From: Aurantiacibacter odishensis
Lineage (GTDB): Bacteria; Pseudomonadota; Alphaproteobacteria; Sphingomonadales; Sphingomonadaceae
Length of the DNA stretch: 64,000 nucleotides
Direction: 5' to 3'
Assembly (NCBI RefSeq): GCF_003605195.1
Contig: NZ_QYOS01000023.1
Span: forward strand, 62,001 to 126,000
The notes below the pieces were generated by a model that was given only the letters and a program-made list of their open reading frames with translations, was not told the DNA's origin and did no database searches. Below, piece after piece: positions 1 through 64,000 of this stretch; the stretch's first letter is position 1; the number at the start of each line of letters is the position of its first letter. Made by a program: the position numbers and the translations under genes.

Positions 1-1
1 G

Positions 2-943
2 AAGGAGGAGCACCAACGGCTGGGTCATGCAGGTCGGTTCGGTCCTGGCCTGCCCCGTGTTTCCGATGGCTCGCTGCTGTTCCTGATGCACCTGCTTTCC
101 AAGATGCGACCCAAGGCCGAAGGCGGCTGCCGCTTCGGCATCGTGCTCAACGGCTCACCGCTGTTCACCGGGGCGGCTGGTAGCGGGGAGAGCGAGATCA
201 GGCGCTATGTGCTGGAGAATGACCTAGTCGAGGCGATCATCGCACTGCCGACCGACATGTTCTACAACACCGGCATCGCTACCTATGTCTGGATACTGTC
301 GAACAAGAAGCCGACGGAGCGTCAGGGCAAGGTGCAGCTGATCGACGCCAGCAGCTTCTGGCAGCGCATGCGCAAATCGCTCGGCAGCAAGCGCAAGCAG
401 ATGGGTGACGAGCAGATCGGCGAGGTGACGCAGTTGTTCGGCGCGTTTGTCGAGGCAGAGTTGGCGACAGTGCTGGACGCGGAGGGCAAGGAGGTCATTC
501 GGCAGATCGTGCGCGAGGGCGAGACGGGACCGTCCGCACCGGAAGGTGGCAAGGTGAAGCTCGCGCCGCTCTCTCGCATCTTCGACAACACAAACTTCGG
601 CTACCACACCATCACGGTCGAGCGACCGGAGCTGGATGAGGATGGAAAGCCGGTGCTGGGGCAGCGCGGAAAGGCCAAGGGCAAGCCGGTCGCCGACACC
701 AGTCTACGCGACAGCGAGAATGTGCCGCTGATCGAAGACGTTGACGCCTATTTCGAGCGGGAGGTGAAGCCACACGCACCCGACGCATGGATCGACAAGT
801 CGAAAACCAAGATCGGCTACGAAATCCCGTTTAACCGCCACTTCTACGTGTTTGAGCCGCCGCGTGCGCTGGAAGAGATCGACGCGGAGCTTGGCGAGGT
901 GTCCGACCGAATTCGCGCGCTTTTGAAGGACATGGCTGCGTGA
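2..943 (+). CDS. hsdM: Type I restriction-modification DNA methyltransferase subunit M, 5'-truncated by window edge
   Basis: C-terminal portion of the N6-adenine methyltransferase subunit of a type I restriction system. The frame is open from base 2, and the residues before the first ATG (position 86) already match the family (GRFGPGLPRVSDGSLLF), so the gene starts outside the window and 86 is not its start. Visible are the conserved segments GIVLNGSPLFTG and LPTDMFYNTGIATYVWIL, which follow the catalytic NPPF motif in HsdM; NPPF itself and the SAM-binding motif lie upstream and cannot be seen. The end overlaps hsdS by 4 bp (GTGA), so the two are translationally coupled. HsdM works in an M2S modification complex and an R2M2S restriction complex. 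Confidence 0.93.
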   Translation, partial: KEEHQRLGHAGRFGPGLPRVSDGSLLFLMHLLSKMRPKAEGGCRFGIVLNGSPLFTGAAGSGESEIRRYVLENDLVEAIIALPTDMFYNTGIATYVWILSNKKPTERQGKVQLIDASSFWQRMRKSLGSKRKQMGDEQIGEVTQLFGAFVEAELATVLDAEGKEVIRQIVREGETGPSAPEGGKVKLAPLSRIFDNTNFGYHTITVERPELDEDGKPVLGQRGKAKGKPVADTSLRDSENVPLIEDVDAYFEREVKPHAPDAWIDKSKTKIGYEIPFNRHFYVFEPPRALEEIDAELGEVSDRIRALLKDMAA

Positions 944-2208
944 CCTTCCCGGCCTACCCTGAATACGCGGACAGCGGCTTCCAGTGGCTCGGCAAGGTGC
1001 CCAAAAGCTGGTCCTCGATCCCTTTCGGGATGATGTTCCGTCGCATCAAGCGGACGGGCCATGGCGAAGAGGAACTCCTGTCAGTCTATCGAGACTATGG
1101 TGTTATTCGCAAGTCGGACAGGGACGATAACTTCAACAATGCCTCGGACGACCTGTCATCATACCAGCTGGTTGAGCCCGGCGACCTAGCGATGAACAAA
1201 ATGAAGGCATGGCAAGGATCGCTCGGCGTGTCGGACCTTCGTGGCATCGTGAGTCCCGCATATTTCGTGTTCAGTCCACGCAAGCAGTTTCATCCGCCTT
1301 TCATGCATTACCTGCTGCGGTCACCGCCTTATGCGGCTGGTTACATGACGATCTCGAAAGGTATCAGGATCAACCAGTGGGACGTCGATCCCGACCATCT
1401 CACCTCGCTACCAGTGCTATTCCCTTCGAGCGCCGAACAAGAAGCCATCGCCGGCTTCCTCGACCGCGAGACGGTGAAGATCGATGCGCTGGTGGCGGAG
1501 CAGGAGCAGCTTATCGCACTGCTGAAGGAGAAACGGCAGGCGGTCATCTCGCACGCCGTCACCAAGGGTCTCGACCCCGACGCACCTATGAAAGACAGCG
1601 GCATCGAATGGCTCGGCGAAATCCCCGCTCACTGGACGCTACCAGCGGTCTGGATGCTGTTCAGGATGGGGCGTGGCCGCGTCTTGAGTCATGATGATAT
1701 TGCGGGGAATCCCGGCCCATACCCAGTCTACTCCTCGCAGACGGAAAACGACGGCGTGATGGGCCACATTGGCTCCTTCGACTTCGACGGCGACTTTCTG
1801 ACATGGACGACTGACGGCGCAAGAGCCGGGACGGTTTTCCGCAGGTCAGGCCGTTTCAACTGCACAAACGTCTGCGGAACATTGGAGCCTCAAAAGGACA
1901 TTGATCTCGACTTTTGCCAAGCCGCCCTCTCGCAAGCCACGAGGTATTTTGTTCGGCAGGACATCAACCCAAAACTGATGAACAACGTAGTGTCCGGCAT
2001 TAGAGTGCAAGTCCCACCTTTGGCCGAGCAGAAAGCGATTCTATCTCACGTTCGAGAGGTCACAGGTGGTTACATCGAAGTAATAAGGGCAGCCGAGCAA
2101 GCTATCGATCTTTTGAAGGAGCGTCGCTCCGCGCTGATCTCTGCCGCTGTCACCGGCAAGATCGACGTGCGCGGACTTGCCGAGCAACACGAAGTGGAGG
2201 CCGCATGA
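940..2208 (+). CDS. hsdS: Type I restriction-modification specificity subunit S
   Basis: 422 aa, GTG start in a 4-bp overlap with hsdM. The architecture is the usual pseudo-duplicated one: target-recognition domain 1 (about residues 15-160), a conserved helical spacer beginning QEAIAGFLDRETVKIDAL (about 165-210), target-recognition domain 2 (about 225-365), and a second helical repeat (LLKERRSALISAAVTGKIDVRG) near the end. Each half opens with the matching motif SGFQWLGKVPKSW / SGIEWLGEIPAHW. The two recognition domains would define a bipartite target, which cannot be read from sequence. The subunit bridges HsdM and HsdR. The gene overlaps the next one by 4 bp (ATGA). Confidence 0.94.
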   Translation: MTFPAYPEYADSGFQWLGKVPKSWSSIPFGMMFRRIKRTGHGEEELLSVYRDYGVIRKSDRDDNFNNASDDLSSYQLVEPGDLAMNKMKAWQGSLGVSDLRGIVSPAYFVFSPRKQFHPPFMHYLLRSPPYAAGYMTISKGIRINQWDVDPDHLTSLPVLFPSSAEQEAIAGFLDRETVKIDALVAEQEQLIALLKEKRQAVISHAVTKGLDPDAPMKDSGIEWLGEIPAHWTLPAVWMLFRMGRGRVLSHDDIAGNPGPYPVYSSQTENDGVMGHIGSFDFDGDFLTWTTDGARAGTVFRRSGRFNCTNVCGTLEPQKDIDLDFCQAALSQATRYFVRQDINPKLMNNVVSGIRVQVPPLAEQKAILSHVREVTGGYIEVIRAAEQAIDLLKERRSALISAAVTGKIDVRGLAEQHEVEAA

Positions 2209-2732
2209 GCCTGGAGAAAATCATCGCATCGCTTCCCGGCAGGTCTGCTGGAGAGCGCAAACAGATGCGGCTCAACGCCATCGAGCAATCCGAGGGCCAA
2301 GACGCCAAGAAGGCAACCGAAGCCCAGCAGTTCCTCGCAGCACTCGATGAAGTCGAAGCAGACGAGCACGCGGAGCTGATCGCCGAAGTCGAAGGTTTGA
2401 AACCAGCGGAGAGGGTCATCAAGGCATTCAAGGCCGAGCCTATGACGGATACAGAGCAGAAGCTAATCCAGGTGCTGCTCGATAACCCCAACTCGATGTC
2501 TGGCGAACTGACCGAAAAGATCGGCTGGAAGGGCATGAGCTGGCATCTGCATTTCGGCACCATGTGCGCGAACCGCGGCGTCTATCTCGGCCAGCCCCCC
2601 AAGGCGACGACACCCAACGGCAAGTTCTACACCGGCATCCTCGCGGATTTCGACAACGATACGAGCCGCTTCACCATGAAGCCTGATGTCGCGGCAGCCT
2701 TCGCACAGCTGGGTCTGAAGGGCAAAAGCTGA
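2205..2732 (+). CDS. Unknown 175-aa protein embedded in the type I RM operon
   Basis: I do not recognise a named family. The protein is 175 aa, acidic and alanine-rich in its first 80 residues (helical, possibly coiled coil), followed by a compact part (about 85-175) containing TEKIGWKGMSWHLHFGTMC, which reads like a winged-helix or helix-turn-helix unit with conserved-looking Trp, His and Cys. There is no signal peptide or membrane segment. It starts by ATGA overlap with hsdS and its TGA overlaps the ATG of the next gene by 1 bp, so it is co-translated with the restriction genes. It could be an operon regulator, an HsdS/HsdR accessory factor, or an anti-restriction modulator; the coupling is seen, the role is not. 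Confidence 0.8.
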   Translation: MSLEKIIASLPGRSAGERKQMRLNAIEQSEGQDAKKATEAQQFLAALDEVEADEHAELIAEVEGLKPAERVIKAFKAEPMTDTEQKLIQVLLDNPNSMSGELTEKIGWKGMSWHLHFGTMCANRGVYLGQPPKATTPNGKFYTGILADFDNDTSRFTMKPDVAAAFAQLGLKGKS

Positions 2733-3838
2733 TGGCGATTTACGAAGTCAACGGCCAAGGTCTCGTCGCTATCGCCGAGACAAATTTCAGTGCCGAGGGC
2801 ATTTACGAGAGGAAGGACATCCAAAACCTCCTCAAGATGAACATCGAGGTTCTCGATGAGGGCTTGATGGTGATTGCCGAGGAGTTCGGCGACTGGCTCG
2901 ACAGCTCACGCAGGATTGACCTGTTATGCCTCGACACCGACGCCAACCTGGTCGTGGTCGAACTCAAACGCACCGACGACGGCGGTCACATGGAGCTACA
3001 GGCGCTGCGCTATGCGGCCATGGTCGCGAGGATGACGTTCGATCAGCTCGTCGATACCCATGCGCGCTTCAAGAACCCGTTGCAGCCTGACGAAGATGCC
3101 GCTCGCTCCGCCATCCTCGAATTTCTTGGTTGGGCTGCACCTGACGAGGACCAGCTCGCACAAGATGTGCGCATCATTCTCGCCTCTGCGAATTTCGGCA
3201 AGGAACTAACCACGGCGGTCTTGTGGCTCAATGAACGCGGCATCGACATCCGCTGCGTGCGTTTGAAGCCCCATCGCATGCAGGACGGCCCGCTCCTGCT
3301 CGACATCCAGCAGATCATTCCACCGCCGGAGGCCGCTGATTTTCAGACGCAGATCGGCGTGAAGAGCCAGGCAAAGCGCCAAAACAAGACCGAGCGGCAC
3401 ACGATACGCTACAAGTTCTGGGAGGAGCTGCTCAACTACGCGAAGACCAAGACGCCGATCCACGCAAACCGCAAGCCTTCGCAGGACGGGTGGATTTCAG
3501 GTGGCTTGGGCAGATCGGGATTTTCGCTGACTTACTCGGTGCGCCAGACGGACAGTCAGGTGGAGCTATGGATCTCTTTGGGCAAAGGCACTGCTGACAA
3601 GAACATGGCGGCCTTTAAAGCGCTCAAGGCGCAGCGCGAGGCTATCGAGACAAAATTCGGCGATGAGCTGGAATGGATGGATCTTCCAGACAGCGACGGC
3701 TGCCGCATTCGCTACATCGTCGATGGCGGCTGGCGCACACCCAGCGACAAGTGGCCGGAGGTTCATCAGGAGCTGGTGGATGCAATGATCCGACTGAACG
3801 AAGCGGTGCGAGATCCTGTCTTGGCATTAGAGTTGTAA
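2732..3838 (+). CDS. PD-(D/E)XK nuclease-like protein with DUF4268 domain
   Basis: 368 aa. The N-terminal half (about 20-130) has a PD-(D/E)XK nuclease core resembling NucS/EndoMS-type proteins: D63 in RIDLLCLD, E77-x-K79 in VVVELKR, and LQALRYAA (about 89-96), matching the helix Q/Y motif of this fold. The C-terminal part (about 220-368) matches the DUF4268 pattern (WEELLNYAKTKTP, then GWISGGLGRSGFSL). A single-strand or DNA-end nuclease activity is plausible because all three catalytic positions are present. It lies between hsdS and hsdR with 1-bp overlap upstream and 9 bp downstream, so it belongs to the operon. Its substrate and contribution to restriction are unknown. Confidence 0.85.
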   Translation: MAIYEVNGQGLVAIAETNFSAEGIYERKDIQNLLKMNIEVLDEGLMVIAEEFGDWLDSSRRIDLLCLDTDANLVVVELKRTDDGGHMELQALRYAAMVARMTFDQLVDTHARFKNPLQPDEDAARSAILEFLGWAAPDEDQLAQDVRIILASANFGKELTTAVLWLNERGIDIRCVRLKPHRMQDGPLLLDIQQIIPPPEAADFQTQIGVKSQAKRQNKTERHTIRYKFWEELLNYAKTKTPIHANRKPSQDGWISGGLGRSGFSLTYSVRQTDSQVELWISLGKGTADKNMAAFKALKAQREAIETKFGDELEWMDLPDSDGCRIRYIVDGGWRTPSDKWPEVHQELVDAMIRLNEAVRDPVLALEL

Positions 3839-3847
3839 GGGGGCGCC

Positions 3848-6800
3848 GTGAGCCTGCACAAGGAAATCAGCTTCGAGGACGAAATCTGCAACCATCTGGA
3901 TGCGGCTGGTTGGATCTACGAGGAAGGCGCTGCGGCGCGCTATGACCGCGAGCGTGCGCTTTTCCCCGAAGACCTTCGCGACTGGTTGCAGGAGACGCAG
4001 CCGAAGGTGTGGGAGGCGCTTGAGAAAGCGCACGGCGCAGCGGCGCTAGACGTCCTCGGCGATCGCCTGCGCAAACAGCTCGACGATCGCGGCACACTGG
4101 ATGTTCTGCGCCATGGTCTCGAAATGATCGGTGTGCGCGGTCTGGTAAGCCTCGCGCAGTTCGCTCCCGCGTCAGGCATGAACCCCGACATCGTGTCTCG
4201 CTACGAGGCGAACAAGCTGCGGGTCGTGCGCCAGCTCCGTTACTCGCGCTCGAACGAAAAAAGCATCGACATCGGCCTGTTCCTCAACGGCATTCCCGTC
4301 GCGACGACGGAGTTGAAGACCGACTTCACGCAGAGCATCGGCGACGCAATCGACCAGTATAAGTTCGATCGCAATCCGAAGAACGAGCCACTGCTGACCT
4401 TCGCTCGCGGCGCTCTCGTTCACTTCGCCGTGTCTAACCGCGAAGTGATGATGACCACGAAGCTGGAAGGCGGGAAGACGCGCTTCCTGCCGTTCAACCG
4501 GGGCAACAAGGGCGGCGCGGGGAACGTCGCCGATGGTCCCGGCCACCCGACAGCCTATCTTTGGGAAGAGGTCTGGCAGCGCGACAGCTGGCTCGAACTG
4601 ATCGGCCGCTGCATGATCGCGAAGCGCGACAAGAAGAAGCAAATCACCACGGTGATCTTCCCGCGCTATCATCAGCTCGACGCGACGAGGAAGCTGCGTG
4701 AGCAGGTGCGCGCCGAAGGGGCCGGCGGGCGCTTCCTGATCCAGCACAGCGCCGGATCGGGCAAGACCAACTCGATCGCCTGGTCAGCGCACTTCCTTGC
4801 TGACCTGCACGACGAAAACGATCAGAAGGTGTTTTCGAGCGTGATCGTGGTCTCTGACCGCAACGTGATCGATGCACAGCTGCAAGAAGCGTTGTTCGAG
4901 TTCGAGCGCACCAAAGGTGTCGTCGCGACCATCACGAGCGACAGCGGTAGCAAGAGCGCTGCGCTGGCCGATGCTCTCGACGCGGGCAAGAAGATCATCG
5001 TCTGCACCATGCAGACATTCCCGTTTGCCTTGGAGGCTGTGCGTGAACGCGCAGCGACCGATGGCAAGAAGTTCGCCGTGATCGCCGACGAGGCGCACAG
5101 CAGCCAAGCCGGCGAGACCGCCGCGAAGCTCAAGGCTGTGCTGTCGCCCGAAGAACTCGAAGAGCTAGGTGATGGCGGTGAGGTAAGCGCGGAAGACGTT
5201 CTCGCCGCGCAAATGGCCGCGCGTGCAGCCGAGGATGGGGTGACCTACGTTGCTTTCACAGCAACGCCCAAGACGAAGACAATGGAGCTTTTTGGGCGCA
5301 GGCTGAACCCTGACGCACCGGCAAGCGACGACAACAAGCCACGGCCTTTCCACGTCTACTCAATGCGGCAGGCGATCGAGGAAGGCTTCATCCTCGATGT
5401 GCTGAAGAATTACACGCCCTACAAGCTCGCCTTCAAACTCGCCAGTGGCGGGCAGGAATGGGATGAGATGGAAGTCGAGAAGAGCGCGGCAATGAAAGGC
5501 ATAATGCGCTGGGTTCGGCTGCACCCTTACAACATCTCGCAGAAGGTCCAGATTGTGGTCGAGCACTTCCGCGAGAATGTCGCGCCACTGTTGGATGGCA
5601 AGGCGAAGGCGATGGTTGTGCTTGGAAGTCGTTTGGAGGCTGTCAGGTGGCAATTGGCGATCGAAGCCTACATCAAGTCGCAAGGCTATCGCATGCGCAC
5701 CCTCGTGGCGTTTTCGGGCGAGGTGAACGATCCAGACAACAAGGGCGAGAGCTTCACGGAGACGAGCGCGAAGCTGAACCCCAGTCTGCTTGGCCGCGAC
5801 ATTCGCGATGCATTCAACGACGAGGAATGCAAGCTGCTACTCGTCGCAAACAAGTTCCAGACTGGGTTCGACCAACCGCTTCTGTGCGGCATGTATATCG
5901 ATCGTCGGCTGGCGGGTATTCAGGCGGTGCAGACGTTGTCGCGACTGAACCGCTCGCACCCCGGTAAGGACACCACATACATCCTCGACTTCGTGAACAG
6001 CTCCGAGGAAGTGCTGGCGGCCTTCAGGCAGTATTACGAGACCGCAGAGATCGAGGCCGAGACCGACCCGAACCTTATCTTCGATCTGCGCCAGAAGCTC
6101 GATGCTTCGGGTCACTACGACCAGTTCGAGATCGACCGGCTGGTAGCAGTCGAACTTGATCCCAATGCGACACAGGGGCAGCTAATCGGCGCGATCGAAC
6201 CCATCGCGCAGCGCATGCTGACGCAGTTTAGTGAGGCCAAGGATCAATACAAGGCGGCTATAGACGCAAAGGACAAGACTGCCGCGAACGAGGCCAAGGA
6301 AGAGATGGACGTGCTGCTTCAGGTGCGCGGCGACATGGCCACCTTCACACGCATCTATGCCTTCCTGTCCCAGATTTTCGACTACGGCAGCACGGAGATC
6401 GAGAAGCGCTACATGTTTTACAAGCGCCTTACCCCGTTGTTGCAGTTCGGACGTGAGCGAGATGGCGTGGACTTGTCAGGAGTTCGGCTTACGCACCACA
6501 ACCTCAAGAACGAGGGCGCTCGCACGCTACAGGTCGGTGATGATCGTCCCGCGCTTCCACCAATAACGGGGGTTGGCTCTGGAGCGGTGCAGGAGAAGGA
6601 AAAGACGCTGCTCGCAGAGATCATCGCCAAGGTGAACGACCTGTTCGACGGTGACCTAACCGATGACGATCAGCTCATCTATGTGAACAACGTGATCAAG
6701 GGAAAGCTGCTTGAGTCAGAAGAGCTGCGCTCTCAAGCGCGGAACAACAGCAAGACACAATTTGCCAGTTCGCCGACCCTTTCGAGTGCCATCCTCGACG

Positions 6801-6943
6801 CGATCATCGATGCCATGGCCGCGCACGAAATCATGAGTTCGCAAGCACTGAATTCGGCGAAGGTGCGCGAGGGACTGCGCGATGTGCTGTTAGGGCCAGG
6901 GCAGCTCTATGAGGAGCTGCGGAAGGACATCGAGCAGGGGTAA
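3848..6943 (+). CDS. hsdR: Type I restriction endonuclease subunit R
   Basis: 1031 aa with a GTG start after a GTAAGGGGG stretch. The N-terminal RecB-like nuclease domain contains SIDIGLFLNG followed by TELK (D141, E155-x-K157). The ATP-dependent translocase then shows Walker A AGSGKT (about 303-307), the DEAH box ADEAHSS (about 414), motif III FTATPK, and the second RecA domain with NKFQTGFDQP and QTLSRLNR. The C-terminal helical region is of the HsdM/HsdS-docking type. Length is typical. HsdR translocates DNA and cuts at a distance from unmethylated sites in complex with HsdM and HsdS. It is the last gene of the operon. Confidence 0.96.
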   Translation: MSLHKEISFEDEICNHLDAAGWIYEEGAAARYDRERALFPEDLRDWLQETQPKVWEALEKAHGAAALDVLGDRLRKQLDDRGTLDVLRHGLEMIGVRGLVSLAQFAPASGMNPDIVSRYEANKLRVVRQLRYSRSNEKSIDIGLFLNGIPVATTELKTDFTQSIGDAIDQYKFDRNPKNEPLLTFARGALVHFAVSNREVMMTTKLEGGKTRFLPFNRGNKGGAGNVADGPGHPTAYLWEEVWQRDSWLELIGRCMIAKRDKKKQITTVIFPRYHQLDATRKLREQVRAEGAGGRFLIQHSAGSGKTNSIAWSAHFLADLHDENDQKVFSSVIVVSDRNVIDAQLQEALFEFERTKGVVATITSDSGSKSAALADALDAGKKIIVCTMQTFPFALEAVRERAATDGKKFAVIADEAHSSQAGETAAKLKAVLSPEELEELGDGGEVSAEDVLAAQMAARAAEDGVTYVAFTATPKTKTMELFGRRLNPDAPASDDNKPRPFHVYSMRQAIEEGFILDVLKNYTPYKLAFKLASGGQEWDEMEVEKSAAMKGIMRWVRLHPYNISQKVQIVVEHFRENVAPLLDGKAKAMVVLGSRLEAVRWQLAIEAYIKSQGYRMRTLVAFSGEVNDPDNKGESFTETSAKLNPSLLGRDIRDAFNDEECKLLLVANKFQTGFDQPLLCGMYIDRRLAGIQAVQTLSRLNRSHPGKDTTYILDFVNSSEEVLAAFRQYYETAEIEAETDPNLIFDLRQKLDASGHYDQFEIDRLVAVELDPNATQGQLIGAIEPIAQRMLTQFSEAKDQYKAAIDAKDKTAANEAKEEMDVLLQVRGDMATFTRIYAFLSQIFDYGSTEIEKRYMFYKRLTPLLQFGRERDGVDLSGVRLTHHNLKNEGARTLQVGDDRPALPPITGVGSGAVQEKEKTLLAEIIAKVNDLFDGDLTDDDQLIYVNNVIKGKLLESEELRSQARNNSKTQFASSPTLSSAILDAIIDAMAAHEIMSSQALNSAKVREGLRDVLLGPGQLYEELRKDIEQG

Positions 6944-7203
6944 CGTAGCGTCCACGCTGGTGACGAAGGTCAAAAGCAGAAGTCCTACAAATTTCCAGCT
7001 CTGTTGACCCTGATGGTGCCAATCAGCCGATATGAGAAGGTTTCCTGCCATCCACTGGCTTCCCGCATGCTGCATCCATGTTGCACGGAGTCGCCGTGCT
7101 GCCACGAGAATCGGCGGGAATCAGCGGAATAGCGAAGAACGCCGAAGAACACGCGGGAACGTGCGTCACCATCGCACAAGCTATTGTTTTATTTGGTGAA
7201 AGC
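6944..7203. other. Intergenic junction between RM operon and tRNA-Gln
   Basis: 260 bp without a convincing gene. Minus-strand open frames exist here but resemble nothing and carry no start signals. The stretch 7100-7180 contains short direct repeats (GAAGAAC twice, CGGGAA twice) and an imperfect CACG/CGTG inverted repeat. Its position, directly 3' of a tRNA gene and at the end of an accessory operon, is where the attachment site of an integrated island is usually found. Confidence 0.5.
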
Positions 7204-7277
7204 TGGATGCCCCGCAAGGATTCGAACCTTGATTGACGGAGTCAGAGTCCGCTCTCTTACCGTTAGAGGACGGGGCA
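7204..7277 (-). tRNA. tRNA-Gln (anticodon CTG)
   Basis: On the minus strand the sequence folds as a complete cloverleaf: 7-bp acceptor stem TGCCCCG/CGGGGCA, D arm CTCT...AGAG, anticodon stem GCGGA/TCCGT with loop CTCTGAC (anticodon CTG), and T arm CAAGG-TTCGAAT-CCTTG. A genomic CCA follows at 7206-7204, preceded by discriminator base U. The gene is transcribed leftwards, so its 3' end faces the restriction operon, consistent with use as an integration site. Confidence 0.93.
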
Positions 7278-7352
7278 CCAGAGGTGGGCGCCATTAACGC
7301 CGCCTCCGGATTCGGTCAACCCCAGTCTCGGCTGAAGTCTGAGCTCGCCTGT

Positions 7353-7769
7353 CTAGTTTACGGCAGGCCAGACGCGGGTGCGGCAGAACAGGGTGACGCA
7401 GCCCTTCACCTCCAGCGAGCCGTTGGCGCGGCGGCGCACTTCGGTGCGGTAGGTGTTGCCATCCTCGGGATTGTAGACCTCCCCGCGCCATGCGCCATCA
7501 TCCCAGCGCAGGTTCTGGAGGATGGTGATGCCGAGGATCGGGCGGTCGCGCAGGGCGGGGTTGTCGTTGTGCCGGTCGCGGTTGGTCTCGCCGGGCTTGT
7601 TCCTGATGATCCGCGTGATCTCTCCGCAGCGGGCATTGCCGCAGGGGGCGACGGTGATCTCGGTATAGCCGCCCGAATCAACGTAGGTGCCGTCAATGTT
7701 GCTCTGCGCGGCGGCGGGAGCGGTAAGCAGCGCGATTGCGGCGAAGGGCGCGAGGTTTTTCAGCATCAT
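7353..7769 (-). CDS. DUF2147 secreted protein
   Basis: 138 aa. A cleavable signal peptide (MMLKNLAPFAAIALLTAPAAA) precedes a small beta-rich domain with the DUF2147 pattern: DGTYVDSGGYTEITVAPCGNA, ILQNLRWDDGAWRGEVYNPEDG, and KGCVTLFCRTRVW at the C-terminus. Four cysteines in the mature part could form two disulfides in the periplasm. DUF2147 proteins are periplasmic; their function is not established. The gene lies downstream of and codirectional with the radical SAM gene, separated by 50 bp that include a hairpin, so it may have its own promoter. Confidence 0.88.
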   Translation of the reverse strand: MMLKNLAPFAAIALLTAPAAAQSNIDGTYVDSGGYTEITVAPCGNARCGEITRIIRNKPGETNRDRHNDNPALRDRPILGITILQNLRWDDGAWRGEVYNPEDGNTYRTEVRRRANGSLEVKGCVTLFCRTRVWPAVN

Positions 7770-7801
7770 GCTCCTCTATACGCACGAGCGCGGTGAATGG
7801 C

Positions 7802-7825
7802 GCCTGAGTCCGTTGGCGCTCAGGC
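7802..7825 (-). terminator. Hairpin at the end of the radical SAM gene
   Basis: GCCTGAG (7802-7808) and CTCAGGC (7819-7825) form a 7-bp stem that includes the stop codon of the radical SAM gene. There is no clear T-tract, so termination strength is uncertain. Confidence 0.35.
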
Positions 7826-8806
7826 AGAGCAGCTTGCCCCGCCCAGCACGCAGAACCGCGCGCAATGCGGATGGTTCAATGGCACTTCGCGGTCCGCCTC
7901 GGCTACGGTATTCCCAAGATCGAAGCCGGGATCGTAGGGCAGCAGCGTGCAGGCGACCACGCGCGGGGCCGGTTCGCCCTTGCGGTGGACGACCATGCGC
8001 TGCGTGGCGCACATCACGTCGTCCGGCGACTTGCCGAGGATATCCCAGCAAGCGGTGGTGATCTCGGCAATGTCAGCCTCGTCGTCCATTTCCGGAAACA
8101 GCACCAGCCGTGCGGGATCGAAAGTGTCGATGGCGATGCCCTCGGCCTCGAACAGCAGGCGATAGGCGTTTCGCGCCTGCTCCTGCGTTTCTCCCGCAAG
8201 GCTTCTCCCGGCAGCAGCGAGCGAGAAGCCATTGGCCGAAAGCCAGCGCATCCCCTCCAGCATGGGTGCCCAGCTGCTTGGCCCCCGCTCTGCCTCGTGC
8301 ACGGCCTTGGTGTGATGGTCGATGGAAACGCGGATGGTCAGCTTGTCGCCATAGGTTTCGCGTAGGCGCAGCAGTTCCGCCTCGTGCCGCCGCATCGGTT
8401 TCATCGCGTTGGACAGCACCAACACTTCGTGGCCGCGCGACAGGGCCTGCTCGATCATGGCGATGATCTCGGGGTTCATGAACGGCTCCCCGCCGGTGAA
8501 GCCGATTTCGCGCACGCCCCTGTCCGCAATCTCGTCGAGGAAGCGCGCCACGTCGCTGGCTGCCATGTAGACGAGCGCATCGTTCGTGGGGCTGCTCTCG
8601 ATGTAGCAGTTGGCACAGGCGAGGTTGCACAGCGTGCCGGTGGCGAACCACAGCGTGTCGAGCCGCGTCAGGCCCACACTGGCGCGCGGCTCCCCCTTCG
8701 CCGTCACCTGCGGATCGGTGAACTTGGCGGGCGGCAGGCGTTCGCCATCCACGGTGAAGGGCGAGGCGCCCGCTGGCGTATTTCTCGTCTTCGCACGCGA
8801 TGCCAT
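7820..8806 (-). CDS. Radical SAM protein with C-terminal Cys-rich region
   Basis: 328 aa from the ATG at 8806, which overlaps the stop of the upstream flavoprotein gene (TGATG). That start is preferred over an upstream in-frame one inside the neighbour. The radical SAM CxxxCxxC motif is C60-NLA-C64-AN-C67, and GGEPFMNPE is the SAM-contacting GGE motif. The last 90 residues contain five cysteines (MCATQ, VVACTL, HPHC, RFC, GASC), as in SPASM-like auxiliary cluster domains. It is co-transcribed with the flavin oxidoreductase and divergent from arsM. It is not recognisable to me as ArsS or ArsL; a role in organoarsenical synthesis is inferred only from context. Confidence 0.85.
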   Translation of the reverse strand: MASRAKTRNTPAGASPFTVDGERLPPAKFTDPQVTAKGEPRASVGLTRLDTLWFATGTLCNLACANCYIESSPTNDALVYMAASDVARFLDEIADRGVREIGFTGGEPFMNPEIIAMIEQALSRGHEVLVLSNAMKPMRRHEAELLRLRETYGDKLTIRVSIDHHTKAVHEAERGPSSWAPMLEGMRWLSANGFSLAAAGRSLAGETQEQARNAYRLLFEAEGIAIDTFDPARLVLFPEMDDEADIAEITTACWDILGKSPDDVMCATQRMVVHRKGEPAPRVVACTLLPYDPGFDLGNTVAEADREVPLNHPHCARFCVLGGASCSA

Positions 8807-10221
8807 CAGAACGCTCGCCGCATCTTCGCCAGCAGAGCGACCCATTTCTTCGGCCACTTGCCGAACACAGTCGGCTCCCACGCCTTGAACGCGGCCGCCT
8901 TCACGATTTCCGCGCGGGTCGGATAGGAAATCACCGCGCCGCCCACGTCGAAAGTGCCGCTCTTGCCGGTAATCATCTGGGTGAACGGCAGCAGCAATTC
9001 GCCCGCGTTCACACCGCAGATGGAGGCGCCCACCACTTTCTTGCCCTTCAGCATCACCTTGAGGTGGCCCTTGTCCAGTCCTTCCGCAATGGCGCGCTCG
9101 TTGTGGTCGAAACCTTCGGTGACGACGGTCAGCTTGTCGCCAAATGCCTCGCGCGCTTCGCTCTCGGTCATGCCGATCTGGGCGATTTCAGGTTCGGTGT
9201 AGGTGCACCAGGGCAGCGCGCGCCAGTCCACCTTGGCGGGCAGGCCAAGCGCGATTTCCAGCACCACGTTCGATCCTTCGTAGCCCGATACGTGCGTCAG
9301 GCGCGGCCCCTCGCGGCAATCGCCGATGGCATAGATGTGCTTGAGGTTCGTGCGCCGGCGTTCGTCCACCTTGATGCCGTTGCGGCCCAGTTCGATGCCC
9401 AGTTCCTCCAGCCCGCACCCCGTGGTGCGCGCCTTGCGCCCCACGGCGACCAGCAGGTGCGAACCCGTGATACCCTCGCCGCTATCGGTGGTGACGGTGA
9501 TTGCCCTCTCTCCGCCGGAGACCTTCTCAGCCTTGCCGTCGACGAAGCGCACGCCCTCGGCTTCCATCACGGCTTTTACCACGGCCACGCTGTCGCGGTC
9601 GTCGCGCTTCATCAGTTCGCCCGGCTCGATCACGGTCACTTCGCTGCCGAGCCGACAGAACGCCTGCGCCATTTCCATGCCGATCACGCCGCCACCGATG
9701 ATGACGAGGTGCTCCGGCTGCTCGGTCAGGTCGAACAGGTTCTCGTTGGTGAGGTAGGGCACCTCCCCTAGCCCTTCCACGTCCGGCACCAGCGGGCCGG
9801 AGCCCGTGGCAATCACGATGCGCGGCGCGGTGAGCGTGCGGCCGTCGACCTCGACGCTCTTCGGCCCGGTCAGCTTCGCCCAGCCCAGAATGACTTCGCA
9901 GCCCATCTCCTCGAACCGTTCGGGCGAGTCGTGCGGCTCGATATGGGCAATCGCATCGTGGATGTGCCTGTGAACGCTGCCCCACTCCACGATCGGCGGG
10001 GCAAGCTGCACGCCTGCACGCTTCTCCTCGCGCGCTTCAGCGGCGCGCCGGGCGGCGGCGATCAGCGCCTTGGAGGGGACGCAGCCGTTGTTCAGGCACT
10101 CCCCGCCCATCTTGTGCCCTTCGATGAGGGCAGTCTTTAGGCCGAATAGCGCGCAGCCGCCCGCCGCGGTAAGCCCTGCCGCCCCGCCGCCGATCACGAT
10201 CACGTCATGCGTGTAATCCAA
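8806..10221 (-). CDS. FAD-dependent pyridine nucleotide-disulfide oxidoreductase, mercuric-reductase-like
   Basis: About 471 aa using a TTG start at 10221, which sits 7 nt after the Shine-Dalgarno-like AAGGGAA; a GTG at 10236 is possible but would contain that signal. Class I flavoprotein disulfide reductase: FAD-binding IGGGAAGL, redox disulfide C42-LNNG-C47 in GGECLNNGCVPSK, NAD(P)H-binding IIGGGVIGMEMA, second FAD motif YAIGDC, and a C-terminal dimerisation domain. The usual catalytic HPT is replaced by YPT, as in mercuric reductases, but the C-terminal vicinal Cys pair and N-terminal HMA domain of MerA are absent. It is therefore a reductase of unknown substrate, in one operon with the radical SAM gene. 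Confidence 0.88.
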   Translation of the reverse strand: MDYTHDVIVIGGGAAGLTAAGGCALFGLKTALIEGHKMGGECLNNGCVPSKALIAAARRAAEAREEKRAGVQLAPPIVEWGSVHRHIHDAIAHIEPHDSPERFEEMGCEVILGWAKLTGPKSVEVDGRTLTAPRIVIATGSGPLVPDVEGLGEVPYLTNENLFDLTEQPEHLVIIGGGVIGMEMAQAFCRLGSEVTVIEPGELMKRDDRDSVAVVKAVMEAEGVRFVDGKAEKVSGGERAITVTTDSGEGITGSHLLVAVGRKARTTGCGLEELGIELGRNGIKVDERRRTNLKHIYAIGDCREGPRLTHVSGYEGSNVVLEIALGLPAKVDWRALPWCTYTEPEIAQIGMTESEAREAFGDKLTVVTEGFDHNERAIAEGLDKGHLKVMLKGKKVVGASICGVNAGELLLPFTQMITGKSGTFDVGGAVISYPTRAEIVKAAAFKAWEPTVFGKWPKKWVALLAKMRRAF

Positions 10222-10310
10222 GAAAATTCCCTTCACCTATCGAATTCAGGATGGCCGACGAAAGTGAACTCGTCCATGCATCCTTTCGGTCCCCAAGGAG
10301 ATTCAGTTTC
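10222..10310. promoter_or_regulatory. Divergent control region between flavoprotein operon and arsM
   Basis: 89 bp separates the two translation starts. The arsM side carries a good ribosome-binding site AAGGAG (10295-10300), 10 nt before ATG 10311. I see no obvious ArsR-type operator and no adjacent arsR gene. Confidence 0.5.
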
Positions 10311-11360
10311 ATGAACCTTGAAAATTCGCAGAACTACTACGGCAAGGTTTTGGAAGGTTCGTCCGACCTGCGCACCGATGCGTGCTGCACTTTCGAGATG
10401 CCCTCGCCCAGCGTGCGGGAAGCGCTGCGCAACGTGCACGAGGAAGTAAAGGCGCGCTATTACGGCTGCGGACTGGTGGTGCCGCAGGCGCTGGAAGGAT
10501 GCCGGGTGCTCGATCTCGGCTCGGGCAGCGGGCAGGACGCCTATTTGCTGGCGCAGCTGGTCGGCCCGAAAGGCTCCGTCATCGGGGTGGATGCAACGCC
10601 CGAACAACTGGCCGTCGCCAATGCCCATAAGGACTGGCATGCGGAGCGCTTCGGCTATGCCAACGTCGAATTCGTGGAAGGCGATATCGAGAAGCTCGAT
10701 CAGCTGGGGCTGGAGCCGGCAAGCTTCGACGTGATCGTCTCCAACTGTGTCATCAACCTCGTCGCCGACAAGGAGGCCGTCTTCCGCGCCGCGCACCGGC
10801 TCCTGAAGCCGGGCGGCGAAATCTATTTCTCCGACGTCTATGCCGACCGCCGCGTGCCTGCGCACCTGCTGGACGATCCCGTCCTTCACGGCGAATGCCT
10901 ATCGGGCGCGCTCTACTGGGGCGATTTCGACCGAATCGCCAGGGCCGCAGGCTTTGCCGATCCGCGCCTCGTTACCGATCGCCCGCTGGCCATCAACGAT
11001 GCCGAAGCGGCGGAAAAGCTGGCGGGCATCAATTTCGTTTCCGCCACCTACCGCCTGTTCAAGCTGGATGGGCTGGAGCCGCAGTGCGAGGATTACGGGC
11101 AGGCGGTGATCTACCAGGGCACCGTGCCCGAGCACGAGAAGGTCTTCGAACTCGACGCTCATCACGCGATCGAGGCGGGCCGTGCCTTCCCGGTGTGCGG
11201 CAACACCTGGATGATGCTGTGCGATACCCGCTTCGCGCCGCATTTCGACTTCATCGGCAACTTCTCGAAGCACTTCGGCGTCTTTCCGGGCTGCGGTTCG
11301 GCCGTGCCTTTCGGCCAGTCCGACGCGAACCCGGCCAAGTCGGAAGCGCCCTGTTGCTGA
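10311..11360 (+). CDS. arsM: Arsenite S-adenosylmethyltransferase (ArsM family)
   Basis: 349 aa from ATG 10311, chosen over the ATG at 10251 because of AAGGAG 10 nt upstream and because the conserved start NYYGKVL follows directly. The SAM-dependent methyltransferase core has VLDLGSGSGQDAYLL (motif I) and GVDATPEQL. Cysteines in the family's three metalloid-binding positions are present: C53 (YYGCG), C146 (SNCVINL) and C196 (GECLSGALYW); an additional C25-C26 pair and a terminal Cys-Cys may also bind As(III). Known ArsM enzymes methylate arsenite stepwise. Here the gene starts an apparent two-gene operon with an SDR, in a locus with sugar-transferase-like genes rather than with arsenic efflux genes. 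Confidence 0.92.
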   Translation: MNLENSQNYYGKVLEGSSDLRTDACCTFEMPSPSVREALRNVHEEVKARYYGCGLVVPQALEGCRVLDLGSGSGQDAYLLAQLVGPKGSVIGVDATPEQLAVANAHKDWHAERFGYANVEFVEGDIEKLDQLGLEPASFDVIVSNCVINLVADKEAVFRAAHRLLKPGGEIYFSDVYADRRVPAHLLDDPVLHGECLSGALYWGDFDRIARAAGFADPRLVTDRPLAINDAEAAEKLAGINFVSATYRLFKLDGLEPQCEDYGQAVIYQGTVPEHEKVFELDAHHAIEAGRAFPVCGNTWMMLCDTRFAPHFDFIGNFSKHFGVFPGCGSAVPFGQSDANPAKSEAPCC

Positions 11361-12388
11361 AAGTCCTCGTCACCGGAGCCGCCGGCCTGATCGGCGGCGA
11401 AGTCTGCGCACGTCTTTCGGCGCGCGGTGCGCGGGTGACGGCCATGGTGCGCAAGACGCGGGAAGTGCGCGGCAACGACGGCGAAACTGTCGACGGCATC
11501 GAAATAGTCATCGGCGATGTGACAGAGCCTATGATGGGCCTCGACCCGCAAGCGCACGATATCGATCTCGTCATCCACTGTGCAGCCAGCCTTGAATTCG
11601 ATGCCCCACGCGAAGTGCTGGCGACGGTAAATATCGAGGGGACGCGCAACGCGCTGGACTTCGCCAGGTCCGCTGGTGCGGGTTTCCTCCACGTCAGCAC
11701 CGCCTACGTCAGCGGCACCCGCGATGGCGCAATTGTTGAGGGGCCAGTTCCGGAAGGAACGCAGTTCACCAACAATTACGAGGAAAGCAAGGCGCTGGCC
11801 GAGGCTGTGGTGGCAGCCAGCGGCGTGCCCTTCGCCGTGGCGCGTCCCTCCATCGTGCTGGGCGACTTCGAAAGCGGTGCGATCCGCGATTTCCCCTCGC
11901 TCTGCAATGTCTTTCGCCTGATGGCGCGGGGCAAGGTCGGCACCTTTCCTGCGCGCGAGTCCTCAACGCTGAACCTCGTGCCCCTGTGCCACGTGGCGGA
12001 GGGTATCGCGCTGCTGGCAGAGCGGTTCGATGCGGCGCAGGAGGGCTATTTCCATCTTGTAACGAACAGCCCGACGCCCGCCACCGAACTCGCGCACGGC
12101 GTATCCCGCGTGGACCATTTCCCCGACCCGCAAGTGGTCGACCCTGCCGCATTCGATCCGCAGGCATTGCGCCCGGCGGAGAGGATGCTGCTGGAGCGGA
12201 TGATGGCGACTTTCGGCGCCTATTTCACCCGCGATCCCCGGTTCGACGACAGCCAGTTCCGCGCCGTGACGGGATTGGAATGCCCGGTGACGGACAGCGC
12301 CTGGCTCGACCGGCTGATTGCCTACGGGATTGCGAGGGGATACCTCCCTAGCGAACGTGGGGGTAGTGGCGCTCAAGCCGCTGCCTAG
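11354..12388 (+). CDS. Extended SDR NAD(P)-dependent oxidoreductase/epimerase
   Basis: 344 aa. TTG at 11354, overlapping the arsM stop by 7 bp, is the best start because the Rossmann motif VTGAAGLIGG follows within a few residues; the frame is open further upstream inside arsM, but that part is not coding-like. Conserved features: HCAAS, NIEGTRNAL, STAYVSG and the catalytic YEESK. The segment order resembles the thioester-reductase/male-sterility (NAD_binding_4) branch, so substrate reduction of an acyl or sugar intermediate is possible. Coupled translation with arsM suggests that it acts on, or supplies precursor to, the methylated arsenical. It converges on and overlaps the next gene by 41 bp. 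Confidence 0.86.
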   Translation: MLKVLVTGAAGLIGGEVCARLSARGARVTAMVRKTREVRGNDGETVDGIEIVIGDVTEPMMGLDPQAHDIDLVIHCAASLEFDAPREVLATVNIEGTRNALDFARSAGAGFLHVSTAYVSGTRDGAIVEGPVPEGTQFTNNYEESKALAEAVVAASGVPFAVARPSIVLGDFESGAIRDFPSLCNVFRLMARGKVGTFPARESSTLNLVPLCHVAEGIALLAERFDAAQEGYFHLVTNSPTPATELAHGVSRVDHFPDPQVVDPAAFDPQALRPAERMLLERMMATFGAYFTRDPRFDDSQFRAVTGLECPVTDSAWLDRLIAYGIARGYLPSERGGSGAQAAA

Positions 12389-13070
12389 CGCCCATGGCCC
12401 AGAGGAAACCGACCTTCAGGTAGATCCAGTTGGCCTTCAAGCCGCCCCACTCGGCAATACGCCTGTCGGATGTCTCGATAGTGCGCGGCACCAGCCGCAC
12501 CCGGCCAAGTTCGGTCATGCGGATGCACAGGTCCGCTTCCTCCATCACCTTGGCCGCCGGGTCACAGCCGCCGCTGGCGATGAAATCGGCGCGGCGGAAG
12601 AACATGGCGTGGTCGCCGAACAGCAGCCGCCCTCCCTTGAAGAACAGCGAGGGGCGGAAAAGGAGCGGCGCGTACCAGGTCTTGGCCCAGTTGTGCGCCG
12701 TGGTGCCCCAGCGGGTCTTCCGGCCCCGTATGATCGGGGTGAACCCGGCGAGCGAGGTCTTCGGGTCCGCCAGCACCTGCTCGATCACGGTCACCATGTC
12801 GATCGGCGGCACAGTGTCGGCGTGCAGCACGCACACGTTCGCCGCGCTGGCCGCCGCCACGCCGGTGTTGATCTGCACGCCGCGGCCCCGCTCGCTCTCG
12901 ATCACGCGCCATCCAGCCTCGCGCGCCAGCGAAACGGTGGCGTCTTCGCTGCCGCCATCCACCAGCAGCACTTCGGCAGGTTGCTGGTCGAGCCGGGCGA
13001 CGTTGGCAATCAGCGCGGGCAGCGCCTTTTCCTCGTCGAGCGTCGGGATCAGCAGGCAGGTGTCGCTCAC
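12348..13070 (-). CDS. GT2-type glycosyltransferase (TIGR04283-like, arsenosugar-associated)
   Basis: About 240 aa with a GTG start at 13070 in a GTGA overlap with the preceding gene; a TTG at 13088 is an alternative. GT-A fold: LLIPTLDEEKALPALI at the N-terminus, LLVDGGSEDAT, and the metal-binding LHADT, with RRADFIASGG and VMEEADLCIRM later on. This is the pattern of the short 'transferase 2' family repeatedly found next to radical SAM/selenoprotein and arsenosugar genes. Together with the next gene it forms a minus-strand pair facing arsM-SDR tail to tail. The sugar donor and acceptor are unknown. Confidence 0.87.
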   Translation of the reverse strand: MSDTCLLIPTLDEEKALPALIANVARLDQQPAEVLLVDGGSEDATVSLAREAGWRVIESERGRGVQINTGVAAASAANVCVLHADTVPPIDMVTVIEQVLADPKTSLAGFTPIIRGRKTRWGTTAHNWAKTWYAPLLFRPSLFFKGGRLLFGDHAMFFRRADFIASGGCDPAAKVMEEADLCIRMTELGRVRLVPRTIETSDRRIAEWGGLKANWIYLKVGFLWAMGARQRLERHYPHVR

Positions 13071-13648
13071 GCGGTCAGTTCCGGCCAACGGGCAAGGTCT
13101 TCCGGACGGTCACAGTCGTCGAGTTCGTCGAGCAAGCTGTAGGCGAGGCCAAGGTCGTCCAGCCTGCGCTTCGTTTCTGCCAGCACCGAGTCGGTGCCCC
13201 ACGGCATGTCCTGCCAAAGTTGCGGGACGGCCTGCGTGAAGCCGAGCAAGTAATAGCCACCGTCGGTGGCCGGTCCGATCACCACCGGCACCTCTTCCAG
13301 CGCCCGCGCGGCAGCGCGGAGGTGATCTGCCGTGAGTGCCGGAATGTCCGCGCCCAGCAGGATTGCCGGGGGTGCAACTCGCGCCAGCCGCGTCCCGAGG
13401 TCGCCCTCGCCCTGCTCGACTAGCAGCACATCTTCGCCCAGCCATTCGGCGAAGTGCGCGGCACTCGCCCCGGTGTGATGGACAGCGAACGGCAGGCCGC
13501 TTTCGCGCATCGTCGCCAGCGTGCGCTCCACCAGCCGCCGGTGGACCCGCGCCGCGCCCGCATCGCCGAGCAGCGGGGCCAGCCGCGTCTTCGCCTCTCC
13601 GGCAGTCGGATATCTGGCGAACAGGGCAATCGTCGGTGTTACATTCAT
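13067..13648 (-). CDS. CofC/GT-like transferase (DUF2064, TIGR04282-like, arsenosugar-associated)
   Basis: 193 aa from ATG 13648, which immediately precedes the conserved opening IALFARYPTAGEAKTRLAPLLG; upstream in-frame codons look non-coding. It resembles small nucleotidyl/glycosyl transferases of the DUF2064 type: GDLGTRLA, LLGADIPAL and IGPATDGGYYLLGF are the substrate-binding loops of this family. It is coupled to the GT2 gene by a 4-bp overlap. In other genomes the pair accompanies arsenosugar or selenodomain radical SAM loci (family knowledge), which supports reading 7820-13648 as one functional locus. Confidence 0.87.
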   Translation of the reverse strand: MNVTPTIALFARYPTAGEAKTRLAPLLGDAGAARVHRRLVERTLATMRESGLPFAVHHTGASAAHFAEWLGEDVLLVEQGEGDLGTRLARVAPPAILLGADIPALTADHLRAAARALEEVPVVIGPATDGGYYLLGFTQAVPQLWQDMPWGTDSVLAETKRRLDDLGLAYSLLDELDDCDRPEDLARWPELTA

Positions 13649-13700
13649 GCCCGTCGCTGTAACCGCTGGACGCGCCCGAAGCGATGGCCCAATGTGACGC

Positions 13701-14510
13701 ATGGCTTCCCGTCTTGCGAAAATTGCAGGCATCGCCGTGGCAGGTGCCGCGGTCGGCACCCTGATGCTGGCAGAGCGCGCCCGTCCGCTGCGCCAGCGCA
13801 CGCGCAAGGAATTGCCGCGCCTTGCCCGCAACGCCGCGATGGGCGCTGCTTGCCAGGCCGTGATCATGGCCAGCGAAGCGCCGATCACGGAGGCCATCGC
13901 GCAGGAGAACAGGCGGCAGCGACGCGGCCTCCAGCACCTGATCGGCGGGTGGCCGGGGCGCTTCGCCGCCGTTCTGCTGATGGATTACACCTATTACCTG
14001 TGGCACGTCGCCACCCACAAGGTGCCGTTGCTGTGGCGCTTCCACCGCGTGCACCACGTCGATCCCGATCTCGACATGAGCACAGCGGTGCGCTTCCACG
14101 CTGCCGACATGCTGCTGTCCACCCCGATGCGGATGCTGCAGGTCCGCCTGTCGGGCGCGGACCCCGTCACGCACAATATCTGGCGCGGGTTCTTCTTGGG
14201 CTCGGTGCTGTTCCACCATTCCAACCTGCGCCTGCCCAAAGGCGTGGACGAGGCACTCAGCACCGTCGTCACGACACCCCGGATGCACGGCATCCACCAC
14301 AGCCAGAGGCTGGACGAGATGGATTCCAACTGGACCTCCGGCTTCAGTTTCTGGGACAGGCTGCACGGCACTTTCCGCGCCGACGTGCCGCAGCACGCCA
14401 TCACCATCGGCGTGGACGACCCGGCGGCGGAGCGCGACATCGCCCTGCTGCCCGCACTGGAAGCGCCCTTCGCGCTTACCCACTACCGCCACACGCCGGG
14501 AGCGCACTGA
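13701..14510 (+). CDS. Sterol desaturase/fatty acid hydroxylase superfamily protein
   Basis: 269 aa membrane di-iron enzyme. Histidine boxes: HVATH (102-106), HRVHH (115-119) and HGIHH (about 196-200), plus FHHSN in between. Hydrophobic segments lie near residues 5-22, 45-60 and 85-102 and around the middle boxes. The family hydroxylates or desaturates lipid chains or sterol/carotenoid rings. It is divergent from the transferase pair by 52 bp, so membership of the arsenic locus is only positional. An ordinary lipid or hopanoid role is equally possible. Confidence 0.87.
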   Translation: MASRLAKIAGIAVAGAAVGTLMLAERARPLRQRTRKELPRLARNAAMGAACQAVIMASEAPITEAIAQENRRQRRGLQHLIGGWPGRFAAVLLMDYTYYLWHVATHKVPLLWRFHRVHHVDPDLDMSTAVRFHAADMLLSTPMRMLQVRLSGADPVTHNIWRGFFLGSVLFHHSNLRLPKGVDEALSTVVTTPRMHGIHHSQRLDEMDSNWTSGFSFWDRLHGTFRADVPQHAITIGVDDPAAERDIALLPALEAPFALTHYRHTPGAH

Positions 14511-14607
14511 AACCCTCCCGACTTGTGCCCCTTCCCCGGTTGGTATAGCCTGTAACCAGGTTCCGCCCGTTTGGGTGGGTGATAGAATAGATGAAAGCAA
14601 GCAAGTT

Positions 14608-15801
14608 ATGGCGGATATCAATCCGCCGGACCGACGCGAAAAGGCCAGGAAAACGGCGCCGCAGGGGCAAGCAGGGCGCCAGAACAATCGAAACGGCCAG
14701 CACAGCAGTTCCGGCGATCAGAACGGCAGGACGCAGCGGGACACCCGCAACTGGCGCCGCCCCCCACACAAGAGCTACAAGCAGGCCTACGCCGCGATTG
14801 ACCTTGGCACCAACAACTGCCGCCTGCTGATCGCGCGCCCCAATGACGAGAACTTCGTGGTGATCGATGCGTTCAGCCGCGTGGTGCGGCTGGGCGAAGG
14901 GCTGGCGCAGACCGGCAAGCTGTCAGACCACGCGATGGACCGCGCTCTGGGCGCGCTCAAGGTATGTTCCGACAAGCTGCGCAAGCGCAACGTCCACCTC
15001 GCCCGCTCCGTCGCCACAGAGGCCTGCCGCCGCGCATCGAACGGAGAGGCATTCATAGAGCGCGTGCGCGAGGAAACCGGTATCGTGCTCGATATCATCA
15101 GCGCGCAGGAAGAAGCGCGGCTGGCCGTGCTGGGGTGTCACATCCTGCTGGAGGACGGCATCGGCCCTGCGATCATTTTCGATATCGGCGGCGGCTCCAC
15201 CGAACTGGTGCTGATAGAACCCGGCGCACCCGTGCCGCGCATTCTCGACTGGCAGAGCGTGCCGTGGGGCGTGGTCTCGCTGTCGGAAACGGTGGGAGAA
15301 GAACCCGCCGACGACGAAGGCCGCCTTGCCCGGTATGCGAAGATGAAACAGCTCGTTCTGGATAGCTTCGCCGAGTTCGCCGAACGTATCGAGGCGCACA
15401 AGGCGCCGGACCAGCGCCTGCTGGGCACCAGCGGCACGGTAACGACGCTGGCGAGCGTGCACCTTGGCCTGCCGCAATACGATCGCAAGGCGGTGGACGG
15501 ACTGATCGTGCCGTCCGATTCCATGCGCGATATCTCGCAGCGGCTTTCGGGCATGTCGCCCGAGGAACGCAGCCAGCTCGATTGCATCGGTTCCGACAGG
15601 GCCGACCTTGTGGTTGCCGGGTGCGCAATCCTGGAAGCGATCCTGGAGATATGGCCCGCAGACCGGCTGGGCGTTGCCGATCGCGGCATTCGCGAAGGCA
15701 TCCTTCGCAGCCTTATGGCCGCCGATGCAGAGGGCATGGAAACACAGGCCGCCCTTCGCCGCCTGAAACAGGGCCAGGGAAAGGCGGGAGCGACGAACTG
15801 A
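14608..15801 (+). CDS. Ppx/GppA exopolyphosphatase/pppGpp phosphatase family protein
   Basis: 397 aa from ATG 14608; a GTG at 14575 would add 11 residues. The first 55 residues are basic and Gln/Asn-rich with no family match, then the ASKHA-fold domain starts: [15 protein letters not shown] (phosphate 1) and [16 protein letters not shown] (phosphate 2), with [12 protein letters not shown] further on. It is short relative to E. coli Ppx (no C-terminal HD part), like the alphaproteobacterial form. It hydrolyses polyphosphate and/or pppGpp. Its stop overlaps the rlmE start (TGATG), so the two are co-expressed. Confidence 0.9.
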
Positions 15802-16466
15802 TGGCGCGGGCAGGACAGGATTCGCAGCGCCGCCTGAAAAGCGGAAAGAAGCGTAAGGCCAGCTCGCAGAGGTGGCTGGAGCGGCAGTTGAACGACCCTT
15901 ACGTCAAGCGCGCGAAGGACGAGGATTATCGCAGCCGCGCGGCTTTCAAGCTGATCGAGCTGGACGACAGGTTCGGCCTGGTGAAAGGCGCGAAACGCGT
16001 GGTCGACCTCGGCATTGCGCCGGGCGGCTGGGCGCAGGTCGTGCGCCGCCGCGCGCCCAGGGCCGCGATTGTCGGCATCGATCTGCTGGAAACCGATCCG
16101 ATCGAAGGCGTGACCATCTTCCAGATGGACTTCATGGACGATGCTGCGCCCGCCGCCCTTACCGAGGCGCTGGATGGCGCGCCCGACCTCGTCATGTCGG
16201 ACATGGCGGCCAACACCGTGGGCCACAAGCAGACCGACCACCTGCGCACCATGGCGCTGGTGGAAGCCGCTGCATGGTTCGCGGTGGAAGTGCTGGAAAA
16301 GGGCGGTGCCTTCATTGCGAAGGGCTTTGCCGGGGGGACGGACCGCGAATTGCTCGACCTGCTGAAGAAGCACTTCAGGAGCGTGAAGCACGCCAAGCCA
16401 CCCGCCAGCCGCAAGGGCTCAAGCGAGTGGTACGTCGTGGCGCAGGATTTCAAGGGGCGAGACTAG
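15801..16466 (+). CDS. rlmE: 23S rRNA (uridine-2552-2'-O)-methyltransferase
   Basis: 221 aa, ATG at 15801 overlapping the upstream stop. FtsJ/RrmJ fold: [15 protein letters not shown] (SAM motif I), [20 protein letters not shown] and [11 protein letters not shown]; the catalytic K-D-K-E tetrad is represented by the N-terminal Lys region, SDMA, AKGF and SEWY. A basic N-terminus ([12 protein letters not shown]) fits rRNA binding. It methylates U2552 in the A-loop of 23S rRNA during 50S maturation. Confidence 0.95.
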
Positions 16467-16504
16467 CCGCCGACTCCGCGGCGGCCAATCCATAAACCTC
16501 AGTT

Positions 16505-17179
16505 CTAGTTGGGACTGCCAGTGTTGGTGGCTGCCGCATCTTCGGGCACGGGCTGCTCTGCACCCATTGCACCAGCCGCCTCGTTGGAATCGGCAGGCGC
16601 GCCTTCGGTCTGGCCGGGGCCTTCGCCTGCGCCATCCAGCTCGCCTTCGACATCGACCGCAGCGACGGGTTCGGGCAGCGCCGGGCCACCGCCGTATTCA
16701 CGCATGTAGAGAACGACGTTGGCGCGGTCTTCCGCGCTGGAAAGACCGGCAAAGCTCATCTTCGTGCCGTTGGCGAAAGCGCGGGGGCTGGCGAGCCAGG
16801 CATCCATCGCGGCGTAGTCCCAGGTGCCGCCCTTGTCGGCGAGGGCGGAGGAGTAGGCGAATCCCGGCGCGTGTTCACCGATGCCGGTGCCCAGCACGCC
16901 GTAGAGGTTCGGGCCGATGCCGTTCGCGCCGCCCTGCTCGATCGTGTGGCAGGCGGTGCACTTCGCGAACACGGCTTCACCGGCAGCGGCAGAGCCATTG
17001 GCCAGCAGGGTGGCGAAATCGGGGCCGCTATCGGCGGCAGCACCTTCCTCGGGAGCTTCGATCACGTAGCCGAATTCCTCGACTTCGCTGGCGAACAGCT
17101 TGTCGCTGACCGAGTTGAGGCCCAAGGCCACGATACCGCTGGCAAGGACCCAGCCGAAGATGGTGTTGGTGTTGCTCAT
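16505..17179 (-). CDS. Membrane-anchored c-type cytochrome
   Basis: 224 aa. An uncleaved N-terminal anchor (IFGWVLASGIVALGL) is followed by one class I cytochrome c domain: haem attachment C74-TA-C77-H78 and the axial Met in GTKMSF (M141). A Pro/Ala/Glu-rich low-complexity tail of about 65 residues follows the haem domain. This is the layout of CycM/cytochrome c552-type proteins that carry electrons between the bc1 complex and terminal oxidases in alphaproteobacteria. It is divergent from pheA, a neighbourhood familiar in this class. Maturation would require the Ccm system, not seen here. Confidence 0.91.
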   Translation of the reverse strand: MSNTNTIFGWVLASGIVALGLNSVSDKLFASEVEEFGYVIEAPEEGAAADSGPDFATLLANGSAAAGEAVFAKCTACHTIEQGGANGIGPNLYGVLGTGIGEHAPGFAYSSALADKGGTWDYAAMDAWLASPRAFANGTKMSFAGLSSAEDRANVVLYMREYGGGPALPEPVAAVDVEGELDGAGEGPGQTEGAPADSNEAAGAMGAEQPVPEDAAATNTGSPN

Positions 17180-17298
17180 GTCGATTATTTCTGCCGGTTA
17201 GAATCTATGCGGTCGCGCTCTAGTGCCCATGGCCGCGCTTCGCAAGGGCGTATGCGCGCTTGTCGGCGGCGCACGGCCTCGCTACCGACTTTCGCCCT

Positions 17299-18207
17299 AT
17301 GGATTCGTATCCCGCACCCGCTCTCGCCATGGTCGAGTCAATGCACGCCGCCGCCGCGCAGGACCCGGCGCGCGCCATCGCCTTCCAGGGGGCGCCCGGA
17401 GCCAACTCGCACCGCGCCATCAACGAATGGGACCCGGATGCCCTCCCGCTCCCCTGCTTCAGCTTCGCCGCCGCGATAGAGGCGGTGGAGGAAGGGCGCG
17501 CGTCCTGTGCGATGATCCCGATCGAGAATTCGCAGGCAGGGCGCGTGGCGGACATCCACTTCCTGCTGCCCGAGAGCGAGCTGTGCATCGTGGGCGAGCA
17601 CTTCCTGTCGATCGAGCATTCGCTGATGGCGTTGAATGACAAGGGACCGTTCAAGGGCGCGTACAGCCATCCCCACGCGCTCAGCCAGTCGCGCCAGTAC
17701 CTGAAAGAGCGGGGCATCGTTCCGCTAAGCCATGCCGACACTGCCGGGGCCGCCGCGCATGTGGCCGAACTTGGCGATCCGGAATTTGCCGCCATCGCGC
17801 CCAACCTTGCGGCCGATCTCTACGGCCTCAAGATCGTGGAGGAGAACGTGGAGGACGCTGCCGACAACACCACGCGCTTCGTGGTGCTGGCGCGCGAGGC
17901 GCTCGACCCGGCAACGCTGGCGGGGCAGGAAACCATGACCACCTTCGTGTTCGAGGTGAAGAACATCCCCGCTGCGCTTTACAAGGCGATGGGCGGCTTC
18001 GCCACCAACGGGGTCAACATGACGAAGCTGGAAAGCTACCAGAAGGGCGCCAGCTTCGCTGCCACCATGTTCTACGCCGATATCATCGGCGCTCCCACAG
18101 CATACGGGGGCGATCCGGCCGTGGACCGCGCGCTGGAGGAACTGGCGTTCCACTGCAAGGGCGTGCGCATGTTCGGCACCTATCCCCTCGCCCGCCAAAG
18201 GGGCTGA
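17299..18207 (+). CDS. pheA: Prephenate dehydratase
   Basis: 302 aa from ATG 17299; a TTG at 17260 is less likely. The periplasmic-binding-like catalytic domain opens with IAFQGAPGANSHRA and contains MIPIENSQAGRV and the signature NTTRF with the catalytic Thr. The C-terminal ACT domain (FEVKNIPAALYKAMGGFATNGVN, then the ESYQKG-type motif) gives phenylalanine feedback control. It has no chorismate mutase domain, so it is the monofunctional enzyme converting prephenate to phenylpyruvate. It is divergent from the cytochrome c gene by 119 bp. Confidence 0.95.
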   Translation: MDSYPAPALAMVESMHAAAAQDPARAIAFQGAPGANSHRAINEWDPDALPLPCFSFAAAIEAVEEGRASCAMIPIENSQAGRVADIHFLLPESELCIVGEHFLSIEHSLMALNDKGPFKGAYSHPHALSQSRQYLKERGIVPLSHADTAGAAAHVAELGDPEFAAIAPNLAADLYGLKIVEENVEDAADNTTRFVVLAREALDPATLAGQETMTTFVFEVKNIPAALYKAMGGFATNGVNMTKLESYQKGASFAATMFYADIIGAPTAYGGDPAVDRALEELAFHCKGVRMFGTYPLARQRG

Positions 18208-18214
18208 TCGCCCG

Positions 18215-19780
18215 TCAGGCAGCGGCCTTTGCCGCGCAATTGCGCGCGATGAACTCCTCGTGCAGCGGCAACCGGCTGGCGGCGGCGGCGCAGTCTGCTG
18301 CAATCCGGCGCACCATCCGCGCGATTTCCGCCGGATCCGCCCTGTTCGCCAGCGCATGTACGCCGCGGGGCAGGAAGCGCTGGCCGATCAGCATGGATGC
18401 CCAGCTGCCGATCTGGAACAGGTGCCCGCCATCTACGGCGAGGTGCCCGCGCGCGCGCCACACGTCCAGCGTTTGGGCCAGCGTGTCGGGCACGTCCATG
18501 TTGCGGGTGTAGCGCCAGAATTCTGAATCCTCGCGCTCGGTCAACTTGTAGTGGGCGATGATGAAATCGCGCACCTGCTCCCATTCTAGGCGGGTGCGGG
18601 CGTTGAACTGGTCGCGCAATTCCGGGTCCATCGCGCGGGTCGGGAACAGCTCCACCAGCCTCTCCAGCGAGCTCTGGACGAAATGGATCGAAGTGGATTC
18701 GAGCGGCTCGAGGAAGCCTGATGACAGGCCGACGGCGACCACGTTCCCCACCCAGGATCGTTCGCGCCGCCCGGTACTGAACTTGACGAGGCGCGGATCG
18801 CCCAGTGCCTTGGTGTCGAGCGTTGCCAGAAGCCTTTCCTCCGCTTCGCTCTCGCTGGAGAAAGCGCTGGCGAAGACGTGGCCGTTGCCCGTGCGGTGCT
18901 GCAGGGGGATGCGCCACTGCCAGCCGACCGGATGGGCGATGCCTTTCGTGTAGGGCGTGAGCGCGCCTTCCGCCCGCACGGAGGGCACGGCCAGCGCACG
19001 GTCTGAGGGAATCCATTTCGACCAGTCGGTCCAGGGTTCTTCCAGCGCGCTGCCCAGCAGCAGCGAGCGGAAGCCGGAGCAATCGATGAACAGGTCCGCC
19101 TCCAGTACCCTGCCATCCTCCAGCTTGACGCCGGTGACGAAGCCGCTCTCGCCATCGCGCTCCGCCCCGGTAATCATGCCCTCGATCCGCTTGACGCCGC
19201 GGCTTTCCGCCACCTGCCGCAGGTGCGCTGCATAAAGGTGCGCATCGAAATGATAGGCGTGGGTGTAGCGGTTGTGCAGATCGCCCTTCCGGGGGCCGGA
19301 CGGGGCGAAGCGGTTCTGCACTGCCGCGTGGTAGGCGACATGGCATTCCTGCCACTCTGGATAGTCCGCGCCGTCATCCGCCTGGCGGCCCAGCAGCCAC
19401 CAGTGGTGCAGCTTCACCAGCGCGTCGATCTCCCTTCCCACGGCACCGAACTGGTGCAGGTAGCTGTCGCCTACGCGCCCCCAGTTATGGAACTCGATAC
19501 CCAGCTTGAAGGTGCCGTTGGTTGCGGCGACAAATTGCGCCTCGTCCAGCTGCAGGAAGCGGTTGAACTTTTGCATCGGCGGGATCGTGGCCTCGCCCAC
19601 GCCGACGATGCCGATCGCCTCGCTCTCCACCAGCTGCACCTCGACATCGCGCGCCAGCGCCGTAGCCAGCACTGCCGCCGCCATCCAGCCGGAGGAGCCG
19701 CCCCCCACCACCAGCACCCTGCGCACCCGCTCCTCTCGCGGGGACTGGAGCGCGTATTCGTTCTTGGCAATCTGCGTCAT
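18215..19780 (-). CDS. Flavin-dependent tryptophan-halogenase family protein
   Basis: 521 aa from ATG 19780, which has AAAAGG 6-7 nt upstream; two earlier in-frame ATGs are less well placed. FAD motif VVGGGSSGWMAA (about 23-34), GVGEATIPPMQKF, the lysine expected to form the chloramine (TFKLGIEF), the halogenase signature GWQWRIPLQ (WxWxIP), and LEPLESTSIHF carrying the equivalent of the active-site Glu. All residues expected for halogenation are present. No flavin reductase, NRPS/PKS or TonB-dependent receptor lies nearby, so the substrate is unknown; many sphingomonad homologues are annotated only from family membership. Confidence 0.9.
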   Translation of the reverse strand: MTQIAKNEYALQSPREERVRRVLVVGGGSSGWMAAAVLATALARDVEVQLVESEAIGIVGVGEATIPPMQKFNRFLQLDEAQFVAATNGTFKLGIEFHNWGRVGDSYLHQFGAVGREIDALVKLHHWWLLGRQADDGADYPEWQECHVAYHAAVQNRFAPSGPRKGDLHNRYTHAYHFDAHLYAAHLRQVAESRGVKRIEGMITGAERDGESGFVTGVKLEDGRVLEADLFIDCSGFRSLLLGSALEEPWTDWSKWIPSDRALAVPSVRAEGALTPYTKGIAHPVGWQWRIPLQHRTGNGHVFASAFSSESEAEERLLATLDTKALGDPRLVKFSTGRRERSWVGNVVAVGLSSGFLEPLESTSIHFVQSSLERLVELFPTRAMDPELRDQFNARTRLEWEQVRDFIIAHYKLTEREDSEFWRYTRNMDVPDTLAQTLDVWRARGHLAVDGGHLFQIGSWASMLIGQRFLPRGVHALANRADPAEIARMVRRIAADCAAAASRLPLHEEFIARNCAAKAAA

Positions 19781-19859
19781 GCGCATCCTTTTGCGGTTTT
19801 GTGGGCAGCCTTGCAATGGAGGCGTTGCGTCACCTGCCCGCCCGTGTATCCAAGCTGTT

Positions 19860-20519
19860 GTGACGACAGGTCAAGGCACCACGGCCCCGCCCGCAGGGAC
19901 GGACGATTTCGCATCGGCGTGGCGAGAGCTGCAGGCCGATGGCGATGTCCAGTTCGCCCCTGTCGAGATGCCGGAGCAGGAGCCCCCGCCCGACTGGCTG
20001 ACCGAATTCATCCGCTGGCTGGGCGAAATGCTCAGCCCGGTCGGCAATGCGCTGGTCGATATCTGGCCGGTCCTGATGTGGGTGCTGATCGGCGCCGCTG
20101 TGCTGGCCGTGCTCTATTTCCTCTACGATACCTTCGGGCCCGGCGTCAGGCGGCGCAGGCGAGAAGCCTCGCAAGAGCCCGAATGGACGCCGCGCGAGGG
20201 CGAGGCTCTGGCCCTGCTGGAGGAGGCGGACCGTCTGGCGGCGGCGGGCGAGTTCGATGAAGCGACGCACCTTTTGCTAAAGCGCTCCGTCAGCCAGATC
20301 GCCGAAGCGCGGCCCGACCTGGTGGAGCCGAGCAGCACCGCGCGCGAACTGGCCGCCGAAGCGCGACTGCCCGATGCGGCGCGCACGGCCTTCGCCCTGA
20401 TCGCCGCTCCGGTGGAGCGCAGCCTGTTCGCCCTGCGCAAGCTGGAGGAGGCCGACTGGCAGGCCGCCCGCGCCGCCTATGCCGATTTCGCGCTGGCGCG
20501 GAAGGCGATTGTCGCATGA
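19860..20519 (+). CDS. DUF4129 domain-containing membrane protein
   Basis: About 219 aa using GTG 19860, just after the divergent halogenase start region; the frame is open upstream but runs antisense through the halogenase. One transmembrane segment (about residues 63-85, VLMWVLIGAAVLAVLYFLY) is followed by a cytosolic DUF4129 segment rich in acidic helices (TPREGEALALLEEADRLAA). It is the first gene of a six- or seven-gene operon coupled by 1-4-bp overlaps. In related loci DUF4129 accompanies MoxR, DUF58 and transglutaminase proteins; its biochemical role is not known. Confidence 0.82.
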   Translation: MTTGQGTTAPPAGTDDFASAWRELQADGDVQFAPVEMPEQEPPPDWLTEFIRWLGEMLSPVGNALVDIWPVLMWVLIGAAVLAVLYFLYDTFGPGVRRRRREASQEPEWTPREGEALALLEEADRLAAAGEFDEATHLLLKRSVSQIAEARPDLVEPSSTARELAAEARLPDAARTAFALIAAPVERSLFALRKLEEADWQAARAAYADFALARKAIVA

Positions 20520-21760
20520 GCCGGCGGACCAGCCCCTTCCGTCCCGGCACGGTGCTGGCCCTGCTGGCGGTGGGGGCCTTGGCCTTCCTGCTGTTCCTCT
20601 ATTCGCTGGGTCAGGGCTGGACCGGGAGCGAGGAGAGCGATGGCGGCAACCATGCCGCGGCCAACGGACTGAATGGATTTTCCGGCCTTGTCACCCTGCT
20701 GGAGCGGACGGGCAGCAACGTGTCGCTCTCTCGCAATCCGGCGGACATGCGCGAATACGGCCTTCAGGTCCTCACCCCGCCAATGATGGCCAGCGCCGAG
20801 GAGTTGGGCGAACTCCTCGATCAGCGCATGGACGGCGGGATGGGGCCGACTCTCGTCATCCTGCCGAAGTGGATCGCCATGCCCGTGCCGGATGCGCAGG
20901 ACGTCGAGAGCGGGGATGGTTGGGTCATGCTGCTGGGCGCGACGTCGCCGCTGTGGTTCGATCAGCTGGAGATTGCCGAAGGCGCTGGCCTCACGGTCGG
21001 GCAAACCGGAAGCTGGGAGGGACTGGGCGGTTCGGGGAACCTGCCTGACGAGACGCAGGTCCAGGCTCTCACCTCTGACGAGGAAAACGCGTTCCGCGCG
21101 CTGTTGACGGATAGCGAGGGCGACGTGCTCGCCGCCGAACTGGTGCAACGCGAAAACTACGATCCCTGGCCGGTCATCGTGGTGTTCGAGCCGGACCTGA
21201 TGAACAATTACGGCATGGCAGACCGGGCGCGCGCCGAAGTGGCGCTGCAACTGGTGGAACGGGCCACGCTGGGCGAGGACATGCCGATCCGCTTCGACCT
21301 GTCCCTCAACGGCCTCGGCGCTGCCGAGAATCTGCTTACGCTGGCTTTCCGGCCGCCGTTCCTCGCCGCAACGCTGTGCCTGCTGCTCGCCGCGCTGGTG
21401 ATCGGCTGGCGCGCGTTCCGCCGCTTCGGCCCGGCCGTGGCGGAAGCGCCCGCAATGTCGCAGGGCAAGCGGCAGCTGGCGCGTAACGGTGCGGCGCTGT
21501 TGCAGCGGGTGAAGCGCTGGCACCTCCTGAAACGGCCCTACGAAGACATAGTCGGGCGGCGCGTGGCGAAGGCGCTGGGCTTGCGCAATGCCGAGACAGG
21601 CGCCCGCGAACAGGCCATCGATGAAGCACTGCACCGGCGCGGCCACGATGGCCCGCAATTCTCTCGCCTTGCCGCCGACCTGCGCGATGCCGAAAAACCG
21701 CGCGACATCCTGCGCGCGGCACGGCGCCTACGGACACTTGAAAGGACGCTGACGCAATGA
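20516..21760 (+). CDS. DUF4350 domain-containing protein
   Basis: 414 aa, ATGA overlap with the preceding gene. An N-terminal membrane segment ([19 protein letters not shown]), a large extracytoplasmic domain of the DUF4350 type ([24 protein letters not shown]), then a second transmembrane span near residue 285 ([17 protein letters not shown]) and a cytosolic Arg-rich tail. DUF4350 genes characteristically stand between DUF4129 and MoxR; no activity is known. Confidence 0.85.
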
Positions 21761-22734
21761 GTGACACCCCTGCGACCATGACGCTGGAACAGACCGCGGA
21801 AATGGCCAATGCCATTCGCGCCGAGGTGGGCAAGGCCATCGTCGGCATGAACGAGGTGGTGGACCACCTGCTGATCGCCCTGATCGCGCAGGGGCACGTT
21901 TTGCTGGAAGGCCCGCCGGGAACGGCCAAGACCTTCCTTGCACAGTGCTTTGCTCATGCAACGGGCATGGAATTCGGCCGCATCCAGTTTACGCCGGACC
22001 TGCTGCCGGGCGACATCCTGGGCTCCAACCTGTTCAACTTCCAGACCAGCCAGTTCACCCTGACGCGCGGGCCGATCTTCCGCGAGCTGCTGCTGGCGGA
22101 CGAGATCAACCGCACCCCGCCAAAGACGCAGGCCGCCCTGCTGGAAGCTATGCAGGAACGCCGCGTGACGCTGGACGGGGAAACGCACGCGCTGTCCGAC
22201 AATTTCATGGTGGTGGCAACGCAGAACCCCATCGAGAACCAGGGCGTCTACCCGCTGCCCGAGGCGCAGCTCGACCGTTTCGCCTTCAAGCTGCTGGTGC
22301 CCTATCCCAGCGCGGAGGAGGAGGTGCGCATCGTCAAGCGCTTCGGCGAGCGCGCCGGGCCGCAGGGTCCGCTCGATTTCGGTATCGAACGAGTCGCCAA
22401 TGCGGGCAGGATTTCCGCCGCGCAGGCCGCGGTGAAGGGCGTCACCTTGTCGGACCAGGTGGTGAACTACTGCGTCGCACTGGTGCGCAGCACGCGCGAG
22501 AATGCCGATATCGCCAGCGGCGCTTCCCCACGCGCCGCAGTGTTGCTGGCCAATGCAGGGCGCGCCCGCGCCGCGCTGGAAGGGCGCGCCTATGTGATCC
22601 CTGACGATGTGAAGGCTCTCGCCACCGCTTGCCTGCGCCACCGCCTGCTGCTGTCTCCGGCGGCGGAGATCGAGGGCAAGCAGGTGGAAGACCTCGTCGC
22701 CGACCTTGTGGAGCAGACCGAGGCGCCGCGCTGA
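21757..22734 (+). CDS. MoxR-family AAA+ ATPase
   Basis: 325 aa, ATGA overlap upstream. Walker A GPPGTAKT (about 51-58), Walker [10 protein letters not shown], sensor 1 [10 protein letters not shown], and the arginine-finger region [12 protein letters not shown]-terminal lid as in MoxR. MoxR ATPases act as chaperones that remodel or load cofactors into partner proteins carrying vWA-like domains; here the natural partner is the DUF58 protein encoded 5 bp downstream. Cytosolic. Confidence 0.95.
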
Positions 22735-22739
22735 GCCCC

Positions 22740-24101
22740 ATGAACCGCCTGCGCGCCCTGCTGGCCCGGTTGCCTGCCGTGCCCATCGTGCCCACGCCGC
22801 GTACGCTGGTGCTGCTGGCGCTGCTCGCCCCGGTGGCGGCGGTGGTCGCGGCGACGGCGCCGGGCGCATGGGTGGTGGCTCCGGCGGCGGCGCTGGCGCT
22901 GATGCTGCTGGCGGTGGTCGACGGATGGCTGGCGGGGCGCATGGTGCGCTTCACCTGTCACGCGCCCGCCGATGCCGAGGTGGGGCAACAGGCCCAGATC
23001 CGCATTGAGGCGGAAATCGAGCGCGACAGCGATGCGCCCGCACCCGAAGCCGCGCTCGGCTTCGACCCGCGCCTTGGCGAAGGCGGTGCGGTCGCTTTCA
23101 GCCTCGAGCCGACCGGCCACGCTGGCATGTTCGCAGGCGAGGGCCACATTGCGCCTGTCCGCCGCGGGCCTGGCGAGTTGCACGACCTGTGGCTGCGCTG
23201 GCCGGGGCCGCTGGGCCTTGCCGTGCGGCAGGTCCACACCCGCCTCGATGATCGCATCCGGGTGTGGCCGGACCTTTCGCCGGTGCGGTCTCCCGTGCTG
23301 CAGAGTTTCCTGCGCGACAGCCAGTTCGGCCTCGTCGCCCGGCGCATTCGCGGCGAAGGCACCCAGTTCGAGGCGCTGAGCGAGTACGAGCCCGGCATGG
23401 ACCGCCGCCGCATCGACTGGAAAGCCAGCGCCCGCCATACCGCGCTCTATGCCCGCGAGAACGAGGCGGAGCGCGACAACCAGATCGTCTTCGCCTTCGA
23501 TTGCGGGCAGTCGATGATCGAGCCGGTGGACGGCCTTCCCCGGCTGGACCGCGCCGTTTCCGCCGCGCTGATGGCCGCCTACGTGGCGCTGAAGGGCGGC
23601 GACAAGGTGAGCCTGTTCGGCTTTGCCGACCAGCCGCAGATGATGACGCCCTTCGTCACCGACACCCGTGCCTTCCACCGCCTGCAAAGCGCGGCGGGTG
23701 ATCTCGACTACACCGCGCGCGAGCCCAATTTCACGCTGGCGCTCGCCACCCTGACCGCGCGCCTGAAACGCCGCAGCCTGATCGTGCTGTTCTCCGATTT
23801 CTCCGACCCGACATCGGCCGAACTGATGGTGGAAAGCGTGGAGCGGCTGGTGCGCCACCACCTCGTGATTTTCGTCACCATGGTGGACACCGAACTGGAA
23901 GAATTGACCACGGGCGAACCCGACACGCTGGGCGACCTCGCCGTCGCGGTGAACGCCGATGCCCTTGCCCGCCAGCGGCAACTGGTGCTGCAACGGCTGA
24001 AGCGGCTGGGCGTCGACGTGATCGAGGCCCCGCACGAGACGATCGGCTACCGCCTGATCGACCTCTATCTCGAAACCAAGCGTGCGGAGGCGATCGGCTG
24101 A
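22740..24101 (+). CDS. DUF58 domain-containing protein (vWA-like)
   Basis: 453 aa from ATG 22740. Two adjacent transmembrane helices (about 18-35 and 40-58), a beta-rich domain, then the DUF58 signature YEPGMDRRRIDWKASAR (about 219-235), followed by a von Willebrand A-like domain whose metal site is represented by FDCGQSM and TLTARLKRRSLIVLFSDFSD. The architecture is typical of MoxR partners. The stop overlaps the next start (TGATG). Confidence 0.92.
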   Translation: MNRLRALLARLPAVPIVPTPRTLVLLALLAPVAAVVAATAPGAWVVAPAAALALMLLAVVDGWLAGRMVRFTCHAPADAEVGQQAQIRIEAEIERDSDAPAPEAALGFDPRLGEGGAVAFSLEPTGHAGMFAGEGHIAPVRRGPGELHDLWLRWPGPLGLAVRQVHTRLDDRIRVWPDLSPVRSPVLQSFLRDSQFGLVARRIRGEGTQFEALSEYEPGMDRRRIDWKASARHTALYARENEAERDNQIVFAFDCGQSMIEPVDGLPRLDRAVSAALMAAYVALKGGDKVSLFGFADQPQMMTPFVTDTRAFHRLQSAAGDLDYTAREPNFTLALATLTARLKRRSLIVLFSDFSDPTSAELMVESVERLVRHHLVIFVTMVDTELEELTTGEPDTLGDLAVAVNADALARQRQLVLQRLKRLGVDVIEAPHETIGYRLIDLYLETKRAEAIG

Positions 24102-25150
24102 TGGTGCTGGCGCTGTTCAGGAAAGCGGAGATCGAGCCGCCCGCCGATATCGAGGCGGCATCCTTGCGCTCCGACCGGTTCCGGCTGGAGCGGGAAGTGG
24201 AATGGCAGCGGCTGGACCGGATCGTCACCGCGCTGGAAAAGAACGCCCCGCGCCGCATCAGTGACGAGGACCTGCTCGAACTGCCGGTGCTCTACCGCAA
24301 GACCGCGTCCAGCCTCGCCGTGGCGCGCGAAACCTCGCTCGATGCGGCCACGCTCGCCTACCTCGAATCGCTGGTGCGCCGGGCGTGGTTTCAGGTCTAC
24401 GGCCCGCGCATCGGTTTGTTCGGCTGGCTGCGCCGGTTCCTCGGCGGCGGGTGGAGCGCGGCGGTGCGCGCTATCTGGCTGGATATCTGCATTGCCTTCG
24501 CCGTCATGGTGGCAGGCACGATCGTCGGCTGGCTGCTAGTCGATCAGGACGAGCGTTGGTACTATTCGCTGGTGCCCGGCGGCATGGCCGGTGGCCGCGC
24601 GCCCGGTGCTGACCCAGCTGCCCTGCAAGAAACCCTCGGCACCGCAGAGAATTCGGACGGGCTTGGCGTGTTCGCCGCCTACCTGTTCTCCAACAACACC
24701 GGCGTTTGCATCATGGCCTTTGCGCTGGGCTTTGCCTTCGGCGTGCCCACGCTGCTGTTGCTGGTCTACAACCTTGCCTTGCTGGGCGCGATGTTCTGGG
24801 TGTTCCAGGAAGCCAGCCTCGGCCTCGATTTCGCCGCTTGGCTGAGCGTGCACGGCACGACCGAGCTGGGCGCAATCCTGCTGTCGGGCGCAGCGGGCCT
24901 GCACGTGGGGCGCACGATGGCCTTTCCCGGCGACCGCTCCATCCTCGCCGCGATGCAGACGGCAGGCGTGCGCGCGGCGCAGGTGATGGTGGGCTGCACG
25001 ATCATGCTGATCGTGGCGGGCCTGCTGGAAGGTTATGTGCGGCAACTTGTGGGAGACACGCCCTCGCGCCTTGCCATCGGCGGTACCATGCTGGCCCTGT
25101 GGATCGTCTATTTCGCCGCCATGCCCGCCCCGAAGGAGCGCGAGACATGA
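24101..25150 (+). CDS. SpoIIM (stage II sporulation protein M) family membrane protein
   Basis: 349 aa. A cytosolic N-terminal helical part of about 120 residues precedes five or six predicted membrane segments (for example ICIAFAVMVAGTIVGWLLV and CIMAFALGFAFGVPTLLLL). The motif HGTTELGAILLSGAAGL is the conserved core of SpoIIM-like proteins. The organism is not a spore former; these homologues occur widely in MoxR/DUF58/RDD clusters, where a role in the cell envelope is assumed but not shown. It overlaps the next gene by ATGA. Confidence 0.9.
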   Translation: MVLALFRKAEIEPPADIEAASLRSDRFRLEREVEWQRLDRIVTALEKNAPRRISDEDLLELPVLYRKTASSLAVARETSLDAATLAYLESLVRRAWFQVYGPRIGLFGWLRRFLGGGWSAAVRAIWLDICIAFAVMVAGTIVGWLLVDQDERWYYSLVPGGMAGGRAPGADPAALQETLGTAENSDGLGVFAAYLFSNNTGVCIMAFALGFAFGVPTLLLLVYNLALLGAMFWVFQEASLGLDFAAWLSVHGTTELGAILLSGAAGLHVGRTMAFPGDRSILAAMQTAGVRAAQVMVGCTIMLIVAGLLEGYVRQLVGDTPSRLAIGGTMLALWIVYFAAMPAPKERET

Positions 25151-26037
25151 CCGCTTCGCCCCGAGCCGCGATGCAGGCAAACCTTTCCAAACGTGCCCGC
25201 ACGCTGGTGACGCCGGAGGGGCTTTCCCTGCCGCTGACCGTGGGCGGCAAGGGGGCACGGGCAAGCGCGCTGATCCTCGATCTCGTCATCCTCATGACGG
25301 GCACAATCGTCGTGCTTGTCATCCTCTCCGCCATCGGCTTCGGCCTGTTCGACATGGGCTCAAGCCCGGACACGAACCCGGTGCTGCAGGGCGTGCTGGT
25401 CATGGTTATCCTGTTCATGTTCCTCGCCCGCTACGGCTATTTCCTGTGGTTCGAACTGGGCCCTCGCGCCGCCACGCCGGGCAAGCGGCTGGTGGGCCTG
25501 CGCGTCGCCGCGAGAGACGGCGGGCGGCTGTCTGCCGAAATGGTGATCGCCCGCAACCTGATGCGCGACGTGGAGGTGTTCCTGCCGCTGTTCTTCCTGC
25601 TGGGTGGCGGGCAGGAGGCAGGCGTTGCGGGCTGGGCGGCGTTCGTTTGGCTCGCGGTCTTCGTGCTATTTCCCTTCTTCAACAAGGATGCCTTGCGCGC
25701 GGGCGACATCGTGGCCGGCACCTGGGTGGTGGAAGCCAGCCGCGCGAAGTTGAAGGAAGCCATGTCGCTCGCACCAGACAGACAGGACACATATCGCTTC
25801 GGGGAGGCCGAACTCTCCGTCTACGGCGAGCACGAGCTGCAGGTACTGGAAAAAGTATTGCGCGACGACCGGCCAGGGGCCCTGCGCGAGGTGGCCGAGG
25901 CGATTACCGGCAAGATCGGCTGGCAGCTGGGCACCGGTGACGAGCGCGAATTCCTGGAGGCGTTCTACGCCGCGCTGCGCGGCCACCTGGAAGGCAACAT
26001 GCGCTTCGGCAAGCGCAAGAAGGACAAGTTCTCATGA
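25147..26037 (+). CDS. RDD family membrane protein
   Basis: 296 aa, ATG in ATGA overlap. The N-terminal part carries the RDD domain with four hydrophobic segments, including ASALILDLVILMTGTIVV (Arg/Asp region of the name motif) and ATPGKRLVGLRV. The last 110 residues are soluble and acidic, with several Glu-rich helices, and end in basic KRKKDKF. RDD proteins are poorly characterised membrane proteins; some have been linked to ion or stress tolerance. It is the last membrane component of the MoxR operon. Confidence 0.88.
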   Translation: MTASPRAAMQANLSKRARTLVTPEGLSLPLTVGGKGARASALILDLVILMTGTIVVLVILSAIGFGLFDMGSSPDTNPVLQGVLVMVILFMFLARYGYFLWFELGPRAATPGKRLVGLRVAARDGGRLSAEMVIARNLMRDVEVFLPLFFLLGGGQEAGVAGWAAFVWLAVFVLFPFFNKDALRAGDIVAGTWVVEASRAKLKEAMSLAPDRQDTYRFGEAELSVYGEHELQVLEKVLRDDRPGALREVAEAITGKIGWQLGTGDEREFLEAFYAALRGHLEGNMRFGKRKKDKFS

Positions 26038-26555
26038 CGATCCTGCGCGATGCCAGGCCGGAAGATGCCGAGGCTCTCGCCCGACTGGGGCGGGACAGCT
26101 TCTGCCACGCGTTCGAGCACCTCTACCGGCCGGAAGACTTGCGCCCGTTCCTGCGCGAAGTCTATTCGCCCGAAGCCGTGGCGCAGGAAATCGCCGATCC
26201 CGGTATTCGCCACCAGTTAACCCAGGATGCGCCGGGCGAACCGCTGAGCGCCTTCATCAAGGTGAAGTACGAAAGCCCTTATAAAGAACATTCGGATGCC
26301 CGCCGCCCGCTGTGCCTGGGCCAGCTCTACACCCACCCCGCGCGCACCGGCGAAGGGCTGGGCGCCGCGCTGATGGAATGGTGCCTCGCCCTTGCCAGAG
26401 ATCGCGGCTGCGATGCGATCCAGCTTTCGGTCTACAGCGAAAATCCCGGCGCGCAGAGGTTCTACCAGCGCTACGGTTTTACGAAAATTGCAGACATCGG
26501 CTTCTGGGTCGGCGAACAGCGCGATGCCGAATTTCTCTACGAATTGCGCCTTTAA
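26034..26555 (+). CDS. GNAT-family N-acetyltransferase
   Basis: 173 aa, start in a 4-bp overlap with the RDD gene. GNAT fold: RDARPEDAEALARLGRDSF at the N-terminus, acetyl-CoA-binding strand/loop LGQLYTHPARTGEGLGAALM (R/Q-x-x-G-x-G/A as TGEGLG), and YSENPGAQRFYQRYGF near the C-terminus. The acceptor is unknown. Although coupled to the MoxR cluster, a functional link is not obvious; it may simply share the promoter. Confidence 0.9.
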   Translation: MTILRDARPEDAEALARLGRDSFCHAFEHLYRPEDLRPFLREVYSPEAVAQEIADPGIRHQLTQDAPGEPLSAFIKVKYESPYKEHSDARRPLCLGQLYTHPARTGEGLGAALMEWCLALARDRGCDAIQLSVYSENPGAQRFYQRYGFTKIADIGFWVGEQRDAEFLYELRL

Positions 26556-26616
26556 TTGGCGCAAAGGCGATTTGGGTTAAGAGGGCCTTAGGGCTTTCCC
26601 GTCATAGCCCGGATCA

Positions 26617-27867
26617 ATGGTAAACGTCGCACTGAAATTACCGGCCTTCGAGGCTCCTGCCCGCCCGCTGGCCGATGAACTGGTCAACAATCCGGGAATA
26701 GATCGCATCCTTTCTTCCGTTCGCGGACACCTCGGCGTGGAGATCGCTTTCGTCTCCCGCTACGTGGAGGACGAGCAGCGCGAACTCACCCATGTAAGCA
26801 CCGATCTGGACCTGCCGATGGGCCCCGGTTTCCGCGAGAACCGGGAGGAAAGCTACTGCTGGCACATCCTCAATGGCCGCCTGCCGGAGCTAATCCAGGA
26901 CCCGTCCGATCATCCTATGACACGGGAATTGGCGATTACCGATTTTCTGCCCGTGGGCTGCCACGTCAACACGCCGCTGCGCCTTGCCGATGGCACCGTG
27001 TGGGGCAGTTTCTGCGCTCTTGGCCGCAAGCCCGACCGCACGCTGTCCCCGCGTGACCTTGCCATCCTGAAAAGCTTCGCCGGCCTCGCTGCCGAACGGA
27101 TCGAGGCCGCGCTGGAAGAAGACGTCATGCTGCGCCAGGCGCGCAGGCGGGTGGAGGCGATGCTGGATGGCCACGCCGTCACCATGTTCCAGCAGCCGAT
27201 CCACGACCTGAAAAGCGGGAAGCCGGTGGGCGTGGAATGCCTCGCCCGCTTCCCCGACCTCACGAAGCGCGGGCCGCAGGCGTGGTTCGACGATGCGGAG
27301 CGGACTGGCCTCGGCAACGAGCTGGAAATGACTGCCGTGCGCTGCGCGCTGGAAACGGTGGGACAGGTGCCCGAAGGCATCTACGCCGCCATCAACGCCT
27401 CTCCGGAAACGATCATGTCGGGCACCCTGCGCCAGGTGCTGGAACAATCGGACGCAACCAACCTCGTGATCGAGGTGACCGAACACCAGCTTGTTGACGA
27501 TTACGCCGCCCTCGCCCGCGAGATCGAGGCGCTGAAGCCGTTTGCGAAAATCGCCATCGACGATGTCGGCACCGGCTACGCGGGCCTGCGCCACCTGATC
27601 GAACTGGGCCCGGACATCCTGAAGATGGACATGGTCCTCACCCGCGATTGCGACAGCGATCCTGCGCGCCGCGCCATCGCTGCTGCCATGGTGCAGTTCT
27701 CCCGCGATATCGGCGCGAAGCTGGTGGCGGAAGGCATCGAGACCGAAGCCGAGCGCGCGGTGATGCAGGATCTTGGCGTGGACTACGGCCAGGGTTACCT
27801 GTTCGCGCGCCCCCTACCCGTGGTGGCCGCCCAGCAGCACCTGCTGGGCGTGGCGATGGGAGGCTAG
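26617..27867 (+). CDS. GAF-EAL cyclic-di-GMP phosphodiesterase
   Basis: 416 aa soluble protein. The N-terminal GAF domain (about 20-165) has FVSRYVEDEQ and GCHVNTPLRLADGTVWG. The EAL domain (about 175-410) has ECL in place of the canonical EAL (VECLARF, about 207), and otherwise keeps the catalytic set: AAINASPE (Asn), EVTEH, IDDVGTGYAGL (tandem Asp), LKMDM (Lys), AEGIETE (Glu) and GQGYLFARP (Gln). It has no GGDEF partner domain. It is therefore likely an active enzyme degrading c-di-GMP under control of the GAF ligand. The ECL change leaves the metal-binding Glu intact. Confidence 0.9.
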   Translation: MVNVALKLPAFEAPARPLADELVNNPGIDRILSSVRGHLGVEIAFVSRYVEDEQRELTHVSTDLDLPMGPGFRENREESYCWHILNGRLPELIQDPSDHPMTRELAITDFLPVGCHVNTPLRLADGTVWGSFCALGRKPDRTLSPRDLAILKSFAGLAAERIEAALEEDVMLRQARRRVEAMLDGHAVTMFQQPIHDLKSGKPVGVECLARFPDLTKRGPQAWFDDAERTGLGNELEMTAVRCALETVGQVPEGIYAAINASPETIMSGTLRQVLEQSDATNLVIEVTEHQLVDDYAALAREIEALKPFAKIAIDDVGTGYAGLRHLIELGPDILKMDMVLTRDCDSDPARRAIAAAMVQFSRDIGAKLVAEGIETEAERAVMQDLGVDYGQGYLFARPLPVVAAQQHLLGVAMGG

Positions 27868-27873
27868 GCTTCC

Positions 27874-29628
27874 CTAGCTCTCGCCGCGCAGGGCGCGCTG
27901 CTGCTGGCGAGTCATTTCCTTCGCCGCGTAGATATCGCCGCCCTCGATCTGCACGTCCATGCGCTTGCGGTCGTTCTCGCGGTAGGTCGTCTCCGCCTCG
28001 TCGATCTCGCGCTCGCTGAGGCCGACATTTTCCAGCGCCATGCGCGCCAGTGCCAGGGCGCTCTCGTAGACCTCGCGCATGACGTATTCGGCCTTGCTGC
28101 CTGCCAGCGCGATCACGCTCTTGCGGTCGAACCCGCGCACGTAGATCGTCGCTTTCGGGAATGTCTCGGCAACCGAATCGATGAATTCGCGGCCCGGCAC
28201 CTCGTCCATGCAGAACATGATGAGCTGCGCGTCGGCCGCGCCCGCCTGCCGCAGCAGGTCCAGCCGCGTGCCGTCGCCGTAGTAGACCTTGCTGCCGAAA
28301 TCCTCGGCGGTGTCGATCTGCGCGTCGTCCCTGTCGATCAGTGTGACGGAAAGCCCGCCCGCAAGCAGCGTCTGCGCCACCGTCTGCCCGAAGCGACCGA
28401 AGCCGACTACCAGCGCGCCGGCGCCCTCGTCATGCGGTCCCTCGCGCTCGCCGCCTTCCCGTTGCGGTTCCTGCCGTATCTTGCGCGTGGCGATCATCAG
28501 GAACGGCGTTGCCGCCATCGACAGGGTGACAATGGCGCCGAACAGGCTCGACTGCTCGTTGGAAATGAGCCCGCCCTGCACCGCCTGGGTGTAGAGCACG
28601 AAGGCGAACTCGCCGCCCTGGCTAAGCAGCAGGCCCAGCGCCAGCGCGGCGCGCCAGCGCATCTTCACGAGCAGCCCCAGCCCCATGATGATGGCCGCTT
28701 TCACCACGATCAGCAGCACCGCAAAGCCGATGACGAACAGCGGGTTTTCGGCAATCACGCCGATATCCAGCATCATCCCAACGGCAACGAAGAACAGCCC
28801 CAGCAGGATGGCGCGAAACGGCTCGATATCGGCTTCCAGTTCGTGCCGGTAGCGCGTGTCGGCCAGCATGACCCCGGCGATAAAGGCCCCCAGCGCGGCG
28901 GAGAGGCCCAGCGCTTCCATCACCACCGCGCTCGCCAGCACGGTGAACAGGGCGGCGACGATAAACAGCTCGCGCTCTCCCAGTGTGCCGATCAGGCTGA
29001 ACAGCGGACGGATCAGCAGGCGTCCCGCCGCCACCAGCCCGACGACGGCGACCAGCGTGAGGGCGCCCAGCATCCAGCCCGAAGGCCCGTCCTCGGCCCC
29101 GCTGCCGAGCGCCGCGACAATCGTGATGAGAGGAATGATCGACAGGTCCTGGAACAGCAGGATGGCAAAGGCCCGCTCCCCGAAGGGCGTGCGCAGCTTG
29201 CCGCCCGATTGCAGCATCGGCAGCACCTGCGCGGTGGACGAGAGGCCGAGCGGGAGGCCGATCGCCAGCGCGGCGGCCAAGGGATAGCCTGCCAGCGCCA
29301 GCACGGTGGCCGTCACCGCCAGTCCGCAGGCGGTCACCTGCGCCAGCCCAAGCCCGAAGATCGCGCCTTTCAGCCGCCACAGCCGCGCCGGGGACAGTTC
29401 CAGCCCCACAACGAACAGCAGCATGACGATGCCGAGCTCGGCAACCTCGGCCATTTCCTCGGCATTGCCGACAAGCCCGAGAACATGCGGTCCCAGCAGC
29501 GCGCCCGCGACAAGGTAGCCCAGCGTCGCCCCCAGCCCTGCGCGGCGAAAGGCGAGCACGGCCACCATCGCGAAGCCCAGCATCAGCATGGCATCGCGCA
29601 GCATCAGTCCGGCGTGGTGTTCTTCCAT
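27874..29628 (-). CDS. Kef-type cation:proton antiporter with TrkA-N domain
   Basis: 584 aa. About twelve membrane segments of the CPA2 Na+/H+ exchanger domain fill residues 8-385 (GLGATLGYLVAGALLGP, IVMLLFVVGLELSP), followed by a cytosolic RCK/TrkA-N domain (about 405-520) with the NAD-binding VVGFGRFGQTVAQ. A 60-residue Glu-rich tail ends the protein. It resembles KefB/KefC, the ligand-gated K+ efflux systems, but no ancillary KefF/KefG quinone reductase gene is nearby. It follows the CorA/ZntB gene by 28 bp and probably shares its transcript; it converges on the EAL gene. Confidence 0.9.
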   Translation of the reverse strand: MEEHHAGLMLRDAMLMLGFAMVAVLAFRRAGLGATLGYLVAGALLGPHVLGLVGNAEEMAEVAELGIVMLLFVVGLELSPARLWRLKGAIFGLGLAQVTACGLAVTATVLALAGYPLAAALAIGLPLGLSSTAQVLPMLQSGGKLRTPFGERAFAILLFQDLSIIPLITIVAALGSGAEDGPSGWMLGALTLVAVVGLVAAGRLLIRPLFSLIGTLGERELFIVAALFTVLASAVVMEALGLSAALGAFIAGVMLADTRYRHELEADIEPFRAILLGLFFVAVGMMLDIGVIAENPLFVIGFAVLLIVVKAAIIMGLGLLVKMRWRAALALGLLLSQGGEFAFVLYTQAVQGGLISNEQSSLFGAIVTLSMAATPFLMIATRKIRQEPQREGGEREGPHDEGAGALVVGFGRFGQTVAQTLLAGGLSVTLIDRDDAQIDTAEDFGSKVYYGDGTRLDLLRQAGAADAQLIMFCMDEVPGREFIDSVAETFPKATIYVRGFDRKSVIALAGSKAEYVMREVYESALALARMALENVGLSEREIDEAETTYRENDRKRMDVQIEGGDIYAAKEMTRQQQRALRGES

Positions 29629-29656
29629 CAGTCAGCCCCCTGCCCTGCGACCATTC

Positions 29657-30670
29657 TCAAAGCCATTTCCATTTCCAGAACAGCGCCAGTTGCACTGCAA
29701 GGATGCCTGCGCAAAGGGCAACCACGATCCAGAAGGCATCGCCATCGTCCACCCCCGGCATCCCGCCGACGTTGATGCCAAGCAGCCCGGTGATGAATCC
29801 CAGCGGCAGGAAGATGCCTGCAACGATGGTGAGCAGGTAGGTGGCCTGTTCGTTACGGGCGATGGAACGCCCGCGAATGTCGTCCATCAGCACGACGGCG
29901 CTTTCCTTGCTGATATCGAGGTCTTCGAGGTAGCGCCGCAGCCGGTCGATCGACTCGGCGATCTCGCGCCGGTCGTGCTCCTCGAACCAGGGCGGGGCGT
30001 ACTTGGAAATCGCCTCCAGCGCTTCATGCATCGGGCCCATGTGGCGTTTCAGGCCCAGGCAATTGCGGCGGATGATGGCGATCTTCTCCAGCATCTCTTC
30101 CGCGTCGTCGTCTGCCTCTGCCTCCTCCAGCTCGTCGATATGCTCGTTCATGTCGACGATGGAGCGATTCATGCGGTTGATCATCGCCTCGGTCAGCTCG
30201 GTGATCAGCGCGCCCGCATCGGTCGGCCCGGCCTCGCGGCGGTCGATCATGGCCAGCACGCGGCGCGGGGTCTGCAGCGGCAGGCGGCGCAATGTGAGCA
30301 GGCGCGTGCCGTCGCACCAAAGCTGCATCGAGAGCATGTCTTCCGGCTCCGCGCCGGGGTTGAAATTGATGCCGCGCAGCGTGGCTACCAGCGTATTGCC
30401 TTCGCGAAAGGCGCGCGGGCGGGTGCGGTCGCTCACCAGCAGTTCACGCGTCGGCTCGGGGATGTCCAGTTGTTCCAGCCACTCCATCACGCCGGGGCGG
30501 TTGCGGCACAGGTGCACCCACAGCACTTCGCCCGGTTGCGAGGGCTGCCATTTACGCGCCTCCGCCCATTCCAGCGGGCGACCTGCGCCAACGCCGTCCA
30601 GCACGCGGGCGAAAAGCAGGGGGTGATCGTCGGGGCAATCGGGTGCGGAAACGGTTTCGGGATCGTCCAT
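29657..30670 (-). CDS. CorA/ZntB-family divalent cation transporter
   Basis: 337 aa. A long soluble N-terminal funnel domain (about 1-270) with the LWCDGTRLLTLRR strand and a long helix rich in Glu/Asp (MNEHIDELEEAEADDDAEE) precedes two C-terminal membrane helices. The pore motif is GIN (LLGINVGGMPG) in place of GMN, as in many ZntB members. It may mediate Zn2+ or Mg2+ movement; the direction cannot be inferred. It is the first gene of a two-gene operon with the Kef-type antiporter. Confidence 0.88.
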   Translation of the reverse strand: MDDPETVSAPDCPDDHPLLFARVLDGVGAGRPLEWAEARKWQPSQPGEVLWVHLCRNRPGVMEWLEQLDIPEPTRELLVSDRTRPRAFREGNTLVATLRGINFNPGAEPEDMLSMQLWCDGTRLLTLRRLPLQTPRRVLAMIDRREAGPTDAGALITELTEAMINRMNRSIVDMNEHIDELEEAEADDDAEEMLEKIAIIRRNCLGLKRHMGPMHEALEAISKYAPPWFEEHDRREIAESIDRLRRYLEDLDISKESAVVLMDDIRGRSIARNEQATYLLTIVAGIFLPLGFITGLLGINVGGMPGVDDGDAFWIVVALCAGILAVQLALFWKWKWL

Positions 30671-30723
30671 CGCTGCCTTCCATGCCGCAATTGTACGCTG
30701 CTGTCATCGCTGCACGAAGGCGG

Positions 30724-32037
30724 TCAGGCGGGCGCGCCTCGTTCGGCCGCAATCAGCGGTTCATCGTGGTCCGCCGGAATGGTGATGAGGACGGTCAGCC
30801 CCGTCGCGACGAGGATACCGATGGCGAGGAAGAACAGCGGGGCCTGCAAGCCGCCAAAGCCGGCCAGCAACGCGAAGGAGAACCCGGCAAAGCTGGTGCC
30901 CTGATTCACGAAGGCCATGTAGATGGAGAACTGCGTCGCCCCGGTCTTCGGCTCGCAGAACGCCATGTTGATCGCGCCGTTGCCGGTGCCGACAAGATTG
31001 TACATCGCCGTCCAGCCGACCGCGATGAACCAGATCATCCAGCCCTGGTCCCAAAGCGGCTCGCCGAAAGCGATGGCAGCGATGACAAGGGCGAACAAGC
31101 CGTAGGTAACGATCTGGAACGGCTTTGCGCCCATCCGCGAACAGAGCCAGCCGCCCAGCGTAATGGCGACGATCGCAGAGGCCAGTTGCGCAGTCCCGTT
31201 GACGACGCCCAACTGCGCCTCGTTCCAGCCCGCGTAGTTGGCCGCGATCAGTGGCACTGCCACGGCCATGGTGCCGTATCCCATTCCGCGCAGGAAGATC
31301 GATGCCGACCAGATCAGGCTGTCGCGGCGGAACATGTAGCGGAACGCCGACTTCACCAACTCCACCCAGCTATCGGGCTGCACGGCAAGGGATGCAGGCG
31401 ATGCCACGCCCTCGCTCCACGGCAGGCGGCGTTCGCCGGTCCGTTCCCGCACCCAGACGAGGTAGGCGGTGATGAACACGATGGCGACGGCGGCGCTGAC
31501 ATAGCCTGCGCCCACGCCGAACCGGTAGATGATCAGCCCCGCGATGGAAGCCGTGATGGCAATGCCCAGCGCCTGCCCGCCTGCCATGATCCCACCTGCA
31601 TAGCCCCGTTCGCTGCCATCGCAGATGTCGACGGCCAGCGCATCGGCAGCCACGTCCTGGAACACCACGGCCAGGCTGACGACGAAGGCGATTGCGCCCA
31701 GCAGCACCTCGTCGCGCGGGCCCGGCTCAAGCAGCGCGCAGACCAGCAGGCTGGCGATCATCACCACCTGCGAAGCGATCAGCCACGCCCTGCGCCGTCC
31801 CATTGGCAGGTACGCATAGCGGTCCATCAGCGCGCCGTTGATGAATTTCAGGCTCCAAGGTATCGCCGCCATGCCGATGACGTAGCCGACCTCTCCCGCC
31901 GTCGCGCCGCTCGCGGCCATCCAGGCGGGGATCGCGAATTCCAAGAGGCCGATGGGAATGCCCTGCGCCAGGTAAAGGACGAGAATTGTCGACAAGCGCA
32001 TCGGGCGATTGTCCGTCATGCATGGGTTCGCAAACAT
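30724..32037 (-). CDS. MFS transporter (AmpG-like)
   Basis: 437 aa from ATG 32037, preceded by GAAGGGGCGAAGG; the longer open frame upstream lacks a better signal. Twelve hydrophobic segments with the loop signature [16 protein letters not shown] between helices 2 and 3, and [16 protein letters not shown] in the second half. The pattern is nearest to AmpG-type muropeptide permeases and related MFS proteins; substrate is unproven. It is divergent from ispG, sharing a 143-bp intergenic region. Confidence 0.85.
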
Positions 32038-32180
32038 CCTTCGCCCCTTCGAAAGTGTGCTTGCGACCCGCAATGTGCGGCGAATGTCTCCCGAAAGGCC
32101 GGATAAGTCAAATTGCGGGAGCGAACATGGGCCAGAGCCTGTCATTGCTCCTTCATCGAAGCGCGCCTATATCCCTGCCC

Positions 32181-33335
32181 ATGTCCGCAGACGCCATTTC
32201 CAAGGTTCGCCCCTGGCGCATGATAGAGCGCCGCCAGTCCCGCCAGATCATGGTCGGCAACGTGCCGGTCGGCGGAGATGCGCCGATCACCGTCCAGACG
32301 ATGACGAACACGCCGACCGAGGACGTGGGCGCGACGATCGACCAGATCCGCCGCTGCGAGGACGCGGGCGCGGATATCATTCGCGTATCCTGCCCCACGG
32401 CGGAATCGACCGAGAACTTCGACCAGATCACGAAAGCGGCGAACATCCCGATCGTCGCCGACATCCATTTTCACTACAAGCGCGCGCTGGAAGCCGCCGA
32501 CAGGGGCGCGGCCTGCCTGCGCATCAATCCCGGCAACATCGGCTCGTCTAAGCGGGTGGCCGAAGTGGTGCGCGCGGCGAAAGCCAACGGCTGCGCGATC
32601 CGCATCGGCGTGAACGCTGGCAGTCTTGAGAAAGACCTGCTGGAGAAATACGGTGAGCCTTGCCCCGAGGCACTGATCGAGAGCGCGCTCGACCATATCA
32701 AGCTGCTGCAGGACCACGATTTCCACGAATACAAGGTGGCGGTGAAAGCCAGCGACGTGTTCCTGGCCGTCGCGGCCTACCACGGTCTTGCCGAAGCGGT
32801 GGATTGCCCGCTGCACCTCGGCATTACCGAGGCGGGCGGCCTGATCGGCGGGACGGTGAAATCCAGCATAGGCATCGGCAGCCTGCTTTGGGCGGGCATC
32901 GGCGACACCATTCGCGTCTCGCTTTCGGCAGAGCCGGAGCAGGAAGTGCGCGTCGGCTTCGAGATGCTGAAGGCGCTGGGCCTGCGCACGCGCGGCGTTC
33001 GCGTGGTCTCCTGTCCCTCCTGCTCGCGCCAGGGTTTCGACGTGATCCGCACGGTGGAGGCACTGGAAGCGCGGCTGGAGCATATCAAGACACCGATGAG
33101 CCTCTCGGTCCTCGGCTGCGTGGTGAACGGCCCCGGCGAGGCGCGCGAGACCGACATCGGCATCACCGGCGGCGGCGCTGGCAAGCACATGGTCTATCTC
33201 TCCGGCGTGACCGACCACCACGTGCAGAGCGAGGACATGCTCGACCACATCGTGAAGCTGGTGGAGGAAAAGGCCGCGCAGATCGAGGCAGGAACCGCCA
33301 CGGCCTTCGATCCCCATGCAGAGGCCGCCGAATGA
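32181..33335 (+). CDS. ispG: 4-hydroxy-3-methylbut-2-enyl-diphosphate synthase (flavodoxin type)
   Basis: 384 aa from ATG 32181, the first start compatible with the conserved opening [19 protein letters not shown]; the frame is open upstream without conservation. TIM-barrel domain with [22 protein letters not shown] and RINPGNIG, then the 4Fe-4S domain with CPSCSRQG (about 278/281) and [11 protein letters not shown] (about 313). Penultimate iron-sulfur step of the MEP isoprenoid pathway, converting MEcPP to HMBPP. It overlaps the following lipoprotein gene by ATGA. Confidence 0.96.
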
Positions 33336-33850
33336 TCGGCAAGAGCGCGCTTGCCGCGCTGCTCGCCCTCGCATCGCTGAGCGCCTGCGCCTCCACCGCG
33401 ACGCACGACACTGCCGGTCCGGCGGCGATGAGCCATCCCGAAGGCGCGATTTTCGATCCCTCCGTCGATGCCCACGCAGCGGTGGATGCGGCGCTGGCGA
33501 CGGCGCAATCTGAAGACACCCTCGTCCTCGTAGTGATGGGCGCAAACTGGTGCCACGACAGCCGCGCGCTGGCGAGCTACCTGATGGAACCCGAACTCGC
33601 CGCCCTGCTGGAGGCGGAGTACGAACTCGTCACCATCGACGTCGGCCTGCCGCAGACCGGCGACGGCTTCAATCTCGACGTGGCAGAGCGGTTCGGTGTC
33701 TCGTCCGAAGGAACGCCAAACGTGCTGGTGCTGGACGGAGAAGGGCGACTTCTCAATTCGCAAGAAGACGCAGTCAGCTGGCGCAATTCGGCCAGCCGCA
33801 CTTCGGCAGAGGTGCTGGCCACGCTGCAAGGCTGGGCCGACGCTGGCTGA
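33332..33850 (+). CDS. Thioredoxin-fold lipoprotein with WCxxS active site
   Basis: 172 aa. A lipoprotein signal peptide ends in LASLSAC (lipid Cys at residue 19). The mature domain has a thioredoxin-like fold with GANWCHDS, a single-Cys version (CxxS) of the CxxC motif, and the cis-Pro region [14 protein letters not shown] CxxS site cannot form the usual internal disulfide but may act in mixed-disulfide or isomerase chemistry. Its start codon overlaps the ispG stop (ATGA), suggesting co-translation with an iron-sulfur isoprenoid enzyme, a pairing with no obvious logic since this protein should be periplasmic. Confidence 0.83.
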
Positions 33851-33854
33851 GGCA

Positions 33855-34778
33855 TTGCTCCACGTCGTCCACCACGCCGATTACATGGCCCCGCAGCCAG
33901 AGCGCGGCACTTTCCGGTTCGACAAGTACTACCTCGTCATGGAGGAATTGCGGGCCAGCAAGGCGCCCGTCACCGAGCACGCGCCCGATCCCATGCCGCG
34001 AGAGTGGCTGGAGGCGGTGCACTGTCCCGACTACGTTGAGCAGGTATTCACCAGCACCGTGCCGCGCGAGAAGGAGCGGCGCATCGGCTTTCCCGTCACG
34101 CCGCACATTGCCAGCCGCGTGCGCCACACCAACGGTGGCACCTGGCTCGCCGCGCAACTGGCGATGGAGCACGGCTACGCGGCCAACTCCGCGGCGGGCA
34201 GCCATCACGCGCTGCACGATACCGGCGCGGGCTACTGCGTATTCAACGACCTGGCCGTGGCAAGCAACCGGTTGATTGCAGAGGGCGATGCGAGCCGGGT
34301 GCTGATCGTCGACCTCGACGTGCATCAGGGCGACGGCACGGCCAGCCTCACCGCCTTGCGCGACGACGTGTTCACCCTCTCCATCCATGCCGAGAAGAAC
34401 TTCCCGGCGCGCAAGGCCCGTTCCAACCGCGACGTGGGCCTGCCGGACGGGCTGGACGACGACGGCTACATGGACGTCCTCGAACGCGAACTGCCGCCGC
34501 TGATCGAGAACTTCGCGCCCGATATCGTGCTCTACCAGGCGGGCGTCGATCCGCACGGGGAGGACAAGCTGGGCCGGCTGGCCCTGACGGACGCGGGGCT
34601 GGAGCGGCGCGATCGCTTTGTTGTGGCTGAGGCCCGCAGGCGCTGCCTGCCCGTCGCCAGCGCCCTTGGCGGGGGCTACGGGGCAGACCAGCGTGCCGTT
34701 GCCCGGCGCCATGCCGCCTCCATGCTGGCCATGGCGGACGAGAACCGCCTTTACCCCGTGGCAATACCTCGCCGCTAA
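33855..34778 (+). CDS. Histone-deacetylase-family amidohydrolase
   Basis: About 307 aa with TTG 33855 as a plausible start, 4 bp after the preceding stop; the first ATG is about 10 codons later. Zinc-dependent HDAC/AcuC/acetylpolyamine amidohydrolase fold: GSHHALHDTGAGYCVFND (tandem active-site His), DLDVHQGDGTA (Asp-His zinc ligands), YQAGVDPHGED and GGGYG near the end. Bacterial members deacetylate acetyl-CoA synthetase, polyamines or other amides; substrate unknown here. It probably belongs to the ispG transcript. Confidence 0.9.
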   Translation: MLHVVHHADYMAPQPERGTFRFDKYYLVMEELRASKAPVTEHAPDPMPREWLEAVHCPDYVEQVFTSTVPREKERRIGFPVTPHIASRVRHTNGGTWLAAQLAMEHGYAANSAAGSHHALHDTGAGYCVFNDLAVASNRLIAEGDASRVLIVDLDVHQGDGTASLTALRDDVFTLSIHAEKNFPARKARSNRDVGLPDGLDDDGYMDVLERELPPLIENFAPDIVLYQAGVDPHGEDKLGRLALTDAGLERRDRFVVAEARRRCLPVASALGGGYGADQRAVARRHAASMLAMADENRLYPVAIPRR

Positions 34779-34790
34779 CCTGTCGCGCAT

Positions 34791-35324
34791 ATGGACATGC
34801 GCCTGCCATTCGCCTGTGTAATGATCGTTGGCCTCGCCATCGGTTTCTCCGTGCCCGCCATGCAGGTGGAACAGGAACTGGCAAGCGAAGCAGCGGCGGT
34901 CGAGGAGAGCGAACTGACGCTCGGCGCGGCGCAGCAGGTGACGAACACGGGCTGGGGACACGAAGTCGCGCTGGAGCGCGAGCGTGACGGGCATTTCTAC
35001 GCCGATGTGACTGTGGACGGCGTACCTTCGCGGATGCTGGTGGATACCGGCGCCAGTGTGGTGGCGCTGACAGGCGAAGATGCGCTCGCCATGGGGCTAT
35101 ACTGGGACGAGAACGAAGTCGCACCGGTAGCTCAGGGAGCCAGTGGCGCGGTTTACGGCGTGAACATCACCCTTCCCCGGATGCGCCTCGGCGATTTCGA
35201 GGCGCAGGACGTGCGCGCCGTCATCATTCCCGAAGGGCTTGGCATATCGCTGCTCGGCCAGTCGTTCCTCGAGACCATCGGTAACGTGCGCATCGCCGAC
35301 GATCGCATGGTGCTGGAGAACTAG
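34791..35324 (+). CDS. Retropepsin-like aspartic protease (clan AA, TIGR02281-like)
   Basis: 177 aa. A hydrophobic N-terminus (FACVMIVGLAIGFSVPAM) acts as signal or anchor. The protease domain has the DTG triad VDTGASVVAL and the second conserved block EGLGISLLGQSFLE. Only one DTG motif is present, so the active form should be a dimer, as in retroviral proteases. Members are periplasmic or membrane-linked and little studied. Its start lies 12 bp after the HDAC-family gene. Confidence 0.87.
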   Translation: MDMRLPFACVMIVGLAIGFSVPAMQVEQELASEAAAVEESELTLGAAQQVTNTGWGHEVALERERDGHFYADVTVDGVPSRMLVDTGASVVALTGEDALAMGLYWDENEVAPVAQGASGAVYGVNITLPRMRLGDFEAQDVRAVIIPEGLGISLLGQSFLETIGNVRIADDRMVLEN

Positions 35325-35328
35325 CCCG

Positions 35329-36258
35329 ATGAACATGGGCAACCTCCTGCCGCACCGCTGGCGCACCAAGCGGGAAGCGAACCGCCATGCCGAGGCGATC
35401 AGCGGCGTGCTGGAAACCCCGCCGATCGCGCCGAAGCAGGACGGCGTCGTGCTGTTTTCGATGATCGGCACGGCGGTGCTGCTGCCCTACCTCGTGGCGG
35501 TGAAATCGCTTTGGCATCACCTTGGCCGCGGGCGCGTGGCGATCCTCGACGATGGCACGCTGACGGCGCAGGACCGCGCGATCCTGGCGCATCACTGCGG
35601 CGATCCGCAGATCATGCGCATCGCCGATGTGAAGCTGGGCGAATTTCCTGCAGGCGGCACGTGGGAGCGATTGCTCACCATCCTCGACAACCGCGCGGGC
35701 GAATACTGGATCCAGCTGGACAGCGACACCGTCACCATTGGCCCGGTGCCGGAAATTGCCGAGGCCATCGCGCGCAATCGCAGCTTCCTGTTCCTGGGCG
35801 GGAAGGATGCCGAGGTTGGCCCGCTGCCGCTGCAGGACTTTCGCGAACGCTTCTATCCCGACGGCCCCATGGACGGCCACGTTCAGGGACGGATCGAAAG
35901 CCGACTCGACACCATCGATGCCGCACGAGGGTGGAAGTACACGCGCGGCTGCTCGGGCTTTGCCGGGTTTGCCGCGATGGGCAATTCCCGCCCGCTCGCC
36001 GCCGCCTTCCTCCACGAGATGAAGCGCATGATCGGCGAGGAAGACGTGACGATCTGGGGCACCGAGCAGGTGACGAGCAACTTCCACCTCTCCAACGAAC
36101 CCGAACCGGTGGTGCTGCCCTACGGCCGGTACATGAATTACTGGAACGAACCGTGGGGCAAGGACACCGGCTTCATCCACTTCGTCGGCACACACCGGCA
36201 CGACAACGGCGCCTATATCGCCGCCAGTTGCGAGGCTATCGACCAGCTGAAAGGCTGA
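35329..36258 (+). CDS. Putative GT-A-fold nucleotide-sugar transferase-like protein
   Basis: 309 aa from ATG 35329, 4 bp after the protease stop. I do not recognise a named family. Features suggesting a GT-A glycosyltransferase fold are FSMIGTAVLLPYLVAVKSLWHH followed by ILDDG, and the LDSDTV element (about 130), which looks like a DxD metal site. Later, GCSGFAGFA and IWGTEQVTSNF resemble acceptor-binding loops, and HFVGTHRHDNGAY ends the domain. There is no signal peptide or membrane segment. An alternative is a non-catalytic protein of the same fold. Confidence 0.7.
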   Translation: MNMGNLLPHRWRTKREANRHAEAISGVLETPPIAPKQDGVVLFSMIGTAVLLPYLVAVKSLWHHLGRGRVAILDDGTLTAQDRAILAHHCGDPQIMRIADVKLGEFPAGGTWERLLTILDNRAGEYWIQLDSDTVTIGPVPEIAEAIARNRSFLFLGGKDAEVGPLPLQDFRERFYPDGPMDGHVQGRIESRLDTIDAARGWKYTRGCSGFAGFAAMGNSRPLAAAFLHEMKRMIGEEDVTIWGTEQVTSNFHLSNEPEPVVLPYGRYMNYWNEPWGKDTGFIHFVGTHRHDNGAYIAASCEAIDQLKG

Positions 36259-36295
36259 TATGGAAGGTTCAGCATTCGTGCGCTATTATGCAGCT

Positions 36296-36985
36296 ATGAA
36301 CCGCCGCGATCTTCTTGCCGGAGCTCTTGCCACAGGGGCCGCGCTGGCCGCCGCGCCTGCCCGCGTGTTCGCGCAGGCCGCGCCCGATCCGCGCACGCGC
36401 CGGCTGCTGGAAGTCGCCCAGAGCGAGGTTGCGCGCGCGGGCTCGCAATTGTGGCGGCGCGATGTCGTGGGGATCGCCGATTTCGGCCTTCATTCCAGCC
36501 TGCCGCGCTTCCACTTCGTGAACCTCGAAAACGGCACGGCGGACAGCGTGCTGGTGACTCACGGCAGCGGCTCAGACCCGGAGCATGACGGCTGGCTCAA
36601 CGCCTATTCCAACATGCAGGACAGCTGGGCCACCAGCCGCGGCGCCTACATCACCTGGGAATGGTACGAGGGGCGTTTCGGCACTTCCGTTCGGCTCGGC
36701 GGCCTTGACGAGAGCAATTCCAACGCCTTCCCCCGCGCCATCGTGATGCATGCCGCCGATTACGCCACACCCGAACACGTGGCGCGCTGGGGCCGCCTTG
36801 GCCGGTCCAACGGTTGCTTTGCCTTCGGGCCGGACGTGTTCCCGCAGGCCCTGACCCGGATGATGGGCGGACGGTTGCTGTTTGCCGACTCGCTCGGCAT
36901 CGGACCGGACGGTGAAAGCGTGGCCCAGCCGCAGCAGGCTACGCCCGATTTCAAAGCAATAGCGGCCGAAAACAGCGCCAGCTGA
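36296..36985 (+). CDS. Murein L,D-transpeptidase catalytic domain protein with Tat-like signal
   Basis: 229 aa from ATG 36296, chosen because MNRRDLLAGALATGAALAAAPARVFA is a twin-arginine-type signal peptide; a start at 36260 would bury it. The mature part has the YkuD-like catalytic pattern: VMHAADY (His) and GRSNGCFAF (nucleophile Cys) in the SxGC arrangement. Proteins of this subgroup are annotated as murein L,D-transpeptidase catalytic domain family. The predicted product acts on peptidoglycan in the periplasm. It converges with the next gene across a 12-bp gap. Confidence 0.85.
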   Translation: MNRRDLLAGALATGAALAAAPARVFAQAAPDPRTRRLLEVAQSEVARAGSQLWRRDVVGIADFGLHSSLPRFHFVNLENGTADSVLVTHGSGSDPEHDGWLNAYSNMQDSWATSRGAYITWEWYEGRFGTSVRLGGLDESNSNAFPRAIVMHAADYATPEHVARWGRLGRSNGCFAFGPDVFPQALTRMMGGRLLFADSLGIGPDGESVAQPQQATPDFKAIAAENSAS

Positions 36986-36997
36986 GCGGACGCGCTA

Positions 36998-38365
36998 TCA
37001 GGCGCCCGGTCGTTCGATCGGAATGATCTCTTCCGACGAGAAAGTTGCCCGATTGCCGACGCGCGGCGCGTCCAGCGATGCCAGCACCGGCGCGTCGCGG
37101 TCATAAAGGTCTTCGAACTTGCGCAAGGTTCCGTCCGCATCGAGGCCATAGGTGAAATAGGTGATGTAGACAGGCATGGTCCGTTCCACCGGCACCCGCG
37201 TGTAATCGCCGCTCTGCGAGATGCCCACGGCCTCGTCTCGCGAAGCACCGCCGCCAAGGATCGCCACGGTCATCGCCAGTTCCAGCGCCCGCTCCACCCG
37301 GATGCAGCCGTGGCTGCGCGCGCGGTTGTCGCTGTCGAAAAGGTTGCGGTTGGGCGTATCGTGCAGGAAGATCGCGTGCGGATTGGGCATGTCGAGCTTC
37401 ATCTTGCCCAGCGAATTGGTCGGCCCCGGCTGCTGCACCACGCTGATGTAGCCGTTGGCCCCGCGCGTGGCGCGATAACCCTGCGATCGCGCCCAAGCCG
37501 GGTTATTGAGCACCCGGTTGCCCAGTCCCTCGCCCACCACGATGCTCTGCGGCACCGTCCAGGTGGGGTTGAACACGACGCCTTCCACCGTCTCTGCAAG
37601 CTGCGGCGTGGCCGTGCGGCCCGGCGCGCCCACGATTGTGCGATAGGTGCGGATGATCTGCCCGTTTACCATCAGGCGTAGCTGGTACTCCGGCACATTG
37701 GTGATGAGATACTGACCGCCAAGATCGCGCGGCAGCCAGCGCCAGCGGTCCATGTTGGCAAGGATCAGCTTGCGGGTATCGCTATCCTCCCCCGGTGTCT
37801 CCGCCAGCGCGGCACGCAGGGCGGCATAGTCCTCATGCGTGGGTGCCAGTGCCTCGACGATCCCGGCAATGTCGCCGCTTTCCAGCACGTCTTCCATCAG
37901 CCGCGCGGTGGGCAGCAGGTCCGCATCGGGATCGACCACGAACCACTGCCGACGCGAGTCCATCGGCGTGCGGCCATCGCGCAGGTCTTCCACCAGCCAG
38001 GTGAACACGCCACTGGCACGCACGTCCAGCGCCCGGCTCTCGCCGCGTTCAATCTCCTCGCGCAGCAGATCCACGCGGTAGTCCGCCGGGTTCAGTCCCT
38101 CGGCTGCGATACCGTCGATCACGGCGGCCAGCGCCATTGCGTTCTCGACGCTCCAGTTCTGCACCAGCGCATCGCGCGGATCTTCCTGCATCACCTCGCG
38201 GCTTTCGAACTCGGGTGTGGAGGTGACTTGCGCGCCATCTTCGTTCTGCAACGGGTCCTGCGCGAACAGCGTCTGTCCCGCGACCGGCGCGGAAACCAGC
38301 AATGCCGCAAGGGCAATCCCGCCAAAGTGCGCACGGCGCATACGAATCAAACCTTTGTTAACCAT
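36998..38365 (-). CDS. L,D-transpeptidase (YcbB/LdtD-type)
   Basis: 455 aa; ATG 38365, with ATG 38341 as an alternative that has AAAGG 10 nt upstream. Signal peptide around FGGIALAALLVSAPVAGQ. The N-terminal scaffold/peptidoglycan-binding-like region (about 55-190) is followed by the YkuD catalytic domain with LDMPNPHAIFLHDTPNRNLF and the nucleophile motif RARSHGCIRVE. The large size and extended loop match the YcbB/LdtD class, which forms 3-3 crosslinks in peptidoglycan. Periplasmic. Confidence 0.91.
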   Translation of the reverse strand: MVNKGLIRMRRAHFGGIALAALLVSAPVAGQTLFAQDPLQNEDGAQVTSTPEFESREVMQEDPRDALVQNWSVENAMALAAVIDGIAAEGLNPADYRVDLLREEIERGESRALDVRASGVFTWLVEDLRDGRTPMDSRRQWFVVDPDADLLPTARLMEDVLESGDIAGIVEALAPTHEDYAALRAALAETPGEDSDTRKLILANMDRWRWLPRDLGGQYLITNVPEYQLRLMVNGQIIRTYRTIVGAPGRTATPQLAETVEGVVFNPTWTVPQSIVVGEGLGNRVLNNPAWARSQGYRATRGANGYISVVQQPGPTNSLGKMKLDMPNPHAIFLHDTPNRNLFDSDNRARSHGCIRVERALELAMTVAILGGGASRDEAVGISQSGDYTRVPVERTMPVYITYFTYGLDADGTLRKFEDLYDRDAPVLASLDAPRVGNRATFSSEEIIPIERPGA

Positions 38366-38491
38366 GATAGCCCTGTAATTCTGCCCCTTGACGTCCTTCC
38401 GATCAAGCAGGACCGCTTAGCGGCGGCTGAACGGGGACAGGCGGCGCACACAAATGGTGACGCGGTACGGCACCACCATTAGGAACCTTGC

Positions 38492-39391
38492 ATGAGCATG
38501 TCGCAACGCCACCTGCTGCCGTTCCTCGCGGCCTTCATCGGCGTTGGCCTGATGTCGCTGATGGACGCGCAGATGAAAAGCGCTTCGCTGGCAACGGGGG
38601 TGTTCACAGCCTCGCTGCTGCGTTCCCTGCTGGCCGCGGCTTTCATCGCGCCTTTATGGCTGGTGCAAAAGAGCGCATGGCCAGCCCCCAAGGTGATGCG
38701 CCTGCACGTGGAGCGCGGGATGATCTCGGCTTTCATGGCGCTGACGTTCTTCTACGCCCTCACCAAGCTGCCGATTGCGGAGGCCATCGCGATCAGCTTC
38801 GTGGCGCCCCTGCTGGCGCTGTATTTCGCGCGGGTATTTTTGGGGGAGCAGATCAGCAAGGGAGCTATCGGAGCATCGGTGCTGGGGCTTATGGGAACTC
38901 TTGTAATCGTAAGCGGCAGGCTGGGCCGTACCGAGATGGAGGACGACGTGCTGCTGGGCCTCGCGTCGCTGTTCGTCTCGGCACTGCTCTATGCCTACAA
39001 TTTCGTGGTAATCCGCAAGCAGTCGCAAGTTGCAGGACCGGTGGAGGTGGCGACGTTCCATGCCGGGATCAGCGGCATCGTCCAGCTTCTCGCCGCGCCA
39101 TTCTTCTTCGTGATGCCAGGTTCTGAGGCGATGCTGACCATCGCCGGGGCCGCCGCGCTCACCGTGGGCGGATCAATGGCGATTGCCTGGGCCTATGCGC
39201 GGGCAGAGGCGCAGGTGCTGGTGCCGGTGGAATATACCGGCTTTGGCTGGGCCGCCCTGTTCGGCTGGCTTTTCTTCCGCGAGGCGGTGACCCTGCCCAC
39301 CATCGTCGGTGTGGTGCTTATCCTGCTGGCCTGCTGGATCGCCGCCCCGCGCGCAAAACGCGCCGCAAACACGGAAATCGCCAGCGTCTGA
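38492..39391 (+). CDS. EamA/DMT-family transporter
   Basis: 299 aa with ten hydrophobic segments in two EamA halves; ATG 38492 follows AGGAACC. Recognisable signatures: RHLLPFLAAFIGVGLMSLMDAQ in helix 1, FFYALTKLPIAEAIAISF (helices 3-4) and EYTGFGWAALFGWLFFREA in the second half. Exporters of this superfamily carry amino acids, nucleosides or other small metabolites; substrate unknown. It is divergent from the L,D-transpeptidase gene. Confidence 0.89.
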   Translation: MSMSQRHLLPFLAAFIGVGLMSLMDAQMKSASLATGVFTASLLRSLLAAAFIAPLWLVQKSAWPAPKVMRLHVERGMISAFMALTFFYALTKLPIAEAIAISFVAPLLALYFARVFLGEQISKGAIGASVLGLMGTLVIVSGRLGRTEMEDDVLLGLASLFVSALLYAYNFVVIRKQSQVAGPVEVATFHAGISGIVQLLAAPFFFVMPGSEAMLTIAGAAALTVGGSMAIAWAYARAEAQVLVPVEYTGFGWAALFGWLFFREAVTLPTIVGVVLILLACWIAAPRAKRAANTEIASV

Positions 39392-39413
39392 CGCCTCGAT
39401 CCGTCGTCCGGAA

Positions 39414-39590
39414 TCAGTCACCGGGCGCTTCTGCCGTGACGACCTCGTGTTCCGGCTCGTCTTCGAACCAGCCGGCGCTTTGCCAGATCAGGCCCGCCGT
39501 TGCCCCGATGAACGCCGACACCGCCAGCGCGATCAGCATTGCCAGGACGTTCAGCGAAGCCGAGCGTTTTCGTGGACTTCCAATGGCCAT
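39414..39590 (-). CDS. Small single-pass membrane protein
   Basis: 58 aa, found by reading the minus strand. The reading starts ATG GCC ATT at 39590 and stops TGA at 39416-39414. A basic N-terminus (MAIGSPRKRSAS) precedes one transmembrane helix (LNVLAMLIALAVSAFIGATA) and an acidic tail (WFEDEPEHEVVTAEAPGD), giving the positive-inside orientation of a bitopic inner-membrane protein. It converges with the DMT transporter and is divergent from acnA. No family recognised. The codon pattern and topology, rather than a strong ribosome-binding site, support it. Confidence 0.68.
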   Translation of the reverse strand: MAIGSPRKRSASLNVLAMLIALAVSAFIGATAGLIWQSAGWFEDEPEHEVVTAEAPGD

Positions 39591-39756
39591 AAGCCTTCAA
39601 ATTCCCTTTGCGGCGCGGCGGAACAACCCGTCGCGATGCCGCGTTGCACTATCGCCCACTTGACCAAACGCGCGCAAACGCGCAGGTCGCCCCCGAACAG
39701 GCCCCTCCCTCGCAAGAACGGGGCCGATCCGCAACACTCTAGAGGACCAATCGCCC

Positions 39757-42431
<2,675 letters not shown>

Positions 42432-42432
<1 letters not shown>

Positions 42433-42872
42433 TGCGGCGCGCCGCGCTCTCGCTGGCTCTGGCAACATTGCCAATTCTGGGGTCGGGCCTTGCGGCCTGC
42501 GCCCCGGTTCCGGCCACTACGAGCGCGGCGGCCACCCCGGTAGCAGCGGTAGAGACCCTGCCCGCCGCCGAACTCGCGGCGCTGGTGGCATCCGGTGATG
42601 TCGTGCTGATCGACGTCCGCACTCCGGCGGAGTTTGCCGAAAGCCGCCTGCCCGGTGCGCTCAACGCGCCGCTCGGCACTTTCGAGCCGGCCACTATCCC
42701 GATCGAGGATGATCGCGAGACGATCCTCTACTGCGGATCCAGCCGCCGCTCCGGCATCGCGGCAACGACCCTCTCCGAATACCTCGGCACCACTGTTCGC
42801 CATCTCGAAGGCGGCATCGCTGCGTGGAACGAGGCCGGGCTGGAAACGATTGCCGACGAACCTGCTGAATAA
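42432..42872 (+). CDS. Rhodanese-domain lipoprotein
   Basis: 146 aa, start overlapping the acnA stop by 1 bp. A lipoprotein signal peptide ends GSGLAAC (lipid Cys about residue 23). A single rhodanese domain follows, with VVLIDVRTPAEFAESRLPGA and the active-site loop YCGSSRRS (C101). Predicted to sit in the periplasmic or outer-membrane leaflet and handle persulfide sulfur or another Cys-based transfer. The six-residue active-site loop is the sulfurtransferase size. Confidence 0.9.
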
Positions 42873-42952
42873 CGGCGACGAGCAGAGGCAGCCGCGCGGC
42901 GGTCTCCGCTGGACAGGGTGCATCGCGGCGCGCCGTTCGATATGCTGGGCCC

Positions 42953-43660
42953 ATGCGCAATCCGCTGGCCCCTTCCCCGCCACACTCTGACGATCCGATG
43001 GCCGATCCGGCCAAGCTTGCCGCTTTCGGCGAGCAGGTCCGGACACGGCTGGATGCCAATCCGCAAGCCGAAGCGCTCGGCGGAGAGAAGGCAGATATCT
43101 TCCTGCTTCCCGGTTTCCTGTCCCGCAAGGAATGCAAACGCCTGCTGCGCACGGTGGATTCCCGCCTCGGTCCTTCCGACCTCTTCAAGGGGACGCAGGT
43201 CGACGGCTTTCGCACCAGTTCCACCCACTACTTCGACCGCGAGGACGAGGCGACGCGGGAACTGGAACAGCGGATGGACGATACGCTCGGCATCGATCAC
43301 CGCCACGCCGAGGTGCCGCAGGGCCAGCGTTACCGGACCGGGCAGCAATTCCGCCACCACTTCGACTATTTCACCACCGACCAGCCCTACTGGCAGCAGG
43401 AACGCCAGCGCGGCGGGCAGCGGACCTGGACGGCGATGGTGTTCCTCAACGAGCCTTCCGCAGGTGGCGAGACCGATTTCCCCGAACTCGGCCTGTCCAT
43501 CAAGCCGCAGCGCGGGGCCATGCTGACCTGGAACAACATGGACCGTGACGGTCGCCCGAACCCGGCGACGCTGCATGCCGGCACGCCGGTGGTCGAGGGG
43601 GACAAATACATCGTCACCCAGTGGTATCGGCAGGAAGCCTGGTCGCTCGAACTGCGCTGA
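42953..43660 (+). CDS. 2OG-Fe(II) oxygenase, prolyl-4-hydroxylase alpha-subunit-like (copy 1)
   Basis: 235 aa from ATG 42953; ATG 42998 is an alternative. Double-stranded beta-helix dioxygenase with iron ligands H136-F-D138 (RHHFDYF) and distal His207 (TLHAGTPV), and the 2-oxoglutarate-binding Lys in GDKYIVTQWYRQ. RTWTAMVFLNEPSAGGETDFPEL is the P4H-type strand. No signal peptide, so cytosolic. It is 53 bp upstream of a paralogue with the same layout. Substrate is not established; see the finding on the neighbouring proline-rich protein. Confidence 0.92.
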   Translation: MRNPLAPSPPHSDDPMADPAKLAAFGEQVRTRLDANPQAEALGGEKADIFLLPGFLSRKECKRLLRTVDSRLGPSDLFKGTQVDGFRTSSTHYFDREDEATRELEQRMDDTLGIDHRHAEVPQGQRYRTGQQFRHHFDYFTTDQPYWQQERQRGGQRTWTAMVFLNEPSAGGETDFPELGLSIKPQRGAMLTWNNMDRDGRPNPATLHAGTPVVEGDKYIVTQWYRQEAWSLELR

Positions 43661-43713
43661 CTGCCGAGAGATAGGCAGCACCAGCGTTAAGACTATTTTG
43701 CTCAGTCCGCGTT

Positions 43714-44418
43714 ATGTCGGCGATCATGTCGCACCAATCTGCAGAAATGTTGCGCCCCGCAAGCGATGCGGTTGCGCTTGCGAAAATCGGCCATGATGTT
43801 CACCAAAGACTGGACCGCATCCGCGGAATTGAGCGTGTGGAATCAGACCTCGCCGATTTGTATGTCGCCGAGAAGTTTCTTACCGGTCCGGACTGCAAGC
43901 GCATCGTGCAGGCGATCAACCAATTGGCGGTGCCATCCACGCTCTACGAAGGCGGAGAGCCGGGATACCGCACCAGCCACACACACCATTTCGGCAAGGA
44001 CGATCCACTTACGCGTGATCTGGAACATTACATCTGCCAGGTCAGCGGTCTGGATATTCTTCATGCAGAACGAATGCAGGGCCAGCGCTATCAGAAGGGC
44101 CAGCAATACAAGCATCACCACGATTTCTTTCACACCGGCCAGCGATACTGGGACGATGAAGCCCGGCGCGGTGGCCAGCGCACATGGACAGCGATGCTGG
44201 CCCTGAATGAACCAAGGGAAGGCGGGGAGACCGACTTCCCCCACCTGGGGTTCCGTTTCACGCCACGTGCCGGAAGACTGTTGATGTGGAACAATATGGA
44301 TCGTCACGGTCGGCCGAATATGAAGACCCTTCACGCCGGGATGCCGGTGCTGCGCGGCATCAAGCACGTGGTCACATTATGGTTCCGCGAAGGCCCCTGG
44401 CGGTTGCTGAACGATTGA
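43714..44418 (+). CDS. 2OG-Fe(II) oxygenase, prolyl-4-hydroxylase alpha-subunit-like (copy 2)
   Basis: 234 aa, ATG 43714 (ATG 43726 also possible). Same dioxygenase layout as copy 1: metal ligands in YKHHHDFF (about 135-137), distal His207 in TLHAGMPV, and Lys in IKHVVTLWFREG. RTWTAMLALNEPREGGETDFPHL is nearly the same strand as in copy 1. The N-terminal 60 residues differ, suggesting different partners or substrates after tandem duplication. No signal peptide. It ends before a bidirectional hairpin. Confidence 0.92.
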   Translation: MSAIMSHQSAEMLRPASDAVALAKIGHDVHQRLDRIRGIERVESDLADLYVAEKFLTGPDCKRIVQAINQLAVPSTLYEGGEPGYRTSHTHHFGKDDPLTRDLEHYICQVSGLDILHAERMQGQRYQKGQQYKHHHDFFHTGQRYWDDEARRGGQRTWTAMLALNEPREGGETDFPHLGFRFTPRAGRLLMWNNMDRHGRPNMKTLHAGMPVLRGIKHVVTLWFREGPWRLLND

Positions 44419-44423
44419 CACAA

Positions 44424-44449
44424 AATGGGCGGCCCGAAGACCGCCCATT
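44424..44449. terminator. Bidirectional hairpin terminator
   Basis: AATGGGCGG (44424-44432) and CCGCCCATT (44441-44449) form a 9-bp perfect stem with an 8-nt loop, between the stop codons of two convergent genes. On the minus strand it is followed by a short T run (TTTTG), so it should terminate the gene at 44473-45672; on the plus strand the follow-on sequence is C-rich. Confidence 0.7.
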
Positions 44450-44472
44450 CCCCCCATTGAAGTCAGCAAGCC

Positions 44473-45672
44473 TCAGTCGGCTTGTTCTTCCTTGTCCGAA
44501 ATCGGCTTCTTGCGCTTGCGCCGCACCGCGATTGCGCCAGCAGCACCGCCAAACAGCAGCAACATTCCGGGTGCCGGAACCTGTGTGCCTGAACTCGAAG
44601 GAGGAGGCGGCGGAGGGGGTGGTGGTGGCGGCCCTCCGTTGCTGGAACTCGAACTCGTGCTGGTGCTGCTGCTCGTGCTTGTGCTCGTGCTGGACGAAGG
44701 CGGTCGCGGTGGCGGACCGCCGGTCGTGCTTCCAGTACTCGAACTTGAACTCGACGAACTGCTGCCAGAGCCACCTGAAGAGGAGGAACTGGAACTGCTA
44801 GAACTGGAACTGCTAGAACTGGAGCTGCTCGAGCTTGAGGACGAGCTTGTCGTGGTGCTGACGTTGCCAGATGTCGAAGTGGTGCTCGAGACATTGCCTG
44901 AAGTCGATGTGGTGCTCGAGACATTGCCTGAAGTCGATGTGCTTACGTTGCCGGACGTCGAAGTCGTGCTCGACACGTTGCCCGATGTGGACGTGCTGAC
45001 ATTGCCCGAAGTCGAGCTGGAAACATTGCCCGATGTCGTGCTGCTCACATTACCCGAGGTCGTGGTCGTCGTCGTGGTTGTCGTACTGCCGGTGGACCCC
45101 GTCGAGGAGGACGGGGGGGAAGGCGGCGGGAACTCACCGCTGCTCGACGGCGGGGAAGGCGGCGGGAAATCGCCGCTACTGGACGGCGGCGACGGCGGAG
45201 GGAAATCACCCGATGTGCCGCCTGTGGTCGTCGTCGTGGTGCTCATGTCGACGGTGGCGCTGCCGCCTCCGCCCGAACCACCGAAGAAGCCGCCGAAGAA
45301 ACCACCGCCGAAGCCGCCGCCAAATCCGCCGCCGCCGCCGATGATGATCGGCTGGCCGCCGCCACCGCCGCCGATCGGCGCGCTGGGCAGGGGCGGCAGG
45401 GGAAGCGGGGCGCCCATGGCGACCACTTCTTCCTCGCAACATTCGGTTTCGATCACGCGACGCAGTCGCATCTGTTCGCGCGGGCGCGGTGGAATGGTCC
45501 GGCGCGCGGTCGGCTCACCCTTCACATAGGCGAGTTCGTCTTCGGCATCCTTGTCGGACTTGTAGGCGACCTGTGCCGACTGCGGCTCGGCAACGTGTAC
45601 CGCGCCTCCGCCAACGACAGCCCCGCCCGCAGCGGCGGCGGTCAGCTTCGCAATGGCCATACGTACCGACAT
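44473..45672 (-). CDS. Pro/Ser/Thr/Gly-rich surface protein with PEP-CTERM-like tail
   Basis: 399 aa. The N-terminus is a signal-like hydrophobic stretch (AIAKLTAAAAGGAVVGGGAV). Residues about 100-140 are Gly-rich with GGFFGGFFGG. Residues 155-190 are three copies of a 12-residue unit GDFPPPSPPSSS. About 205-275 holds eight SGNV units separated by Ser/Thr, then about 25 consecutive Ser, a second Ser/Thr block, and 11 consecutive Pro near residue 350. The end is VPAPGMLLLFGGAAGAIAVRRKRKK plus a short acidic tail, a PEP-CTERM-type sorting signal (PxPG, hydrophobic span, Arg cluster). No exosortase gene is in the window. Composition resembles extensin-like cell-wall glycoproteins. Confidence 0.83.
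   Translation of the reverse strand: MSVRMAIAKLTAAAAGGAVVGGGAVHVAEPQSAQVAYKSDKDAEDELAYVKGEPTARRTIPPRPREQMRLRRVIETECCEEEVVAMGAPLPLPPLPSAPIGGGGGGQPIIIGGGGGFGGGFGGGFFGGFFGGSGGGGSATVDMSTTTTTTGGTSGDFPPPSPPSSSGDFPPPSPPSSSGEFPPPSPPSSSTGSTGSTTTTTTTTTSGNVSSTTSGNVSSSTSGNVSTSTSGNVSSTTSTSGNVSTSTSGNVSSTTSTSGNVSSTTSTSGNVSTTTSSSSSSSSSSSSSSSSSSSSSSSSGGSGSSSSSSSSSTGSTTGGPPPRPPSSSTSTSTSSSTSTSSSSSNGGPPPPPPPPPPPSSSGTQVPAPGMLLLFGGAAGAIAVRRKRKKPISDKEEQAD
44860..45057 (-). repeat. SGNV-coding tandem repeat
   Basis: Eight copies of an SGNV-encoding unit alternate with short Ser/Thr spacers of four to six residues, so the DNA period is mixed at about 24 and 30 bp. It is immediately followed by a long Ser run (about 44770-44847). 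Such a tract is prone to copy-number change. Confidence 0.8.
45103..45210 (-). repeat. Three 36-bp repeats encoding GDFPPPSPPSSS
   Basis: Three head-to-tail copies of a 36-bp unit (third copy with Glu for Asp) encode SPPSSS/FPPPSPP blocks, the proline-rich part of the surface protein and the region most like prolyl hydroxylase substrates. Confidence 0.85.
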
Positions 45673-45907
45673 GCGTAATCTCTCTCAGCTTGGCGGGGCG
45701 AAGGCCGAGAGTGCCCGCGCGACACTCCCGGTCTTCTCCAGTTCCTGCCAATGAGACGCGCAAAACCTCTACCGGCAATGGGGTTAACCATCATTTCAGC
45801 AGCAGGAAGCCAGAAAAATCGCGGGATTTCCGGGCTTCGCGGCGCTTTGTCCCGTTATGGAACCGAATGGCAGGGCCGCATGGTTAGCGCGGACTTACGA
45901 CCGCCCC

Positions 45908-46948
45908 TCAGCCATCGTCCTCGAACAGGCCGCCCTGCGCGCCCCGCCCCGATTCGGGAGCGGACATCCCCAGGTGCGCCCAGCCCCCGTCGTTCAGGCA
46001 GCGCCCGCGCGCGGTGCGGGCGATCAGGCCGAGCTGGATGAGATAGGGCTCGATCACTTCCTCCACCGTGTCGCGCGGTTCGGAAAGGCCCGCCGCCAGC
46101 GTTTCCACGCCTACCGGCCCACCCTTGTAGGTGGTGGCGATCATGGTGAGGTAGCGCCGGTCCATCGCATCGAGGCCCAGGTTGTCTATCTCCAGCCGCG
46201 TCAGCGCCTCGTCCGCGATGGGCGCGGTAACCGTGCTGGCGCCCTTGACCTGTGCAAAGTCGCGCACGCGGCGCATCAGGCGACCGGCGACGCGCGGCGT
46301 CCCGCGCGAGCGCCGCGCGATCTCCCGCGCGCCCGTCGGGTCTATCGCCATGCCGAGCAGGCCCGCCCCGCGCGTGACCACCCGCATCAGTTCCTCCTCG
46401 GTGTAGAACACCAGCCGCACGGGAATGCCGAAGCGGTCGCGCAAGGGCGTGGTGAGCAGGCCCTGCCGCGTGGTCGCACCCACCAGCGTAAAGGGCGGCA
46501 GGTCGATCCGCACGCTGCGCGCCGACGGCCCCTCCCCGATGATGATATCGAGCGCGCGGTCCTCCATCGCCGGGTAGAGCACTTCCTCCACCACCGGATT
46601 GAGACGGTGGATTTCGTCGATGAAGAGCACTTCATTGGGTTCGAGGTTGGTCAGCAGCGCGGCAAGATCGCCCGCCTTGGCGATCACCGGGCCGCTGGTG
46701 GCGCGAAAGCCAACGCCCAGTTCCTTCGCCACGATCTGCGCCAGCGTGGTCTTGCCCAGCCCCGGCGGGCCGAAGAACAGCACGTGGTCCATCGCCTCTG
46801 ACCGGCCCTTCGCGGCCTCGATAAAGACCCGCAGGTTATCGCGCGCGGCTTCCTGTCCGACGAATTCGGTGAGCGACTTCGGCCGCAGCGCGGCATCCGG
46901 ATCGTTTGGCTGGCGGTCGGGGGAGTGGATGGGTTGTTCTTCCATCAC
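45908..46948 (-). CDS. ruvB: Holliday junction branch migration helicase subunit RuvB
   Basis: 346 aa. AAA+ ATPase: Walker [14 protein letters not shown], Walker [11 protein letters not shown], sensor 1 [18 protein letters not shown], and C-terminal winged helix with [24 protein letters not shown]. With RuvA it drives branch migration of Holliday junctions. Its ATG overlaps the ruvA stop by 4 bp (ATGA). Confidence 0.97.
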
Positions 46949-47553
46949 CCAGCCGCCTTCTTCAGCGCCACGCGGATCAGGTCACCCTCTGCCGCACCTT
47001 CGCCCAGTTCCTCCTGCGCCCGCGCGACCGCCTGCGCCGCGACGGCAGGCTTGAAGCCGAGGTTCTGCAAGGCGCTCACCGCATCGGCACTTGCCCCGCC
47101 TGCGGGCATTACCGTGCCGCGGGTCGCTCCGCCGCCAGCCGCGCCCGGCATGGCGCCAGCCTTGTCCTTCAGTTCGTTGACGATGCGGCCTGCCAGCTTC
47201 GGACCCACGCCGTTCGCGCGCGCCACGCTGGCGGCGTCACCGGCCGCACAAGCATCGCGCAGTTCGGCAGTCGACAACGCCGAGAGGATGGCGAGGCCCA
47301 CCTTGGAACCCACACCCTGCACACCTGTCAGCAGGCGGAACCAGTCGCGTTCGCTGCTCTCGGCAAAGCCCAGCAGGCGCATGTCGTTCTCGCTCACCTG
47401 CAAATCCGTATGGACGGTGCAGGCATCGCCCACCGCGCCCAGCGCGCTCAAGGTGCGGGCCGAGCAGTGGACGAGGTAGCCCACGCCCTGCACATCGACG
47501 ATAGCCCAATCCTCGCCGGTTTCGTCCAGCCTGCCCGATAGCTTTGCAATCAT
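46945..47553 (-). CDS. ruvA: Holliday junction branch migration protein RuvA
   Basis: 202 aa from ATG 47553, which gives the canonical start [11 protein letters not shown]; the open frame upstream is not conserved. OB-fold N-terminal domain ([13 protein letters not shown]), two helix-hairpin-helix motifs ([17 protein letters not shown] and [16 protein letters not shown]), and the RuvB-contacting C-terminal domain after an Ala/Gly linker. Tetramer binds the Holliday junction. ruvC is not in this window. Confidence 0.95.
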
Positions 47554-47845
47554 GGTTTGTTCCTGCCCGCGGAAGCCGCCGAAAGCCAGTGCAAAGCGCG
47601 CTTTGTCCGCAGCCGGGCCGCTGACCTGGAACACATGGAACACTGTCCAGGAGCAAAAGCCGGCCCTTGCGTCACTCTGGTCGGCGAAAGTGTAACCCTC
47701 GCCCCGGAAAGCGGAACCATTGGCCGGAAAGTGTCAGCAAGTGCGAGGCCGAGTGTCATCATGCCCGCATATTGCAGGCCGCCCCGGCAGTAGGAAAGTT
47801 TCGCTCCACTCGACACGCGCGCACAAATCGACCAAGGCAGGCCCC
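47554..47845. promoter_or_regulatory. Region between ruvA and aroC starts
   Basis: 292 bp shared by two divergent genes. It contains three related short elements, GGCGAAAGTGTAACC, CCGGAAAGCGGAACC and GGCCGGAAAGTGTCAG (about 47681-47738), which look like degenerate direct repeats of a GGAAAGTGT-like unit. A small reading frame runs through it on either strand but lacks start signals. No terminator seen. Confidence 0.35.
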
Positions 47846-48916
47846 ATGAGCTGGAACACTTTCGGACGCGTCTTTCGCTTTACCACCTGGGGGGAAAGCC
47901 ACGGCCCCGCGCTGGGCGTGGTGGTGGACGGGTGCCCACCGGGCATCGCCCTGTCGGAGGCAGACATCCAGCCGTTCATGGACGCGCGCAAGCCCGGCCA
48001 GTCGAAATATACGACGCAACGGCGCGAGGCGGACGAGGTTCGCATCCTCTCCGGCGTGTTCGAGGGGAAGACGACCGGCACGCCGATCAGCCTGATGATC
48101 GAGAACACCGATCAGCGCAGCAAGGACTATTCCGAAGTCGCCAAGGCCTACCGCCCCGGCCACGCGGACTACACCTACGATGCGAAATACGGCTTCCGCG
48201 ACTATCGCGGCGGCGGGCGCTCCAGCGCGCGCGAAACGGCGGCGCGGGTGGCGGCAGGAGCTATCGCCCGCAAGGTGATCCCCGAAGTCGAGATCACCGC
48301 ATGGGTGGAGCAGATCGGCGACGTGGCGCTGGACTATGCACGCTTCGACAAGGGCACGATCCGCTCCAACCCGTTCTTCTGCCCTGACCCCGACACGGTG
48401 ACGCGGTGGGAAGACCTGGTCGACAGCGCGCGCAAGTCGGGCTCTTCACTCGGCGCGCTGGTGACAGCAAGCGCAGAGGGCGTGCCCGCCGGATGGGGCG
48501 CGCCTATCTACGCCAAGCTCGACAGTGAACTCGCCGCCGCAATGATGACGATCAACGCCACCAAGGGCGTGGAGATCGGCGACGGTTTCGCCGCCGTCAC
48601 CAACACCGGCGAGAGCAATGCGGACCCGATGCGCCCCGGCGCTGACGGCACGGTGGAATTCCAGGCGAACCACGCAGGCGGCATCGCGGGCGGCATCTCC
48701 ACCGGCCAGCCCGTCACCTGCCGCGTGGCGTTCAAGCCGACCAGTTCGATCCTGACGCCCGTCGACACGATCACCAGCGAAGGCGAGGCGACGCAGATCC
48801 AGACCAAGGGCCGCCACGACCCCTGCGTGGGCATTCGCGGCGTTCCCGTGGTCGAGGCGATGATGGCGCTGGTGCTGGCGGACCAAAAGCTACTGCACCG
48901 CGCCCAGTGCGCCTAG
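47846..48916 (+). CDS. aroC: Chorismate synthase
   Basis: 356 aa from ATG 47846 (AAGG upstream), giving the canonical start [20 protein letters not shown]. Conserved blocks [27 protein letters not shown] and [20 protein letters not shown]-dependent last step of the shikimate pathway from EPSP to chorismate. It has its own 292-bp upstream region. Confidence 0.97.
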
Positions 48917-48931
48917 CGCGGCGGGCTTGGC

Positions 48932-49381
48932 TCAGGGCCGCGCCTCGAAACCGAATACCGCGTCCTGCGTGATGATCGTCAGCGTGCCGACACCCGGCGT
49001 GACGCGGTAGCCTGTCGCACCCGGAAGGGCGGAAGCGAGCCGCTCTCCGTAGGACGGTTCGGGACACAGCGCGCGGGTTGATGCCACAGGGCCGATATTC
49101 AGATCGCCACTGCCCGCCGAACCGGGATAGGCGCGCCAGTCGGCAGTGCCGCGATTGCAGTCGAGCTGGATATAGAGCGAGCCGTCGGCCTCGAAGTTGA
49201 GAGTATGGCGCTCGCTGAACTGCGGGCGCAGGCGCACGTCCTCGTTATCGTCCATGATCGACACCAGCGCCCATTCGCTGGACACGAGCGCACCCTCGTC
49301 GGGCGAGAGATCGGGGGTCGTGGCACAGGCGGCAAGAGAGCCGGCACCGATGGTCAGACAGAACAGTTTCCGCAATTGCAT
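48932..49381 (-). CDS. META-domain lipoprotein
   Basis: 149 aa from ATG 49381, which has AGGAG 9 nt upstream; the longer open frame is not used. Lipoprotein signal ending AGSLAAC (lipid Cys about residue 19). The mature domain fits the META/HslJ fold: SSEWALVSI at the start, TLNFEADGSLYIQLDCNRGTADW, RALCPEPSYGERLASAL, and a C-terminal LTIITQDAVFGFE strand. META domains are small beta proteins linked to stress or heat-shock responses; function uncertain. Converges with aroC. Confidence 0.87.
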   Translation of the reverse strand: MQLRKLFCLTIGAGSLAACATTPDLSPDEGALVSSEWALVSIMDDNEDVRLRPQFSERHTLNFEADGSLYIQLDCNRGTADWRAYPGSAGSGDLNIGPVASTRALCPEPSYGERLASALPGATGYRVTPGVGTLTIITQDAVFGFEARP

Positions 49382-49593
49382 GATTTTCCAACTCCTTGTC
49401 TTCCGCCGTTTGCGAACGAGAAGGAACGATACTCCAGCATGCGCGCCATGCAACAAGTACTGAACCGCTGCTTCCTTGCACCTAGTCTTTAGGCTAGGGG
49501 TATTGACCCCCTCGATATTGTTGTTGACCATCGCGACTCGGTGAAGGGGTGACCCACTTCTCGTCACCCTGCTTCGCGGGACGGGAGGTTTTT

Positions 49594-50382
49594 ATGACTT
49601 TTTCACGAATTGCAGCATTGAGCCTGGCGAGTGTTTCGACCGCCGCACTGCCGATCGTAGCGGCAGCGGAAGAGGCGCGGCAGCTTGTCGACATCAACGG
49701 CATGTATGCCTCCGAGGCGGAAAGCGCGTTGCGCGGTCGCGGCTTCTCACACGAATCCAGTCATGACAGCCATGCCAACGGCTACACCTACAGCTACTGG
49801 TGGGACCGCGAGGACGACAACTGCGTCGTGGTGGAGGAATACGCCGGCCGGGTGATGACCATCAACGATGCCGAGGATGGCGACTGCGGTCATGGCGGCA
49901 GCGGCGTCGGCACCGCGCTGGCCATCGGGGCGGGTGCCGCGATCCTGGGGGCACTCCTCTCCAGCAAGTCGCACCACCGCGATAACGACGAGGACGACAG
50001 GGGCGAGAACCGCGAGCAGTTCGATGCCGGCTACCGCGACGGCCTCTACAACTATCCCTACCATAACAACAGCCGCAACGATTCCTACGCGCGCGGGTAT
50101 TCGGCGGGCGTGGACGAACGGCAGGGGAACCGCCGTCACCATGCGAATCGTGGCGGCTATCATCCGGCTGTCAGCTTCGGCGATCTTCAGGGCGCCCGTG
50201 CCGCCGGTGCGATGAGCGAGATCGAACGGCGCGGGTTCGAGCAGGTGGACAACTTCACCTCTGGCAACACGCGCTACTCGATCCAGTGGAACGACGACAC
50301 GCGCCAGTGCCTGCAGATGACCATTGCGGACGGACACATCTACGACATCCGCGACATCCAGACCCATCCGCAGTGCCGATAG
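49594..50382 (+). CDS. Secreted protein with two related domains, unknown function
   Basis: 262 aa from ATG 49594, 6-7 nt after GGGAGG. Signal peptide [25 protein letters not shown]. The mature protein has an N-terminal domain (about 30-105), a Gly/Ala-rich hydrophobic segment ([20 protein letters not shown]), a charged low-complexity middle with Asp/Arg/Tyr/Asn, and a C-terminal domain (about 190-262) similar to the first. Both domains read 'xxAxSxxxxRGF...Y...W..DxxxC......G....I.D...C'. No family recognised. Confidence 0.8.
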
Positions 50383-50392
50383 GGAGCTTGTC

Positions 50393-51073
50393 ATGCGTAG
50401 ACTGATACTGGCGGGAGCACTGTGCGCACTCCCCCTCGCGGCCTGCGGCGGCGAAGCTGCCGAAGGCGACACGATGGCCGAGGGCGAGGCGGACGAATTC
50501 CTCTGGCCCGAAAGCGTGGCGGCCTTCGGGGAAGGCTATCCCGAAGCCGGCGATCCCTGCCGACGCCTGGGCGAAAGCGCGGCGACTTCGAACTGGCTCG
50601 ATGCCAGCGCCATGCTGGTGGGCTGCCCCACAGCCGAGCAGGCAGGCCAACTTGGCGGAGAGATCGTCGACGAGGTCGATGGCGTGACGCTGGTCTCGAT
50701 CCCCATGGGAGACGAGAATGCTGGCATGCAATCACCCGTGGAAAGCGAGGATGCCCTCGTCGCGGGTACGAATTACAACGCCACCACGATCCTTTCCTGC
50801 GGCTTCGACGGCGGCCCGCCGACCCAGAGCTGCAACGCGGGGATAGTCCGCAACTGGGGAGAGGACGGCACGCACCTGATCGAGGTCGAGAAGCCGGACG
50901 GGCGCAAGCGCGCCATATTCCTCAATGGAACCGAGCCATATGGCGCCGACAGTGCGCAGGCCGATGGTTCCGCCGGCTGGGATTTCGAGACTTCGCGTGA
51001 CGGTGACAGGGTAACGATCAGCTACGGCCCTGAAACCTACGTCATCGTCGATGCGATGGTCACGGGCGGCTGA
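50393..51073 (+). CDS. Lipoprotein, unknown function
   Basis: 226 aa from ATG 50393, preceded by AGGGAG 7 nt upstream and 10 bp after the previous gene. Lipoprotein signal [18 protein letters not shown]. The mature part is acidic with five further cysteines, including [18 protein letters not shown], and ends in a beta-rich segment ([18 protein letters not shown]). Probably co-transcribed with the two-domain secreted protein. No family recognised. Confidence 0.8.
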
Positions 51074-51132
51074 AGAATGTCGGGGCGGGTGCCGCGCGGG
51101 GCGTCCGCCCTCTCACGCTGCAGCGAATTGCG

Positions 51133-51375
51133 TCACGAAAAGCGCTTCCAGATCGCGTAGAGGATGGCGGCGTTCACCAGCGGCGCCAGAATGGCGACGG
51201 CGGCATTGGCGAAGCCTGCGCGGTCGGCCAGGATATTCCAGGGCAGCCCCAGCGGCAGCAGGAACACGGCGGAAAGCGGGTCCCGCTCCTGGCCAAACCA
51301 GCCGAACGTTCCGATCGCCAGCAACAGCAGCGCAATCGCGTAGAGAGCGACGAAAATGATCAGGACCCATTTCAT
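51133..51375 (-). CDS. Small two-span membrane protein
   Basis: 80 aa from ATG 51375 (MKWVLIIFVALYAIALLLLAIGTF). Two hydrophobic helices: the first at the N-terminus, the second near residue 57-72 (AAVAILAPLVNAAILYAIW), separated by a loop with FGQERDPLSAVFLLPLGLPW. No family recognised. Its start codon overlaps the opposite-strand start of the next gene within a CATG sequence. Confidence 0.65.
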   Translation of the reverse strand: MKWVLIIFVALYAIALLLLAIGTFGWFGQERDPLSAVFLLPLGLPWNILADRAGFANAAVAILAPLVNAAILYAIWKRFS

Positions 51376-51928
51376 GGCAAGCGACACCCCCCGATTGCCT
51401 ATCCGATCCGGTGCAGTAGTCTTGTCCCTTTGCGCCCTGTTGTCCAGCATGGGCGCGGCTGCGCAGGAGGGCGTCGAGGCGGCGCCGCCGCCCGCGCCGG
51501 ACTGGGACACGATCGCTTTCGAGGTTAAAAGCTGGGGCGCGCCGCGGTGGCGCTGGCAATACACGCCCCAGTATGGCGGGGTATGGATCGAGGCGGTGAG
51601 CGAGGACGGCGCCGCGCTGGGCGACTACACTCTCGAATTCCACCCGCTTGAGGCGGCCGCCGAACGGTACATCGCGCTGGAGAACATCATGCGGCAATTG
51701 CCCGATCCCGCGCCCGACAGCGCCGAGTGCGAACAGATGATGACCGACATGGCCTATGGCACCGTCCGCCTGACGCGCGCCGCCACGACGACCGAGATCG
51801 CCTGGAATTCCGGTTGCATGGACGAAGACTATGCCGCGTTTCTCGGCCTGCTGCGGGAGGCCGACCAGATGGTGAGCGAATGGGGCCGGGCGGCGCCGGT
51901 ATCGCGCACGGAGCCTGCGCCCCGGTAG
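51374..51928 (+). CDS. Secreted hypothetical protein
   Basis: 184 aa from ATG 51374; an upstream ATG at 51356 lies deeper inside the opposite-strand gene. A signal peptide ending SMGAAAQ is followed by a mature domain with SWGAPRWRWQYTPQYGGVW, two Cys (AECEQMM and SGCMDED) that could pair, and TTTEIAWNSGC. No family recognised. It faces away from the 80-aa membrane protein with overlapping start codons. Confidence 0.75.
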   Translation: MASDTPRLPIRSGAVVLSLCALLSSMGAAAQEGVEAAPPPAPDWDTIAFEVKSWGAPRWRWQYTPQYGGVWIEAVSEDGAALGDYTLEFHPLEAAAERYIALENIMRQLPDPAPDSAECEQMMTDMAYGTVRLTRAATTTEIAWNSGCMDEDYAAFLGLLREADQMVSEWGRAAPVSRTEPAPR

Positions 51929-51973
51929 ATTGGCAGCTTGGCAAGGGTGGTCTCACCACCTAGTTGCTGATCG

Positions 51974-53242
51974 ATGTTGCAGGCCCTTTTCCAACCCGAG
52001 TTTGCCATGCTGCTGACCGGCCTGCTGCTGGTGCTGACGGTATTTGCGGGCCTGGTAACTTCGCGCATCGGCTTTCCCGCCATCGTCGGTTTCCTCGGCC
52101 TCGGCATCCTTGCGGGCGTCGAGGGGCCGGGCGGGATCGTTTTCGACGACTATCTGCTGACGCAGGGCGTTGGCATGGTGTGCCTTGCCTTCATTCTGTT
52201 TTCGGGCGGGCTGGACACCAACTGGCGCGCCGTGCGCCCGATGCTGGGCCCGGCGCTGGTGCTGGCGACGTTCGGCGTGGGGATTACCGCAGGCGTGGTG
52301 GCACTGGCAGCGATCTGGCTGCTCAATTTCGCGCCGTTGCAGGCCTTCCTGCTCGGCGCGGTGGTGGCCTCCACCGATGCGGCGGCGGTGTTCTCCGTCC
52401 TGCGGTCGAGCGATCTCGACATTCAGGACGACGTGCCCGCGCTGCTGGAGCTTGAATCCGGGTCCAACGACCCGATGGCGATCTTCCTCGTCACCGCGCT
52501 CCTCACCTTCACCGCCGCGACGCAGCCCGCGCCGCTGTCCCTGCTGCCGGAATTCGGCCAGCAGATGGTGGTCGGCGCGCTGGTGGGCCTCGCCATAGGT
52601 TTCCTGTTCCCCGAGATGCTCAAACGCATGAGCCTGCGCCAGGGCGGCCTTGCCTTCGTGGTGTCCATCGCTGCTGCGCTGCTCGCTTTCGGCGCGGCGA
52701 GCCTGCTGGGCGGCAACGGCTTCCTTGCCGTCTACGTCGCGGGCGTTCTCGCGGGCACGCGTACCTTTGCCGCAAAGCCTATCGTGCGAACGTTTCAGGA
52801 TGGTCTCGCCTGGCTGGCGCAGGTCGTGATGTTCCTGACGCTGGGGCTGCTCCTCACCCCCTCCAACCTCCTGCCGATCATGGGCGCGGGACTGGCGGTG
52901 ACGGTTGTGCTGATCCTTGTCGCCCGCCCGCTGGCGGTGTTCGCCTGCCTGCTGCCCTTCCGCCGTTTCAGCGCCCGCACGATGCTGTTCGTATCGTGGG
53001 CGGGCCTGCGCGGCGCGGTGCCGATCGTGCTCGCCATCTTCCCCATCGTGGCAGGGGTGGAAGGCGCCTTCGCCATCTTCAACGTGGTGTTCTTCGTGGT
53101 GCTGGTATCCAGCGTGATCCAGGGGCCGAGCATCAACCGGATCGCCAAGTGGCTGCATATCGGGGAGAAGCCGAAGGACGACCCCAACGGCGCGCCAGCG
53201 GCGAGCCGCAAGGGCGAAGGCCCGCCCGCAGCGGGCGCGTAG
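51974..53242 (+). CDS. CPA1-type K+(Na+)/H+ antiporter
   Basis: 422 aa with about 12 membrane segments. CPA1 signatures: GVGMVCLAFILFSGGLDTNW in helix 3-4, GAVVASTDAAAVFSVLRS (conserved Asp pair region), ESGSNDPMAIFLVTALL (catalytic ND) and VSWAGLRGAVPIVLAIFP. It resembles the membrane half of NhaP2/CvrA potassium/proton antiporters but ends about 150 residues early, lacking the cytosolic TrkA-C/RCK part. Start ATG 51974. Confidence 0.9.
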   Translation: MLQALFQPEFAMLLTGLLLVLTVFAGLVTSRIGFPAIVGFLGLGILAGVEGPGGIVFDDYLLTQGVGMVCLAFILFSGGLDTNWRAVRPMLGPALVLATFGVGITAGVVALAAIWLLNFAPLQAFLLGAVVASTDAAAVFSVLRSSDLDIQDDVPALLELESGSNDPMAIFLVTALLTFTAATQPAPLSLLPEFGQQMVVGALVGLAIGFLFPEMLKRMSLRQGGLAFVVSIAAALLAFGAASLLGGNGFLAVYVAGVLAGTRTFAAKPIVRTFQDGLAWLAQVVMFLTLGLLLTPSNLLPIMGAGLAVTVVLILVARPLAVFACLLPFRRFSARTMLFVSWAGLRGAVPIVLAIFPIVAGVEGAFAIFNVVFFVVLVSSVIQGPSINRIAKWLHIGEKPKDDPNGAPAASRKGEGPPAAGA

Positions 53243-53459
53243 CGAAGCGGAGCGCGTCTAGCGAGGATGAAGCCGCGGAGGCGGCTTAGCAAAGCGATCA
53301 TGCAAAAATTGCAACACCTGTTGCACTTTTCGAAACTTGCCGCCGAATGATCGATTATTTCGATGTTAGCAATCGCACAAAATCGCTTTTTCGCATCGCA
53401 ACAATCCCTAACTGGAGCGTTGAATTCACAAACGCACACAACCGAAAGGGATTACAGCA
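53243..53459 (+). promoter_or_regulatory. ahpC upstream region with hairpin and candidate peroxide-regulator site
   Basis: 217 bp. Near the start, AAGCCGC (53270-53276) pairs with GCGGCTT (53281-53287) across a 4-nt loop, which could terminate the upstream antiporter transcript. Further on, TGATCGA (53348-53354) overlaps a spaced series GAT-N6-GAT-N7-ATC-N7-ATC (about 53353-53384), which resembles an OxyR-like array but is not an exact match to the enteric consensus. ahpC starts at 53460. Confidence 0.4.
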
Positions 53460-54026
53460 ATGGGTATCATTGGCAGCCAGATCAAACCGTTCAAGGCCAC
53501 CGCATTCCAGGCCGGCAAGGACTTCTTCGACGTTACCGACGAAGACCTGAAGGGCAAGTGGAGCGTGTTCTTCTTCTACCCGGCGGACTTCACGTTCGTG
53601 TGCCCGACCGAGCTGGAAGACATGGGCGAAAAGTACGCCATGCTGCAGGACATGGGCGTCGAAGTCTATGCCGTCAGCACCGACACGCACTTCAGCCACA
53701 AGGCATGGCACGACACGTCCGACAAGATCGGCAAGCTGAAGTTCCCGTTCCTCGGCGACCAGTTGCACACCCTGTCGAAGAACTTCGACGTGCTGCGCGA
53801 GGAAATGGGTCTGGCCGACCGCGCCACCTTCGTGGTCGATCCGGACGGCGTGATCCAGATCATGGAAATCACCTGCGAAGGCGTTGGCCGCAATGCCAAC
53901 GAACTGACCCGCAAGATCAAGGCCGCACAGTACGTTCGCGAGAACCCCGGCCAGGTCTGCCCGGCCGCGTGGGAAGAAGGTAGCGACACACTGGCTCCCT
54001 CGCTCGACCTCGTCGGCAAGATCTAA
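53460..54026 (+). CDS. ahpC: Alkyl hydroperoxide reductase subunit C (peroxiredoxin)
   Basis: 188 aa. Typical 2-Cys peroxiredoxin: peroxidatic C48 in DFTFVCPTE and resolving C167 in GQVCPAAW; start ATG 53460. It reduces H2O2 and organic peroxides and is regenerated by AhpF encoded 159 bp downstream. The gap between the two genes contains two strong hairpins. Confidence 0.97.
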
Positions 54027-54038
54027 GCACGACCCGAT

Positions 54039-54070
54039 TGCGGGCAGGTCGGTTCCCCCGCCTGCCCGCA
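54039..54070 (+). terminator. Hairpin 1 between ahpC and ahpF
   Basis: TGCGGGCAGG (54039-54048) and CCTGCCCGCA (54061-54070) form a perfect 10-bp stem with a 12-nt loop, 12 nt after the ahpC stop, followed by TCCTTCC. It may terminate or attenuate transcription, or protect the ahpC mRNA 3' end. Confidence 0.6.
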
Positions 54071-54107
54071 TCCTTCCCGAACCACTAACCTGGCTCGGGT
54101 CGCGAAG

Positions 54108-54149
54108 AGGCCCGGAGCATTCCCCCCCCCTCCCCCCTGCTCCGGGCCT
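54108..54149 (+). terminator. Hairpin 2 between ahpC and ahpF with C-rich loop
   Basis: AGGCCCGGAGCA (54108-54119) and TGCTCCGGGCCT (54138-54149) form a perfect 12-bp stem. The loop is 18 nt of almost pure C (TTC9 TC6 type). No T-tract follows, so it is not a standard intrinsic terminator; attenuation or mRNA processing is possible. Confidence 0.55.
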
Positions 54150-54185
54150 CCAACGTTTCAACCATCCCCTTCGAAGGAGACACCA

Positions 54186-55775
54186 ATGCTCGACGCTACG
54201 ATGACGCAGCAGCTCAAGGCCTATCTTGAGAACTTGCGCGAGCCGATCGAACTCGTCGCCTCGCTGGGCGATGACGACAAAAGCCACCAGACCCGCGAGC
54301 TGCTGGAAGAGATTTCCGCGCTTAGTGACAAGGTCTCTGCCAGCTTCGACGGCACCGACGACCGCCGCCCCAGCTTCATCATCCGCCGTGCCAGCGACGC
54401 CACCAAGTGGGTGCGCTTCGCCGGCCTGCCGATGGGGCACGAATTCACCTCGCTGGTGCTGGCCCTGCTGTGGGCCGGCGGCCACCCGCCCAAGGTGGAG
54501 CAGGAGGTGATCGACCAGATCGCCGCGCTGGAGGAAGATCTCGAGTTCGAGATGTACTTCTCCCTCTCCTGCCACAACTGCCCGGACGTGGTGCAGGCCC
54601 TCACCCTGATGGCGCTGGTGAACCCGCGCATCACCGCAACGCTGATCGAGGGCGGCACCTTCAAGGATGAGGTCGACGCGCGCGACGTGATGGCCGTGCC
54701 CGCGACCTTCCTTAACGGTCAGCCGTTCTACAACGGCAAGATGAGCCTGGAGGAAGTGCTGGCCAAGGTCGACACCGGCGCCAGCGACAAGGCCGCGGCC
54801 AAGCTTTCCGCCAAGGACCCGTTCGAGGTGCTGGTTGTGGGCGGCGGGCCCGGCGGCGTGGCTGCTTCCATTTACACCGCGCGCAAGGGCTTTAGCACCG
54901 GCATCGCGGCTGAACGCTTCGGCGGCCAGCTGAACGATACGCTGGGCATCGAGAATCTGCCGGGTACCGAGTACACCGAAGGTCCGAAGCTGACGGCGGA
55001 CCTGGAACGCCAGGTGAAGGCGCAGGAATCCATCGACCTGATGAACCTCGCCACGGCAAAGCGCCTGGTCCCGGCGGACCGCCCCGGCGGCATGCACGAA
55101 CTGCACCTGGAAAACGGCGGCGTGCTGAAGGCGCGCAGCCTGATCCTCTCCACCGGTGCCCGCTGGCGTGCACTCGGCGTGCCGGGAGAACAGGAATACC
55201 GCAACAAGGGCGTGGCCTATTGCCCGCACTGTGACGGCCCGCTGTTCAAGCGCAAGCGCGTGGCCGTAATAGGCGGCGGCAATTCCGGCGTGGAAGCCGC
55301 GATCGACCTTGCGGGCATCGTGGGCCACGTGACGCTGGTGGAATTCGACACGAAGCTGCGCGCCGACCAGGTATTGCAGGACAAGCTTCGCTCGATGAAG
55401 AACGTCGACATTCTCGTGAACGCACAGACGACCGAGATCACCGGCGCCGACGGCAAGGTGAACGCACTTGTCTACAAGGACCGTGCGAGCGGTGACGAGC
55501 AGACCGTCGATCTCGAAGGGGTGTTCGTGCAGATCGGCCTTGTCCCCAATACCGAGTGGCTGGCGGACAGCGGTATCGAACTCTCTCAGCACGGCGAAGT
55601 CGTGATCGATTCCAAGGGTGCGACCAACCTGCCCGGCGTTTTTGCCGCGGGCGATTGCACCACCGTGCCCTACAAGCAGATCGTGGTTGCGATGGGCGCA
55701 GGTTCCAAGGCGGCGCTCTCCGCCTTCGATTACCTGATCCGCAACGAGACCGTCGAGGAACTCGTCGCGGCCTGA
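54186..55775 (+). CDS. ahpF: Alkyl hydroperoxide reductase subunit F
   Basis: 529 aa; AAGGAG precedes ATG 54186. The N-terminal tandem thioredoxin-fold domain carries the relay disulfide C129-HN-C132. The thioredoxin-reductase-like part has FAD motif [19 protein letters not shown], redox disulfide C346-PH-C349 (YCPHCDG) and NAD(P)H motif [15 protein letters not shown]. It transfers electrons from NADH to AhpC. Length and layout are canonical. Confidence 0.97.
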
Positions 55776-55806
55776 TCGCAGCGCCACAAACCTGACACGA
55801 CCCGGA

Positions 55807-55833
55807 CCCGTCGCTGCCACCCGCAGCGGCGGG
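55807..55833 (+). terminator. Hairpin after ahpF
   Basis: CCCGTCGCTGC (55807-55817) pairs with GCAGCGGCGGG (55823-55833) with one mismatch and a 5-nt loop, 32 nt after the ahpF stop. No strong T-tract; a likely 3' end for the ahp transcript. Confidence 0.5.
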
Positions 55834-55884
55834 GCCATTCGTATCGGTGTCCTCCTGCAACGGCCCGTCGCGTGAACGCCAAAA

Positions 55885-55932
55885 CCGATCAATAACTGCC
55901 AACTTATCAATTAGACCTATTAGGGGATCAGG
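55885..55932 (+). promoter_or_regulatory. Candidate control element upstream of katG
   Basis: The 150-bp AT-richer stretch before katG contains CCGATCAA (55885-55892), the reverse complement of the TTGATCGG element found twice upstream of the next catalase gene, then the ATAGG-like inverted elements CTTATCAATTAG and ACCTATTAG (55903-55923). These resemble LysR/OxyR-type half-sites but do not match a consensus exactly. katG starts 50 nt later with a strong GAGAGGAGAG ribosome-binding region. Confidence 0.35.
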
Positions 55933-55982
55933 CGCATCTTCCTCGCATTGAAGAATCGAACATCTGCGAGAGGAGAGACAAG

Positions 55983-58202
55983 ATGGACGCGAAGACCGGT
56001 TCAATTTCAGGCGGTTGCCCCTTCCACGGCGACGGAGGAACCCGCAGCCTGCTGGGCCGCACCAACCGCGACTGGTGGCCCGATCAGCTCGAGCTAGGCA
56101 TCCTCAAGGAAAACGGTCGCCGGGCCGATCCGCACGATGAGGACTTCGACTATGCCGAAGCGTTCAACACGGTCGATTACAAGGCGCTGAAGGCCGACCT
56201 GACGGCCCTGATGACGGATAGCCAGGAGTGGTGGCCGGCAGACTATGGCCACTATGGCCCGTTCATGATCCGCATGGCCTGGCACGCCGCCGGCACCTAT
56301 CGCACCAGCGACGGCCGCGGCGGCGCCTCCAGCGGTCAGCAGCGGTTCGCCCCGCTCAATTCCTGGCCCGATAACGGCAACCTCGACAAGGCGCGTCGCC
56401 TGCTTTGGCCGATCAAGCAGAAGTACGGCAAGAACGTCAGCTGGGCCGACCTGTTCGTGCTGGCCGGCAATGTCGCCATCGAAAGCATGGGCGGCCCGAC
56501 CTTCGGTTTCGGCGGCGGTCGCAAGGACGTGTACGAGCCGGAAATGGTCTATTGGGGCACCGAGGAAGAATGGGTCAACGAGGGTGTCGAAACCCGCATC
56601 ATTCCCGATGAGGGCAAGGCGCTGGAAACCCCCCTTGCCGCGATCCAGATGGGCCTGATCTACGTCAACCCGGAAGGTCCGCAGGGCAACCCGCACGACG
56701 ATGAGGGCATGGCCCGCGACATGCGCGAAACCTTTGCCCGCATGGCCATGAACGACGAGGAAACCGTCGCCCTGACCGCAGGTGGTCACACCTTCGGCAA
56801 GTGCCACGGTGCCGTTCCGGCCGACCAGCTCAGCCAGGCTCCGGAGAGCGAGGCGCTGGAACTGATGGGCTTCGGCTGGGCCACCGATCCCGAACAGATC
56901 GAGAAGGGTCACATCACCACTTCGGGCCTCGAAGGCGCGTGGACCAACACGCCGGACCACTGGTCGGAAAACTATTTCCGCCTGCTGCTCGATTATGACT
57001 ACGAGCTGGTCCAGTCGCCGGCCGGTGCCAACCAGTGGCAGCCGATCAACCAGAAGGAAGAGGACATGGCGCCCGACGCCCGCGATCCTTCCAAGAAGGT
57101 GCCGACGATGATGACCACGGCGGACATGCAGTTGAAGCGCGACCCGGAATATCGCAAGATTTCCGAGCGCTTCCGCAAGGACCCCAAGGCCTTCGAAGAT
57201 GCATTCGCTCGCGCCTGGTTCAAGCTGACCCACCGCGACATGGGTCCCAAGGCTCGCTACATCGGCCCCGAAGTGCCGGCAGAAGACCTGATCTGGCAGG
57301 ACCCGGTGCCCGCTGGCACCAAGCCTTCCGACAGCGACGTTTCATCGTTCAAGTCCAAGGTCCTCGACAGCGGCCTGTCCGTTGCCGAACTGGTAAAGGC
57401 AGCCTGGGCTTCGGCCTCGACCTATCGCAATTCGGACCATCGTGGCGGTGCCAACGGGGCCCGCGTCCGCCTTGCTCCGCAGAAGGACTGGGCGGTCAAC
57501 GATCCGGAGGAACTGGCCAAGGTGCTGTCCAAGCTGGACGAGATCCGCGGCAACCTGTCGATGGCCGATGCCATCGTGTTGGCAGGTGCAGCGGCAATCG
57601 AGAAGGCGGCGAAGGATGGCGGCCATTCGGTAAACGTCAACGTCACCACCGGTCGCGGCGATGCCACGGACGAGCAGACCGATGCCGAGAGCTTCGAGCC
57701 GATGGAACCGCTCGCCGATGGTTTCCGCAACTACCTGAAGACCAAGGCCACCGTGAAGACCGAGGAACTGCTGGTCGACAGAGCGCACCTGCTGGGCCTG
57801 TCGATCCCGGAAATGACCGCGCTGGTCGGGGGGATGCGTGCTTTGGGTGCTGTCAGCCACCATGCCGATCATGGCGACCGGATCGGCGTTCTCACCGATC
57901 GTCCCGGCACCTTGTCGAACGACTTCTTCGTGAACCTGCTCGACATGGGCACGAAGTGGAAGACGGTAGACGACAGCGGCGACGAGGAATTCGTCGGCAC
58001 CGACCGCAAGACCGGCGAGGAAAAGTGGCGCGCCACACGCACCGACCTGGTGTTCGGCTCCAACTCGCAGCTGCGCGCGATCTCGGAAGTGTTTGCCGAG
58101 AACGGTGGCGAGGCGAAGTTCCTCGAAACCTTCGTGTCCGCCTGGATCAAGGTGATGGACGCAGATCGCTTCGATCTGACCTGCGCCAAGTATCACAAGT
58201 AG
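55983..58202 (+). CDS. katG: Bifunctional catalase-peroxidase
   Basis: 739 aa; ATG 55983. Distal-side [11 protein letters not shown] (Arg/Trp/His), the Tyr in YVNPEGP and Met in RMAMNDEET of the Trp-Tyr-Met adduct, and proximal His in TAGGHTFGK are all present in the N-terminal haem domain. The inactive C-terminal duplicated domain follows ([20 protein letters not shown]). Decomposes H2O2 with both catalase and peroxidase activity. It ends at a clear terminator. Confidence 0.97.
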
Positions 58203-58241
58203 GAACCCCCAGAGCCATCCCCCCACGAGGCTCGCAGAGAA

Positions 58242-58276
58242 GGCTCCCGGCAGCGATGTCGGGGGCCTTTTCGTTT
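58242..58276 (+). terminator. Rho-independent terminator of katG
   Basis: GGCTCCCGGCA pairs with TGTCGGGGGCC (one bulge or mismatch) around a 4-nt loop, followed by TTTTCGTTTT. This is the strongest intrinsic terminator in the window. Confidence 0.85.
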
Positions 58277-58287
58277 TCTCTCAACGC

Positions 58288-58340
58288 TTGATCGGAAAAA
58301 TCGCGCATCTGCGGATGTTTGATCGGAACCTGCCGATCAT
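58288..58340 (+). promoter_or_regulatory. Repeated TTGATCGGAA element upstream of catalase gene
   Basis: The 10-mer TTGATCGGAA occurs at 58288-58297 and again at 58319-58328, 31 bp apart. The second copy forms a perfect inverted repeat TGATCGG-N6-CCGATCA (58320-58339), operator-like in shape, 40 nt before the catalase start codon. Confidence 0.45.
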
Positions 58341-58378
58341 CCGGGCCGTAGTCTCCAGACCCCCACAGGAGATTCCCC

Positions 58379-59929
58379 ATGGCCGACCGCAAGAGCGCAC
58401 CCCCCACCACCACCGATGCCGGTATCCGCGTCCAGAGCGAGGAGCACTCGCTGACAGTCGGCTCCGATGGCCCCATCGTGCTGCACGATCACTACCTGAT
58501 CGAGCAGATGGCCAACTTCAATCGCGAACGCATTGCCGAGCGCCAGCCGCACGCCAAGGGCAGCGGCGCCTTCGGCTATTTCGAGACGACGAAGGACGTC
58601 AGCAAGTATACCAAGGCCAAGCTGTTCCAGCCGGGCGCGAAAGTGGACGTGGCGATGCGCTTCTCCACCGTGGCGGGCGAGCGCGGCAGCCCCGATACCT
58701 GGCGCGACCCGCGCGGCTTCTCGGTCAAGTTCTACACCGAGGACGGCAATTTCGACATGGTCGGCAACAACACGCCGATCTTCTTCATCCGCGACCCGCT
58801 GAAGTTCCAGCACTTCATCCGCAGCCAGAAACGCCGGGCGGACAACGGCCTGCGCGATCACGACATGATGTGGGATTTCTGGACGCTCTCGCCCGAGAGC
58901 ACGCACCAGGTCGCCTACCTGATGGGCGATCGCGGCGTGCCGAAGAACTGGCGCGAGATGAACGGCTATTCCAGCCACACCTACATGCTGGTGAACGAGG
59001 ACGGCGAGAAGTTCTGGGTGAAGTTCCACTTCCACACCGACGTGGGTGAGGAGGGCGGCAACGCCCATTTCACGCAGGACGAGGCGGTGAAGAAGGCAGG
59101 CGAGGACAGCGACTACCACCGCCGCGACCTGTTCAACGCCATCCACGAGGGCAACTATCCCAGCTGGACGCTGAAGTGGCAGATCATGCCGTTCGAAGAT
59201 GCAAAGACCTATCGCATCAACCCGTTCGACCTGACGAAGACGTGGCCGCACGAGGACTATCCGCTGATCGAGGTAGGCAAGCTGGTGCTGGACAGGAACC
59301 CGGTCGACTGGGACACGCAGATCGAGCAGCTGGCGTTCGAGCCCAACAACATGGTGCCCGGCATCGGCCTGTCGCCCGACAAGATGCTGCTGGCCCGCGG
59401 CTTTGCCTATGCCGATGCGCACCGCGCGCGCCTCGGCGTCAATTACAAGCAAATCCCGGTGAACAAGCCGCAGTGTCCGGTGCACAGCTATTCGCGCGCA
59501 GGGCACATGCGGGTCGAGAATTCGGTGGACCCCGTCTATGCGCCCAACTCCTACGGCGGGGCGACGGCCTATCCCGACACCGGCGGCGAGGCGGGGCTGT
59601 GGCACGCCGATGGCGACATGGTGCGCCGCGCCTACGAACTGCGCGAGGACGACGATGACGTGAGCCAGGCCCGTGCCCTGATTTTGGAGGTGTTCGACGA
59701 TGCCGCGCGCGACCGGTTCGTCTCCAACGTCTCCGGCCACCTGGCGGACGGGGTTTCCGAACCCATCCTGCAACGCGCCATCGCCTACTGGCGCGCGGTG
59801 GACGATGGTATTGCGGACCGAATCGAGAAGAAGGTGCGCGACATGATCGGCGGAGAGAGCAAGGCCCCCGGCATGGCCAGCGCCGAAAGCATCGGCGGCC
59901 CGTCCCGCCTGCGCGAAGCAGCGGAGTAA
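58379..59929 (+). CDS. Monofunctional haem catalase
   Basis: 516 aa; ATG 58379 with CAGGAG upstream. Distal haem His58 in [12 protein letters not shown], Asn of GNNTPIFF, the conserved [19 protein letters not shown] block, and the proximal haem ligand Tyr in [14 protein letters not shown]. Family long enough for NADPH-binding small-subunit clade catalase, no C-terminal flavodoxin-like domain. Converts 2 H2O2 to O2 and water. With katG and ahpCF upstream it forms a compact peroxide-defence block. Confidence 0.95.
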
Positions 59930-59951
59930 GCTTCAGAGAGCGCGGCGGGAA

Positions 59952-60743
59952 CTAGATCCAGCCGCGCTCTTTCAGCAGCGATACGTTCGCCCGGCTCACC
60001 GGCGCCTCCAGTCCGTTGTCGAGCACCAGCCGGACGTTGCGCCCGTCGCGCTTCACGTCGGCCACCGCGCCGCGCGCCACCCACCAGCTGCGGTGGACCT
60101 GCTCGCCGACGATTCCGTCAAGTTCCGCCACGGCATCGCGCATCCGCATCAGCACCAGTTCACTGCCCAGCGCGGTGTGGGCGCGGACGTAATGGTCCTC
60201 CATCTCCAGCGCGATCAGGTCCGTGCCGATTGCGGCGGGCAGGCGATCGAGAAAGCGGGGCGCGGGAGCCTGCTCCGGCGGCGCTGCTGTCTGCGGCTCC
60301 ACCTGCTCTGGCGGGTGCGTTGCGGGCTTTCGGTCCAGCACGTGGAACAGTGCGGTGATGCCTGCGCCGATCACCAGCACGTTGACGTAATGGGCGAAGA
60401 ACTCGTCCAGCCGGGGCCAGCGGAAATCGCCGCCGAGGAAGCCCAGCGCCCAGATCGCCAAGCTCATCGGCACCGTGGCAGTCAGCACCGCGGCCACCCA
60501 CAGCGCCCATTCGGGCAGGTCCAGGCCCTTGCCCCACGGTACCACCAGCGCGCTGATGGGCGAGTAGAAGGCATAGCCCGCCAGCGCGAGGCCGACCCAG
60601 TAGACCAGCCGCATCTCGATGGGGTCTGCGTAACTGCCGAACGGCCCGAGCAGCGCCAGCACCACGCCGATCACCAGCATGATCGACAGGTCTACGATCA
60701 GGCTGCGCAAGCGGCGGGCCTTATGCTGTACGGTGGCGGTCAT
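59952..60743 (-). CDS. Membrane-anchored LytTR DNA-binding regulator
   Basis: 263 aa. Four hydrophobic segments fill residues 15-135 (LSIMLVIGVVLALLGPF, VYWVGLALAGYAFYS, WVAAVLTATVPMSLAIWA, NVLVIGAGITALFHVL). After a Pro/Gln-rich linker, a LytTR DNA-binding domain (about 165-263) follows with LIALEMEDHYVRAHT and HRSWWVARGAVADV. It lacks a phosphoreceiver domain, so membrane signals rather than phosphorylation should control it. It is divergent from the DUF2306 gene by 161 bp, a pairing often seen in this bacterial group. Confidence 0.9.
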   Translation of the reverse strand: MTATVQHKARRLRSLIVDLSIMLVIGVVLALLGPFGSYADPIEMRLVYWVGLALAGYAFYSPISALVVPWGKGLDLPEWALWVAAVLTATVPMSLAIWALGFLGGDFRWPRLDEFFAHYVNVLVIGAGITALFHVLDRKPATHPPEQVEPQTAAPPEQAPAPRFLDRLPAAIGTDLIALEMEDHYVRAHTALGSELVLMRMRDAVAELDGIVGEQVHRSWWVARGAVADVKRDGRNVRLVLDNGLEAPVSRANVSLLKERGWI

Positions 60744-60904
60744 CGGAGGGGGAGACTAGCGCCCGTTCGCGCTTCGTAAAGTGGCAAAGCGCCGGGAAAG
60801 CGCGCGTTTCGCGAACGCGTATGGCCGCTGGCGAACAGGAGATTGCGGGCAAACGGGCCTGCGGCAGGAAGGAGGCAACACGAACCCGAAATCGGAGTTT
60901 TCCC

Positions 60905-61438
60905 ATGTCCGCACTTGCCTTTGCCAACCCGTTTCACCGCCCCGCAGGCGCTCTCGACCTCGGCCCGCTGACGCGCGGCCTCGTGATGGTAGCTGGCACC
61001 GCGATGACGGCGCTGTGCCTGCTGGCCGTGGCCCGCGCCGTGCTCGGCTTCGCGCCGGACCTGCCGCACCTGCAGAACCTTGCGGTTGCATTCCACGTCT
61101 CCACGGTCATCCCCTGCGTGCCGCTGGGCCTTTACCTGCTGCTGGCGCCCAAGGGCACGGCAATGCACAAGCAGCTGGGCAAGCTATGGGTGGCGCTGAT
61201 GGTGATTACCGCCACCAGCACGCTGTTCATCCACGGTCTCGGCACGTTCAGCTGGATCCACATCTTCGTGCCCGTCACCTACCGCGCGGCATGGCTGATC
61301 GTGGCCAAGGCGCGCCGGGGCGATATCAGGGGCCACCGCTCCGAAATCGTCAGCCTGTTCCTGGGCGCGCTGATGATCCCCGCCGTCTGGGCCTTCGCGG
61401 TGGAAGGGCGGCTGATGCACACGATGCTGTTCGGGTGA
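60905..61438 (+). CDS. DUF2306 membrane protein
   Basis: 177 aa from ATG 60905 with GGAG nearby. Four hydrophobic helices, including LVMVAGTAMTALCLLAVA and ALMVITATSTLFIHGLGTFSW; the conserved KGTAMHKQLGKLWV motif is of DUF2306 type. Function unknown. It is divergent from the LytTR gene, so probably its target. Converges with the Smr gene. Confidence 0.85.
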   Translation: MSALAFANPFHRPAGALDLGPLTRGLVMVAGTAMTALCLLAVARAVLGFAPDLPHLQNLAVAFHVSTVIPCVPLGLYLLLAPKGTAMHKQLGKLWVALMVITATSTLFIHGLGTFSWIHIFVPVTYRAAWLIVAKARRGDIRGHRSEIVSLFLGALMIPAVWAFAVEGRLMHTMLFG

Positions 61439-61440
61439 GC

Positions 61441-62004
61441 CTAACGCCGCCGCCGCAGCACGAGGTAGAGCGCACCCTCGCCCCCGTGGCGGCGGTGCGC
61501 GTTCCTTATGGCCGCGATGTCCGAGGCGTGGGCTCCGGCGGCCAGCCAGTCGAGGATCTTCGCGCGGATCGCCCCGCGCTTCTCGCCCCGGTCGGCGGCG
61601 GCGACCTGCCGCGGCTTGCCCGTCACCACCAGCACCAGCCGCGCGCCCATGGCCTTGGCCTGCGTCAGCCCGCTGTCGAGGCGATGGTAGGCCTGGTCGA
61701 GATTGTGGCCGTGCAGGTCGAGCGTGAAATCGGGATGCATGTCCGCGCGGCCGAGGCGGCGCTCCCAGTGCGAATCCAAACCGGGTGAGGAGATAGGCGC
61801 AGGCGTCGGTTTCGGCGCCGCGAGCGGCACGGAAGGCTTTCGTTGCACCAGCTTCTTGGGCTTCGCGACCGGCGGCGGCGGTTCGGGCTGGGCGCTGGCA
61901 GGCTCCTTGCGCGGAAGGTTTCGGTGCAGCGGTTTCACCGTTGCCGCCACCTTGTTCCACAACTCGGATTCTTCCGGCGACAGGCCGCGCGGCGCCCTGC
62001 TCAT
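61441..62004 (-). CDS. Smr/MutS2-domain protein
   Basis: 187 aa. A Pro/Lys-rich flexible N-terminal 80 residues precedes a Smr domain: TLDLHGHNLDQAYHRL, RLVLVVTGKPR and the C-terminal RHGGEGALYLVLRRRR. Smr domains are nucleases for branched or RNA substrates, with the DxH and GxGxx motifs (LDLHGH, HGGEGALY) intact. Start overlaps the MltA stop by ATGA. Confidence 0.92.
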   Translation of the reverse strand: MSRAPRGLSPEESELWNKVAATVKPLHRNLPRKEPASAQPEPPPPVAKPKKLVQRKPSVPLAAPKPTPAPISSPGLDSHWERRLGRADMHPDFTLDLHGHNLDQAYHRLDSGLTQAKAMGARLVLVVTGKPRQVAAADRGEKRGAIRAKILDWLAAGAHASDIAAIRNAHRRHGGEGALYLVLRRRR

Positions 62005-63179
62005 AGGCCCAGCCTGCGCGCAGAAGCCGTGGGCAGCAGCACAACGGCCTGCCCGCGCCCGCTCATGCCGCCTGCCACCTCGCGGGCACGTTCACCCGCG
62101 CCCCAGAAGGTGTCGAAGCGATTGGCCCCCTTGATCGCGCCGCCGGTATCCTGTGCCACCCACAGGCCGTCGGCTTCGTTACGGTCGAAATCGAGGAACA
62201 CGGGCGCGCCGTAGGGCACGAAGTTCGGGTCCACCGCCACGGAATTCTCCGCCGTCACCGGCACGCCGATGGAGCCCAATGGCCCGGCACCGTCCAGCAC
62301 GCGGAAGAAAACCCAGCTCTCGTTCTCGTGCATCAGCGCCGCGCCCGCCTCCGGGTTCTCGCGGATATATTGCATGATGCCCTGCATGGAGCCTGCGTAT
62401 TGCCCCGGCCCGTCACCCAGCAGGCCGCGCTCGCGCATCAGGCCCCCGATGCCTGTGTACGCCTGCCCGTTCTGCCCGGCATAGCCGATACGCAGCACGT
62501 CGCCCTCGGGGCTGATAAGCTGGCCGCTGCCCTGAATTTGGAGGAAGAAGAATTCCACCGGATCCGCCGCCCAGCCGATTTCGAGCCCGCGCCCCGCAAG
62601 CGCGCCGTCCTCTATCTCTGCGCGGGTGTAATATTCCACGCAGCGTCCGTCCGGCAGGCGGCGGGAGAGCGGCGCGCGCCCCTCGCGTTCGCTTTCGGGC
62701 ATATCCTCGCGCCAGCACCGCTCCAGGTCGTCTGGCACGCCATAGACCGGCACGTCGAAACCCGCGCGGCGCGTGCGAACGCCCGCAATCTGCGGTTCGA
62801 AATAGCCGGTGGCGAAGCCCCGCCCGTTACCGACGACGACGGGGGTGAAGTTCTCGACAAAGAAACGGCGCGCATCGTTGCGGGGCCATGTCGCGGCGGC
62901 GTCGCACGGGGCGGACCAGTCCTGCACCTGCGTCAGGCCGGAGAGGTCCTCGCGCTGCTGCGGCACGTGGCAACTGGCGACGAAGGCATCGAGCGCGTGG
63001 CTGGCATCGACGTCGCGAATGGGCAGGCTGGCCAGCGATGGCCCGGCAGACACGCCGAGGATCGCCGCGTTGGGGGCCACCGGCACCGGCTGCTCCCCCG
63101 CGTCTTCGGGAATGATGCGCGAACAACCTGCCAGCAGGGCAAGCACCGCGATGCAGGAAAGAAGGCGCGCCTGTTTCAC
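62001..63179 (-). CDS. mltA: Membrane-bound lytic murein transglycosylase A
   Basis: 392 aa from GTG 63179, which gives the lipoprotein signal MKQARLLSCIAVLALLAGC (lipid Cys 19). The catalytic double-psi barrel domain has RFFVENFTPVVVGNGRGFATGYFEP at its start and the C-terminal 3D domain with VDPNFVPYGAPVFLDFDR and WVAQDTGGAIKGANRFDTFWG, where the catalytic Asp lies. It cleaves peptidoglycan between MurNAc and GlcNAc, forming anhydro products. It sits between the Tim44-like and Smr genes in a single minus-strand operon. Confidence 0.94.
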   Translation of the reverse strand: MKQARLLSCIAVLALLAGCSRIIPEDAGEQPVPVAPNAAILGVSAGPSLASLPIRDVDASHALDAFVASCHVPQQREDLSGLTQVQDWSAPCDAAATWPRNDARRFFVENFTPVVVGNGRGFATGYFEPQIAGVRTRRAGFDVPVYGVPDDLERCWREDMPESEREGRAPLSRRLPDGRCVEYYTRAEIEDGALAGRGLEIGWAADPVEFFFLQIQGSGQLISPEGDVLRIGYAGQNGQAYTGIGGLMRERGLLGDGPGQYAGSMQGIMQYIRENPEAGAALMHENESWVFFRVLDGAGPLGSIGVPVTAENSVAVDPNFVPYGAPVFLDFDRNEADGLWVAQDTGGAIKGANRFDTFWGAGERAREVAGGMSGRGQAVVLLPTASARRLGL

Positions 63180-63193
63180 GCGCCGGGCCGCTA

Positions 63194-63856
63194 TCAGCCC
63201 TGGTCGGTCTCGTCGAGGAGCCACTGCGGATCGTCGCTGCGAATGTCGCGGCTGAAGGTCCAGATGTCGCGGCTTTCAACGGCATCGTCCAGCGATCCGG
63301 CCACCAGGTTGCCGTCCTTGTCGTAGCTGACGCTGGCAATGTCGGACACGAAGCGCACGGCGATGCGGGCGATCTTGCCGTCCAGCTGGGCGGAATAGAC
63401 GGTCACGTCTTCCACCCGGATCAGGCGGTTGTCCATCTTGATCCCGGCCTCGTCACGCTCGTCGATCACCGCGGCGAAGCTTTCGTACACATCGTCGTCG
63501 CACAGTTCACGCAGCTCTTCCTTGTCGCCGCGCCAGAAGGCCTCCAGCACGATTTCATACGCCGAGCGGGCGCCTTCGAGGAAGCTGAGCAGCGCGAAGC
63601 TGCGGTCTGCAGTGGAGATCTCGCGCAGGCCGCGTTCGATCGCGGGCGGGAAACCGGCCAGGGCGCGCTCCGTCTGCGGGTTCTCTACATTGCCCTGCTG
63701 GGCCACGGGCCGCGGCTGCGACTGTTCGTCCCCCCGGTCAAACCGGTTGGTGGGGATAATCTCTTCTTCATGCTCTGCCCGCCGGCCAAGCACCGAATAG
63801 AGGCGCATGCCGAGAAAGGCGGCAATCATGGCGAGGATGACGATTTCTACAATCAC
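63194..63856 (-). CDS. Tim44-like domain protein
   Basis: 220 aa from GTG 63856 (AATGGGAAA upstream). N-terminal transmembrane helix VIVEIVILAMIAAFLGMRLYSVLG, a charged linker, and a C-terminal Tim44-like/TimA domain (about 90-220) with SFLEGARSAYEIVLEAFWRGDKEELREL and RDIWTFSRDI. The family occurs in alphaproteobacteria and mitochondria and is membrane-associated; it may chaperone envelope proteins. First gene of the operon with mltA and smr. Confidence 0.9.
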   Translation of the reverse strand: MIVEIVILAMIAAFLGMRLYSVLGRRAEHEEEIIPTNRFDRGDEQSQPRPVAQQGNVENPQTERALAGFPPAIERGLREISTADRSFALLSFLEGARSAYEIVLEAFWRGDKEELRELCDDDVYESFAAVIDERDEAGIKMDNRLIRVEDVTVYSAQLDGKIARIAVRFVSDIASVSYDKDGNLVAGSLDDAVESRDIWTFSRDIRSDDPQWLLDETDQG

Positions 63857-64000
63857 GCAATTTTCCCATTCTGCCTGCGGAGTCTGCAAGCATCGCAAGC
63901 TGTATAACGCATTGTGGCCGAGATAGGCACCAATATCAAATGAACAACCGCGCCTTAAGGTACCCTGACGAGGGCACGGCACACCTCGTCCATCCCATTG
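63857..64000. promoter_or_regulatory. Upstream region of the Tim44-like operon
   Basis: 144 bp to the window edge without a recognisable gene. It contains AT-richer TGTATAACGC (63902-63911) and AATATCAAATGAAC, possible promoter elements; the divergent neighbour lies outside the window. Confidence 0.3.

Follow-up and report, generated by a model that had tools for sequence, protein, structure and literature searches.

In Synechocystis, arsenosugars are made by an ArsS/ArsM pathway that pairs a radical SAM protein of the TIGR04167 family with ArsM, according to the available portions of two papers (PMC8552651, PMC12159101). In the ArsL/ArsM arsinothricin pathway, likewise, a radical SAM enzyme acts with ArsM: as given in the accessible part of PMC8552651, ArsL has 428 residues, its motif at residues 194-201 and only three conserved cysteines, and is encoded in an ars operon with ArsQ (arsQML); arsL alone yields AST-OH from As(III), whereas the methylation that comes later requires arsM. 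Here we describe a gene cassette in Aurantiacibacter odishensis, found in a window of 64,000 nucleotides (positions 62,001 to 126,000 of contig NZ_QYOS01000023.1). To our knowledge, the makers of arsenosugars and arsenolipids and the enzymes that act downstream of ArsS are largely open questions.

Gene content of the locus

All the genes named in the initial annotation between positions 7820 and 14510 of the window were recovered in place. The minus strand encodes a 328-residue radical SAM protein (7820-8806), the proposed ArsS-equivalent, with a CX3CX2C motif at residues 60/64/67, and an FAD-containing pyridine-nucleotide disulfide oxidoreductase resembling MerA and lipoamide dehydrogenase (8806-10236), the best NCBIfam match of which, PRK06370.1-3, is below cut-off. 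On the plus strand follow the arsenite methyltransferase ArsM (10311-11360, with an alternative upstream ATG at 10251) and an SDR of the NAD_binding_4/epimerase type (11354-12388), which overlaps the end of ArsM and has an uncertain TTG start. A TIGR04283-type GT2 glycosyltransferase (12348-13070) and a TIGR04282 protein (DUF2064; 13067-13648), a proposed nucleotidyltransferase, return to the minus strand, and an FA_hydroxylase enzyme of the sterol desaturase superfamily (13701-14510, plus strand) completes the set. The MTA phosphorylase (MTAP) of the same genome is encoded on a contig other than that of the cassette (G000, C20, 91261-92118). A DUF2147 gene (7353-7769) was kept out of the cassette, being present in 6 of 40 family loci. 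As the initial annotation had noted, the usual arsenic-efflux genes and arsR are missing: Pfam searches detected none among the 18 genes called between 86 and 19786. The gene at 2205-2732 has no Pfam match. Genes were called with a home-made codon-score script; in L074, L075, L118, L142, L150, L161 and L164 it left the radical SAM gene uncalled, and BLAST matches were used.

A radical SAM protein distinct from ArsS and ArsL

The radical SAM protein is not a true ArsS, as had been suspected. It scores 59.7 bits against TIGR04167 (cut-off 300), over residues 48-200 only, and no protein exceeds that cut-off in any of 149 genomes of the same family, the window's own included. Its best named profile, NF049973 (the Rv1681 family), reaches 97 bits (cut-off 380) and spans residues 52-226, so that the C-terminal third lies outside the match. 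Identity with ArsL is excluded by length (428 versus 328 residues), motif position (194-201 versus 60-67) and cysteine count, the three reported for ArsL in the accessible part of PMC8552651 contrasting with six beyond the motif here. These six (residues 253, 266, 286, 315, 319 and 326; five had been counted initially) all lie in the C-terminal part and are invariant across 20 aligned sequences.

Profile-profile comparison (hhalign) gave 98.3% for the radical SAM profile versus ArsS and 2.5% versus a control consisting of one other radical SAM family of six sequences. With the C-terminal halves only, the value against ArsS was 1.1%, which is not significant. The ArsS proteins inspected end in HCxxCTAGxGSSC and the protein studied here in HCARFCVLGGASC; the two look similar, but we treat this as a suggestive motif, reject C-terminal homology and do not class the protein as an ArsS. 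For the homologue in L212, ArsS ranks only fifth among profiles. Searched against the PDB, the radical SAM profile retrieved distant radical SAM enzymes only. The AlphaFold model (mean pLDDT 75, weak at both termini) is not taken as evidence of an ArsS fold: the Foldseek matches listed for it were different kinds of radical SAM enzyme, with BlsE at the top. Relatives were read from the best 80 of at least 583 matches. Around a relative on a Marinobacter plasmid (36% identical), no arsenic or cassette gene is annotated within 8 kb; the radical SAM match itself falls where the plasmid has no annotated gene.

A conserved cassette with a two-gene core

The gene set is a conserved cassette. Most of it recurs across 40 other family loci, mostly in one order, with the SDR present in 35, TIGR04283 and TIGR04282 in 34 each, the flavoprotein in 32, ArsM in 23 and, as an accessory, the FA_hydroxylase in 16; given this recurrence, the set is not there by chance. 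The loci derive from the 43 family genomes that carry the radical SAM gene, minus G022, G037 and the window's own genome. The flavoprotein count includes L074, where the gene is 5 kb away and on the opposite side, and L068 (1.8 kb away), the remaining 30 being within 1 kb. In four of the 40 loci (L064, L065, L076 and L077), the radical SAM gene has no cassette partner within 9 kb.

This pattern makes it very improbable that the locus is an ordinary arsenic methylation locus in which ArsM and the flavoprotein detoxify arsenic amid genes that have nothing to do with them. Such a reading accommodates an ArsM that is genuine by sequence, but conservation is higher for the neighbours than for ArsM itself, and the genes outside the cassette are not retained: ppx is found in 3 of 40 loci (one match at only 28%), rlmE in 2 and the cytochrome genes in 2.

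The fixed core consists of the radical SAM protein and TIGR04283. Across the 149 family genomes their distributions are identical (43 with both, 106 with neither; 27 of 96 genera for each). In a class sample of 241 genomes, TIGR04283 occurs in 70 of 71 with the radical SAM gene versus 23 of 170 without it, counted at E<=1e-30 (93 genomes; 22 at 1e-15 to 1e-30 were dropped). ArsS was counted in the class at E<=1e-40, and Fisher p-values on genome counts ignore kinship between genomes. The sole radical SAM genome of the class sample without TIGR04283 is G309; G212, of the same genus, has it. In 21 class genomes TIGR04283 occurs with neither the radical SAM gene nor ArsS, and the family is therefore not specific to arsenic.

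ArsM is the variable part

The ArsM of the window is, judged by its sequence, a true ArsM. Counted from the start at 10311, Cys 53, 146 and 196, which we take to be the arsenic-binding cysteines, are where the initial annotation placed them and are invariant in 12 of 12 aligned ArsMs; the profile matches 5EVJ with an E value of 8.8e-120. It scores 175 bits against NF008823 (cut-off 263) and 93 bits against NF038099 (cut-off 400), and belongs to another subfamily than that of the ArsS systems.

The locus had initially been described as centred on ArsM. That description has to be given up because at least 11 changes of ArsM map onto the radical SAM tree, a count made on a quick tree (15 of 38 inner branches with low support) and with ArsM scored anywhere in the genome. 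Beyond the 23 of 40 loci given above, 27 of the 43 family genomes that carry the radical SAM gene have a matching ArsM and 16 do not; where ArsM is missing from the locus, the SDR is kept. G099, which belongs to these 16, has a different ArsM. Conversely, every family genome with this ArsM (27 of 27) also has the radical SAM gene. Clusters of the radical SAM gene with ArsM are found locally in two further families (L173 and L212). In the class sample ArsM was detected in 23 of 71 radical SAM genomes and not in 48, at E<=1e-25 against NF008823 with at most 10 first-pass candidates scored per genome, so that ArsM is possibly undercounted. The radical SAM gene thus occurs mainly with ArsM in the family and mainly without it in the class sample, the latter being the distribution that the initial annotation had regarded as speaking against its reading. 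The 48 class genomes are the main weakness of an arsenosugar reading.

They also favour an explanation without arsenic, in which a different glycoconjugate containing a 5'-modified deoxyribose is made by the radical SAM protein, MTAP, TIGR04282 and TIGR04283, and some lineages acquired ArsM for reasons unconnected with it. The 13 loci, nearly all from Rhodobacteraceae, in which the radical SAM gene stands alone beside sugar-phosphate genes fit this account, as do TIGR04283/TIGR04282 loci lacking both ArsS and this radical SAM gene, 8 of 17 of which contain an APH-type kinase. We nevertheless consider it unlikely: none of the 149 family genomes has this ArsM but lacks the radical SAM gene, the two cluster in three families, and the partners overlap with those of ArsS operons, Phn-type ABC genes included.

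Partners shared with ArsS operons

Long ArsS neighbourhoods were available from one alphaproteobacterial genus only (L210 and L211). The operon in L210 reads TIGR04282-flavoprotein-ArsS-MTAP-TIGR04283, followed by a metallophosphoesterase homologue (without a Pfam family, and named after a 52% identical Roseomonas relative) and homologues of PhnD-E-C. These neighbourhoods also hold an acyl-CoA dehydrogenase-like gene and a gene of 350 residues. Every one of the listed L210 partners also adjoins the radical SAM gene in some genome. The window contains TIGR04282, TIGR04283 and the flavoprotein; in 16 of 40 family loci (by BLAST; 15 by gene-call clustering) MTAP is encoded no more than 1.3 kb from the radical SAM gene, and in L122 and L134 it adjoins that gene together with TIGR04283-TIGR04282. 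The metallophosphoesterase homologue adjoins it in L118, L127, L142, L144 and L161, and in Roseomonas (L266) PhnD/E/C and the metallophosphoesterase, 50-63% identical to the L210 proteins, lie beside it. Co-occurrence of MTAP anywhere in the genome (42 of the 43 radical SAM genomes of the family, 66 of the other 106) is by itself weak support for a link.

The flavoprotein is 39% identical to its counterpart in L210. It carries the redox CxxxxC motif (GECLNNGC), and its score against TIGR02053 (311 bits, below 454) excludes a plain MerA. The TIGR04282 protein belongs to its family (180 bits, cut-off 134), and its relatives of known structure comprise CofC-type guanylyltransferases as well as a putative nucleotide-diphospho-sugar transferase. 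The TIGR04283 transferase matches almost the whole model at 166 bits, short of the cut-off of 182; the match is likewise below it in 39 of the 43 family genomes that have one.

The likeness to the ArsS pathway extends over TIGR04282, TIGR04283, the flavoprotein, MTAP and residues of the radical SAM domain. It also extends to ArsM: of 30 short ArsS loci, chosen as the best-scoring from 77 genomes and in many cases from one family, 20 have an ArsM-like match no more than 1.5 kb from ArsS. The differences are a radical SAM protein that scores far under the TIGR04167 cut-off and has another C-terminal cysteine layout, an ArsM of another subfamily, and the addition of the SDR and FA_hydroxylase.

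Proposed pathway

The dependence of ArsM on the radical SAM gene (27 of 27), the L173 and L212 clusters and the partners common with ArsS operons make an arsenic pathway the best reading of the gene context. In this respect the initial proposal of a complex organoarsenical over plain detoxification holds, freed of its emphasis on ArsM. The cassette probably directs synthesis of an arsenosugar-type compound, possibly lipid-linked, with a different radical SAM family in the role of ArsS.

From the observed gene content, conservation, co-occurrence and shared partners, we infer each chemical step as follows. ArsM, where present, would convert arsenite to dimethylarsenite; genomes lacking it would take methylarsenicals from outside. 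The radical SAM protein would transfer the 5'-deoxyadenosyl group of SAM to the arsenic of dimethylarsenite, as ArsS does in cyanobacteria, and MTA phosphorylase would remove adenine to give 5-arsinoyl-5-deoxyribose 1-phosphate. TIGR04282, which resembles CofC-type nucleotidyltransferases, may activate this sugar phosphate, and the GT2 enzyme TIGR04283 may pass the activated sugar to an acceptor, either glycerol or a lipid. The flavoprotein could hold arsenic or a thiol carrier reduced, and the SDR and fatty-acid hydroxylase could tailor the product.

Alternatively, the radical SAM protein may act first, on inorganic arsenite, by adenosyl or 3-amino-3-carboxypropyl transfer in the manner of ArsL, with ArsM methylating the product and MTAP recycling released methylthioadenosine. 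This order explains the loci without ArsM; formation of AST-OH from As(III) by arsL alone is a precedent (accessible part of PMC8552651), and MTAP does adjoin the radical SAM gene. However, ArsL differs in the length, motif position and cysteines given above, MTAP occurs in ArsS operons too, and it is hard to see what the sugar-transfer genes TIGR04282 and TIGR04283 would contribute to a product of the ArsL type. That part of the paper names no sugar-transfer genes for the ArsL/ArsM system. We regard this order of events as improbable, a little more so than the glycoconjugate without arsenic.

The arsenosugar reading can be extended, tentatively and with somewhat less than even confidence, to the whole of this second, unnamed radical SAM family (71 of 241 class genomes): it would be an arsenic-adenosylating equivalent of ArsS that acts with MTAP, TIGR04282 and TIGR04283 to carry synthesis through to an arsenosugar or arsenolipid. 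Lineages that lack ArsM would import methylarsenicals, some by a Phn-type ABC transporter. If so, many more bacteria than thought, reaching far into those without ArsS, could make sugar-linked arsenic compounds, and with imported methylarsenicals heterotrophic bacteria could account for much of arsenosugar production. The genes of the cassette encode an ordered series of candidate enzymes, each assigned one proposed step. For a direct test, natural same-genus pairs with and without ArsM exist in G006/G100, G033/G116 and G059/G131.

A cassette with a fixed core

The 7820–14510 region is a cassette of seven genes: those for a radical SAM enzyme and a MerA-like FAD oxidoreductase (flavoprotein) on the minus strand, ArsM and an SDR on the plus strand, a TIGR04283-type glycosyltransferase and a TIGR04282 protein on the minus strand, and FA_hydroxylase on the plus strand. 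It lies in a 3.19 Mb genome (window, contig C19:62001–126000), and at this locus Aurantiacibacter strains and uncultured Sphingomonadaceae are the closest named relatives, with radical SAM proteins 77–91% identical (best 80 of at least 583 relatives). Immediately to its left is a type I restriction-modification island (86–6943; HsdM end, HsdS and HsdR), in which a DUF4268/NucS-like nuclease and a 175-aa protein with no Pfam match lie between HsdS and HsdR. Elsewhere, the window encodes a tryptophan halogenase family protein (18215–19786; PF04820, E 8e-173) and tandem ORFs of 220 and 223 aa (42998–44418), the starts of which are similar by eye.

The radical SAM protein is present in 43 of 149 family genomes. 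Across 40 radical SAM loci fetched from other family genomes, the SDR is kept in 35, TIGR04283 and TIGR04282 in 34 each, the flavoprotein in 32 (in 30 of them no more than 1 kb from the radical SAM gene), ArsM in 23 and FA_hydroxylase in 16. Order and orientation are mostly constant, one locus (L061) being rearranged; four (L064, L065, L076 and L077) have no cassette partner within 9 kb of the radical SAM gene. Genes outside the cassette are rarely kept (ppx in 3 loci, rlmE in 2, cytochrome c in 2). A 5'-methylthioadenosine phosphorylase (MTAP) gene lies 3 to 1,218 bases from the radical SAM gene in 16 of the 40; the copy in L044 scores 283 bits against TIGR01694 (cut-off 275).

The radical SAM and TIGR04283 genes are the fixed core. 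Their distributions in the family are identical (both in 43 genomes, neither in 106; each in 27 of 96 genera), and among 241 Alphaproteobacteria genomes (the class sample), TIGR04283 (E ≤ 1e-30) occurs in 70 of 71 with the radical SAM gene compared with 23 of 170 without. Only 11 of these 70 genomes have the two genes within 10 kb, and many pairs are split between contigs (for example, genomes G165, G203 and G214).

ArsM, by contrast with this core, is an optional member. ArsM of the window type occurs in 27 of the 149 family genomes, all with the radical SAM gene, and 16 further genomes carry the radical SAM gene without it; an NF008823 search of those 16 found a clear ArsM only in G099. Its presence requires at least 11 changes across a tree built from 41 radical SAM proteins and differs inside single genera (genome pairs G006/G100, G033/G116, G054/G130, G059/G131 and G023/G108). 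Where both flavoprotein and SDR are present, the distance between them is 1,133–1,305 bases with ArsM (19 loci) and 74–165 bases without (12 loci), and thus ArsM fills or vacates one fixed slot. Genomes G001 and G095 encode ArsM away from the radical SAM locus.

Relationship to ArsS

Membership of TIGR04167, the ArsS family, was ruled out for the radical SAM protein (60 bits; cut-off 300). Its best named profile is NF049973, the Rv1681 family (97 bits; cut-off 380), and a relative from Roseomonas is annotated merely as 'radical SAM protein'. Profile–profile comparison with 14 ArsS proteins gave 98.3% over 173 columns (24% identity), compared with 2.5% for a six-sequence radical SAM family that we take to be PA0069-like. 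Conserved residues are common to the protein and ArsS across the radical SAM domain, as are an RG pair outside the cluster motif (174–175 in the window protein) and a C-terminal H-C...G-x-S-C end; the C-terminal parts compared alone gave no significant match. A literature search covered arsenosugar/arsenolipid genes, ArsS, nucleoside phosphorylase, sphingomonad arsM and the TIGR family names, with most subscription journals outside its coverage; among the matches listed, no title or abstract start linked this radical SAM family to arsenic metabolism.

ArsS scores above cut-off in none of the 149 family genomes and 2 of the 241 class genomes, compared with 77 of 269 in the phylum sample. Both class genomes contain TIGR04283, lack this radical SAM gene and gave no ArsM match in the class search. 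Of 30 ArsS loci (best-scoring of the 77 genomes, 1.5 kb flanks), 20 contain an ArsM-like match, 4 the flavoprotein and 2 MTAP; TIGR04282 and TIGR04283 were each found in 1.

Gene content suggests that the same partners serve both enzymes. The ArsS operon of locus L210 runs TIGR04282, flavoprotein fused to a VTT domain (39% identical to the window flavoprotein), ArsS, MTAP, TIGR04283, followed by an opposite-strand metallophosphoesterase homologue and PhnD, PhnE and PhnC homologues. Around this radical SAM gene, L134 (labelled Rhodospirillaceae) has the order TIGR04283–TIGR04282–MTAP–radical SAM; L173 has radical SAM–ArsM–VTT protein–flavoprotein facing a peroxidase-related protein, FA_hydroxylase, TIGR04282 and TIGR04283; and L212 has TIGR04282–radical SAM–TIGR04283 with ArsM facing (radical SAM protein 35% identical). 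Plasmid p546-1 of Roseomonas haemaphysalidis carries the radical SAM gene (59% identical) together with TIGR04282, DUF547, PhnD, PhnE, PhnC and metallophosphoesterase, the last four 63%, 57%, 50% and 52% identical, respectively, to those of L210. Likewise, 5 of 80 loci (L118, L127, L142, L144 and L161; best 80 of at least 583 relatives) have the metallophosphoesterase homologue next to the radical SAM gene. At L266 4601–6924, on p546-1, a second radical SAM protein (459 aa) overlaps the start of the first.

Substrate and proposed route

A cassette substrate other than arsenic is possible because of three observations. First, 48 of the 71 class genomes that carry the radical SAM gene lack an ArsM match; with no more than ten first-look candidates scored per genome, this figure may undercount ArsM. 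Second, 13 loci, nearly all of them labelled as Rhodobacteraceae genera, carry the radical SAM gene on its own, next to three genes identified by eye as zwf, pgl and pgi (L121, L123, L126, L136, L141, L143, L151, L152, L156, L157, L159, L163 and L167). Third, 21 class genomes have TIGR04283 without either radical SAM enzyme. Eight of 17 such loci fetched have an APH-type kinase near the TIGR04283–TIGR04282 pair (L193, L194, L196, L199, L200, L201, L203 and L208), compared with 3 of 41 where the genome carries the radical SAM gene, perhaps reflecting a second use of the pair.

For an arsenic substrate, the gene set is compatible with a route in which methylation would be followed by adenosylation, the phosphorylase would remove adenine, the CofC-like nucleotidyltransferase (TIGR04282) would activate the sugar 1-phosphate and the GT2 enzyme would carry out transfer; we infer the order of the steps after adenosylation. 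Against solved structures, the TIGR04282 profile matches 3CGX first (E 2e-42) and guanylyltransferases next, and solved relatives of the GT2 enzyme include lipid-phosphate glycosyltransferases. ArsL is described in one report as acting on inorganic arsenite, ahead of ArsM (PMC8552651). In carriers without ArsM, methylarsenicals may be brought in by the Phn-type transporters, as these adjoin both kinds of operon.
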